Origin: an uncultured Opitutaceae bacterium
Lineage (GTDB): Bacteria; Verrucomicrobiota; Verrucomicrobiia; Opitutales; Opitutaceae
Direction: 5' to 3'
Length of the DNA: 44,359 nucleotides
Assembly (NCBI GenBank): GCA_903887455.1
Contig: CAISPT010000057.1
Coordinates: 1-44,359 of the forward strand
Of the stretch, positions 1-44,359 are shown piece by piece. Below the pieces are notes generated by a model that had not been told where the DNA came from, searched no databases, and saw only the letters and a list, made by a program, of their open reading frames with translations. The position numbers were made by a program, and so were the translations under genes. The first letter of the stretch is position 1. Every line of letters starts with the position of its first letter.

Positions 1-42
1 CGCGCATTGGCCGCCGCATGGCCCTCCGCCCAACACTCATGA
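1..42 (+). CDS. C-terminal tail of an upstream thiamine-operon gene (partial)
   Basis: Frame 1 is open from the window edge and ends at TGA 40-42. The last 13 residues read [13 protein letters not shown]. The stop overlaps the ATG at 39 (ATGA), the coupling used throughout this operon. It is not ThiS, which ends in Gly-Gly. The alanine-rich tail would fit the end of a ThiE-like thiamine-phosphate synthase, but 13 residues cannot settle this. Confidence 0.35.
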
Positions 43-839
43 ACGACACCCCACTGGTCATCGCTGGCGTCGCGCTCCCCTCGCGGCTCTTCCTCGGAAC
101 GGGGAAATTCAGCTCGGGCGAGACCCTGCGCCGGAGCCTGGAGGCCTCGGGCACGGGCCTCGTGACGGTCGCTCTCGGGCGCGTCCGGACGGGCGGAGGC
201 CCGGACGACATCCTGGACCACCTCGACACCGCGCGCTACCGCCTGCTCCCGAACACCTCGGGCAGCCACAACGCGCGCGAGGCGGTGCTCGCGGCCGAAC
301 TCGCTCGCGAGGCGCTGGGCACAAACTGGCTTAAGCTCGAGATCCATCCCGACCAGAAATACCTGATGCCGGACCCGATCGAGACACTTGCGGCGACCGA
401 GATCCTCGCCAAGCGGGGCTTCGTGGTCCTGCCCTACGTCCACGCCGATCCGGTGCTGTGCAAGAGGCTCGAGGACGCAGGGGCCGCCGCGGTCATGCCC
501 CTCGGGGCCCCGATCGGCAGCAACCTCGGTCTCGAGACGCGGGCGTTCCTTGAGATCATCATCGCCCAGAGCCGGGTCCCGGTGGTGGTCGATGCGGGAC
601 TGGGCACCCCGTCGCACGCCGCCGCGGCGCTCGAGATGGGCGCCGACGCCGTGCTCGTGAACACCGCGATCGCGGCGGCCGACGACCCGGTCGCGATGGC
701 CGCCGCGTTCCGCATGGGCGTCGAGGCCGGCAGGCTCGCGAGGCTTGCCGGGCTCCCGCTCGCCCAGGCGGGCCGGGGGGCCGCCGAGGCCCGCCCCACC
801 TCACCCCTCACATCCTTCCTGGGGGAGGCCCTCGCGTGA
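39..839 (+). CDS. thiG: thiazole synthase ThiG
   Basis: ThiG forms the thiazole phosphate ring of thiamine from deoxyxylulose 5-phosphate, dehydroglycine and ThiS-thiocarboxylate in the cytoplasm. The protein has 266 residues, the normal family size, with the N-terminal [10 protein letters not shown] motif. The Schiff-base lysine is K99 in [10 protein letters not shown], and the barrel continues with the [15 protein letters not shown] and [11 protein letters not shown] phosphate-binding segments. I prefer the ATG at 39, which overlaps the upstream stop and fits the family N-terminus. An in-frame ATG at 18 would add seven residues. The TGA overlaps the GTG start of thiH (GTGA), so the two are likely translationally coupled. 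Confidence 0.95.
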
Positions 840-1984
840 ACTTCTCGGAAGTATGGGGCCGCCACGACTTCGGGGATATCTCCAGGGAGATCGCCTCAAA
901 GACGCCCGAGGACGTGAAGCGGGCGCTCTCCAGGACGCGCGGCAGGGTCGACCTGGAGGATTTCAAGGCCCTCCTTTCTCCCGCCGCGGCACCGCACCTC
1001 GAGGCGATGGCCAGGGCCTCTCACCGGAACACGGTCGAGCGCTTTGGGCGAACGATGCGACTCTACGCTCCCCTTTACCTGTCGAACGCCTGCGCCAACG
1101 TCTGCACCTACTGCGGCTTCAGTGCCCACAACAAGATCCGCAGGAAGGTACTGTCCGACGCGGAGATCCTCGCCGAGGCCCGGGTGCTCCGCGGTCACGG
1201 GTTCGACAATGTCCTCCTTGTGACCGGCGAGGCTGGAAGGGTCGGGACCGACTACCTGGCGAACGCCCTGCGGCTCCTCAGGCCCCACTTCTCCGGGCTC
1301 TGGATCGAGGTGCAACCGCTCGACGAGGCCGACTACGCCGCGCTGGGGGGCGAGGGCCTGAGTGCCGTGATGGTCTACCAGGAAACGTACGACCCGGCGG
1401 CCTACGCGAGGCACCACCTCTCGGGCCCGAAGGCCGACATGGAGTACCGCCTGAACACGCCGGACCGGCTCGGGCGGGCCTCGATAAAGAAGGTGGGCCT
1501 GGGCGCCCTCTTCGGCCTAAGCGACTGGAGGGCGGACGCCTGGTTCACGGGCCTTCACCTCCGCCACGTCGAGACCGTCCACTGGCGCACCAAGCTCTCC
1601 CTCTCCTTCCCAAGGCTAAGGCCGCACGAGGGCGCGGAGATCCCGGTCACCCCGTTCCATGAGCGTGACCTGGTGCAGGCGGCCTGCGCCTTCCGGCTGC
1701 TCTGCCCGGAGGCGGAGCTCTCGCTCTCGACGCGCGAGGGCGCCCTGTTCAGGAATCAGGCCTTCCGGCTCGGCTTCACCGCGATGAGCGCCGGGTCCAA
1801 GACGAACCCCGGGGGCTACGCGAGCGAGCCCGAGTCCCTCGAGCAGTTTGCGATAGACGACGCGCGGAGCCCAGGCGAGGTGGCGGCATACCTCCGCTCA
1901 CAGGGTTACGAGCCCGTGTGGAAGGACTGGGACCGGGCCTATGATGGATTTTCTCGCAGCGCCGAGGCCGCGGCTGCATCCTGA
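836..1984 (+). CDS. thiH: tyrosine lyase ThiH (radical SAM)
   Basis: ThiH is a radical SAM enzyme that cleaves tyrosine to p-cresol and dehydroglycine, the glycine-derived unit used by ThiG. The protein has 382 residues, as expected. The 4Fe-4S site is the Cx3Cx2C motif C86-x3-C90-x2-C93 ([11 protein letters not shown]), after the [12 protein letters not shown]-type barrel strand. The [12 protein letters not shown]-type segment near the C-terminus is also typical of ThiH. It starts with GTG overlapping the thiG stop by 4 nt. Having ThiH rather than the oxygen-dependent glycine oxidase ThiO suggests that thiamine can be made without oxygen. Confidence 0.95.
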
Positions 1985-1994
1985 CGCTCCGCCG

Positions 1995-3092
1995 ATGCCG
2001 CTCAGCCACCAGGAGATCGCCCGCTACCAGAGGCACCTATCGCTCGCCGGTTTTGGCCCGGCGGCCCAGGAGCGCCTGAAGGCCTCCTCGGTGCTGGTCA
2101 TCGGGGCGGGCGGCCTCGGCTGCCCCGCCCTCCTCTACCTGGCCGCCGCGGGAGTGGGCTCGATCACGATCGCCGACCCGGACCGCGTGGATGCCTCCAA
2201 TCTCCAGCGGCAGGTCCTGTACACGAGCGAGGACCAGGGCGCCAACAAGGCCGAGGCGGCGGCGCGGCGCCTCCTTGCACTCAACCCGCTGATCCGGGTC
2301 ACGGCGCTGCCCGTCCGCTTCGACCGCTCGAACGCCCTGCGGCTGGTGGCCGCCGCCGACCTGGTCCTCGACGGCTCCGACAACTTTGCGACGCGCTACC
2401 TCGTGAACGACGCGTGCGTGATCGCCGGCAGGCCGTTCGTTTACGGCGCGATCCAGGGCTTCGAGGGCCAGGTGAGCGTGTTCAACCTGAACGGGGGGCC
2501 CACGTACCGCTGCCTATTCCCCGAGCCCCCCGAGCCCGGCACGGTCCCGAACTGCGCGGAGGCGGGGGTCCTGGGCGCCGTCACGGGGATGATCGGCACC
2601 ACCCAGGCCTGCGAGGCGATCAAGGTCCTCGCCCAAGTCGGCGAGCCGCTCTCCGGTCGCCTGCTGGTGTGGGACACCCTCTCGATGAGGGCCTCCCTGG
2701 TGGGCCTGAGGCCCGACCCGCTGCAGCGGTCGATAAAGGAGCTCCCGCCCGAGGGGTACGGGGAGACCTGCATCGCCGAGGCCAGGACCGACGAGGTGAA
2801 CGCCCCAGGGCTCCGCCGGATGCTCTCCGATGGCAGGCCGCTGCAGCTTCTCGACGTCCGCGAGGGATGGGAGCGCGAGCTCTCGTCGATCGACCCCTCC
2901 GTGCACCTGCCGCTCGGCCGCCTGGAGATACTCCCGCCCGGGCCGGTAGAGGGGATGGACCCCGGCGTGCGCACCGTGGTGTACTGCGCCGCGGGCGTCC
3001 GGAGCCACCGCGCGATGCAGCTTCTCCGCTCCAAGCACCGCTTCACCCAGGTCCTCAACCTGACCGGCGGGATCAGGGATTGGCAGCCATGA
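1995..3092 (+). CDS. thiF: ThiF/MoeB-type sulfur-carrier adenylyltransferase fused to rhodanese domain
   Basis: An E1-like enzyme that adenylates the C-terminal glycine of ThiS (or MoaD) so that sulfur can be loaded. The adenylation domain spans residues 1-250, with the nucleotide loop GAGGLG (37-42), SNLQRQ and DGSDN. Cys187 (PNCAEAG) is in the region of the family cysteine. Residues 270-365 form a rhodanese domain with active loop CAAGVRS (C331). One of the four usual zinc cysteines (C173 in TYRCLFP) remains; its partner is Thr and the later CPxC pair is absent. The start at 1995 lies 10 nt after the thiH stop and gives the usual MPLSxxEIxRYxRHL start. An ATG at 1941 overlaps thiH. The stop overlaps thiD (ATGA). 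Operon position favours ThiS as partner, but MoaD or both is possible. Confidence 0.88.
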   Translation: MPLSHQEIARYQRHLSLAGFGPAAQERLKASSVLVIGAGGLGCPALLYLAAAGVGSITIADPDRVDASNLQRQVLYTSEDQGANKAEAAARRLLALNPLIRVTALPVRFDRSNALRLVAAADLVLDGSDNFATRYLVNDACVIAGRPFVYGAIQGFEGQVSVFNLNGGPTYRCLFPEPPEPGTVPNCAEAGVLGAVTGMIGTTQACEAIKVLAQVGEPLSGRLLVWDTLSMRASLVGLRPDPLQRSIKELPPEGYGETCIAEARTDEVNAPGLRRMLSDGRPLQLLDVREGWERELSSIDPSVHLPLGRLEILPPGPVEGMDPGVRTVVYCAAGVRSHRAMQLLRSKHRFTQVLNLTGGIRDWQP

Positions 3093-3883
3093 ACTCGCCG
3101 TTCTGCGTCCTGACGATCGCGGGCTCGGACAGCGGCGGGGGCGCGGGCGTCCAGGTCGACCAGCGGACGATCCGCTCGATCGGGGGCCATGCCCTGGTCG
3201 CGGTGACGGCCGTCACCGCTCAGGACGCCAGGGGAGTCCAGGCCTGGGAAAGGGTCTCCGTCAGCCTGATCCGCGCGCAGATCGAGTCCGCGCTGGGGGG
3301 CTTCACCGTCTCCTCGGTGAAGACCGGCCTTCTCCCTGGCGCCGGTGCCGTGCGGGCCGCTGCCCGTGCCCTTTCGCAGGTCCCGATGCTGCCCCTGGTG
3401 GTGGACCCGGTTCTCGCCTCCTCAAGCGGGACGGTCTTCCTCACGAAGGCGGGAATCAGCGCGCTCAGGTCGGAGCTCCTTCCCCTGGCCTCCCTCGTGA
3501 CCCCGAACTGGCCGGAGGCCGCGCTCCTCACGGGGCTGCCGGTCGGGGACTTCGAACAGGCCCGGCGCGCCGCCACGAGGCTCGCCGACGACTGCGGCCG
3601 GCCGGTCCTGGTCAAGGGCGGGCACGCCCCCGGCGAGATCTGCCGCGACTACCTCGCGGTCCCCGGGGACGAGCCGGTCATCTTCGAGACGCTCCGGATC
3701 GAGACGAAGAACACCCACGGCACAGGGTGCGTGCTCTCCGCCGCAATCGCATCCTGGCTCGGGCGCGGCGCCTCGCTCCAAGAGTCGGTCCGCCTCGCCC
3801 GCTCGTTCCTCGCCAGGGCGCTCACGCGCGGCCGCGGGATCCGCTGGTCGGGCCGCGGCACGGCTTACTTCGGGCAGCGCTAG
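3089..3883 (+). CDS. thiD: hydroxymethylpyrimidine (phosphate) kinase ThiD
   Basis: ThiD phosphorylates HMP and HMP-phosphate to HMP-PP, which is joined to the thiazole by ThiE. The protein has 264 residues, the usual ribokinase-like size. It shows the N-terminal TIAGSDSGGGAG (9-20), VVDPV with D106, and the catalytic anion-hole loop NTHGTGC (208-214) with C214. The frame is open far upstream of 3089, but the ATG that overlaps the thiF stop gives the family N-terminus. It is the last gene of the thi operon here; thiC, thiE and thiS are not in the window. It stops with TAG in a CTAG context. Confidence 0.95.
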   Translation: MNSPFCVLTIAGSDSGGGAGVQVDQRTIRSIGGHALVAVTAVTAQDARGVQAWERVSVSLIRAQIESALGGFTVSSVKTGLLPGAGAVRAAARALSQVPMLPLVVDPVLASSSGTVFLTKAGISALRSELLPLASLVTPNWPEAALLTGLPVGDFEQARRAATRLADDCGRPVLVKGGHAPGEICRDYLAVPGDEPVIFETLRIETKNTHGTGCVLSAAIASWLGRGASLQESVRLARSFLARALTRGRGIRWSGRGTAYFGQR

Positions 3884-3906
3884 CGGAGGGTTGCGGTTGA
3901 ATGGGG

Positions 3907-3924
3907 CCACGGGCTAGCCCATGG
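3907..3924. promoter_or_regulatory. near-perfect 18-bp palindrome between thiD and the glycosidase gene
   Basis: CCA-C-GGGCTAGCCC-A-TGG is a palindrome with one mismatched pair around a perfect 10-bp core at 3911-3920. It lies in the 52-bp gap, 12 nt before the next start codon. It could be an operator for the glycosidase gene or a structure ending the thi transcript. No T-run follows, so an intrinsic terminator is less likely. Confidence 0.35.
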
Positions 3925-3935
3925 TAACCCACCCC

Positions 3936-6209
3936 ATGAAAACGCCCCGCCTCCTCCTCGCCCTGATTCTCTGCGTCCCGTTGCTGCGCGCGGTCGACAA
4001 GGTCCCCGAGTACGCGATCACCGACTTGTACGCCTCGGGTCCGACGATGCTCCTGAGGGCCGGCCGGGACAGCGAGGTGCGCGAGATCTGGTGCGGCATG
4101 GACCCGGGCAGGATGAGGCACATCCCCCTCTTCCTCGAGGATTCGATTGTCGGGCGGGTGAGGCGCGGCGGCGCCTGGACCGACCTGACATCGCTCCGCT
4201 ACCGCCACACCGGGACCCGGCCGGGGTTCATACGGCTCGAGTCCGAGGACGGTGCGGTTTCGATCGAGATCTCCTCCAGGAAAGGCGCACCGCTAAGCCC
4301 CATGTTCGTGCGCTACTCCTTTAGGCAACCCTCGGACCTGCGCCTGTCCTCGCGCTTCAAGTACCCCGAGTTCACGCAGTCGTTCCGTTCCGACGACGCC
4401 TCGGGTCTCTCCGAGTTCCGGACGCTCTGGAGGGCCGAGAACCCGGTATTGACCACGACCGCAGGGCCGCGGCTGGTCCTGGCGACCTCCCCAGAGGGGC
4501 GGACGCTCGAGATCGGCGCCTCCGGGCTTGAGAAGGAATTCACCGGCGTCCGCGAGGTGCTCCTGTGCGTCGACGCAACCGACGCGGCCCCGGCCCCGGA
4601 GGGCAAGCTCTGTTACGCCGCATCCTGGGTCCGGTCGCTCGGCGGCACAACAGACCCGGAGGCCGAGATCGCGGAGAACCGGGTATCGCTCTCGAGCGAC
4701 GACCCGAAACTCGACCGGCTTTTCTCCCTCTCCCTGGATGCGATGAGGGCGTGCCAGTTCTCGTCGGGCGACCTGATGGCCGACATCTTCTTCTACCGGG
4801 ACTCCTGGCTGCGCGACGGCACCTATACGATGATTGGCCAGGCGCTCGCCGGCGACTACGCCTCGGTGGACCGCTACTTTGGCTTCTGGACAGCGCAGCG
4901 GGACTTCTCGGTCGGAGGTGAGCGCGAGGCCCAGCAGCCCGCGATCGCCATCACGGGGCTGTGGTTCTACTCGCGCCTGAGGCCCGAGGCGGGGACCTTC
5001 CTCGCCTCGGCCTGGCCCTACGTTAAGTACTACTGCGACTACTACGCCGGCCGGGTCGACAGAGAGGGCATGCTCAACCTGGCGGAGGAGTGGATCTGCT
5101 TCATCCCCGCCCCCTCAACCTGGCCGAACGCCGAGGTGTACAGCGGGCTGCGCGCCGCCGCTAAGATTGCCCGGGCTCTCGGGCACCCCGACGAGGAGCG
5201 CCAGTGGACGCGCGCGGCCGACCGGCTCCAGCAGACCTTCCTCGCCCAGGCCTACGACGCGGGCAAGGGGCGGCTGATCCCGATGGCTGGACCTGCCGGG
5301 AAGGCCTTCACCGACCCCGACTACCCGAAGGCCGAGAACCGCAACGGACCCCTCCGCGAGGACCGCGTGGACGCCGGGATGCTGATCATCGGGAGGCTGG
5401 GCGCCTTCGGCGCAAACCAGGGGATCATCCCCGTCGACGACCCCCGCTTTGCATCGACCCAGGCCGAGATCATCCGGGACCTGGAGAACCCCGACCACTC
5501 CACGTTCCGCTTCGGCCCGAGCCCCGGCAGCCCCCATGCGCCCGGCGGGGAGCTCGACACCTGGCCCATCATCGCCGCCTGGTCCGCCCAGGACGAGTGG
5601 CTCCTTGGAAGGACCGACCTTGCCTGGCGGTACCTGATCTCCGGCATCGTGAACAAGCGGGGGTACGACCTGGAGGACATGAGCGGCTACCTCCCCGAGT
5701 ACTGGGACCGAAAAGGCGTCCCCGATAAGCAGATGATCGTGTGGTCGCAGGGTGACTTCGTCACCTCCACCCTGCTCCTCTTCCTCGGCGTGAACCCGGA
5801 GTCGGAGCGCGCCGACCTGGAGCTGGCCCCGAGCCTGCCCCCCGGGATGGGCCACGCCCACATCGGGAACTTCCGCTACCGGGACTGGAGGCTCGAGTTC
5901 GACCTTGTGCGCAGGGGCCCGCTGGTCGATGTCACCGTCTCGGCGAGCGGCCCCGGGGCCTTGCGGGTCGGCCTGCCGTTCGGCAAGGACCTCCGGCTCG
6001 AGGCGGCGGGCGCTGCGCAGTTCACCGTCGACCCAAGGGAGTACTACCTCGCGTTCGGACGGTCGGCCCACGCGCCGGAGAGGGCCCGGATCATCTCGCA
6101 GGTCCTCCTCGGCCATGAGCCCACCAGGGACCCGGCGACCATGACCCCGGCCGAGCTCGAGGACTTCATCGTCGCCACGGAGACCTCCTACGTTCCAAAG
6201 AACCAGTGA
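3936..6209 (+). CDS. secreted six-hairpin glycosidase-like protein
   Basis: An exported protein of about 757 residues with a Sec signal peptide: MKTPRLLLALILCVPLLRA, then VDKVPEY. The N-terminal 250 residues look like a beta-sandwich. From about residue 270 comes an alpha-helical toroid of the (alpha/alpha)6 type. It holds YRDSWLRDGTYTMIGQALAG, which resembles the RD-rich subsite motif of GH15 and related enzymes, then NLAEEWICF, EDRVDAGMLIIGRLGAFG and a Trp/Tyr-rich DMSGYLPEYWDRKG segment. A beta-rich C-terminal domain follows. Candidate acids are in the EEW and EDRVD motifs, but no family can be fixed by eye. The ATG at 3936 has the local CACCCCATGAAA start context; an ATG at 3921 would add five residues before the signal peptide. 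Substrate is unknown; a role in extracellular or periplasmic glycan breakdown is inferred. Confidence 0.75.
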   Translation: MKTPRLLLALILCVPLLRAVDKVPEYAITDLYASGPTMLLRAGRDSEVREIWCGMDPGRMRHIPLFLEDSIVGRVRRGGAWTDLTSLRYRHTGTRPGFIRLESEDGAVSIEISSRKGAPLSPMFVRYSFRQPSDLRLSSRFKYPEFTQSFRSDDASGLSEFRTLWRAENPVLTTTAGPRLVLATSPEGRTLEIGASGLEKEFTGVREVLLCVDATDAAPAPEGKLCYAASWVRSLGGTTDPEAEIAENRVSLSSDDPKLDRLFSLSLDAMRACQFSSGDLMADIFFYRDSWLRDGTYTMIGQALAGDYASVDRYFGFWTAQRDFSVGGEREAQQPAIAITGLWFYSRLRPEAGTFLASAWPYVKYYCDYYAGRVDREGMLNLAEEWICFIPAPSTWPNAEVYSGLRAAAKIARALGHPDEERQWTRAADRLQQTFLAQAYDAGKGRLIPMAGPAGKAFTDPDYPKAENRNGPLREDRVDAGMLIIGRLGAFGANQGIIPVDDPRFASTQAEIIRDLENPDHSTFRFGPSPGSPHAPGGELDTWPIIAAWSAQDEWLLGRTDLAWRYLISGIVNKRGYDLEDMSGYLPEYWDRKGVPDKQMIVWSQGDFVTSTLLLFLGVNPESERADLELAPSLPPGMGHAHIGNFRYRDWRLEFDLVRRGPLVDVTVSASGPGALRVGLPFGKDLRLEAAGAAQFTVDPREYYLAFGRSAHAPERARIISQVLLGHEPTRDPATMTPAELEDFIVATETSYVPKNQ

Positions 6210-6215
6210 GGCGGG

Positions 6216-9200
6216 CTACTGCATAAGGTAGACCTCGACCAGGCCCACGCCTGTCGTGCTGTTGGACCCGCTCATCTGGAGCGTATAGCTCCCCGCCGGG
6301 AGTGTGGCCACCATGGCGCTGTCGGCGGAGCCGTCGGCCAGCTTGAAGGCCCCGACAGCCGACATGTCGCCCGCCGTGGCCTGCCGGATCGTCACCGAGA
6401 CCGTCGAGGCTCCTGCGACGGAGGGGTTGCCCCAGCCCTTGTTGCTGGCGATCAGCACGCTGCTTGAATCGTAGAGGTTGATGACGGGCTGCGCGAGGAC
6501 ACCCGAGACGTTGAAGGGGGCCGAGCCGAGCGTTGGCCCCACGCCACGCAGCAGGAGCTGCACGGGCTGGCTGCCGGAGATCACGAAGCCTGCGATCAGC
6601 AGGTTGGCCCCCGTGCCCACGTTGGCGCGCGCCGAGATGTTCACCAGGTTGCTCGCCGGAGTCCCGGTGTCGGCGTCGTAGATCTCCGCCAGCGCGATCC
6701 CGGTCGAGGAGCCGACACCCGTCAGCTGGGAGGTGTAGCTGCCCGCAGCAAGCGAGGTGAGGATCGCGGAATCCGAGGAGGAGCCGGGAAGCTTGAAGGC
6801 CCCCACCTGACTAAACGCGCTGGTCAGGACGGCGCCCCCTCCCCAGACCGCGTCGGTCGCCAGCTGCGCCTGCGAGGAGGAGTAGAGTGTGAGGTCCGGC
6901 TGCGCGAGGACCCCGGTCAGGTTGAAGGGCGCGGTCCCGAGCGTGGGACCCACGCCGCGAAGCAGGACGCTCTTTGAGGCCGTGCCCTGGATCACAAAGC
7001 CGGCGATAAGGATGTTGCCCCCGGTTCCGACATTGGCGCGCGCAGACAAGTCGATGATCCGCCCCCCGCCCTGCGAAGGCGGCGGCGGGTTGGCAACGGT
7101 GAGAACCGCGGCCGCGCTCGTGGCTGACGACGAGCCCGCGGTCACCGTCACCGTGTAGGAGCCGTCGTCCGACGCGGTGGCGCCGCGGATCGTGTAGTCG
7201 CTGTTGACGGCCCCCGCGATCGCGGTCCCGTTCAGGTACCACTGGTAGGAAAGCGGGGCGGGCCCGGTCGCGCCGACCGAGAGAACGACCGTGGAGCCCG
7301 GCGTGACAGTCTGCGTGGCCGGGGACGAGGTGATCGTGAGCGCGTCGACCTGCGCGCGGCCGGTCCTGCGGACCCCGTACTGGTACGTGGGCCAGTCCGC
7401 CGAGGCGGCACCGACTCCCAGGTCGAAGGCGTAGAGTTTGTGGTCGTTGCTGCCGAAGTAGAGGGTCGTCCCGGCGATGAGGGGCGAGGACCGGATCCAG
7501 TCGTCGGAGGCGTAGGTCCGCACGAGGCTTCCCGTGGACGAGACCGCGTAGACGTTGTGGTCGTAGCTGCCGATGTACACGGTGCCGTTCGAATCCACGG
7601 CCGGGGCGCTCGCCCTGACCTGGGCCCCGAGGGGGTATTTCCAGTTGAGGGCGCCGCTGGAGGCGCTGAGCGAATACAGGTAGCCGTCGTAGCCCCCGAA
7701 GTAGACGGCCCCGCCGGCGAGCGCGGGGGCGGACGTCACCCCGTTGCCCACCTTGTAGGTCCAGCGGAGCCCTCCCGCGGAGGTCACCGAGTAGAAGTTC
7801 CCGCTGAGCGTGCCGACGTACAGGTTGCCGGCGCCGTCGATGGCGGCCGCGGTGTAGATGGCCTCGCCGGACACCGGCGCATTGAACACCCACTTCTGCG
7901 CGCCCGCGGGCGTGAACGCGTAGAGGGCGCCGCCGTCGGTGCCGATATAGACGGTGCCGTCAGCCCCGACCGTGGGCGCCGCGTAGGAGGCGCCCGGCAC
8001 GGGCTCCGTCCACTTGAGCGAGCCGGCGGTCGAAACCGCGTAGAGATTACCGTCCTCGGCGTGGAAGTAGAGCGTGCCGTCTGCCGCCAGTGCCGGGGAC
8101 GAGGAGACGCCGTTGGTAAGGCCCGAGGAGCTGGACGGCGTCGGAACCGTGTATTTCCACTTGAGGGAGCCGCCCGGGGCGAAGGCGTAGAGGTTGCCGT
8201 CGGTCGATCCCGCGTAAACGGTGCCATCCGCGGCCACGGCCGCAGCGCTCGTGTCGAAGATGCCCGCGGATGCGTAGCTCCAGGCCACCGTTCCCGACTG
8301 GCTGAACGCATAGAACGAGCCGTCGCCGCTTCCCGCGTAGACCGTCCCGTCCGGCCCCGCCGCCGGGGAGCAGGTGATCGCGTCGCCGGTGAGCGCCTGC
8401 CACCGCGAGTCCGCCACCGAGAGGGTAAACTGCCCGATGTCGTTGGTCGTCTTCCCGTCGACGCAGATCAGGTAGGTGGTGCCGGAGACGGCGTTGAAGG
8501 AGCAGAGGCACTGGCTAACGGCCGTCGCGGTCCCGGTCTTGCCCGTCGAGGCGGCCGACGCGAGCAGCCCGAGCGAGGACAGCGAGTTGCCCGTGTAGAC
8601 GGCAACCTCGGGATCGAAGTCGAGGCTATACCCGGAGACCTGGGCGAGTCCCGTGTAGGGCGCGGTCCACGCGTACCAGAGCGAGTGCCCGCCGGCGTTG
8701 CCGAGGATCCTCGGCTCGCCCGACTGGAGCGAGGCGTTGCCGTTGGCGTCGAGCACGGAAACGCTCGGGCCCGAAAGGACGCGGGGCGCGGAGATCGAGT
8801 CGTTGTCGGGGTCGGTGTTGATGGCCAGGATCGTCTGCCCGCTCTGGATGGTCTGCGCGGCCTGCCCCTGCACGAGGACCTGGTAGGTCGTACCGGCGGT
8901 CGCGTGGAAACTGACCTCGCTGTAGCTCACCTTGGTGACCGGGCTGCTGCCCTCGAGCGGCTCCGTGGCGTAGGTCGCGCTGTCCTTGACGAGGGTCAGG
9001 GCGCCGAGGCTCGAGCCGGTGTAGACCCCCAGCAGCGTGGGGTAGGTGCTGCCGCCCGTCACGTAGCTGCCCCCGTTCGTCCCGCTCGTGTCGATCTCGA
9101 CCGTGGCGTCCTGCGGAGCGGTCCATTGCCACCAGAGGGAGTGCACGCCCGCCGTCCCCGCCACGACAGGGGTCCCCCCCTCGGGCGACGACGGCGAGTC

Positions 9201-10637
9201 GGTGTTGTTGGAGCGCGTGTACGGGTCCAGGCCCACAAGGGTCGTGCGACCCGCGAAGGTGCAGTTTGGGGGCGTGGAGGCGGCCCCCAGGACCTTCGCC
9301 AGGTCCATGCGGCCACCACTCTGCGCCTTGCCGGCGAGGGAGGCGCTGGCTGCTGCGCCGTTCAGGACCCTGTTGATCGTCTGGCGGTAGGTGTCGCTCG
9401 GGTACTTCTCCCTGAGGAGCGCCACGGCGCCGGTAACAAAGGGCGCGGCCAGCGAGGTTCCGCTGGCGAAGGCGTAGGCCGAGTTTCCCGAGCTCGACGT
9501 AGAGAGGATGCTATCGCCCGGAGCAAAGATCTCGACTGAACCCGATCCGTAGTTCGAGAAATAGACCGGCAGGTCCCGGTTGTCGGTCGCGCCTACGGAG
9601 ACGATGTTGTCGAGGGGGTAATCGGCGGGGAAGGCCGGCGAGATGTCGATGTTCTCGCCGCTGTTTCCCGACGCGCACACGAAGACGATGCCCGCCTTGC
9701 CCGCGGCCTGTATCGCGTCCATCTCGGCCTGCGAGCCGGAGGAGCTCCCGAAGCTCGCATTGATCACCTGGACCTTGTGGGAGATGGCGTACTAGATGCA
9801 GGGAAGCTCATTTGAGATCGAGCCCGAGCCCGTCTTGTCGAGGAACGCGAGCTCCATCAGCTGCACCTGCCAGGCGACGCCGCTGATGCCCAAGGTGTTG
9901 TTGCCGACGGCCCCCACCACGCCGGAGGTGAGGGTCCCGTGGCCCTCGTCGTCCGACGGCGTCCCCGACTTGGTGAGGCCGTTCAGACCGTTGGCGGAGT
10001 CCGTCTCGCTCACCGTGTCCGCGGCCCCGGTGCTCGAGTCGACCGAGGCCAAGGAGACCGTCGTCCCCGGGTTCGGGTTCTTCCAGAGGTTGGCCGACAG
10101 GTCTTCGTGGGTGAGGAGCGCGCCGGAGTCCAGCATCCCGACCACCACGTCCGGAGCAGTCTTCTGGATATCCCACCCCGCCTCCGCATTGATGTCGGCT
10201 CCGGCAATGCCCCCGTTCGCGCCGGAGTTCTTGAGCCCCCACTGGGAGCCGAAGTTCTTGTCGTTAGGGACGGTGGCCTGCGTTTTCCTGACATAGTCGG
10301 GCTCCACGAACTCGTAGCGACCCGTCGACATCAGGCGAGCGATCGCGGCCGGCACGGTGTCTCCCGCGGCGAGCTGGATGACCCTGAGGCCCCCCAACCG
10401 ATCGTACCTGGCGCGCAGAACGAGGCCCTCGCCGCGCTCGGCCACACCCACCGAGTCCCTCGCCGCGGCCTTCGGCTTGGCGATCACGACCCCCTCCCGG
10501 TACTCCAGCGCCCCGCTTGGCGGGATGAGGAACCCGCGCGACGAGAGCGGCGACGCGGAGGAGGCGCATGCGAAAATGAGAATGCAGGCGGCCAGCACCA
10601 CATTGCGCAGGGTGCGTGCGACGGGCAGGTTGTTCAT
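6216..10637 (-). pseudogene. giant exported subtilase (S8) with propeller, Ig-like and repeated C-terminal domains, interrupted by in-frame TAG
   Basis: One reading frame of 1474 codons with a single internal TAG at 9792-9794 (codon 282). Part 1 (9792-10637) has a signal peptide, an inhibitor-like propeptide (about 35-120), Asp170 (GMLDSG) and His233 (DDEGHGT). After the stop the frame continues YAISHKVQVINASFGS, a normal subtilase segment, then oxyanion Asn325 (CASGNSG) and Ser395 (SGTSLAAPF). Two similar beta domains (HSLWxxWTAP) follow, then a PQQ/YVTN-like propeller with repeated GTVYxGSxDGxxYAF blades, an Ig-like domain (SYQWYLNGTAI) and two copies of a C-terminal surface domain (SARANVGTG..LIAGFVI). 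The stop falls where E, D or N is usual, so one base change (for example GAG to TAG) explains it. The 1183 codons after it are otherwise clean, so the lesion is recent, a sequence error or read through. The start at about 10637 begins the signal peptide; an ATG at 10703 is the alternative. Confidence 0.85.
6484..6970 (-). repeat. tandem duplication of the C-terminal surface domain
   Basis: Near-identical DNA blocks about 411 bp apart (around 6490-6556 and 6901-6967) both read TGCGCGAGGAC..CC....GTTGAAGGG on the + strand. They encode repeated LLRGVGPTLGxAPFN.GVLAQP segments in the two C-terminal domains of the subtilase. This points to an internal gene duplication; the two domains otherwise differ at many residues. 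Confidence 0.7.
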
Positions 10638-10764
10638 CGGTTCGGAGGGGACGGCTTCCGGGGGGGGACGACTAGCTCCTTGAGACACAAGACGCTCGGA
10701 CATGTGCCCTCGTTTCGGCTATCTTGTCCCAGGAGCGATCGTACGGTCCAGACCAGATGCGGCA

Positions 10765-13293
10765 CTAGGTCTCCTGACGCAGCACCTCGAGGGGCGGATG
10801 GTCGACGACGCCCCTCCCCGCGGCCCATCCCGTCAAGACCGAGAGCGCCGAGACGATTGCTATGGCAGCCGCCACTTGGCCGAAGGGCGCCGCCGCGGCG
10901 ACGTGAAACACGAAGTGCGCCAGCAGGAGGTTTCCCCCGACGGCGAACACCGAGCCCACCACGGCGGCCTGAAACCCGAGCACGGCGTATTCGACCAGTT
11001 GGATCGCCGCAAGCTGGCGCCGTGTGGCCCCAAGTGTCCGAAGAAGGACGGTCTCACGGATCCTCTGGTGGCGGCCCATGAGGACGGCGCCTGCCAAGAC
11101 GATGAGCCCGGTGGCCACGGTGAAGAGGGCCATGAACTGGATCGCAAACGCCACCTTCGAGAATATCCCGTCCAATGTCTCGACGACCAGGGCAAGGTCG
11201 ATCGCGGTGACGTTGGGGAACCTGTCGACCACCGCCCGCTGCACCCTGCCCGACTGGTCGGCGGACCCGGCGTGAAGCGCAGCCAGGTAGGTCTTTGGGG
11301 CCCCCTCAAGGACGCCGTCGGGAAAGACCACGAAAAAGTTGGGCTCCAGGCGCCTCCACTCGACGGTGCGGATGCTCCCCACGCGGGAGTGCACCACGAC
11401 CCCCTGCACGTCCCAGTCAACGGGGTCCCCGAGGTGCAGCTGCATGTCTCGCGCGAGACCCTCCTCGAGCGAGATCGGCACCGGGCCTCCACCGGGCGCC
11501 ACTGCCCCGGTGAACCGGCCCTCGACGACCTTCTCGGTCTGCGACAGCGATCCCCGGAAGGTCGAGCGGTACTCCCGGCGCAGCGCCCATGCCGCGACCT
11601 TCGGGTCCTTGTCCTTCATGAGGTCATCGACCGACCGACCCTTCACCGAGGCGATCCTCATGGTCACGATTGGCGCGCTTTCCACCACCGGGGTCCCAGC
11701 CTCCGCGGCCGCCGTCCTCAGGTCGGCGATCTGGTCGTCCTGGATATCGAAGAAAATGAGGTTCGGCCGGCCGAGGGTGCCCGCCCCCTCGATCTCGCGC
11801 AGGAGCGTCGTCCGGGCCAGAAAGAGCGTGAGGACAAGGAAAGTTCCGAGCCCGAGGGAGACCAGGAGAAGGACCGTGCGGTTGTTCGGGCGGTGGAGGT
11901 TCTCGAAACCCTGGCGGACGACGTAGGGCAGTCGCCTCGGGATAAACCGGCGGGCCGCCCAGGAGACCAGGTAACCGAGCCCGGCGAGCGAGAGGAATCC
12001 CAAACCAAGCATCGCCGCAAAGCCGAGGCCGACGGACAGCTGACCCGTCTGCCACACGGCGAAGCCGGCGACCGAGGCGGCGATCATTCCGGCGATTGCG
12101 AGCCTCCAGGGGTCGGCCGCGACGGCCGCCCGGTCGGCGACGGCCGAGCGCAGGGCCGCCAGCGGCGGGATCCGCCTTACGGCAAGAAGCGGCAGCAGGG
12201 AGAAGAGGAGGCAGATCACCACCCCGGCTCCCGTACCGCGCGCAAGGGCGGGCCACGAGACGAAGAAGTCGACGTCGACTGGCAGAAGGCCCTTGAAGAG
12301 CGCGGGCAGCGCCAGTTGGACAGCCACGCCCAGGGCTCCCCCGGCGACGGCACCGGCAATCCCGAGGGCAAAACCCTGAAGGAGGTAGACCGAGAAGCTC
12401 TGGCGGGCGCTGGCGCCCAGGCACCGGAGGATGGCGACGGTTGCGATCTTCCCGCGGATATAGGCGTGGAGCGAGCTTGCGACGCCGATGCCGCCGAGGA
12501 TGAGGGCCACGAAGCCCACGAGGCTCAGGAACCCGTCGAGGTGGGAGACGGCCTGGCCGAGGCTTCGCTTGCGCTCGCCCACCGTCTCGAACGAGAGGCG
12601 GAACTGAGGGAGCCTGTCCTTCATCTCTCGAACCACCACGTCGGCGTCCCTCCCCGCGGGCAGGCGCACCATCGCCCGGTACCTGGCGAGCGCCCCGGGC
12701 CCCGAAAGCCCGGTCCCGGCAAGCTCCCCCATGGAGATGTAGGCCCGGGGGGCCATCATCGCGACCCCGGGTGACTCGCCGGGCACCTTCTTGAGCGCCG
12801 CGGCCACGGTGAAGAGGGTTCGCCCGAGCTTCACGGCGTCGCCCGTGCGGAGGCCGTACTGCGCCAGGAGCGTCGGCTCGAGCACAACTGTGGGCGAGGA
12901 CCCCCGAAGCGCCTCCAGCCCGCCGGCGGGCTCGGTCTGGAACTTCCCGTAGTAGGGAAAGGCCCCCTCGACCGCGTGGACCTGGACTAGCCTCACGTGG
13001 GACTGCGACGGGATCGCCAGCATGGAGGAGAAGGTCTCCTCCCTGGAGATGTCGCCCCCCAGCCCCTTGAGGTACTCGAGAACCGGGGGGGCCAGCGGCG
13101 CCGGCGACGTCACGAAAAGATCGGCCCCGAGCAGGCCCTTCGCCTCCTGGTCGATCGCCTGGCGCACGTTCGCGCTGAACGAGCCGATCGAGACCAGGGC
13201 CGCGATCCCCAGCACGACGGAGAGGGAGTACAGGGCGAGCCTGCGCCGGGAGGCGCGCGAGTCGCGCCAGGCCATCAGGAGGGTGAAGCGCAT
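10765..13293 (-). CDS. ybbP: FtsX/MacB-like ABC transporter permease (YbbP type)
   Basis: Inner-membrane permease of about 842 residues. It has an N-terminal TM helix (LYSLSVVLGIAALVSIG), a large periplasmic domain, then FtsX-type helices (FLSLVGFVALILGGIGVASS and two more), a central pair (FAAMLGLGFLSLAGLG, TVLLLVSLGLGTFLVL), a second periplasmic domain and three C-terminal helices with LLRTLGATRRQ. Two FtsX cores with ten helices is the YbbP layout. The start MRFTLLMAWRDSRASRRR at 13293 lies 10 nt after the ATPase stop; an in-frame ATG at 13338 lies inside the ATPase gene. Together with the ATPase and the divergent TesA-like esterase it reproduces the E. coli ybbP-ybbA/tesA arrangement. The substrate is unknown; lipophilic or envelope material is inferred for the family. 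Confidence 0.87.
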   Translation of the reverse strand: MRFTLLMAWRDSRASRRRLALYSLSVVLGIAALVSIGSFSANVRQAIDQEAKGLLGADLFVTSPAPLAPPVLEYLKGLGGDISREETFSSMLAIPSQSHVRLVQVHAVEGAFPYYGKFQTEPAGGLEALRGSSPTVVLEPTLLAQYGLRTGDAVKLGRTLFTVAAALKKVPGESPGVAMMAPRAYISMGELAGTGLSGPGALARYRAMVRLPAGRDADVVVREMKDRLPQFRLSFETVGERKRSLGQAVSHLDGFLSLVGFVALILGGIGVASSLHAYIRGKIATVAILRCLGASARQSFSVYLLQGFALGIAGAVAGGALGVAVQLALPALFKGLLPVDVDFFVSWPALARGTGAGVVICLLFSLLPLLAVRRIPPLAALRSAVADRAAVAADPWRLAIAGMIAASVAGFAVWQTGQLSVGLGFAAMLGLGFLSLAGLGYLVSWAARRFIPRRLPYVVRQGFENLHRPNNRTVLLLVSLGLGTFLVLTLFLARTTLLREIEGAGTLGRPNLIFFDIQDDQIADLRTAAAEAGTPVVESAPIVTMRIASVKGRSVDDLMKDKDPKVAAWALRREYRSTFRGSLSQTEKVVEGRFTGAVAPGGGPVPISLEEGLARDMQLHLGDPVDWDVQGVVVHSRVGSIRTVEWRRLEPNFFVVFPDGVLEGAPKTYLAALHAGSADQSGRVQRAVVDRFPNVTAIDLALVVETLDGIFSKVAFAIQFMALFTVATGLIVLAGAVLMGRHQRIRETVLLRTLGATRRQLAAIQLVEYAVLGFQAAVVGSVFAVGGNLLLAHFVFHVAAAAPFGQVAAAIAIVSALSVLTGWAAGRGVVDHPPLEVLRQET

Positions 13294-13303
13294 GCCGGTG
13301 GAC

Positions 13304-13993
13304 CTAGGCGGCGCGCTCGTCGGACACGACCGTCCCACCCTTTAGCCGCAGGATCCGCTGGCAGCGTCCCGCCAGCTCGAAGTTGTGGGTCACCATGACG
13401 AGCGTCGTTCCGCGCTCCCGGTTGAGCCCGAAGATGAGCTCCACCATCGAGTCCGAGGTATCGCCGTCAAGGTTGCCCGTGGGCTCGTCGCAGAAGAGGA
13501 TCTTCGGCGAGTTGATGAAGGCCCTGGCAAGGGCGACCCGCTGCTGTTCGCCCCCCGACAACTGCACGGGGTAGTGGTCGAAGCGCGCCGCCAAGCCCAC
13601 GCGCTCAAGGAGCGCCCGGCCGGCCGGCTCGCAGCCGCGCTCCCCCCGGAGCTCAAGCGGCACCAGCACGTTCTCAAGGGCGGTGAGTGTCGGGATCAGC
13701 TGGAAGTTCTGGAAGACGAAGCCGACGCTCGCGTTTCGCACCCGGGCCCTGGCGTCCTCGTCGAGCGAGTCGATGCGCTCCCCGGCAAGCTCGACCGACC
13801 CGGCGGTTGCCCGGTCAAGCCCGGCGCACAGGCCGAGGAGGGTCGTTTTTCCGCTGCCGCTCGGCCCTACGATCGCCATGCTGGCACCCGGCCCGAGCTC
13901 GAAGCTCGCCTCGTGAAGGACAGTGAGCGGCCCCGCCGCCGTCGGATAGGTCTTCGTGAGCCGGGTGACCCGTAGCATCGCTAATTCTGGCAT
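13304..13993 (-). CDS. ybbA: ABC transporter ATP-binding protein (YbbA/LolD type)
   Basis: Cytoplasmic ATPase of about 229 residues that would power the adjacent permease. It shows Walker A GPSGSGKTT, Q-loop VFQNFQLIPTLTALENV, signature LSGGEQQR, Walker B ILFCDEPTGNLD and H-loop VTHNFELA, all typical of the MacB/LolD/YbbA branch. I take ATG 13993 (MPELAMLRVTRLTK); ATG 13978 is equally possible. Extension to 14053 is unlikely because the added residues are Arg-rich and unlike the family. It stops 10 nt before the permease start, so both are probably one transcript, divergent from tesA across about 110 bp. Confidence 0.93.
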   Translation of the reverse strand: MPELAMLRVTRLTKTYPTAAGPLTVLHEASFELGPGASMAIVGPSGSGKTTLLGLCAGLDRATAGSVELAGERIDSLDEDARARVRNASVGFVFQNFQLIPTLTALENVLVPLELRGERGCEPAGRALLERVGLAARFDHYPVQLSGGEQQRVALARAFINSPKILFCDEPTGNLDGDTSDSMVELIFGLNRERGTTLVMVTHNFELAGRCQRILRLKGGTVVSDERAA

Positions 13994-14103
13994 GGCGCTG
14001 AAGAAACACCGGGTGCGGGCGGAGCGCAAACGGGATCCGGGGGCGCGCCGCACAGAATACTCTCGAAGCGCAACGGGCGATGCCTCATCTCGACGGCTGT
14101 CCC

Positions 14104-14775
14104 ATGAACCCGCCGCTCCCCACCAGAACGATCCTGCGCGAGGCCTGTCGCGCCGTGGCCCTTGGGCTGGCCCTTCTGGCGGGACCCGCCCGCGCGGATG
14201 GGCCAGAGGCGCACCGGATCGTCTTCTTCGGCGACAGCCTTACAGCCGGTTACGGTCTCGCCGACCCGGATTCCCAGTCCTATCCGGCGAGGATCCAGGC
14301 CAGGATCGACGCCCAACACCTTCCGTGGCGGGTCGTGAACGCGGGGCTCAGCGGGGAGACGAGCGCCGGAGGCCTCAGGAGGGTCGACTGGGTGCTAGCC
14401 CAGAGGCCCGACATCTTCTTCTTGGCGCTCGGATCCAACGACGGACTCCGCGGGATCCCGACCGCGACCACCCGCGGCAACCTGCAGGCGATCATCGACC
14501 GCGTGCGCTCGAGATACCCGGAGGCTCGCATCATCCTGGCGGGCCTGCGCATGCCGCCGAGCCTAGGCGCCGACTACGCGGACTCCTTCGGCGCGATCTT
14601 CCCGGAGCTCGCCAAGCGAAACCAGCTCGCCCTGGTCCCGTTCCTCCTCGACGGCGTGGCCGAGAACCCCTCGCTCAACCAGGCCGACGGCATCCATCCG
14701 AACCCCGCGGGGGCGGAGGCCGTCGCGGCCGGGGTATGGAAGGTCCTAGGGCCGATCCTCGGGTCCAGGCCCTAG
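14104..14775 (+). CDS. tesA: TesA-type GDSL esterase/lysophospholipase
   Basis: Periplasmic SGNH hydrolase, 223 residues, that would hydrolyse esters and thioesters such as lysophospholipids or aryl esters. A signal peptide covers about residues 1-33 (ALGLALLAGPARA). Block I is FFGDSLTAGYGL with the nucleophile Ser, block II NAGLSGETSAGG with the oxyanion Gly, block III LGSNDGLRGI with Asn, and block V DGIHPNPAG with the catalytic Asp and His. These are the TesA signatures. ATG 14104 has the CCC-ATGAAC context; an ATG at 14080 is less likely. It is divergent from ybbA-ybbP, the conserved TesA neighbourhood, and stops with CTAG. Confidence 0.92.
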   Translation: MNPPLPTRTILREACRAVALGLALLAGPARADGPEAHRIVFFGDSLTAGYGLADPDSQSYPARIQARIDAQHLPWRVVNAGLSGETSAGGLRRVDWVLAQRPDIFFLALGSNDGLRGIPTATTRGNLQAIIDRVRSRYPEARIILAGLRMPPSLGADYADSFGAIFPELAKRNQLALVPFLLDGVAENPSLNQADGIHPNPAGAEAVAAGVWKVLGPILGSRP

Positions 14776-14922
14776 AGCGGGCCCACGCGGCGATGGGTAT
14801 TTCCCGGCAGAGTTCTCCCTTGCCCGAACAAATCCCTGCGGAGAGCCTCTGGCCATGCCGCGGCATCAACGCTCCCACCGACAAGCGCCGGCCCGCGCCA
14901 CATGCCAGGTGACTACGGCGAC

Positions 14923-16551
14923 ATGAAGTCCTGGACTGCCACGCTGCGCGCGGCGCTCCTCGCTGCCCTTTTACTCCTTCCGGGCGCCGTCCACGCCAAG
15001 CGCGAGACCCCCGCGGCGTCCGCGGCGAAGGCAGAGACCCTCCTTCTTGGGAACGGGGCCGAGCCGGAGGACCTCGACCCACAGGTCGTGACGGCCTATT
15101 CGGACCAGAACATCTTGATCGCGCTCTTCGAGGGCCTGACGGCGATCGACGAAAAGACGTCCCAGCCCGTCCCCGCGGCTGCCGCTTCCTGGGAGACGTC
15201 CCCGAACGGCCTCACCTGGACGTTCCACCTGAGGGAGGGCCTTCGATGGTCCGACGGCGAGGCGCTCACGGCCGACGACTTCGTGCAGTCATGGGTGCGG
15301 ATCCTCACGCCGGCGTTCGGGGCCGAGTACGCCAACCTGCTCTACCCGATCAAGGGCGCGGAGGAGTTCAACATGGGCTCCAGCAACGACCCAGCTATCC
15401 TCGGGCTCGCCTCGCCCGACGAGCGCACGATCCGCATAACGCTGGCACGGCCGACGCCCTACCTGGCGGCCCTGGTCGCCCAGCCCCCGTGGTTCCCCGT
15501 TAACCCCCGCGTCCTTGAACACTACGGAGCCACCACAAAGCGGGGCACCCAGTGGACCCGCGCCGGCAACCTTGTCGGCAACGGCCCCTTCATCCTCGAC
15601 GAGTGGACGCCCAACTCGAGGATCGTCGTGGCGAAGAACCCCAACTACTGGAACGCCGACGCGGTGACGCTGCGCCAGATCGTCTTCTTCCCCAACGAGA
15701 GCCCGGATACCGAGGAGAAGGATTTCCGGGCGGGCCAGCTGCACCTCACCTACTCCCTGCCCCTGTCCAAGATCGAGGCCTACAGGAAGGCGTCGCCGGA
15801 GCTCCTCCGGGTGGACCCGTTCCTGCAGACGTTCTTCCTCAGGTTCAACACCAAGCGCCCCCCCTTTGATGACGCCCGGGTCCGCAGGGCCCTCTCGCTC
15901 GCCGTCGACCGGGACCTGATCGCCAGGCGGGTCCTTTCCGGCGGATATCCGCCCGCCCACTCCCTCACGCCCCCTGACTGCGGCGGATACACCTCACGCT
16001 CCCGGGTGGAGCTCGACCTAGAGCAGGCCAGGAAGCTCCTCTCCGACGCGGGATTCCCGGGAGGAAAGGGATTTAGGCCGTTCGAGGTCCAGGTCCGCAA
16101 TGACGAGGTGCAGCCGGTCGTCATGGAGGCCGTTCAGGCGATGTGGTCCAAGGGTCTCGGCGTCCACATGACGATCGCCACGGTCGAGCAGAAGACCTGG
16201 ATACAGAACCAGCAGACGCTCGACTACGACGTGTCGACCGCGGGCTGGGCCGGTGACTTCCTCGATCCGGTCACCTTCCTGGACCTTTTCGTCACCGGCG
16301 GCGGCAACAACTGGACCGGATGGGGTGAAAAGGCCTATGACCAGATCCTGGACCAAGCCGGTTCGGAGCAGTCGCAGGCGGCGCGGTTCGAGGACTTCCA
16401 GAAGGCCGAGGCCTACCTCCTTGAGCAGGGCCCAGTGGCGCCGCTCTACTACGGGGCCAGGGCCTACCTGATTGCGCCCTGCGTAGGGGGATGGACACCG
16501 GCACTTCTCGGGTACCACCGCTACACCCTCGTGCGCCTCTCCGAGGAGTGA
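14923..16551 (+). CDS. oligopeptide ABC transporter substrate-binding protein (OppA/SBP5 family)
   Basis: Periplasmic binding protein of 542 residues with a Sec signal peptide (TLRAALLAALLLLPGAVHA, then KRETP). It has no lipobox cysteine, so it should be soluble. Family marks are the mature N-terminus NGAEPEDLDPQ, LFEGLTAID, WTFHLREGLRWSDGEALTADDFVQSW and the later FDDARVRRALSLAVDRD. These match the oligopeptide-binding OppA/MppA branch. The ATG at 14902 is seven codons upstream; 14923 begins a standard signal peptide. No permease or ATPase genes lie beside it, so it is an orphan binding protein that may serve a transporter elsewhere or peptide signalling or recycling. Confidence 0.88.
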   Translation: MKSWTATLRAALLAALLLLPGAVHAKRETPAASAAKAETLLLGNGAEPEDLDPQVVTAYSDQNILIALFEGLTAIDEKTSQPVPAAAASWETSPNGLTWTFHLREGLRWSDGEALTADDFVQSWVRILTPAFGAEYANLLYPIKGAEEFNMGSSNDPAILGLASPDERTIRITLARPTPYLAALVAQPPWFPVNPRVLEHYGATTKRGTQWTRAGNLVGNGPFILDEWTPNSRIVVAKNPNYWNADAVTLRQIVFFPNESPDTEEKDFRAGQLHLTYSLPLSKIEAYRKASPELLRVDPFLQTFFLRFNTKRPPFDDARVRRALSLAVDRDLIARRVLSGGYPPAHSLTPPDCGGYTSRSRVELDLEQARKLLSDAGFPGGKGFRPFEVQVRNDEVQPVVMEAVQAMWSKGLGVHMTIATVEQKTWIQNQQTLDYDVSTAGWAGDFLDPVTFLDLFVTGGGNNWTGWGEKAYDQILDQAGSEQSQAARFEDFQKAEAYLLEQGPVAPLYYGARAYLIAPCVGGWTPALLGYHRYTLVRLSEE

Positions 16552-16598
16552 GGTATCGGATTGTCCCGGGCCCACACGAGCGCGTACCCTCCCCCCAG

Positions 16599-17069
16599 AT
16601 GCGAATCCCACTCCTGGCGCTCCTTCTCCTCTGCCTTGCCACCGCCGCCCGGGCCGGCGAGGTGACCTTCAAGCGCGTCTGGCCGCAGTGGTACGACGCG
16701 GACTCCTTCCAGAGCTTCTATGAGGACCACACGGGCAAGGAGCTGACGGGAAAATGGATAGTCGTGAGGAGCCAGCCCGGGGACAGGGCGGGCATCTACT
16801 TCCTGACCCGGGTGGAGAACCCAGACGGAGCCATTAGAGGGGCCACCTTCACCCTCCGCGTGATCGCACCCGACTCGACCGACACGGTCACGTTCAACTT
16901 CCCCCAGGACATCCCCGCCGGAAGCCACCTCTTCCAGATCGGACTGACGGGCAAGGACTGGAACAAGCCCCGGATCCAGCCCGTCGCGTGGCAGCTCGAG
17001 CTCCGCTCAGCCGACGGCAGGGTCCTTGCGCAGGCGAAGAGCTTCCTCTGGGACAAGGGCGGGAAGTAG
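16599..17069 (+). CDS. small secreted protein of unknown function
   Basis: A 156-residue protein with a clear signal peptide (MRIPLLALLLLCLATAARA, then GEVTFKRVWPQWYDADSF). The mature part is beta-rich, with Arg/Asp/Trp-rich segments and a central TFTLRVIAPDSTDTVTFNF stretch, suggesting an immunoglobulin-like beta-sandwich. I do not recognise the family. The ATG at 16599 follows CCCCCCAG, the C-rich leader seen at many genes here. It lies 47 nt after the peptide-binding protein and 18 nt before the DNA glycosylase gene, so the three may be co-transcribed. Confidence 0.7.
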   Translation: MRIPLLALLLLCLATAARAGEVTFKRVWPQWYDADSFQSFYEDHTGKELTGKWIVVRSQPGDRAGIYFLTRVENPDGAIRGATFTLRVIAPDSTDTVTFNFPQDIPAGSHLFQIGLTGKDWNKPRIQPVAWQLELRSADGRVLAQAKSFLWDKGGK

Positions 17070-17087
17070 CCGGGGCCGGAAAGCCCG

Positions 17088-17675
17088 ATGATCGACCCGC
17101 TCAACGTCACGGACACGTCGCGCTCGGCCGAGGAGCTCGAGGAGTTCCTGCTCTTCTGCGTCGTCGTCGCGGGAAAGAATGCGGACCAGCAGGCGGCCAA
17201 GCTCGAGCGCTTCCTTAAGGGACGCAGGCCCTTCGCCTACATCCGCTCGAACGAGCAGGGACTCGAAGGCCTCCTGCGGGAGGTTCGGCTGGGAAAGTAC
17301 TCGCTGCTCGTCCGGAGCTTCCTCGCCCTGGCCCGGTCGGGCATCGACCTGCGCGAGTGCAGGTGGGAGGACCTGACCCAGTTTCCAGGCATCGGGATAA
17401 AGACGGCGAAATTCTTCACGCTCCACTCCCGGCCTGGGCAGATGCTCGGCGTCCTCGACACCCACGTCCTCTCATGGATGCGCGAGCACTGGGGGCCGGC
17501 CCCGGGGGCAAGGGGCGCCGTGCCCCGGCACTCGCCCCAGGACCGGGATCTCTACCGGTTCTGGGAAACCGTGTTTTTCGGTATGGTCGCGGCCCGTTTC
17601 CACGGGCGGGGCCCCATCGACTGGGCGAAGTTTGACCTCGACCTCTGGAAAGAGCGGCGGGGCAGCGCGGCCTAG
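17088..17675 (+). CDS. small HhH-GPD DNA glycosylase-like protein
   Basis: A 195-residue protein of the helix-hairpin-helix glycosylase superfamily (base excision repair). The hairpin motif is FPGIGIKTAKFF (99-110), with a Lys at the position of the Schiff-base Lys of endonuclease III (K105 in GxGxKTA). The catalytic Asp is D124 in GVLDTHVLSWM. This combination predicts a bifunctional glycosylase/AP lyase. No C-terminal 4Fe-4S cysteines are present. The size and the acidic N-terminal helices resemble the small 8-oxoguanine glycosylases (AGOG-like), which is a guess. The stop codon lies in a CTAG at 17672-17675 shared with the convergent glyoxalase gene. Confidence 0.75.
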   Translation: MIDPLNVTDTSRSAEELEEFLLFCVVVAGKNADQQAAKLERFLKGRRPFAYIRSNEQGLEGLLREVRLGKYSLLVRSFLALARSGIDLRECRWEDLTQFPGIGIKTAKFFTLHSRPGQMLGVLDTHVLSWMREHWGPAPGARGAVPRHSPQDRDLYRFWETVFFGMVAARFHGRGPIDWAKFDLDLWKERRGSAA

Positions 17676-18049
17676 CCCCTTTGGATCAGCTCAACCTCGT
17701 AGCCCTCCGGGGCGTCGATAAACGCGATGACGGAGCCTGAGCCTGTCTTGGTCGGGCCGTCCGAGAGCTTGACGCCCTTAAGGGCGATCTCGGCCGCGAA
17801 GGCCTCGATGCTATCCACCTCGAAGGCGAGGTGCATCAGGTCGGCCTGCACGGCGACCGGCGGGCTGTCCGGCAGCTGGCAAAGCTCGATCTCCTCGTCG
17901 CTGTTGGGGACCTGGACGAAGGCGAGCTTCGCCCCCCTCGGGGAGGTGTGGCGCCTGGAGACCCTGAGCCCGAGGATGTCCTCGTAGAACCTGACGCTCC
18001 GCTCGAGGTCGTTCACGCGCATCCGGGTGTGGAGGAATTTTTTGACCAT
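17672..18049 (-). CDS. gloA: lactoylglutathione lyase (glyoxalase I)
   Basis: Cytoplasmic VOC-fold metalloenzyme of 125 residues that would isomerise the methylglyoxal-glutathione hemithioacetal to lactoylglutathione. The four metal ligands sit at nearly the E. coli GloA positions: H7 (LHTRMRV), E55 (EEIELCQ), H73 (LMHLAFEV) and E120 (GYEVELIQ). DGPTKTGSGSVIAFIDAPEGY is the standard C-terminal loop. The start ATG at 18049 gives the family N-terminus MVKKFLHTRM; upstream in-frame sequence belongs to the promoter region. Methylglyoxal is a typical by-product of sugar catabolism. It is divergent from a DUF1080 gene across a 115-bp spacer with an inverted repeat. Confidence 0.9.
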   Translation of the reverse strand: MVKKFLHTRMRVNDLERSVRFYEDILGLRVSRRHTSPRGAKLAFVQVPNSDEEIELCQLPDSPPVAVQADLMHLAFEVDSIEAFAAEIALKGVKLSDGPTKTGSGSVIAFIDAPEGYEVELIQRG

Positions 18050-18105
18050 AGTATGAGTGTAGGCGCGCCCGCGCCCGCCGCAAGCGCCCGCCTCGGCCCG
18101 GCCCC

Positions 18106-18143
18106 GCTGCCAATCCCGTTGGACATTGGGCGGAATTGGCAGC
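18106..18143. promoter_or_regulatory. 9-bp perfect inverted repeat in divergent gloA / DUF1080 promoter region
   Basis: GCTGCCAAT (18106-18114) and its exact complement ATTGGCAGC (18135-18143) flank a 20-bp spacer that itself contains ATTGGG (18125-18130), a further partial match. It lies between two divergent genes, 22 nt before the ATG at 18165. It is best read as a repressor or activator operator, or as a 5' hairpin in the DUF1080 transcript. Confidence 0.5.
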
Positions 18144-18164
18144 AAAGTGCCCTCCACCCACCCC

Positions 18165-19310
18165 ATGAAACTCCTCGCCATCCCCGCCCTGGCACTCGTC
18201 GCCGCCTCGTCCGCAGGACTCCGCGCGCAGCCCGACCCGAACTGGATCGACCACGACCGCGAGCGGCCGATGGCCACGGTCATCGATCCCGGGACCGCCA
18301 GCACCCAGGACCAGCCGGGAAGGCCGCCAAGCGACGCGGTCGTCCTCTTCGACGGAAAGGACATATCCCCATGGGTCGCGTTGGACGGCAGCCCCACCAA
18401 GTGGATCGTCCACGACGGAGCCCTCGAGTGCGTCCCGGGCAGCGGCTACGTCCGCACCCTCGAGTCCTTCGGTGACTGCCAGCTCCACATCGAGTGGGCG
18501 GCTCCCAACCCGCCGCACGGGGTGAGCCAGGACCGCGGCAACAGCGGCGTGTTCTTCGGGTATGACCGCTACGAGTGCCAAGTCCTCGACTCCTACCAGA
18601 GCAAGACCTACGCCGACGGCGCCGCGGCCGCAATCTACGGGCAGTACCCCCCGCTGGTGAACGCAACCCGCCCGCCCGGGCAGTGGCAGACTTACGACAT
18701 CATCTGGACGGCGCCCCGCTTTGACGCGGACGGAAAACTCATTTCCAAGGCCCGCGAGACAGTCATCCACAACGGCGTCCTCGTGCAGAACAACGTGGAG
18801 CTAACCGGCCCGACGGGCTGGATAAACCGGATACCGTACTCGGCCCATCCCGAGCGCCTTCCGATCGCCCTCCAGGACCACGGCCATCCCGTCCGCTACC
18901 GCAACGTGTGGGTGCGCGAGCTGGGCAACCCACGGCACAAGGAGTTCATGCTCCCCGAGGCGCTTCTCGCCTCCTACGCCGGTGTCTATGGAAACTCCAA
19001 GGGCACCGTGGCCGATGTGCGGCGCCTTCCCGACGGCCTGCTTTGCCTCAATTATGCGGACCGCACACTCGTGATGCACGCCGACTCGCCGACGCACTTC
19101 TACGCGCTTTCGACCGACGTGCAGTGCACCTTCGACTTTACGGACAAGTCCAAGGCCCTTCGGATCACCGTCGGAGAGGACGGCGAGGGGGCTAAATTTG
19201 AGAGGAAGGGAATCCCGGTCTCCCCCACCCCCGTGCCCCCCGCGGCCGAGGCGCCGGCGGCCGCCCCCGCTCCCGCAGCGGCGGCCCCGGTTCCGGCCCC
19301 GGCCCACTAG
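18165..19310 (+). CDS. secreted DUF1080 (3-keto-glycoside hydrolase-like) protein with C-terminal extension
   Basis: Exported protein of 381 residues with a signal peptide (MKLLAIPALALVAASSAGLRA, then QPDPNW). Residues about 60-255 are a DUF1080 concanavalin-like sandwich: VVLFDGKDISPW, KWIVHDGALEC, DCQLHIEWAAP, RGNSGVFFGYDRYECQVLDSY and PIALQDHGHPVRYRNVWVREL. After that comes LLASYAGVYGNSKGTVADV, like a DUF3471-type domain, and a Pro/Ala-rich tail. DUF1080 proteins are linked to cleavage of 3-keto-glycosides; the actual substrate cannot be read here. The start at 18165 has the CACCCCATGAAA context. Its TAG shares a CTAG with the convergent outer-membrane gene. Confidence 0.85.
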   Translation: MKLLAIPALALVAASSAGLRAQPDPNWIDHDRERPMATVIDPGTASTQDQPGRPPSDAVVLFDGKDISPWVALDGSPTKWIVHDGALECVPGSGYVRTLESFGDCQLHIEWAAPNPPHGVSQDRGNSGVFFGYDRYECQVLDSYQSKTYADGAAAAIYGQYPPLVNATRPPGQWQTYDIIWTAPRFDADGKLISKARETVIHNGVLVQNNVELTGPTGWINRIPYSAHPERLPIALQDHGHPVRYRNVWVRELGNPRHKEFMLPEALLASYAGVYGNSKGTVADVRRLPDGLLCLNYADRTLVMHADSPTHFYALSTDVQCTFDFTDKSKALRITVGEDGEGAKFERKGIPVSPTPVPPAAEAPAAAPAPAAAAPVPAPAH

Positions 19311-20308
19311 TACATATAACTGACACTCACCCGGAAGAGCGCCTTGGAAACAAGCTGGTCTCCGGTACAGCGCTGGTAGAGGGGCAGCTCGACGTCCGCG
19401 TAGACCTTCAAGGGGTGGACGTCCAGCTCGAGGCCCGGCGCGGCCAGGACCCTCGAGTACCCTGAGGCGACCGGATCGGCCGAGTTGGCCCCGGAGTCCC
19501 TGCCCCTCACCGAAAGCTTGATCTGCCCTACCGGGGCGATGCCAAGGCGCCCGATCCTGAGGCCCGTGTAATAGGCCCCGACCGAGAGGTCCCCCTCTAT
19601 CCCCGGGCGGTACTGGACCTGGGTGAGGACCGGCAAGTCGACAAGCGCCTGCACGAAGCCGCTCCAGGAATCGCCGAGACTGACGCGGTTGAAGCCACCG
19701 ACTAGCAGGTCGGTGCTACCGCTGCCGATCTCGGTGTCGCGGTCGATGTCCCCGAACGCATCCTCTTTGGTATAGCTCCCTGTGGGGAGCTTCAGGCCGA
19801 AGGTGATGCCGGTTGAAAGATCAGACGAGAACCCCGTATAGATACCCTCGAGGCGCACGTCACCGAAGCCGCTAAAGCTGACGTCAACGATGTCGCTGCC
19901 CGACGCCCCTCCGGTGGTCTCGAAATGCCTCGACTCATAGGGCAGCTCCAGGCGAAGGCCCCAGGTGCGGTTGAACATCTGCTGGTAGCCCAGTGTGTAC
20001 CAGCTGGTCCTGATGTCCTTGTCTTTGTTATTGTCGGCGGGCGCTTTCGAGGAGCCGCTCCAATTCTGGTTCTGGTCCTGGTAGTCGTAGTCGAAGAAGG
20101 CCTCCACGCCGGGCTGCGTGGGGATCATCGAGCTCGTGCCGACCTCGTAGATGCCGCAGCCGCAGGCGCAGGCCCGGGCGTCGCGGGGCAGGACTAGGGC
20201 GAGTGAAAGAAGCAGGCAGGAGAAGGCCTCCCGCGGCCGGGCCCTGGTCAGGCCGGCGATGCGATGAATGGGGGCCGAAAGGCCCTTAATGAAAGAAGAG
20301 AAATCCAT
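19307..20308 (-). CDS. outer-membrane beta-barrel protein with N-terminal CACGCG motif
   Basis: A 333-residue predicted outer-membrane barrel. The N-terminus has a long basic region and hydrophobic signal (FSCLLLSLALVLPRDARA), directly followed by CACGCG, three closely spaced cysteines in a Gly-rich turn that could bind a soft metal. The rest shows alternating aromatic and polar strands (FFDYDYQDQNQNWSG, GLRLELPYESRHF, SGFGDVRLEGIYTGF, GITFGLKLPTGSYT) and ends in SVSYMY, an outer-membrane aromatic terminus. It resembles transporter or phenol-type barrels with unknown cargo. It lies downstream of a small cysteine-motif protein gene on the same strand, suggesting a metal-linked envelope pair. 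Its stop overlaps the convergent DUF1080 stop by 4 nt. Confidence 0.75.
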   Translation of the reverse strand: MDFSSFIKGLSAPIHRIAGLTRARPREAFSCLLLSLALVLPRDARACACGCGIYEVGTSSMIPTQPGVEAFFDYDYQDQNQNWSGSSKAPADNNKDKDIRTSWYTLGYQQMFNRTWGLRLELPYESRHFETTGGASGSDIVDVSFSGFGDVRLEGIYTGFSSDLSTGITFGLKLPTGSYTKEDAFGDIDRDTEIGSGSTDLLVGGFNRVSLGDSWSGFVQALVDLPVLTQVQYRPGIEGDLSVGAYYTGLRIGRLGIAPVGQIKLSVRGRDSGANSADPVASGYSRVLAAPGLELDVHPLKVYADVELPLYQRCTGDQLVSKALFRVSVSYMY

Positions 20309-20426
20309 GGGTGTGTGCCAAAAAGGCGAAAATAGGTGTTGGGTTTACGATGGTAATGCGGGTAACGCCGATAGGCGGGCGCAGAAATGCCCCGCAAGGC
20401 AGGCATCTGATCCCGACTTTGGGAAC

Positions 20427-20470
20427 GGCACGGGCCGCCCGGCTCCCGCAGGGGGGCTGGGCCTCGTGCC
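20427..20470 (-). terminator. possible hairpin after the cysteine-motif gene
   Basis: GGCACG (20427-20432) pairs with CGTGCC (20465-20470), extended by GGCC on both sides with a bulge. It lies immediately after the stop codon of the gene at 20471-20878. No T-run follows, so it is a weak terminator or attenuator candidate. The rest of the 20309-20470 gap shows no gene. Confidence 0.3.
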
Positions 20471-20878
20471 CTAGGCCGCCAGGCCGGGCGCGACTCTCGG
20501 GGGCGGCACGGGGACCTCGCCCGCTCTCTGAGCGGCGCGCAGTTCCATATCGGCCGGCCACGCCTCCGCGGGCCTCGGCACCACCGAGGCTGTCGCGGGG
20601 TCGAAAATCATGACCATCTTGTCGGTGCCCGCAGAGGGCACGGCCGTACCGTGGCTGCTCGACGCCTCCCTGGCCTTGTTGACAGCGCCGCAAATCTCGC
20701 ACGGCTTGGCCGGGTCGAACGTCTCCTTCGCTGCCGCCACGATGGACTCGGATTTCACGTATCCGGCGAACATGCGGCCCCAAGCAAACACCTGGGCCAC
20801 GTCCAGCATCGCCCCGCTGGCGCAAAGCCAAGCAAACAGGAGGGAAAGGGAGGCCAGCCGACGGTTCATTTCGAGCAT
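20471..20878 (-). CDS. small exported protein with CEIC motif
   Basis: A protein of about 135 residues starting MLEMNRRLASLSLLFAW, with one hydrophobic signal or anchor segment (ASLSLLFAWLCASGAML). The exported part carries AWGRMFAGYVKSES and PAKPCEICGAVNKA, a CxxC pair suited to metal or redox chemistry, then a Lys/Met segment and a Pro-rich tail. I do not recognise the family with certainty; similar short CxxC envelope proteins occur next to copper-handling genes. An ATG at 20869 is an alternative start; upstream to 20962 the frame is open but has no signal-peptide logic. The neighbour downstream is the CACGCG barrel protein, and the pair is likely one transcript despite a 162-bp gap. Confidence 0.65.
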   Translation of the reverse strand: MLEMNRRLASLSLLFAWLCASGAMLDVAQVFAWGRMFAGYVKSESIVAAAKETFDPAKPCEICGAVNKAREASSSHGTAVPSAGTDKMVMIFDPATASVVPRPAEAWPADMELRAAQRAGEVPVPPPRVAPGLAA

Positions 20879-21064
20879 GGAAAACTCAAGGGAGCCAGGA
20901 GGGTTGGCAAGCCATTCAACTCTGCCAGCCGGTTTTTGAAAAGCGGCGCCCGAACTGGACAATCCGCCGCCGAGGCGCCAGCATGGCCTTCCCTGGCTGC
21001 CACCCCAGATTCAGCCGCCAGGGTGAACCTCATCCCCCGACGGCGCGGACCCCAACCAACCGAC

Positions 21065-21967
21065 ATGGACACCCCCATCCTATCACGACGCGAGGCCATC
21101 AAGAGGGCCGCAATTGCCGGACTAGCGGCACCATTCCTGGGGGCCCTCGAAGGCATGGGCGCCGGGGAGCCGGCCGCCGCGCCGGCCCCATCGGGCCCGC
21201 TCACGTTGGGCCTAGCCGGGTACTCCCTCAGGAAATATTCGACGGACGATGCGATCCGGCTCCTCCAGGAGCTGAAGATCACCTCGGTGGCCGTCTTCAA
21301 GGTTCATGTCCCGATCCAGATCAGCACGCCCGAGGTCTGCCGGGACATGGCGAAGAAGTTCCGCGATGCCGGAATCTCGATCGCAGCCACAGGCGTTGTC
21401 TACCTTTCGAAGAACGAGGGCGACATGCGCCGGGCCTTCGACTGCGGAAAGGCCGCGGGACTGACGACGATGACGGCATCTTACGCAAAGCCGCCAGACC
21501 ATGAGGCCCTTGCCCTCACGGAGCGCTTCGCAAGGGAATACGACATGAGGATCGCGTTCCACAACCACGGGCCGGAGGACGCGATATTCCCCTCGCCCTA
21601 CGACGTCTGGAATGCAGTTGCCCCCTACGACGAGCGCCTCGGGCTGTGCATCGACATTGGCCATTCCTACCGCGCCGGCGTCGACCCGACCGAGGCAATC
21701 CTCAAGTGCAAGTCCCGGCTCTACGACGTCCATGTGAAGGACACCCTCGCTGACCGCGGGGCGAAGAAGGACATCCCTGTCGACATGGGCTTTGGCAAAC
21801 TCGACCTGCCCTCGGTCGTGGCGGCCCTCCTGAAGATCGGCTACTCCCACCAGGTCGGGCTGGAGTACGAGGTCGAGGTGGCGGATGCCCTTCCCGGTAT
21901 TGCCCAGTCCTTCGGCTACCTGCGGGGGCTGGCGGCGGCCCTGGGATCGAAGGGGACCGCCGCGTGA
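21065..21967 (+). CDS. Tat-exported xylose isomerase-like TIM-barrel sugar isomerase/epimerase
   Basis: A 300-residue protein with a twin-arginine-like leader (SRREAIKRAAIAGLAAPFLGAL) and a TIM-barrel of the AP endonuclease 2/sugar phosphate isomerase-epimerase family. Metal-site segments are IAFHNHGPE, LCIDIGHSYRAG, YDVHVKDT and VGLEYEVE, giving the usual Glu/Asp/His/Glu set. The export signal means it acts in the periplasm, so its substrate is probably an unphosphorylated sugar. ATG 21065 begins the Tat leader, although the frame is open further upstream. Its stop overlaps the start of the DUF1080 gene (GTGA). With that gene and the Gfo/Idh gene it forms a tightly coupled unit, inferred to act on 3-keto-sugars. 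Confidence 0.85.
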   Translation: MDTPILSRREAIKRAAIAGLAAPFLGALEGMGAGEPAAAPAPSGPLTLGLAGYSLRKYSTDDAIRLLQELKITSVAVFKVHVPIQISTPEVCRDMAKKFRDAGISIAATGVVYLSKNEGDMRRAFDCGKAAGLTTMTASYAKPPDHEALALTERFAREYDMRIAFHNHGPEDAIFPSPYDVWNAVAPYDERLGLCIDIGHSYRAGVDPTEAILKCKSRLYDVHVKDTLADRGAKKDIPVDMGFGKLDLPSVVAALLKIGYSHQVGLEYEVEVADALPGIAQSFGYLRGLAAALGSKGTAA

Positions 21968-22740
21968 GAGGACCCCTCCGCCTCGCCTGCGCCGCCGCGT
22001 TCGCCGGAGCCGCGGGTTTCCTCTTTGCCGAGGAAGGGCCGTCAAACACCCTCTCTGCGCAGGAGGCGGGCGCCGGCTGGAGGCTCCTTTGGGACGGCGC
22101 CTCTTCCCAGGGATGGAGGAGCGTCAGCGGGCCGTCGTTTCCGGCAGCCGGCTGGCGGATGAAGGACGGCGTTCTCTCGGTCGAGCCCTCGGAGGGACAC
22201 GGCGGGGACATCATCACCATCGACCGCTACTCCGACTTCGAGCTCAGCGTGGACTTCCGGATCACGCCCGGCTGCAACAGCGGGATAAAGATATTCGTGG
22301 ACCCAGAGCGCAACCGGGTCGCGGGAGCCTCCATTGGGCTCGAGTACCAGATCCTGGATGACGCGACCAACCCCGACGCGAGAATGGGGAGGGACGGCAA
22401 CCGGACGCTCGGGTCCCTCTACGACCTCTATCCCCCGTCGGCCGACAAGCATCCCAATCCGATTGGCAACTGGAACACCGCGCTCATCGTCTCGAGTGGG
22501 CCCCATGTCGAGCACTGGCTTAACGGCCGCAAGATACTCGAGTACACCCGATTCACGCCGGGCTTCAGGGAAAGGGTCCAAGCGAGCAAATTCCGTGTCG
22601 TCCCCGGCTTCGGCGAACTCCAGGATGGCCACATCCTCCTCCAAGACCACGGAGACCAAGTTTTCTTTCGAAACCTCAAGATACGCATCCTCAAGGGCCA
22701 TCCCGTGACAGCCCAAGCTCCCCAACCCCAACTCCCATGA
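21964..22740 (+). CDS. exported DUF1080 (3-keto-glycoside hydrolase-like) protein
   Basis: A 258-residue protein with a signal peptide (LACAAAFAGAAGFLFA, then EEGPSN) and one DUF1080 sandwich: WRLLWDGASSQGWRS, GWRMKDGVLSVEP, YSDFELSVDFRITPGCNSGIKIF, LEYQILDD, GNWNTALIVSSGPHVEHWLNGRKILEY and GHILLQDHGDQVFFRNLKIR. The family is linked to cleavage of 3-oxidised glycosides. It starts with GTG overlapping the previous TGA and ends in ATGA overlapping the next gene, so three genes are made in step. It lacks the C-terminal extension of the DUF1080 protein at 18165. Confidence 0.87.
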   Translation: MRGPLRLACAAAFAGAAGFLFAEEGPSNTLSAQEAGAGWRLLWDGASSQGWRSVSGPSFPAAGWRMKDGVLSVEPSEGHGGDIITIDRYSDFELSVDFRITPGCNSGIKIFVDPERNRVAGASIGLEYQILDDATNPDARMGRDGNRTLGSLYDLYPPSADKHPNPIGNWNTALIVSSGPHVEHWLNGRKILEYTRFTPGFRERVQASKFRVVPGFGELQDGHILLQDHGDQVFFRNLKIRILKGHPVTAQAPQPQLP

Positions 22741-24068
22741 ATCCCCTCTTCGGCCGCCGAGAATTCCTCACCAAGACTGCCCTGGCCGGGGCCGCGCTTG
22801 CCTCTATGCCCGCGTGGGTCCGCGCCGGCACCCCGGGCTCCAACAATCGCCTCCGCATCGCGGTCATCGGCTCGAACAATCGTGGCCTTGACCACATCGA
22901 AGCCCTTTCCGGGATTGAAGGCGTGGAGCTCGCGTACGTCTGCGACGTGGAAGACGGCGCCCTGGCCAAGGGAATGAAGAAGGCCTCACTGTTCCCTGGG
23001 ATGGCACCCAAGGCCGAGAAGGATTTCAGGCGCATCCTCGACGACAAGTCGATCGACGCGATTACGGTGGCGGCACCCGACCACTGGCACACGCCGATGG
23101 CGATCATGGCCCTCGCCGCGGGCAAGCATGTCTACGTGGAGAAGCCCTGCAGCCAGAATCCGCACGAGGGCGAACTCCTGCTCAAGGCCATAGCCCGGTA
23201 CGGGCGCAAGGTGCAGATGGGCAACCAGCGCCGCTCGTTCCCGAACATGAAGGTGGCGATAAAGGAGATCCGGGACGGCGTGATCGGTAAGGCGTACTTC
23301 GCCCGCGCCTGGTACGACAACAACCGCGGCTCGATAGGCCACGGCACGGAGGTCCCGGTTCCGCCGGGCCTGGACTACGAGCTCTGGCAGGGGCCGGCCC
23401 CGCGCAGGCCCTACCGGAGCAACCTGATCCACTACAACTGGCACTGGTTCTGGCACTGGGGAACGGGCGAAGCCCTCAACAACGGCACCCACGAGATCGA
23501 CGTGTGCCGCTGGGCTCTTGGGGTCGATTTCGCTACGCGCGTCACCTCCAACGGGGGACGGTACCGCTTCAAGGACGACTGGGAGACGCCGGACACCCAG
23601 GTGATCACCTGGGATTTCGGCGGGGAGAAGTCGATCTCATGGGAAGGCCGCAGCTGCAACGGGTTCCCGAGCGAAGGCTACTCCCGAGGGGCCATGATCT
23701 ACGGGACCGACGGGACCGCGTTCCTGGAGGGCAACAACTACACCGTTTTCGACAAGAAGGGCCAGAAGGTGAAGTCGACCGCGGAGAAGGCCGAGGGCGA
23801 CCCCACAAACACGCAGAGCGCGAACGGGATCCGTCTAGACCGGATGCATGTGAAGAACTTCGTCGACGCCGTCACGACCGGCGCGGCGCTCACCTCCCCC
23901 ATCGAGGAAGGTCACAGGAGCACCACCATGCTCCACCTGGGAAACATCTCGCAGCGGGTGGGCCGGACCCTGGCGTGCAACCCCGACGACGGCCACGTCA
24001 TCGGCGACGACGGCGCCATGAAGCTCTGGCAGCGCGAGTACGAGCCGGGCTGGCAGCCCGCGGTCTGA
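22737..24068 (+). CDS. Tat-exported Gfo/Idh/MocA oxidoreductase
   Basis: A 443-residue NAD(P)-dependent sugar oxidoreductase with a strong Tat leader (GRREFLTKTALAGAALASMPAWVRA). A Rossmann fold follows (LRIAVIGSNNRGLDH, AYVCDVED), then VAAPDHWHTPMAIMAL, the catalytic-Lys motif HVYVEKPCSQNP and the later THEIDVCRWALG dyad. Exported Gfo/Idh enzymes usually carry tightly bound cofactor, as glucose-fructose oxidoreductase does. In this cluster the likely role is oxidation of the sugar C3 hydroxyl to a 3-keto-glycoside, for DUF1080 cleavage and later re-reduction. It overlaps the DUF1080 gene by ATGA and is followed after 23 nt by a mutarotase gene. Confidence 0.88.
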   Translation: MNPLFGRREFLTKTALAGAALASMPAWVRAGTPGSNNRLRIAVIGSNNRGLDHIEALSGIEGVELAYVCDVEDGALAKGMKKASLFPGMAPKAEKDFRRILDDKSIDAITVAAPDHWHTPMAIMALAAGKHVYVEKPCSQNPHEGELLLKAIARYGRKVQMGNQRRSFPNMKVAIKEIRDGVIGKAYFARAWYDNNRGSIGHGTEVPVPPGLDYELWQGPAPRRPYRSNLIHYNWHWFWHWGTGEALNNGTHEIDVCRWALGVDFATRVTSNGGRYRFKDDWETPDTQVITWDFGGEKSISWEGRSCNGFPSEGYSRGAMIYGTDGTAFLEGNNYTVFDKKGQKVKSTAEKAEGDPTNTQSANGIRLDRMHVKNFVDAVTTGAALTSPIEEGHRSTTMLHLGNISQRVGRTLACNPDDGHVIGDDGAMKLWQREYEPGWQPAV

Positions 24069-24091
24069 CCTGGCGCGACGCACCCGCTCCC

Positions 24092-24481
24092 ATGCTGCGC
24101 ACAGGAATCCTGAACCCGAGCCTCCTGGCCCTGCTCGCTAGGATCCGCCACACGAACACACTGGTGATCGCCGACCGGGGATTCCCGTCCTGGCCGGGCC
24201 TCGAGACCGTGGACCTGTCGGTTGTGGACGACCTGCCGACGGTCGCCCAGGTCCTCTGCGCGATTAGGCCCAACTTCGGCATCGGCCGCGTGTTCGCCGC
24301 CCAGGAGCTCATGTCGGCGAACAGCCCGGATAAGCTCGCCCCGCACTTGGCTGCGCTTGCGGGCCTTACGCTGACCATGGAGGCGCACACCGAATTCAAG
24401 AAGCGGGTGCCCTCTGCTGTCGGCCTCATCCGCACGGGCGACACCACCCAGTACGCCAACCTCATCCTCGAGTCGGCCTGA
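24092..24481 (+). CDS. RbsD/FucU family sugar pyranase/mutarotase
   Basis: A 129-residue cytoplasmic protein that would interconvert sugar ring anomers or pyranose and furanose forms. Family marks are the N-terminal MLRTGILNPSLLALLARIRHTNTLVIADRGFP with its His and Asp, and the C-terminal FKKRVPSAVGLIRTGDTTQYANLILESA with Arg, Thr and Tyr of the ligand site. FucU acts on L-fucose and RbsD on D-ribose; the adjacent aldo/keto reductase and fucose isomerase-like genes favour a fucose or rhamnose role. ATG 24092 is chosen because it begins the conserved N-terminus; the frame is open far upstream inside the Gfo/Idh gene. It lies 23 nt after that gene and 20 nt before the aldo/keto reductase. Confidence 0.87.
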   Translation: MLRTGILNPSLLALLARIRHTNTLVIADRGFPSWPGLETVDLSVVDDLPTVAQVLCAIRPNFGIGRVFAAQELMSANSPDKLAPHLAALAGLTLTMEAHTEFKKRVPSAVGLIRTGDTTQYANLILESA

Positions 24482-24501
24482 CCGCCGCACGGGACGCACG
24501 C

Positions 24502-25437
24502 ATGCACTACCGCACGCTGGGATCAACGGGGGTCAGGGTCTCGGCTCTGGCCTACGGGGGCTCCTCCCTCGGCTCCGCTTTCCGGGATGTCGACGAGGCC
24601 GAGGGCATACGCTCGGTCCACGTGGCGCTCGACAACGGGATCAACCTGATCGACACGGCGCCGTACTACGGGGCAACCAAGGCGGAGGCGGTGCTCGGAC
24701 GGGCCCTCAGGGGGATCCGGCGAGACCGGTACGTGCTCGCCACGAAGGTCGCCCGCTACGGCCCAAACCTCGCCGACTTTGACTTCTCGGCCGAGCGCGT
24801 GACGCGCAGCGTGGATGAGAGCCTCGCCCGGCTCGGGGTCGACCACGTGGACTTCATCCAGGTCCACGACATGGAGTTCGGCGACCTCCGGCAGATCGTC
24901 TCCGAGACCATCCCCGCCCTAAGAAAGGTCCAGGCCGCGGGCAAGGCGCGCTTCGTGGGCATATCGTGCCTGCCGGTCCGCCTCTTCAGGCAGGTGCTCG
25001 ACGAGTCCCCCGTGGACCAGATCCAAAGCTACTGCCACTATTGCCTGAACGACACGGCGCTCGGGGACCTGCTTCCCTACCTCAGGGAGAAGGGCGTCGG
25101 GATCTTCAACTCGGCCCCGTTGGCGATGCGCCTGCTCAGCGACGACGGCCCCCCGGGCTGGCACCCGGCGCCGGCGGGGCTCCGCGCGAAGTGCGCCGAG
25201 GCCGCGGCCCTGTGTCGGGCTCGGGGCTCGGACATCGGAAAACTCGCCCTCCAGTACGCGCTCCTAAATCCCGACATCCACACCCATGTCGTCGGGACCG
25301 CGAGCCCGCAACGGGTGCTAAAGAACATCGAGGACGCCTCGACGCCCCCGGACCCCGAACTGCTCCGCGACGTGCTCCGGGTGCTGGAGCCCGTCCACAA
25401 CGTGACCTGGCCCTCGGGCCGCCCCGAGAACGGCTAG
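24502..25437 (+). CDS. aldo/keto reductase, L-galactose/L-fucose dehydrogenase-like
   Basis: A 311-residue cytoplasmic NAD(P)-dependent oxidoreductase of the AKR barrel. The active-site set is Asp and Tyr in INLIDTAPYYG, Lys in VLATKVARYG and His in VDFIQVHDMEFG. Long stretches match what I recall of plant L-galactose dehydrogenase: DFSAERVTRSVDESLARL, LRQIVSETIPALRKVQ, SYCHYCLNDTALGDLLPYL, GVGIFNSAPLAMRLL and IGKLALQYALLN. L-galactose and L-fucose share configuration, so an L-fucose dehydrogenase role (sugar to lactone) is likely beside the mutarotase. It has the CTAG stop and is followed by the operator region of the DeoR gene. Confidence 0.85.
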   Translation: MHYRTLGSTGVRVSALAYGGSSLGSAFRDVDEAEGIRSVHVALDNGINLIDTAPYYGATKAEAVLGRALRGIRRDRYVLATKVARYGPNLADFDFSAERVTRSVDESLARLGVDHVDFIQVHDMEFGDLRQIVSETIPALRKVQAAGKARFVGISCLPVRLFRQVLDESPVDQIQSYCHYCLNDTALGDLLPYLREKGVGIFNSAPLAMRLLSDDGPPGWHPAPAGLRAKCAEAAALCRARGSDIGKLALQYALLNPDIHTHVVGTASPQRVLKNIEDASTPPDPELLRDVLRVLEPVHNVTWPSGRPENG

Positions 25438-25466
25438 CCTTGCGCCCGAATGGCGCACCCTTCCGG

Positions 25467-25499
25467 GGCGTTTATGATTGCTTTCGATCATATAACGCC
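25467..25499 (+). promoter_or_regulatory. candidate DeoR-family operator/promoter before the deoxysugar operon
   Basis: An inverted repeat of 12-bp arms: GGCGTT-TATGAT (25467-25478) and ATCATA-T-AACGCC (25487-25499), with one bulged base and an 8-bp spacer TGCTTTCG. The arms pair perfectly apart from the bulge. It is AT-rich against the GC-rich background, overlaps a possible -10 (CATATAAC), and lies 14 bp before the ATG of the DeoR regulator. The central TTTCG is similar to sites of DeoR-family repressors. It probably autoregulates the regulator and the operon 25514-32333. Confidence 0.65.
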
Positions 25500-25513
25500 T
25501 TCGCTCTTCCCCC

Positions 25514-26290
25514 ATGAGAGTCGCCGCCCATGTGGTCGAGGCACGGCGGGAGTCGCTGTCGCGCCTCCTTGAGCGGCACCGCTACCTCTCCGTGCCCGAG
25601 CTCGCCCGCCAGCTCGGGGTGTCGGAGCCAACCGCCCGCAGGGATCTGTCCGTCCTCGCCGGCCAGAAGCGGATCACACGCACCCACGGCGGGGCCATGC
25701 CCGAGATCGAGGTCACCTTCGCGTCACTGCGGGAGCGTGCGCGCGTGGCGCGGCAGGCGAAGGCCCGGATTGCGCGGCGCGCCCACGGATTCCTGGAGGC
25801 TGGAAGCTGCTGCTACCTTGACGCGGGCACGACGATGCTGGCGCTCGCGCTCCAGCTGAGGGCACACCCCGTGCACGGGATCACCGTGCTGACGAACAAC
25901 CTGGCGGCCGCCAACGCGCTGAGTGGCTCAGACCAGGTTGACCTCAGGCTGACCGGCGGGAGGTGGCTCAGCCGCCAGGCCTTCCTTTTCGGCCCGGAGG
26001 CAAGCCGCGCGATAGACCTGTGGGACATCGACACCGCGTTCTTCTCGGCCGAGGGGATGGACGCCGAGGGCCTCTGGAACACCCAGCCCGAGGTGGTTGA
26101 GATGCAGCGCAAGGTGATAGCCAAGGCTAGGCGGGTCGTCTTCTGCATCGACTCCGGCAAACTGGGGCACTCAACCCCGAACCGGCTCACCACCTGGGAC
26201 AAGGTCCAGCACCTGGTGAGCGACGCCTCCCCCTCACTTCTTGCTTCCCGTGGGATCCCCCTTCGAAGGCAAGCCATCCTTTCCGCCTGA
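25514..26290 (+). CDS. DeoR-family transcriptional regulator
   Basis: A 258-residue sugar-responsive repressor. The N-terminal winged helix-turn-helix (about 15-62) has RLLERHRYLSVPELARQLGVSEPTARRDLSVLAGQKRITRTHGGA, the family DNA-binding signature. The C-terminal sensor domain is isomerase-like, with CCYLDAGTTMLAL, VLTNNLAAANAL, LRLTGGRWL, AFFSAEGMDAEGLWN and VFCIDSGKLG, and binds a phosphorylated sugar in this family. The gene is the first of the fucose/rhamnose operon, 13 nt before the isomerase gene, and sits behind the inverted repeat at 25467-25499. The ATG at 25514 follows CTTCCCCC. Confidence 0.92.
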   Translation: MRVAAHVVEARRESLSRLLERHRYLSVPELARQLGVSEPTARRDLSVLAGQKRITRTHGGAMPEIEVTFASLRERARVARQAKARIARRAHGFLEAGSCCYLDAGTTMLALALQLRAHPVHGITVLTNNLAAANALSGSDQVDLRLTGGRWLSRQAFLFGPEASRAIDLWDIDTAFFSAEGMDAEGLWNTQPEVVEMQRKVIAKARRVVFCIDSGKLGHSTPNRLTTWDKVQHLVSDASPSLLASRGIPLRRQAILSA

Positions 26291-26302
26291 CCCCTGCCCC
26301 CC

Positions 26303-27928
26303 ATGAAGAAGAAACAAAAGACGATCCTGCTCGTGGCCAACGGTGACCTTCGCCCCTCGGCCAACAAGACCTGCTGGCCCGCACAGCAGACGATGGAGGC
26401 GGCCCTCACCGCGGCGCTGGCCGGCCTTGGCTACGCCCTTAAGCGCGCCCACCCCTACAAGCCCAAGCAGGGCCACGGCTTCATCGGCTCCCAGAAGGAA
26501 GGGATGGAGGTGTTTGCCCGGATCGACCGAGGTACGCCGCTCATCGTGGCCGAGGCCGTCTGGCAGTACTCGCACCACCTGCTCCACGGGCTCATCTCGC
26601 ACGAGGCCCCCGTCCTCACCGTGGCCAACTGGAGCGGGACCTGGCCGGGGCTGGTCGGAATGCTCAACCTGAACGGCTCGCTCACGAAGGCCGGGGTCCC
26701 CTACTCGACTCTCTGGAGCGAGGACTTCACGGACCGGTACTTCCTAGACGGGCTCTCGAGCTGGCTCGGCACGGGCAAGGTCAGGCACAGGACCCGGCAC
26801 GTGCAGCCGCTGGCTCGTGCGAAAGTTCCGGTCCGGGCCGCCGCCGTGGCCCGAAGGATCGCGGCCGACCTGCGCCTCCGAAAATCCATCATGGGCATCT
26901 TCGACGAGGGCTGCATGGGCATGTACAACGCCGTGATCCCCGACGAGCTGCTATTTCAGACGGGGGTCTACAAGGAGCGGCTGTCGCAGTCGGCGCTCTA
27001 CTACGCCACGACCCAGGTGCCCGACTCCGAGGCCCGCTCCGTGTATTCATGGCTCCTGGCCAAGGGCATGACGTTCCACTTGGGCGCAAACGAGGAAACG
27101 GACCTCACCGAGCGCCAGGTCCTCCTGCAGTGCAAGATGTACGTCGCCGCCCTCCGCATCGCCGACGACTTCGGGTGCGAGAGCATCGGGATCCAGTACC
27201 AGCAGGGGCTCAAGGACCTGCTGCCGGCAAGCGACCTGGTCGAGGGTATCCTTAACAACGCCGACCGGCCACCAGTGAGGAACGCCGCAGGCCGGGTCAT
27301 CCTCCCAGGCAGGCCCCTCACCCATTTCAACGAGGTCGACGAATGCGCGGGCCTAGACGGCGTGCTGACGAACCGCGTGCACACGGCCCTGGGTCAGCCC
27401 GTCGAGAGCACCCTCCACGACCTTCGCTGGGGCGACTGGGACAGGAGCGGCACGACCGGGGAGTACGTCTGGGTCTTCCTGATCTCCGGGAGCGCGCCGC
27501 CGGCCCACCACGTCGGAGGCTACCGGGGCACCGACTCGATGAGGCAGCCGCCGATGTACTTCCGCCTGGGCGGCGGCACCGTCAGGGGCGTGGCCAGGCC
27601 GGGAGAGATCGTGTGGAGCCGGGTCTTTGTCGAGGGCGGGAAGCTAAAGATGGACCTCGGGAGGGCCAAGGCGATCTCCCTTCCCGAAGCGGAGACCCAG
27701 CGCCGCTGGCGGGAGACGACCGTGCAGTGGCCGATCATGCACGCGGTGACCTACGGCGTCACCCGCGACCAGATGATGGCGCGCCACAAGGCCAACCACA
27801 TCCAGGTCGCCTATGCTAGGAGCGCCAGGGAAGCGGACCTGGCGCTGTACGCTAAGGCCGCCCTTGCGGCCGAGCTCGGGCTCGAGGTGAGCCTGTGCGG
27901 CACGAAAGCCGACGGGAGCCCATTCTGA
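26303..27928 (+). CDS. L-fucose isomerase-like (FucI/AraA superfamily) isomerase
   Basis: A 541-residue cytoplasmic aldose-ketose isomerase, best matched to the L-fucose isomerase-like family: N-terminal [84 protein letters not shown] and [11 protein letters not shown]. Candidate metal ligands are E344, D346 and E347 in FNEVDEC and a late His in HKANH (495-499); I did not align them to E. coli E337, D361 and H528. In this operon it precedes RhaE and RhaB-type enzymes, so it may isomerise L-rhamnose and/or L-fucose. The start has the C-rich leader (GCCCCCC-ATGAAG) and lies 13 nt after deoR. Confidence 0.8.
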
Positions 27929-27929
27929 A

Positions 27930-28706
27930 GTGAACCCTACACCTTCCCGCCCCGCCTCGGTGAGGCGCCAGCTCCTCTCCCTCTCGCACGACCTTGGCCG
28001 CGAGGACCGGGGGCTTGCGATCCTCGGGGAGGGCAACACCTCGGCGCGGCTCGCCAGCGCGACCTTCCTGGTCAAGGCGAGCGGCTTCAACATGGAGACC
28101 CTCACCTCTGGAGGCCTGACGGAGTGCCGCTTCGACGCGCTCCTCGGGCTCCTCGAGAACGGGAAGGCGGACGACGCCGAGGTGAACCGGGTGCTCCTGG
28201 CTTCCCGCGTGAGCGCCTCCTCAAGGAAGCCTTCCGTGGAGGCCATGTTCCACGCGTACCTCCTCTCGCTCCCCGGCATCAACTTCGTCGGCCACACCCA
28301 CCCTGTCGCCGTGAACGGTGTCCTTTGCTCCGACGGAGCGGCTTCGCTTGCCCACCGCAGGCTTTTTCCCGACGACATCGTGTGCTGCGGGGAGGACTCC
28401 GTGCTCGTCCCGTACACCGACCCGGGCCTGAGCCTGGCCCGGGCGATCCGCAGCGAGACCGAGCGTTTCGTCCGGAGGCACGGCTCGGCGCCACGGGTGA
28501 TCCTCCTACAGAACCACGGGCTGATCGCCCTGGGCGCGACCCCGCCTGCCGTATTGGCCGCCACCTTGATGGCGGAAAAGGCCGCCCGGATCCTGACAGC
28601 CGCCTCCTCCTTGGGTCGCAGCCCGCGCTTCCTCACAGCCAGGCAGGTCCGCCGGATCGGCGGCCGCCCCGACGAGCACCACCGCCAGCGCATCCTCGGC
28701 CTCTAG
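27930..28706 (+). CDS. class II aldolase (FucA/AraD family)
   Basis: A 258-residue zinc aldolase/epimerase-like protein. It shows LAILGEGNTSAR and FLVKASG for phosphate binding, KPSVEAMFHAYLL with the catalytic Glu, NFVGHTHPVAVNG with two zinc His, and ILLQNHGLIALG with a further zinc His. A FucA-type aldolase would cleave the ketose 1-phosphate to DHAP and L-lactaldehyde. The next gene already carries an aldolase domain, so this one may handle a different sugar or act as a paralogue. It starts with GTG one base after the isomerase stop and ends with CTAG. Confidence 0.85.
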   Translation: MNPTPSRPASVRRQLLSLSHDLGREDRGLAILGEGNTSARLASATFLVKASGFNMETLTSGGLTECRFDALLGLLENGKADDAEVNRVLLASRVSASSRKPSVEAMFHAYLLSLPGINFVGHTHPVAVNGVLCSDGAASLAHRRLFPDDIVCCGEDSVLVPYTDPGLSLARAIRSETERFVRRHGSAPRVILLQNHGLIALGATPPAVLAATLMAEKAARILTAASSLGRSPRFLTARQVRRIGGRPDEHHRQRILGL

Positions 28707-28716
28707 CCCCCTCTCC

Positions 28717-30909
28717 ATGAAACCCTACCGCCATGTGAACAACCTCTGGGACGACAAGAAGGCCGCCGCGCTCGACCCGGTCGGCCGCCTCGTCTACCGC
28801 TCAAACCTCCTCGGGAGCGACCAGCGCATCACCAATACCGGGGGTGGAAACACCTCCTCGAAGATCACCGAGCGGGATCCGCTGACCGGGCAACCCGTCG
28901 AGGTCCTCTGGGTCAAGGGCTCCGGAGGTGACCTAAGGACCAGCACCCGCGAGAACTTCTCTTCCCTCTACCAGTCAAAGCTACTCGGCCTGCAGCCCCT
29001 CTACGCCGCGAGGACGGACAAGGGCCTCAAGTCCCGGGCCGAGGACGACATGGTGGGCATGTTCCCCCACACGACCTTCAACCTGAACCCCAGGGCCCCC
29101 TCCATCGACACGCCGCTCCACAGCTTCCTGCCGGGCAGGCACGTGGACCACATGCACCCCAACGCGGTGATCGCCGTCGCGGCGACGGCGGACTGCGAGC
29201 GCCTCACCCGGGAAATCTTCGGGGGGAGGATGGCCTACGTTCCGTGGATGAGGCCCGGCTTCGAGCTCGGCCTGGCCATGCAGGAAATCGCCCATGCGCA
29301 GCCGGATGTCCGCGCGATCATGATGGGTCAGCACGGCTTCATATCCTGGGACGACGACGACAAGGAGTGCTACACGGCGACACTCGGCTTCATCGAGGAG
29401 GCCGCCGAATACATTGAGGCGAAGTACCAGGCCAAGGGCGGCGACAACGCGGCATTCGGGGGCGCCAAGCACCGCTCCCTGGAGCCCGGCGCACGCCGGG
29501 CGGTCCTCGCGGCCATCCTTCCCTGGCTCCGGGGGAAGGTCTCGTCGGAGCGGCGCCTGATTGGCACGGTGCAGGACGACGAAAAGACCCTCCGGTTCGT
29601 CAATTCCAGCGACGCCGCGCGCTTGGCCGAGCTCGGGACCAGCTGTCCCGACCACTTCCTGAGGACCAAGATCAAGCCGTTGTACGTCGCCTGGGACCCC
29701 CAGTCCGGCGACACGGCCTCGCTCCGGGCCGCAATCTTCAAGGGGATCGAGGGCTACCGCGCGGACTACGCGGCCTACTACGCCAAATGCAGGCGACCGG
29801 ACTCGCCCGCCATGCGGGATCCGAACCCCACCGTGGTGCTCATCCCCGGGATCGGCATGGTCACGTGGGGCAAGGACAAGTCGGAGAGCCGGGTCACCGC
29901 CGAGTTCTACACCTGCGCGATCGAGGTCATGAGGGGCGCCGAGGCGATCGACCGCTACATCGCCCTACCCCAGCAGGAGGCCTTCGACATCGAGTACTGG
30001 CTCCTCGAGGAGGCGAAGCTCCGGCGCATGCCGCCGGAGAAGGAGCTAGCCCGGCAGGTGGCGATTGTCGTCGGCGCCGGTTCGGGCATTGGACGCGAGA
30101 CCGCCCTTCGCCTCGTTCGCGAGGGCACCCACGTCGTTTGCGTGGACCTGAACGAGGGCGCGGCGCAATCGACGGCGAAGGAGATCACCGACAAGCACGG
30201 ACTTGGCATCGGGGTCGGCGGGAGCGGGATCTCGAGCTGCGGCCCGGCCCTGGGTCTGGCCGCGAACGTCACCGACCGCTCGAGCATCCGTGCGATGCTG
30301 GACCAGGTCGCGCTCGCGTACGGCGGCTTTGACCACATCTGCGTGACTGCGGGGATATTCGTTCCGAGCGACACGACAGGCCACATCCCCGACGAGAAAT
30401 GGGCGGCCACCTTCGCGATCAACGTCACGGGCAGCTACCTGGTGGCCGACGAGGCCGCCAAGACGTGGTCCGACCAGGGCCTAAAGGGGAGCCTGGTGCT
30501 CACGACCTCGGCGAACGCCGCCGTGGCCAAGAAGGGCTCGCTCGCCTACGACACCTCGAAGGCCGCGGCGAACCACCTGGTGCGCGAGCTGGCGATCGAG
30601 CTGGCGCCACTCGTGCGCGTGAACGGGGTGGCTCCAGCCACGGTGGTGCAGGGCTCCGCGATGTTCCCACGGGACCGTGTGATCGGTTCCCTGGCCAAGT
30701 ACAAGATCCCCTACCGCGACGACGAGCCGACGGAGTCGCTGGTGTCCAAGCTCGCGCAGTTTTACGCCGACAGGACGCTCACCAGGTCGCCGATCACCCC
30801 CGCCGACCAGGCAGAGGCCTACTTCCTCCTCGTCTCAGGAAGGCTCTCCAAGACCACCGGGCAGATAATCACTGTCGACGGGGGCCTCCACGAAGCCTTT
30901 CTTCGCTAG
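28717..30909 (+). CDS. rhaE: bifunctional rhamnulose-1-phosphate aldolase / short-chain dehydrogenase (RhaE type)
   Basis: A 730-residue fusion. Residues 1-430 are a class II aldolase: RITNTGGGNTSSKI, LWVKGSGGDL, DHMHPNAVIA with paired zinc His and MGQHGFISWDDDD. From about 445 follows a short-chain dehydrogenase: VAIVVGAGSGIGRETALR, CVTAGIFVPSD, TTSANAAVAKKG, YDTSK catalytic Tyr/Lys and TVDGGLHEAFLR. The layout equals the Bacillus RhaEW type, where the aldolase gives DHAP and L-lactaldehyde and the dehydrogenase oxidises the lactaldehyde. This makes a microcompartment unnecessary. ATG 28717 follows CCCCTCTCC and is 10 nt after the previous stop; 2 nt separate its stop from the kinase GTG. 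Confidence 0.93.
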   Translation: MKPYRHVNNLWDDKKAAALDPVGRLVYRSNLLGSDQRITNTGGGNTSSKITERDPLTGQPVEVLWVKGSGGDLRTSTRENFSSLYQSKLLGLQPLYAARTDKGLKSRAEDDMVGMFPHTTFNLNPRAPSIDTPLHSFLPGRHVDHMHPNAVIAVAATADCERLTREIFGGRMAYVPWMRPGFELGLAMQEIAHAQPDVRAIMMGQHGFISWDDDDKECYTATLGFIEEAAEYIEAKYQAKGGDNAAFGGAKHRSLEPGARRAVLAAILPWLRGKVSSERRLIGTVQDDEKTLRFVNSSDAARLAELGTSCPDHFLRTKIKPLYVAWDPQSGDTASLRAAIFKGIEGYRADYAAYYAKCRRPDSPAMRDPNPTVVLIPGIGMVTWGKDKSESRVTAEFYTCAIEVMRGAEAIDRYIALPQQEAFDIEYWLLEEAKLRRMPPEKELARQVAIVVGAGSGIGRETALRLVREGTHVVCVDLNEGAAQSTAKEITDKHGLGIGVGGSGISSCGPALGLAANVTDRSSIRAMLDQVALAYGGFDHICVTAGIFVPSDTTGHIPDEKWAATFAINVTGSYLVADEAAKTWSDQGLKGSLVLTTSANAAVAKKGSLAYDTSKAAANHLVRELAIELAPLVRVNGVAPATVVQGSAMFPRDRVIGSLAKYKIPYRDDEPTESLVSKLAQFYADRTLTRSPITPADQAEAYFLLVSGRLSKTTGQIITVDGGLHEAFLR

Positions 30910-30911
30910 GC

Positions 30912-32333
30912 GTGAAAGCCGTCCACTGCGCAGCCGTAGACCTGGGGGCAAGTTCCGGCCGGGTGATCGTGGGCTCGTGGGTACGGGGCCGCCTTTCACT
31001 TAGAGAGGTTCACCGCTTCCCCGTCCAGTTCAGGTCGCTCGGCGACGAGGACTACTGGGACCTCCCCACCCTCTGGTCGGAGGTCCGTGCGGGTCTCCTT
31101 AAGGCCCGGCTCGAGTTTCCTGGGCTTGCCTCGGTCGGCGTCGACACCTGGGGCGTCGACTACGCGCTCGTCGACCGCGTGGGTCGCCTCGTCTACCCCG
31201 TGCACGCCTACCGCGACCGCCGGACCCAGCCCGGGCTCAAGCGCCTGGCCAGGACGGGCCTCGGCAGGATCTACGCTGAGACGGGGGTACCGAACGTGTT
31301 TTACAACACGAGCCTCCAGCTCGAGGCGATGCTGCGCAATCATCCCCGTGTTCGGGAGACCGCCGACCGGTGTCTCTTCCTTCCCGACTACTTCAATTTC
31401 CTCCTGTCCGGCCGGATGGAGAACGAGGTTTCGATCTCCAGCACCTCCCAGCTCCTCGGCCTGTCGCGGCGGACCTGGTCGGGGGCCGCGCTGCGCCGCT
31501 TTGGAATTCCCGCCCGCTGGTTCAGGAGGCCGGTCCCCGCCGGCACACGCCTTGGGAAGGTGGCGTCGATTCCGGAACTGAAAGGAATGAGCGTCATCGC
31601 GGTCCCGGGGCACGACACGGCCTGCGCCTACGACGCCATGCCCGCCGACCCCTCGGGCACCGACCTCTTTATCAGCTCCGGAACCTGGTCCCTTGTCGGG
31701 TTCGAGAGCGCCAGGCCGCTAGTCGGGGTGGAGGCCCTCCGGGCACGCATCTCAAACGAGCGTACGGGGCGCGGCGGCTTCCGGCCGCTTACCAACGTGA
31801 TCGGCCTGTGGCTGCTTGAGCGCACACTCGTGGACCTGGGGTGCCGACCCGAGTCTGGTGCCGATTGGGAGGCGCTCCTCTCCAGGGCGGGCCGCCTTCC
31901 GGCCCCCCGACGCCTGTTGGATGTTACCTCGCCCGCCTTCGCCAACCCGCCCTCGATGCGCCGCGAGGTCGACAAGCAGCTACGGAGCCGGGGCGAGGCG
32001 CCCCCTCGAGACCCTGCGGGCTACGCGCGGCTCATCTGCGACTCCCTGGGGGCAGGCCATGCCGACGCCGCGCGAACCTTCGAGAGGCTTTCCGGCAAGG
32101 TCTTTCGGCGAATCCTCATCGTGGGCGGCGGCTCCAAGAACCCGCTCCTCTGCCAGGCCACGGCCGACCAGTCCTCCCTGCCTGTCGTCTCCTTTCAGAT
32201 CGAGGGGACGGCCGTGGGGAACATCGCCAGCCAACTCGTGGCGCATGGCGCCGTGGCCGACCTCTCGACCTTCCGGCAGCAGTTTGGCAGCAGCCTCAAG
32301 CAGGTGCTCTACACGCCCCGCAGGGAGGCCTAG
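30912..32333 (+). CDS. rhaB: rhamnulokinase-like FGGY kinase
   Basis: A 473-residue sugar kinase of the FGGY family that would phosphorylate L-rhamnulose or L-fuculose at O1. It shows the N-terminal phosphate motif AVDLGASSGRVIVG, SVGVDTWGVDYALVD, VFYNTSLQLEAML, PGHDTACAYDA, the ATPase loop FISSGTWSLVGFE and RILIVGGGSKNPLLCQATAD. These match RhaB rather than FucK by memory. I chose the GTG at 30912, two bases after the rhaE stop; the frame is open upstream inside rhaE. Its TAG shares a CTAG with the convergent transporter gene at 32330-32333. Confidence 0.9.
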   Translation: MKAVHCAAVDLGASSGRVIVGSWVRGRLSLREVHRFPVQFRSLGDEDYWDLPTLWSEVRAGLLKARLEFPGLASVGVDTWGVDYALVDRVGRLVYPVHAYRDRRTQPGLKRLARTGLGRIYAETGVPNVFYNTSLQLEAMLRNHPRVRETADRCLFLPDYFNFLLSGRMENEVSISSTSQLLGLSRRTWSGAALRRFGIPARWFRRPVPAGTRLGKVASIPELKGMSVIAVPGHDTACAYDAMPADPSGTDLFISSGTWSLVGFESARPLVGVEALRARISNERTGRGGFRPLTNVIGLWLLERTLVDLGCRPESGADWEALLSRAGRLPAPRRLLDVTSPAFANPPSMRREVDKQLRSRGEAPPRDPAGYARLICDSLGAGHADAARTFERLSGKVFRRILIVGGGSKNPLLCQATADQSSLPVVSFQIEGTAVGNIASQLVAHGAVADLSTFRQQFGSSLKQVLYTPRREA

Positions 32334-33556
32334 GTTGGCAGTTCCTGGCCCCGGGTCTCGGGGGCCAGCCAGATGAGGACCATTCCGAGGCCATAAACCA
32401 GGGTGACCACCGCACCCGCCCGGGCGAAGCTGCCCTCGAAGTGCCTCATCAGGGCGCTCATCTGCAGCGCCCCGACGGCGGCGATGAGCCGCCCGGCGTT
32501 GTAGGCGAACCCCTGGCCCGTCGCGCGCACCCGAGTCGGGAAGAGCTCGGGCAGGTAGAGGGGCGCCCAGCCAAAAAACGCCCCGGTCGAGGCCCCCACG
32601 AGGAAGGTCCACGCGAGGAAGGCCCCGCCGTAGCTTCCGACCGTGCGGAACAGCACCGAGCAGGACACGAGGGAGAGCAGGCAGATCGTGAAATAGGTCC
32701 AGCGCCGGCCGGTCCGCACGAGACCAATGCTCAGCAGGCAACCTGCGGCCGACCCGAGACCGATCAGGATCTGGGTGTAGGCCTTGGCCGCCGGCTGCGT
32801 CCCCCCCGTCAGCTGGTCCGCCCACGACGGCAGCCACTGCACCGATCCCCAAGTCCCGACCAGCATGATTCCGCAGAAGGCCGACGCCAGGAGCGTGCGG
32901 CGGACAAGACCCGGGGCGAAGACGTCGCGCAGGAGGTGTTTGTGGTCGGAAGCAGAGAGCTTCTCCCAGCGCTCGGATTCGGGGACGAAGCGAAGGATCA
33001 AGAACGTGAGGACCGCGGGGGCGGCGCCGACCAGGGCGACCCAGCGCCACGAGGACTGCGTGACCGCAAACCTGAGGCCGATGAACCCCATGAGCGCGAT
33101 GCCAAGGTTGCCTGCTGCTCCGATAACCCCGGAGAGCATGGGCCTTAACCTTCCCGGCCAAACCTCCATCACCAGGGCCACGCCGAGCGACCACTCCCCT
33201 CCCATGCCAAGCGCGGCAAAGAAGCGTGCCACCGTCAGCTGCTCGGGTGTCCTGGCAAAATAGGTGACGCCGGTGAACACGGAGTAGCACAGGATGCTCA
33301 GCGACATGGCCCTCACCCGGCCCAGCCGGTCGCCCAGCCACCCGAAGAGGAGGCCGCCGAGGGCAGCCCCGATCAGGTAGGCCGCGGTAACGATACCGAT
33401 CCAGTTGCCGACGAAGTGGGTGTCCGCCGCCATGCCGAGCGATCCTTGCATCTGCTGGAGCGCGGGGCCCGCGATCAGCGGGAAGAGCCCCATTTCTAGG
33501 CCATCGAACATCCACCCGAAGAACGCGGCCAGGAGAACGGTCAGGTTACGCCGCAT
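32330..33556 (-). CDS. MFS sugar/sugar-acid transporter
   Basis: A 408-residue inner-membrane permease with 12 predicted helices, two six-helix halves and an MFS loop (GWLGDRLGRVRAMSL) between helices 2 and 3. Other marks are MRRNLTVLLAAFFGWMFDGLEMGLFPL at the N-terminus and GWAPLYLPELFPTRVRATGQGFAYNAGR in the second half. The overall pattern resembles the sialate/aromatic acid/sugar-acid symporter group. With the KDPG aldolase, SDR and GH88 neighbours it may import a uronate or a deoxysugar. It is convergent with the rhamnulokinase gene, sharing the CTAG stop. Confidence 0.88.
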   Translation of the reverse strand: MRRNLTVLLAAFFGWMFDGLEMGLFPLIAGPALQQMQGSLGMAADTHFVGNWIGIVTAAYLIGAALGGLLFGWLGDRLGRVRAMSLSILCYSVFTGVTYFARTPEQLTVARFFAALGMGGEWSLGVALVMEVWPGRLRPMLSGVIGAAGNLGIALMGFIGLRFAVTQSSWRWVALVGAAPAVLTFLILRFVPESERWEKLSASDHKHLLRDVFAPGLVRRTLLASAFCGIMLVGTWGSVQWLPSWADQLTGGTQPAAKAYTQILIGLGSAAGCLLSIGLVRTGRRWTYFTICLLSLVSCSVLFRTVGSYGGAFLAWTFLVGASTGAFFGWAPLYLPELFPTRVRATGQGFAYNAGRLIAAVGALQMSALMRHFEGSFARAGAVVTLVYGLGMVLIWLAPETRGQELPT

Positions 33557-33594
33557 CGGGGTTGCCTCGGTGTCGGTTCTTGCCGGCTCCGCCC

Positions 33595-34239
33595 CTAGGG
33601 CTTCGCCACACGGTTCGCCGCCGCCACGAACTCTCTGGCGCGCGCGGTGACCGCTGGCCAGTCGCGGGATTTGAGCGCTGCGGAGGAGACAAGCGCGCTT
33701 CCGGCCGCGGTCGCGAAGGCCCCGTTCCTCAGGAACTCGCCCACCGTCTCAGGGGTCACCCCGCCGGTCGGCATGATCTCGATCCTTGGGAAGGGAGCCT
33801 TGACCGACTTGATGTAGGCGGGCCCGAAGAACTCGGCGGGAAATATCTTAACGACGTCGGCGCCGAGTTCCCACGCAGTGTAGATCTCGGTGGGCGTCAG
33901 CGCACCGCAGAGGACCGCCACACCGGCCTCACGGCACGCCGCGATGACTTCCGGCCTGACCGCCGGGGTCACGATGAACTTTGCCCCCGCCGCGATCCCC
34001 TTCCGGGCGGTATCCGCGTCGAGCACGGTGCCGAGGCCAAGGAGGACTTGCGGCAGCTCCTTCGCCACCCGGGCGCACATGTCGAGCGCCCCGGGTGTCG
34101 TCATGGTGAGCTCGAGGCTGTCCAGCCCACCCTCAGCCAGCGCCCTGGCGCAGTCGAGAAGGCTGTCGGAGCTGTCGGCCCGGATGAGGGCTATCACCTT
34201 GCCCGCCTTGAGACGGGCCAGCACGTCGTTCTTGTTCAT
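33595..34239 (-). CDS. eda: KDPG/KHG aldolase (Eda)
   Basis: A 214-residue class I aldolase that would split 2-keto-3-deoxy-6-phosphogluconate to pyruvate and glyceraldehyde 3-phosphate, or a related keto-deoxy acid. Catalytic Glu is E43 (LELTMTT), the phosphate/pyruvate loop is GLGTVLD, and the Schiff-base Lys is K131 (DVVKIFPAEFFG), followed by MPTGGV. This closes a uronate or oxidative sugar route. It lies 6 nt after the SDR stop on the same strand and upstream of the transporter, so the minus-strand genes 38509 to 32330 could form one operon. Confidence 0.93.
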   Translation of the reverse strand: MNKNDVLARLKAGKVIALIRADSSDSLLDCARALAEGGLDSLELTMTTPGALDMCARVAKELPQVLLGLGTVLDADTARKGIAAGAKFIVTPAVRPEVIAACREAGVAVLCGALTPTEIYTAWELGADVVKIFPAEFFGPAYIKSVKAPFPRIEIMPTGGVTPETVGEFLRNGAFATAAGSALVSSAALKSRDWPAVTARAREFVAAANRVAKP

Positions 34240-34245
34240 AAGGGT

Positions 34246-35022
34246 CTAGAGCCGGGGAACGGCCAGTCCGCCGTCCACCATGATCACCTGGCCCGTCGAG
34301 AACGGGAAGTCCCCGCGCGCGAGAGCCGCGACGGCCTTGCCCACGTCCTCGGGGTATCCCCAGCGCGGCTGCAGGTTGAGCCCCCCGGAGATGAGAGCGT
34401 CGTACTTCTCGGTGACGGGCGCCGTCATGTCCGTCTTGATGATCCCGGGCCGGACCTCGTAGACCAGCACGCCCTCGGCACCGAGGCGCGTCGCGAAGAG
34501 CTGCGTCACCATGCTGAGCCCTGCCTTTGCGATGCAGTACTCGCCCCGGTTGACGCTCGCGACGGTGGCAGAGATGGAGGAGATGTTGATGATCATTGCC
34601 CTCGACAAGGGGTCGGCCCTGTGCCCCGCGACCATGTCGCGGGCGACGGCCTGCGTCAGGAAATAGACACCCTTCAGGTTCGCCCCCATCACGCGGTCGT
34701 AGCTCTCCTCCGAGGTGTCGAGAACGTCGGCGCGCACCGAGGGCGCCACGCCCGCGTTGTTGACGAGGAGGTTAAGGGGGGGCCCGCCGGTGAAGGCCCG
34801 CACCGCGGCAAGGATCCCCGCCCGCCCCTCGGTCGTTCCGATGTCGCCGCGGGCGTAGGCGACACGGCAGCCGGTCGCCCTGAGCGCAGCGAGGGCCCCA
34901 GAGGCGGCCTCCTCCGGCCTGACACCGTTGATGACGAGGTCCCATTTCTCGGCGGCGAGCCGCTCGGCTATTCCAAAGCCGATCCCACGGGATCCTCCAG
35001 TAACAAGGGCGGTCATTTTCAT
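34246..35022 (-). CDS. short-chain dehydrogenase (FabG/KduD-like)
   Basis: A 258-residue NAD(P)-dependent oxidoreductase with TGGSRGIGFG, NLLVNNAGVAP, INISSISAT, catalytic YCIAK and the terminal QVIMVDGGLAVPRL. It is close to the FabG/2-deoxygluconate dehydrogenase group. Beside a KDPG aldolase and a GH88-like hydrolase it could be a KduD-type or sugar-acid dehydrogenase; the substrate is inference only. The start ATG at 35022 follows ATTCCCC, the common C-rich leader, and lies 87 bp after the Gfo/Idh gene with a palindrome in the gap. Confidence 0.87.
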   Translation of the reverse strand: MKMTALVTGGSRGIGFGIAERLAAEKWDLVINGVRPEEAASGALAALRATGCRVAYARGDIGTTEGRAGILAAVRAFTGGPPLNLLVNNAGVAPSVRADVLDTSEESYDRVMGANLKGVYFLTQAVARDMVAGHRADPLSRAMIINISSISATVASVNRGEYCIAKAGLSMVTQLFATRLGAEGVLVYEVRPGIIKTDMTAPVTEKYDALISGGLNLQPRWGYPEDVGKAVAALARGDFPFSTGQVIMVDGGLAVPRL

Positions 35023-35070
35023 GGGGAATGGAGCGTCGGGGCCGTTGCTGTTGCCGGCCGCAGGTGAGAA

Positions 35071-35088
35071 GACCCGGTAAACCGGGTC
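35071..35088. promoter_or_regulatory. perfect 18-bp inverted repeat between Gfo/Idh and SDR genes
   Basis: GACCCGGT-AA-ACCGGGTC is an exact inverted repeat of 8-bp arms with a 2-bp centre, in the 87-bp gap between two same-strand genes. It could be a regulator operator for the SDR-aldolase-transporter part, or an RNA hairpin that lowers read-through. No T-run follows on the minus strand. Confidence 0.5.
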
Positions 35089-35109
35089 CCCTCAAGCCGG
35101 TATCTCGAG

Positions 35110-36258
35110 TCACCTCAAGGGGGGCACATCCACCCAGCGGCGCTCGGACCACGACTTGAGCCCGAGTTCCGCGAGCTGCACGCCCTTCGCTCCCTCTTCC
35201 AGGGTCCACGGGAACGCCGAGCCGGTCACGACATGGCGCAGGAAAAGCTCCCATTGGACCTTGAAGGCGTTGTCGTAAATGCCCTGGTCGGGCACCCTCG
35301 CCCATCCGTCCTTGTAGTTGATTGGGCTGTCGACGTCGGGGTTCCAGACGCACCGCGGCGTGGCGGCAAGCCCCTGGGCCTTGCAGTCCCGCAGGCCCGC
35401 CACAGCCGAGCCGTGCGTACCGTCAACCTGGAGCGTCAGCAGGTCGTCGCGGTTCACGCGAACGCACCAGGAGGAGTTGAAATGGCAGATGACGCCGTTC
35501 GTGAGCTCGAACGTGGCGTAGGCCGAGTCGTCGGCGGTGCAGGCGTACGGCTTGCCTTCCTCGTCCCAGCGCTTGGGCACGTGCGTCGCGCCGAGGCACG
35601 ACACGCTGCGGATGTCGCCGAAGAGGTTCTGGATCACGTACTGCCAGTGGCAGAGCATGTCGATGATGATGCCGCCGTCATCCTCCTTCCGGTAGTTCCA
35701 CGACGGGCGCTGGAGCTTGTCATGCTCGCCCGTGAACACCCAATAGCCGAACTCTCCCCGGACGGAGAGTATCTTCCCAAAAAAGCCCGTATCGATCAGG
35801 TGCCGCAACTTGACGAGGCCGGGGAGCCACAGCTTGTCCTGGACGACGCCGTTCCTAAGCCCGGCGGCCGCGGCCTCGCGGGCCAGCGCCAGGGCCTCCG
35901 CCGAGGTGGTGGCGATCGGCTTCTCGCAGTAGATGTGCTTGCCGGCAGCGATGGCCTTCCGGACGCCCACCGGCCGCTGGCCGGTCAGCGTGGCGTCGAA
36001 GTAGACCTTGTTCGAGGGATCGGCGAGTTCCGCATCGAGGTTCGTCGAGACCCGGCCCATCCCGACCCTGGTTGCCAACGCGCGGAGCTTCTCCCCGCTG
36101 CGCCCCACGAGGACAGGATCGGGCATGATGACCTCGGAGTCCGAGAGCCTTATTCCCCCCTGGTCGATGATCGCCTTGATCGAGCGGATCAGGTGCTGGT
36201 TCGTGCCCATGCGTCCGGTGACGCCGTTCATGATGATTCCGATCGTGTGGGTTTTCAT
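35110..36258 (-). CDS. cytoplasmic Gfo/Idh/MocA oxidoreductase
   Basis: A 382-residue NAD(P)-dependent oxidoreductase without an export signal. The N-terminal GIIMNGVTGRMGTNQHL is the nucleotide loop, HIYCEKPIATT the catalytic-Lys motif, and DDGGIIIDMLCHWQYVIQNL the later Asp/His segment. Long Trp-rich segments such as WELFLRHVVTGSAFPWTLEEGAKG follow. The adjacent TIM-barrel gene begins 16 nt upstream, a frequent pairing in sugar and inositol-type catabolism. It probably oxidises or epimerises an imported sugar or lactone; the substrate is unknown. The upstream palindrome-bearing gap separates it from the SDR gene. Confidence 0.87.
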   Translation of the reverse strand: MKTHTIGIIMNGVTGRMGTNQHLIRSIKAIIDQGGIRLSDSEVIMPDPVLVGRSGEKLRALATRVGMGRVSTNLDAELADPSNKVYFDATLTGQRPVGVRKAIAAGKHIYCEKPIATTSAEALALAREAAAAGLRNGVVQDKLWLPGLVKLRHLIDTGFFGKILSVRGEFGYWVFTGEHDKLQRPSWNYRKEDDGGIIIDMLCHWQYVIQNLFGDIRSVSCLGATHVPKRWDEEGKPYACTADDSAYATFELTNGVICHFNSSWCVRVNRDDLLTLQVDGTHGSAVAGLRDCKAQGLAATPRCVWNPDVDSPINYKDGWARVPDQGIYDNAFKVQWELFLRHVVTGSAFPWTLEEGAKGVQLAELGLKSWSERRWVDVPPLR

Positions 36259-36273
36259 TCGTCTGGGGAAAAT

Positions 36274-37110
36274 TCAGGCGTGGTCTTGAATGGCCCGGAC
36301 AATCCGACCCAGGACCTCGTCCTGGTCCATTGCCCAGAGGCGATTGGAAAACACCTCGACCTCGACATGCCCCCGGAATCCGGCGGCCTCGACCCAAGCC
36401 CTTATCTGGCGCAGGGGGATGCACCCCTCGCCCATGAGGCCCCGGTCGTTGAGAAGGTCCGCGGTCGGAGTCAGCCAGTCGCACTCGTGGAAGGCCATGA
36501 GCGCCCCGAGCCTGCCGCTCCGGGCGATCTCGACCTCAAGGTCCGGGTCCCACCACACGTGGTAGACGTCGACCGCCACCCCGACGAGCGGCGATCCGAT
36601 CCGCTCGGCCATGTCGTTGGCCTGCCGGAGCGTGTTCACGGCGGACCGATTGTCCGCGTACATCGGATGGAGGGGCTCGATCGCGACGCCGACCTTGGCC
36701 TGCTCGCAGTGGGGAAGAAGCGCCGCGACCGCGTCGCTGATCTGGAGCCTCGACTCGGTCAGGCTCTGCCCGGGTACTGCCCCGCAGACGAGGACCACCT
36801 TAGGGGCGCCCAAGGCCCTGGCCTCGTCGACGGCCCGGCGGTTCTCGTCGAGCGCCCTTGACCTCTCGGCCGCGGTCGTCGCCGCGAAGAAGCCCCCACG
36901 GCAGAGCGACACCACGGAAAGCCCGTGCTCCCTGAGAAGCCGCCCCGTTGCCGCCACGTTGCGGCCCTTGAGTGCCTCGCGCCACACCGTGATCCCACCG
37001 AAACCTGCGGCGGCGTACTTGGCCGCCGCGGTCTCGATCGGCCACGGCTTGGTGGTGATCGTGTGTACGCACGCCCGGGAGAGGTCGGCTAAGGGTAAGG
37101 CGGGGTTCAC
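36274..37110 (-). CDS. cytoplasmic sugar phosphate isomerase/epimerase (TIM barrel)
   Basis: A 278-residue xylose isomerase-like TIM barrel without signal peptide. It shows ACVHTITTKPWPI, GFGGITVWREALKG, VGVAIEPLHPMYAD with a metal Glu, VGVAVDVYHVWWDP, FHECDWLTP and GHVEVEVFSNRLW as the final metal-site Glu. It is paired with the Gfo/Idh gene at 35110-36258 (15 nt apart) and lies 16 nt after the GH88-like gene. It probably isomerises or epimerises a keto-sugar made by the Gfo/Idh enzyme; the reaction is inferred from such pairs. Confidence 0.85.
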   Translation of the reverse strand: MNPALPLADLSRACVHTITTKPWPIETAAAKYAAAGFGGITVWREALKGRNVAATGRLLREHGLSVVSLCRGGFFAATTAAERSRALDENRRAVDEARALGAPKVVLVCGAVPGQSLTESRLQISDAVAALLPHCEQAKVGVAIEPLHPMYADNRSAVNTLRQANDMAERIGSPLVGVAVDVYHVWWDPDLEVEIARSGRLGALMAFHECDWLTPTADLLNDRGLMGEGCIPLRQIRAWVEAAGFRGHVEVEVFSNRLWAMDQDEVLGRIVRAIQDHA

Positions 37111-37126
37111 GGGTTCAGGTCCAAGC

Positions 37127-38509
37127 TCAGCCCGGGAGGCAGCCGAAGAACGTGTAGTCGCGCTCGCCCCGGCTCACGCGCTGGAGGTAGAGCGCGGCCT
37201 CGCGGATGTGGTAGTCGCCCCACATCGAGGCCTCGCCGCACGGCACCTTACGGCCGGCAGGGATGTGGTCCCAACCGTTCGGCCGGTGGTAGACCGAGTG
37301 AAGGAGCAGGCCCTGGTGGTCGGGAGCGGCTCCGAGGTACCCCTCGGAGAGCAGCGTCTTCATGACCGTGAGCCCGGCCTGCCAGTAGCGCTTGCCCTCG
37401 GGGGAAGCAGTCCCGAGGTTGCGGCCCAGCCTCAGGAGCCCCTGGGCCCCGATCGCGGCGGCCGAGCTGTCGACCGGCTCGAAGTCATTGAAGGGATCCG
37501 CCGGTCGCGAGCGCCAGTCGCCAAGGCGGTGAAGTTCCGGCGCCCCTCCGTCCCAATACGGAACCCCGTCCAAGGCGGTGTTGGCGATATACCAGTCGCA
37601 GGTGGCCCGCGCGGCCTTCTGCATCAAATCGCTCCACTTTTGGCGACCGCCCAATTCCGCGAGCTCCGCGTCCGGGACCGCGGCAAGGAACTCGAGCTCC
37701 TCGGCGAAGCCCAGCATCGCCCAGGCCAGGCCCCGGGTCCAGGTCGTGAAGCCGGAGAACCCCTGCTGCGAGTTGGGGCAGCGGTAGCGGCCGTCGTTCG
37801 TGTTGAAGATGGCCTCGTGGGCGGTGCGGCCCGGCGCCTCGGGAACGTCGTAGCTGTCCCTACCCTCGCCGTAGAACACCGAATACCTGGCCGTCGCCTC
37901 GAGGTGCCTGAGCGCGCGGGCGAGGAGCGAGTGCCTGACGTCGTTCTCACCCAGGAGGGCATGGCCGAGGCGGTGGGCCACCATGAGGCTCCGGCACGAG
38001 CGGACCGTGTCCACAAAGAGGGAATGAGGTCCGTTGAAGGAGTAGATGAAGCCCCCGCCGTCCGCAGTCTGCGTCCAACGCGCCGCCTGCACTGCGCCGG
38101 ACACCTTGAGCGCCAGCTCGCAAAGCTCCACCTGCAGGGCCGGGAGCCTACCTTCGCGCTGCAGCCGCAGCCAGTTCCCATAGGTGCTCAGGTTGTTGAA
38201 TCCGTGGTCGTGGACGCCCATGTGGGAGACATGGGACGCCATCTTCCTTACGATCAGCCCGCAGGCAGCGTCCGCAAAACGGGTTTCTCCTGTTGCGTCG
38301 AATTGAAGGAGGCCGGACCCGTAGTTAAAACCCTCCGTCCACTCGGTCCACCCGCGGGTCGTGTACTTTCCGCCTACAGTAAAGACAGGCGAGCCCTTCG
38401 CGGGGTCGTAATTACCAAGGATGAGATCGATCTTTCTACCCGAAAGGAGCCAAAAACGCCCGAGGGCTTCGCTGAAATCGGACGCTTCTAGGTTAAGGTC
38501 AATTTGCAC
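37127..38509 (-). CDS. GH88-like unsaturated glucuronyl hydrolase
   Basis: A cytoplasmic (alpha/alpha)6-barrel hydrolase of about 460 residues. GH88-type marks are WTEGFNYGSGLLQFDATGE, MGVHDHGFNNLSTYG, TTWTRGLAWAMLGFAEEL, DFEPVDSSAAAIGAQGLLRL and the C-terminal CGEASMWGDYHIREAALYLQRV. Such enzymes remove the unsaturated uronic acid left by polysaccharide lyases, feeding a keto-deoxy acid route that ends in the KDPG aldolase nearby. The start is unresolved: no ATG lies near the conserved N-terminus. I use GTG 38509 (VQIDLNLEASDF). The frame stays open to an ATG at 38863, but that segment is compositionally unlike the protein. GH105 or a related family is possible. Confidence 0.8.
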   Translation of the reverse strand: MQIDLNLEASDFSEALGRFWLLSGRKIDLILGNYDPAKGSPVFTVGGKYTTRGWTEWTEGFNYGSGLLQFDATGETRFADAACGLIVRKMASHVSHMGVHDHGFNNLSTYGNWLRLQREGRLPALQVELCELALKVSGAVQAARWTQTADGGGFIYSFNGPHSLFVDTVRSCRSLMVAHRLGHALLGENDVRHSLLARALRHLEATARYSVFYGEGRDSYDVPEAPGRTAHEAIFNTNDGRYRCPNSQQGFSGFTTWTRGLAWAMLGFAEELEFLAAVPDAELAELGGRQKWSDLMQKAARATCDWYIANTALDGVPYWDGGAPELHRLGDWRSRPADPFNDFEPVDSSAAAIGAQGLLRLGRNLGTASPEGKRYWQAGLTVMKTLLSEGYLGAAPDHQGLLLHSVYHRPNGWDHIPAGRKVPCGEASMWGDYHIREAALYLQRVSRGERDYTFFGCLPG

Positions 38510-38929
38510 GAGCTTGTGGAAATTCGTTCGGTGAGGGCACAGGGCCTCGGTGTCTGGGGTGGTCTTGCCGAATGGAGGACGATCAAAAAAAAGGCAACAT
38601 TGGGGAAGCCCGTGGCTTAGAACCGCCCCGTTGGGTATTCGCAGAGGGCGGCAACCTTCCCACGGAGCGGCAAAAGAGTGATGTCGCGGGCTCCTTCTTG
38701 CCAAGGCCACGTAGGTTGACGTTAATCCCCGGAGCGTGGTCTCGCCTTCGTCGGCGGCAGCCGCGCCCTCCCGAAGGTGATTGGGTGCAGGTTTGCGTAA
38801 ACTCAAGAACCTATTGCCAAGCGCCTGTCGCGCCCACTTAACCACGGACGCTCCCCAGAGCATGCGTGGCGCCTTCTAGACGCGACCGAGATCAACTTAC
38901 CCCAGAACCGCCAATGATCGGACTAACAT
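38510..38929. other. gene-poor stretch upstream of the GH88-like gene
   Basis: A 420-bp stretch of lower GC and mixed base use that differs from the flanking genes. The minus frame continuous with the GH88-like gene is open to 38863 but its peptide is unlike any family. A run of eight A at about 38583-38590 and scattered AT-rich bases could hold the GH88 promoter. I see no RNA gene or clear repeat. Confidence 0.4.
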
Positions 38930-39457
38930 TTGCAGCCTGTGCCCTTGGGGTTGGTCGCTCAGGGTCGCCTCTATGTCCTCGGGCAACCGGTACGGACCGC
39001 CCCCTGTCGCATCGACAGCATAGGCCCGAACGAGTCGACATGGAGGCGCGAGCCTGATGGTCCTACGGGGATGTGGGCACTCGCAGGCTCTGAGTTGGAT
39101 GGAGTGCTCTTTGTGTGCGCACCTGTGAGGGGCTTGGTTGCCTACTCGCCGACGGATAGGAAGTGGAGCATACTTGGCGGCCCAGCCGCGCCCAGGTCAC
39201 CCCAGGTGGTCGCTTGGAATTCAGAACTCTGGATCATGGGAGGCCGCGACATCGAAGACGGTAAGCAGGTCCTCATCTACAGACCTTCTGACAGGACCTG
39301 GAGGAAAGGGCCGTCACTCCCGCGACCGTTGGCATGGGGCGCGGCGGCAAGCGACGACGGCGCCATCTACTTGATTGGCGGGGCGGCAGGCTCTGGGACG
39401 GGCGATAACCCCTACCACTATAGCGATATGGCATTCCGCTGGACCCATCGCGGTTGA
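38930..39457 (+). pseudogene. kelch-repeat protein fragment, probably degraded
   Basis: A 175-codon frame with kelch-type blades: LVAQGRLYVLGQP, LDGVLFVCAPV, AWNSELWIMGGRDIEDGKQVLIYRPSDRTWRKGPSLP and DDGAIYLIGGAAGSG. There is no ATG; the frame opens at TTG just after a TAA at 38924. A different frame offers ATG 38914 with a signal-like MIGLTFAACALG, which a one-base shift near 38945 would join to the blades. GC is lower than in the neighbours. It is best read as a 5'-damaged remnant of an exported kelch protein, though a small TTG-initiated gene is not excluded. Confidence 0.5.
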
Positions 39458-39502
39458 AGACAATTCTCCTAAGTACATATAGACGGTCGATTCGACCCAT
39501 GA

Positions 39503-39613
39503 TCGGCTAGCATCGGGGCCTTTGTTCTTCCTGGAAGTAGCAACAACCTGATGCTCATTTTCACCCCCGTTCCCGAGCCCTCGGAGTCGACCCTGATGGC
39601 CTCCGGGCCGTGA
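39503..39613 (+). pseudogene. PEP-CTERM protein C-terminal remnant
   Basis: The frame 39503-39613 reads SASIGAFVLPGSSNNLMLIF then TPVPEPSESTLMASGP and a TGA. The pattern of a beta strand then TPVPEPS is the classic start of a PEP-CTERM sorting signal, but the hydrophobic helix and Arg cluster that must follow are missing. A frame change just after the motif gives an Arg-containing tail (SMVASGRASPRR), which hints at a frameshift. An in-frame stop lies just upstream (39500-39502), so only the tail remains. The frame equals that of the kelch fragment 45 nt upstream; both may come from one dead exported gene. Confidence 0.45.
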
Positions 39614-39628
39614 GCATGGTCGCTTCAG

Positions 39629-39646
39629 GGCGGGCCTCGCCCCGCC
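39629..39646 (+). terminator. GC-rich hairpin after the PEP-CTERM remnant
   Basis: GGCGGG (39629-39634) and CCCGCC (39641-39646) flank a 6-nt loop, 15 nt after the remnant stop. It may be the old terminator of the dead gene. No T-run follows. Confidence 0.35.
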
Positions 39647-39706
39647 GATTGCAGTTGAGCCGTGTGGCAGCGTTTGGCACGCTCCGCGGCTGACTCTGGT
39701 GAGCTC

Positions 39707-39782
39707 GGGCCTATAGCTCAACGGTTAGAGCAGAGGACTCATAATCCTTTGGTTCAGGGTTCGAATCCCTGTGGGCCCACCA
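39707..39782 (+). tRNA. tRNA with CAU anticodon, probably tRNA-Ile2 (lysidine type)
   Basis: A complete 76-nt cloverleaf with encoded CCA. Acceptor GGGCCTA pairs with TGGGCCC, the D arm is GCTC..GAGC, the anticodon arm GAGGA-CTCATAA-TCCTT has anticodon CAT, and the T arm is CAGGG-TTCGAAT-CCCTG. An elongator Met tRNA and Ile2 share this anticodon. C4:G69 and C5:G68, the D-loop ACGGTTA and the overall likeness to E. coli Ile2 favour Ile2, which TilS would modify at C34 to read AUA. It lies just downstream of the decayed kelch/PEP-CTERM stretch. Confidence 0.93.
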
Positions 39783-39818
39783 TCTGCGCTCGATAAGGGC
39801 AAGGTCGCTTGCGATCCT

Positions 39819-39845
39819 GTATGGCGGCATCCGGCGCCGCCATAC
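39819..39845. terminator. strong hairpin between tRNA and convergent cyclase gene
   Basis: GTATGGCGGC (39819-39828) and its exact complement GCCGCCATAC (39836-39845) flank a 7-nt loop. The 10-bp stem lies 36 nt after the tRNA and 4 nt after the cyclase stop on the other strand, so it could end both transcripts. No clear T-run is present. Confidence 0.6.
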
Positions 39846-39849
39846 GGCT

Positions 39850-42198
39850 TCAGTACACCGGCCTGCGCAAAGCCGGGTCCGCTGCCAGCGCCTGAATCCT
39901 CGGATCGGACTGGATCGGCCACCAGTACAGGTGGTGGGTGACCATGTAAGCGTCGACATCGGGCGACCCGCCCTCACGGACGATCTTGTTCACCTCGGCG
40001 ACCGCCTGGTCCGTGTCGCCCAGCCACATTGAGACCTGGGCGCGGACTACCCCGAGCCAGCTCTCGTCGATCACGTCACCGCGGCGGGGAATCGACCGGG
40101 CTGCCGACGCCACAGCCGCCTCGGCCTCCTTCCTGAGGCCCAGCAGCGCGTAGACCCTGGCAAGAACCTCCCACTCGCCGTAGGCGTCCGGGTTGGCCTT
40201 CACGATCTTTTCGATGGCCGCCCTTATACCGTTCAGCTCGGACGTGGCATCCTTCCCGAGCTTCTTGGCGGCGATGGCATCGATAATTGTCGCCTCATCG
40301 TTGGCCAACTCTCCTTTCAGCCGTTCACTCTGCTTCAGGAAGCCGCGCGCGTCGCCCGTCCACGCAGCGATTTCGGCAGCCGCCAGTTCCCCTTCCGTTC
40401 CCTTCCTGAAAGATTCGGGCGTGCCGTTGAACCACTCCGAAAGGTGACTCGGATCCATTGAGCCCCGGGCTTGGAGCACCGGGAGTTCCTCGTCCAAGCG
40501 GGGGTCGTCCCCCTGCACCCTATCGAACGCCGCGCGTGTCTGCTGCGCCCGGTCATAGTCCCTCGCCATCTTGTAGGTGGTGGTCATCACCCGCAGAAGC
40601 ACCGCGTTGAGGGGATCGAGTTCGTAGGCCTTCCGGAGCTCCTCGTCGGACGCCTTCCAATGCCCCCGGCGGCGGGCCAGGAGCCCCAGCAGCATGTGCG
40701 CGTTCGCGTCCCCGGGTTCAAGTTCAAGCGCCTTGGAGAAGCACACCGCGGCGCTCTCGAAGTCCTTGAATCCGAAATAGTAGTAACGGCCTAGCGCCAC
40801 CTGTATCTCCGCCCGGTCGGGAGCGAGGGACAGCGCGTGGTCCAGATCCGCCCGGGCTTGGTCCCGCAGCGAGGTTTTGAATTGGTCGTCGAAAAATTCA
40901 TCGGTGTGGACATCGGCCAATTCGGCCCATGCCAGCGCGAAATTCGCGTCGAGCTCGGTCGCCCTTTCAAGCAGCGCCTCCGCTTCTTGGCTGGATGCGC
41001 CCATGTAGCTCTCCGACCGCCGCAGGTTTCTCGCCTTGAGGTAAAGCTCGTAGGCCTTGGGATTCGCCAGCGCGACCGAACCGATCCTCTTTGCCTCCTT
41101 GCCCGTGATGGCGGCACGGAGTTGCTCGGCAATCGTCGAGGCCAGGCGCGCCTGGAGTTCGAAGACATCCGCAAGGTCCCCGTCATAGGACTTCGCCCAG
41201 ACGTGCTCGTCGGTTGCCGCCCGTATCAGCTGGCCCGTGACCCTCACGCGGTTGCCCGCCCTTCGGACGCTTCCCTCGAGGATGTAACTGACCCCGAGTT
41301 CGAGCGCGATCTGTCCTATCGGCTTCGTGGTCGCCCTGTACTGCATGACGGACGTCCTCGAGATGACGCGCAGGGAGGCGATGTTGGCTAGGTCCGTCAG
41401 GAGGTCCTCGTGGATCCCTTCGGCGACATACTCGTTCTCCTTGTCATCGCTCATGTTGGCGAATGGCAGCACGGCGATTGATTTTTCATCAACGGCCAGG
41501 GCAGGCCCCAACCGTCCGGGGGACCCGATTGGGGGGGACGCGGCTTTCGGCCAGAATATGAGGGCGAGGCAGCCGGTGACCGCGGCCGCAAACCCGGCCA
41601 GAAGGAGCTTGGTTCTCCTGCCAACACGCGACTTGGGCGGCACCGATGCGCCCGGCGTCACAAGGTAGACCGTGATGGGGTCCGAGATGTTCTTGAACCG
41701 CTGGGGCCCGAGGGGCTCCACCCCCATCGGCAGCTTTCCCTTCACCGCCTCGTAGACGGACTGGCTGAGGCAGATGGTGCCGGGCCGGGCCCTGGCTTCA
41801 AGTCGCGCGGCTATGTTGACCCCATCGCCGGCAACATCCCCCCTGTCCCGGAAGATGTCCCCGAGGTGAATTCCAATCCGGTGCTGAAGGAATCCGGAAG
41901 GACGGGAAGAAAACTCTTCCTGTATCTTCAACGCACAGGCCACCGCCTGTACGGCACTCGAGAAACAAAGCAATAGCCCGTCACCGGTGGACTTGAGCAC
42001 TTCGCCGCCATGCTGGGTGCACAGGGCGCCCATCCGCTCGAAATCGCTCCTGAGCAGCTTCAGGGTATCCGTCTCGTCACCCTGCATCCGGGCGGAATAG
42101 CCCACCGCGTCGGTGAAACAAATCGCCGCCAGCCGGCGTTCGCCGGGCTGAGGAGGTGCGGTCCCTTCGTCATTCACGCCCCATGTCGATGCCCGCAT
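39850..42198 (-). CDS. class III adenylate cyclase with TPR domain
   Basis: A 782-residue membrane-anchored signalling protein. Residues about 20-180 are a class III cyclase catalytic domain: metal Asp D30 (CFTDAVGYS) and D73 (LKSTGDGLLL), substrate-type Lys K69, and N128/R132 in GDGVNIAARLEA, so it looks active and ATP-type. One TM helix follows (LLLAGFAAAVTGCLALIFW). Then comes a FlgO-like domain (SIAVLPFANMSDDKENEYVAEGIHEDLLTDLANI), and the C-terminal 400 residues are TPR repeats (YYFGFKDFESAAVCFSKALELEPGDANAHM). The pattern is common in Acidobacteria, Verrucomicrobia and rhizobia. It would make cAMP in response to signals sensed through the TPR part. The start ATG at 42198 is not certain. 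Confidence 0.88.
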   Translation of the reverse strand: MRASTWGVNDEGTAPPQPGERRLAAICFTDAVGYSARMQGDETDTLKLLRSDFERMGALCTQHGGEVLKSTGDGLLLCFSSAVQAVACALKIQEEFSSRPSGFLQHRIGIHLGDIFRDRGDVAGDGVNIAARLEARARPGTICLSQSVYEAVKGKLPMGVEPLGPQRFKNISDPITVYLVTPGASVPPKSRVGRRTKLLLAGFAAAVTGCLALIFWPKAASPPIGSPGRLGPALAVDEKSIAVLPFANMSDDKENEYVAEGIHEDLLTDLANIASLRVISRTSVMQYRATTKPIGQIALELGVSYILEGSVRRAGNRVRVTGQLIRAATDEHVWAKSYDGDLADVFELQARLASTIAEQLRAAITGKEAKRIGSVALANPKAYELYLKARNLRRSESYMGASSQEAEALLERATELDANFALAWAELADVHTDEFFDDQFKTSLRDQARADLDHALSLAPDRAEIQVALGRYYYFGFKDFESAAVCFSKALELEPGDANAHMLLGLLARRRGHWKASDEELRKAYELDPLNAVLLRVMTTTYKMARDYDRAQQTRAAFDRVQGDDPRLDEELPVLQARGSMDPSHLSEWFNGTPESFRKGTEGELAAAEIAAWTGDARGFLKQSERLKGELANDEATIIDAIAAKKLGKDATSELNGIRAAIEKIVKANPDAYGEWEVLARVYALLGLRKEAEAAVASAARSIPRRGDVIDESWLGVVRAQVSMWLGDTDQAVAEVNKIVREGGSPDVDAYMVTHHLYWWPIQSDPRIQALAADPALRRPVY

Positions 42199-42419
42199 TG
42201 CATCCCTCTAGCCAGTAGAAATCACCGCGGCGGCGAGGCTTCCGTGTCGGCCCGTTTTCGCTGCAGGTATTACACTATCCCATGGGGTAACACGAGGCCC
42301 TCCGGCAGTCGAACGCGCCCCTGGGACGGTCCCGAGAGCAGACCGACCGGACTACGTAGTTCCCCGACGTGCCAAAACTAGGGGAATCACCCTATATTAC
42401 CCTTGTTCCAAAGAAAACG

Positions 42420-42683
42420 ATGAAGACCACCGACCTCCTCTCCCTTGCCAAGCGCCCCACCCTCGTCGCCCTCCTTGCCGCATCTGCGTTCTCGCTCTGC
42501 GCCTGCTCGACGACGGCCCGGGTCGGCAGCCCCACGGAGAAGTCCGCGTCCTACAAGGAACTCCACGGGATGATGGTCAAACTCGCCTACGAGCCTTCTC
42601 AGGCCCGAGACGAGCGCCAGATCGAGTCGACGGCTTCCCTGGCCGACCTGGGTGGCAGCCGGACGCTCGCGACCAATCCCTGA
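42420..42683 (+). CDS. small lipoprotein of unknown function
   Basis: An 87-residue protein with a lipoprotein-type signal: MKTTDLLSLAKRP, a hydrophobic TLVALLAASAFSL, then CACS with a candidate lipobox Cys. The mature part is polar and contains KELHGMMVKLAYEPSQARDERQIES. I do not recognise it. The ATG at 42420 begins the signal; an ATG at 42369 would put extra residues before it. A TATATT at about 42392 is a possible -10 element. The divergent gap 42199-42419 to the cyclase gene otherwise shows only an 8-bp CCCATGGG palindrome. Confidence 0.65.
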   Translation: MKTTDLLSLAKRPTLVALLAASAFSLCACSTTARVGSPTEKSASYKELHGMMVKLAYEPSQARDERQIESTASLADLGGSRTLATNP

Positions 42684-42694
42684 TTTGCGCGCAC

Positions 42695-42714
42695 GGTGCC
42701 GCACTCGCGGCACC
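42695..42714 (+). terminator. hairpin after the small lipoprotein gene
   Basis: GGTGCCGC (42695-42702) and the exact complement GCGGCACC (42707-42714) flank the loop ACTC. It starts 11 nt after the lipoprotein stop. No T-run follows; a stem of 8 GC-rich pairs is still a good terminator candidate. Confidence 0.6.
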
Positions 42715-42864
42715 CAGCCTTCGTTATAAATCGCTGATCATAAGGCGATTATCGTTTCCACTTTCCTGTTTGGTTTCCCGTGCCTGAGCCGATGAATAGC
42801 CATCAACTCGGCCCTGCAGATCCCCTCTCTTTTCCCTGATCCCAAACCCCTTGGTTTCAGGTTC

Positions 42865-44359
42865 TTGCGTCCCCTCACGTCGACCTGGCTTTGGGTCGCC
42901 GTCTCGGGCGTCTTCTTGGCGTGGATCCTTACCGGACCGGTCCGCAGCCTCGGGAACCGATCGGTGGGAATCACGGTCACGGTCGCACTCTATTTCATCG
43001 CCGCAGGCCTGATCGCGCGATCCGCGAAGAGGCCAGGGATAAAGCCCGGGGTCGCCCGCGCGCTCCGCTGGATTGCCGTTAGCCAGGTCCTCTATGGCCT
43101 CGGAACCCTGCACGGGCTCTACACGGTCCTCTACAGGCCCTCGGACAACGCCCGCTTCGACACCTCGGACCTTTTCTACATCGCGGGCTATCCGGCGATC
43201 CTCGCCGGCCTTCTTTCGCTTCCGCGGGTGGAACGCAGCCAAGCCTCGCGGGTGCGTCTCCTTGTGGACACCGCCGTGTTTGTGGCAGGGGTGGGCGCCC
43301 CCCTCTGGATCTTCACCCTCGTGCCCGGACTCGCGACGGCCTCCTGGTTCGAGAGCGCCATGTACGTGGCATACCCTGTCGCCACGTTCTCGGGCATCGC
43401 CACCCTGAACGTGATCCTTCTCACCCGGGCCCCGCTTCCCAACCGAGGAGCCTTCGGCCTTTTGGTGGCCGCGATCTGCGTCCTGTGGATCTCCGACCTG
43501 ATCTACCTGCTCGACAGTGTCCAGGGCCTGATCGCGAGGGGGCCCATCGACTGGAGCGACGCCTCGAGCGCACTCTCCATCCTCCTGTTCATCCTTGCGG
43601 CCGGTCGGATCGACGCGCAAGGGGTGAAGGCACCGGCCGACGGACAGGCGGCGGCCTCCAGCCCCCTGCCGAGCGTCACCATCCTCGCGGTCAGCTCGTG
43701 GCTCGTCCTGCTCATGGTCAACGGCCACCCGGAGCCCTCCGTCATGGCGCGGATCCTCTCGTGCCTGATCCTTCTCTTCCTCGTGCTATCGGTGAGGGAG
43801 GCCTTCCTCTACCGGGACAACATCCGGATGCTCGCGATCGAGGTTGAGCGCGAGGCACGCGCCCGCTTCGAGGTGCTCGTGCAGCATTCCTCCGACCTCA
43901 TCATGCTGGTGGACGCCCAGCACACGATCCGCTTCGCGAGCCCGGCAGTCCAGGACGCCCTCGGGGTGCCGGCTGCAGAGGTGGTCGGGCAGCCGCTCCT
44001 GCATTATACCCACGAAGACGATCTCGCCCGCGGGGCCCGGTTCCTCGACTCGGTTGACGGCACGGGAGAGACTCGGTCCTCCGTGAGGTGGCGCCTGCGC
44101 CACGCGGACAAGTCCTTCCGGATCTTCGACACGCTCGGCAGCCGCGTTCCCGACGGCTCCTCGCTCGCCGGGATGGTGATCACCTCCCGCGACGTGACCC
44201 GCCAGGTGGAGCTCGACGAAAAGCTGAGGCAGACCCAGAAGCTCGAGGCGGTCGGCCAGCTGGTCGGCGGCATCGCGCACAACTTTAACAACATCCTCAC
44301 TTCGACCCTCATGCGACTCGGCCTCCTGAAGGGCAACTCCACCCTTCCGACCGACGTCC
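42865..44359 (+). CDS. multi-TM PAS sensor histidine kinase (partial, 3' end beyond window)
   Basis: An open frame that runs off the window edge. About 300 residues hold some eight TM helices ([74 protein letters not shown] and others). A PAS domain follows ([46 protein letters not shown]), then [15 protein letters not shown] and a HisKA H-box ([20 protein letters not shown]) with His at 44278-44280. The ATPase part is outside. There is no in-frame ATG or GTG at the start. TTG 42865 is chosen, CTG 42814 is an alternative, and ATG 42792 lies in another frame that stops at 42837, so a frameshift near 42830-42840 is possible. Confidence 0.82.

Follow-up and report, generated by a model that had tools for sequence, protein, structure and literature searches.

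Three overlapping genes in a 44,359-nucleotide stretch of DNA from an uncultured Opitutaceae bacterium (the window) probably encode an exported pathway that would cleave glycosides by oxidation, elimination, hydration, and reduction (rough probability, 0.7); of this pathway, we infer the catalytic steps, the cofactor retention, and the substrate. In the proposed scheme, a Tat-exported Gfo/Idh oxidoreductase, folded with NAD bound, would oxidise the glycone at C3, and a Sec-exported DUF1080 lyase would then eliminate the aglycone, leaving a 2-hydroxy-3-keto-glycal. A Tat-exported TIM-barrel metalloenzyme would hydrate this product to a 3-keto sugar, which the Gfo/Idh enzyme would reduce to the free sugar with regeneration of its cofactor, making the process redox-neutral and placing it outside the cytoplasm. 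We favour this keto-glycoside pathway because of the best match of the Gfo/Idh protein (AL3), the IolE-like metal set of the TIM barrel, and the existence of TIM–DUF1080 fusions. Conversely, the low family score of the Gfo/Idh protein (137 bits), its modest identity to AL3 (about 20 to 26%), its Asn248, the placement of the DUF1080 protein in a branch with no activity that we could find (4jqt/3hbk), the rank of AtHYD (42nd) among the matches of the TIM barrel, and the absence of the DUF1080 gene from three congeners count against it. If correct, this reading would add uncultured Opitutaceae to the bacteria that break down glycans by a non-hydrolytic route, one that has been recognised recently.

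The three genes lie head-to-tail on the plus strand and overlap by four bases at each junction, GTGA between the TIM and DUF1080 genes and ATGA between the DUF1080 and Gfo/Idh genes (Table 1), as the sequence-only reading had reported and as the sequence itself confirmed. Pfam assigned the TIM protein to AP_endonuc_2 (PF01261; 67 bits, above the cut-off), the middle protein to 3keto-disac_hyd (PF06439; 154.5 bits against a cut-off of 26.8), and the third to GFO_IDH_MocA (59 bits) and GFO_IDH_MocA_C2 (65.9 bits), both above their cut-offs. The second DUF1080 gene noted earlier, at 18165, was likewise verified (PF06439; 141 bits). Gfo/Idh and TIM families are abundant, with about 23 Gfo/Idh, 10 TIM, and 6 DUF1080 matches in the 3.34-Mb draft genome, as would suit a chance cluster of unrelated exported sugar-metabolism genes with no common pathway. 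By a rough estimate, however, random adjacency of three such genes has a probability of about 1e-4, so that their arrangement is not due to chance. This low expectation, together with linkage and fusions that recur elsewhere, disfavours chance placement; in view also of the translational overlaps, the genus-wide adjacency, and the Ignavibacteriae and Kiritimatiellae-type loci, we regard a chance cluster as extremely improbable.

Table 1. Coordinates of the module, its context in the window, and related genes in other loci
Feature	Location	Strand	Basis or remark
Tat-exported (predicted) xylose-isomerase-like TIM barrel; candidate 2-hydroxy-3-keto-glycal hydratase	window, 21065..21967	+	PF01261; nearest solved structures 3lmz, 3p6l
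Sec-exported (predicted) DUF1080 protein; candidate 3-keto-glycoside lyase	window, 21964..22740	+	PF06439; nearest 4jqt, 3hbk
Tat-exported (predicted) Gfo/Idh/MocA oxidoreductase; candidate glycoside 3-dehydrogenase	window, 22737..24068	+	Pfam; best match 8tdf/8tdh
Second Sec-exported (predicted) DUF1080 protein, 4qhz-like subfamily	window, 18165..19310	+	PF06439; 4qhz match; genus synteny
L-rhamnose-type operon, co-directional, downstream of module	window, 24092..32333	+	context, not core
GH27-like gene directly after TIM–Gfo/Idh, congener without middle DUF1080	L120:7525-9231
GH27-like gene directly after TIM–Gfo/Idh, congener without middle DUF1080	L123:11854-13584
DUF1080–TIM fusion	L020:5923-7428		Bacteroidia-type
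DUF1080–TIM fusion	L029:5914-7428		Bacteroidia-type
TIM–DUF1080 fusion	L043:5110-6720
TIM–DUF1080 fusion	L069:5164-6762
TIM–DUF1080 fusion	L187:643-2241
TIM–DUF1080 fusion	L190:337-2004
TIM–DUF1080 fusion	L191:331-2004
TIM–DUF1080 fusion	L196:136-2004

Twin-arginine motifs were found in both the TIM protein (SRREAIKRAAIAG; N-terminal start, MDTPILSRREAIKRAAIAG) and the Gfo/Idh protein (GRREFLTKTALAG; N-terminal start, MNPLFGRREFLTKTALAG), and the genome encodes TatC. Among the genus members whose N-termini were read, each of the nine TIM proteins and eight Gfo/Idh proteins kept the arginine pair, and the DUF1080 N-terminus was of the Sec type in all five orthologues. Residues R7, R8, and F10 of the Gfo/Idh protein were invariant in an alignment of 45 sequences from Verrucomicrobia, Bacteroidetes, Acidobacteria, and other groups; in a larger set of 60, R7 was present in 57 and R8 in 58. 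The earlier proposal that all three proteins carry export signals, of the Tat type on the TIM and Gfo/Idh proteins and of the Sec type on the DUF1080 protein, thus held on motif and conservation, which make predicted export of all three well supported. The further claim that the whole cleavage would be periplasmic agrees with these signals. The earlier interpretation as a whole was upheld in part; one qualification is that the make-up of the module varies, the middle DUF1080 gene being absent from three congeners. Glucose–fructose oxidoreductase is a Tat-exported enzyme, and by analogy it is plausible that the NAD cofactor is retained inside the exported Gfo/Idh protein. Conservation of the twin-arginine motif throughout this Gfo/Idh branch offers a testable answer to the question of how a periplasmic NAD enzyme acquires its cofactor.

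Both sequence comparison and a Foldseek search with the AlphaFold model (pLDDT 89) gave 8tdf/8tdh as the top match of the Gfo/Idh protein, at about 20 to 26% identity. According to their entry titles, these are structures of glucoside-3-dehydrogenase AL3, one of them with trehalose bound. The Rossmann domain is present, and K136 (the EKP lysine) and H252 (the active-site histidine) were invariant in the 45-sequence alignment. The lysine and histidine are common to this protein and AL3 of Alistipes sp., whereas in the DxxxH pair of AL3 only the histidine is kept, the Asp position being occupied by Asn248. Against the BT_2158 equivalog model (NF058561) the protein scored 137 bits, far below the cut-off of 750; judging from this score, it is related to that equivalog but lies outside its membership. 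Re-ranking with VIA-align did not separate AL3 and DgpA from the oxidoreductive sulfoquinovosidases and the NAD-dependent glycoside hydrolases; all had a Z of about 35-36 and an rmsd of 2.5-3.0 over 325-365 aligned residues. This tie near the top is what might be expected if the Gfo/Idh protein alone performed NAD-dependent redox cleavage of glycosides, in the style of GH109 or the oxidoreductive sulfoquinovosidases, with DUF1080 as a lectin-like binding or hydrolytic accessory; the citation of a Thermogutta DUF1080 protein as an endo-xanthanase/lichenase points the same way. Such a division of labour would, however, leave the TIM protein and the TIM–DUF1080 fusions unexplained, and the best sequence match is a dehydrogenase, AL3; we therefore consider it very unlikely.

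The middle DUF1080 protein was nearest to 4jqt and 3hbk, followed by a group including 8v31, 8rr2, 8tda, and 3osd. It retains the most conserved polar residues of the family: among 100 homologues N105, N187, and H229 were invariant and Y153 nearly so. Pfam names PF06439 3-keto-disaccharide hydrolase; we found no activity for the 4jqt/3hbk branch, and the portion of PMC9765024 available to us does not name catalytic positions for DUF1080. Since the middle protein belongs to this branch and the Gfo/Idh protein scores so far below the BT_2158 cut-off, a known activity is not simply transferable to the module.

The model of the TIM protein was nearest to 3lmz (Z 33.3; rmsd, 2.2; 248 residues). Its HxH-D-H-E set (H166, H168, D197, H223, and E267) is invariant and resembles that of IolE, suggesting that the protein may bind a metal. 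The best NCBIfam model was also myo-inosose dehydratase IolE, under its cut-off. IolE is a keto-polyol dehydratase that takes off water beside a keto group. The 2-hydroxy-3-keto-glucal hydratase AtHYD ranked only 42nd in the Foldseek list of the TIM protein, after many epimerases and at 12% identity.

Elsewhere, eight loci carry TIM and DUF1080 domains within one open reading frame, with either domain first (Table 1), and Pfam confirmed both domains in all four fusions tested. A Gfo/Idh gene adjoined the fused gene in all eight loci, the copy in L187 being truncated at the locus boundary. On an Ignavibacteriae contig (L016), the DUF1080, TIM, and Gfo/Idh genes are separate neighbours, and the same three-family set was also present in Kiritimatiellae-type loci. 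The candidate lyase–hydratase fusions make direct coupling of these two steps testable.

A neighbourhood survey, which the earlier reading had called for, upheld part of the expected gene order. TIM and Gfo/Idh orthologues adjoin in eight congeners (G002-G008 and G010), but the middle DUF1080 gene is kept in only five of them (G003, G006, G007, G008, and G010) and is missing from G002, G004, and G005. Relocation of the gene in these three genomes was rejected, as a search revealed no other close copy. In the TIM and Gfo/Idh tree, in which several nodes are weak, the DUF1080-less genomes did not group together (G005 pairs with G010; support, 94), and this scatter suggests that the middle gene may have been lost repeatedly. 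A Melibiase_2 (GH27-like) gene comes next after the TIM–Gfo/Idh pair in G002 and G005. The TIM and Gfo/Idh proteins could accordingly be a working pair that carries out C3 oxidation together with isomerisation, epimerisation, or hydration of the keto sugar, and that is served by a replaceable bond-cutting enzyme: the middle DUF1080 protein, the 18165 DUF1080 protein, or a conventional GH27-like enzyme. The persistence of the pair in G002, G004, and G005, the scatter of these genomes in the tree, the GH27-like genes, and the resemblance of the TIM folds to 3-epimerases all fit such an arrangement. We nevertheless judge it unlikely, since the fusions in other lineages argue for direct coupling of the TIM and DUF1080 proteins, and the 18165-type DUF1080 protein, encoded at the same locus in all three of these genomes, could supply the lyase.

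The 18165 protein retains the NSG, NG, and QDHG motifs, and genes of its type are syntenic with TIM–Gfo/Idh in five congeners. We assign this gene to the module because of a common neighbourhood consisting of a glyoxalase-family gene, the 18165-type DUF1080 gene, a gene for a CACGCG-motif protein, and the TIM gene. The CACGCG-motif protein (19307-20308) and a small protein (20471-20962), both encoded on the minus strand beside the module, had no Pfam match; their genes keep the same position in several congeners.

The exported oxidation–elimination–hydration–reduction pathway resembles systems already known. In Bacteroides thetaiotaomicron, BT2158 is a periplasmic glycoside 3-dehydrogenase required for disaccharide use, and BT2157 is labelled 3-ketotrehalose hydrolase. 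BT2157, BT2158, and their partners are jointly required for glucosinolate conversion in Bacteroides; deletion of BT2157 or BT2158 left growth on raffinose-family sugars unaffected, a result that is uninformative for the Opitutaceae locus. Like the Opitutaceae module, BT2156-BT2159, whose products we take to include a TIM barrel, encode the TIM, DUF1080, and Gfo/Idh families together for the periplasm. The Opitutaceae module differs in having one Gfo/Idh gene and in running in the reverse order; two of its proteins bear Tat signals, its BT_2158 family score is low, and its DUF1080 protein is of another subfamily. The redox-neutral scheme itself was reportedly described in 2024 for enzymes of gut Bacteroidota and Agrobacterium. 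The 3-keto-glycoside interpretation of the sequence-only reading remains the best explanation, but of a pathway already described and with the limit on transferring activity given above. On its sequence relationships, the module is a divergent branch of the BT2156-BT2159-type pathway with somewhat divergent subfamilies, and the kind of pathway is already known; the most useful new observations are that the candidate lyase and hydratase are fused in other loci, that the Tat motif of this dehydrogenase branch is invariant, and that the middle gene can be dispensed with.

In Agrobacterium tumefaciens, AtOGE converts a 3-keto-glucoside to a 2-hydroxy-3-keto-glycal by beta-elimination, according to the abstract of PMC10628242. 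AtOGE and the hydratase AtHYD (8ro4) perform elimination and then hydration, the same chemistry as that proposed for the module; AtHYD matches the TIM protein at the fold level only, and nothing that we found identifies AtOGE as a member of the DUF1080 family. For Caulobacter crescentus, the accessible part of the lactose pathway description proposes periplasmic 3-oxidation of lactose by LacABC followed by cleavage by a DUF1080 protein, and names no TIM partner. The dehydrogenase there is the membrane-bound LacABC, in contrast to the soluble exported Gfo/Idh protein of the Opitutaceae module.

Downstream of the module, the L-rhamnose-type operon begins with an RbsD/FucU gene, which starts 23 bases past the Gfo/Idh stop codon, and continues with genes for an aldo-keto reductase, DeoR, a FucI-like isomerase, a class II aldolase, a rhamnulose-1-phosphate aldolase/dehydrogenase (1102.7 bits against a cut-off of 634), and a rhamnulokinase-like kinase (under its cut-off). 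In a more far-reaching reading, the module would belong to a Tat-dependent branch of the pathway whose lyase and hydratase, fused in other phyla, work as a coupled unit; in the window lineage it would act on 6-deoxyhexosides, as an oxidative-eliminative rhamnosidase or fucosidase system that passes L-rhamnose-type sugars to this operon. We consider this combination rather improbable. Of the genomes with downstream sequence, the window genome and G006 (L117) alone have this junction between module and operon, a local juxtaposition, so that a rhamnose link would be tentative and confined to this lineage. Dedication of the module to L-rhamnose across the genus was rejected on the same ground; the FucI-like gene, present in 34 of 57 relatives, some of which have no close module TIM protein, also counts against it.

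Further along the window, on the minus strand (32330-37110), lie genes for an MFS transporter, a KDPG-type aldolase, an SDR protein, a second Gfo/Idh protein, and a second TIM barrel. No obvious export signals were seen in this cluster, which probably represents a cytoplasmic sugar-acid or keto-sugar pathway. Beside this second Gfo/TIM pair, also on the minus strand (37127-38863), is a gene for a 578-aa protein that had no Pfam or NCBIfam match and looks by eye like a carbohydrate-active enzyme.
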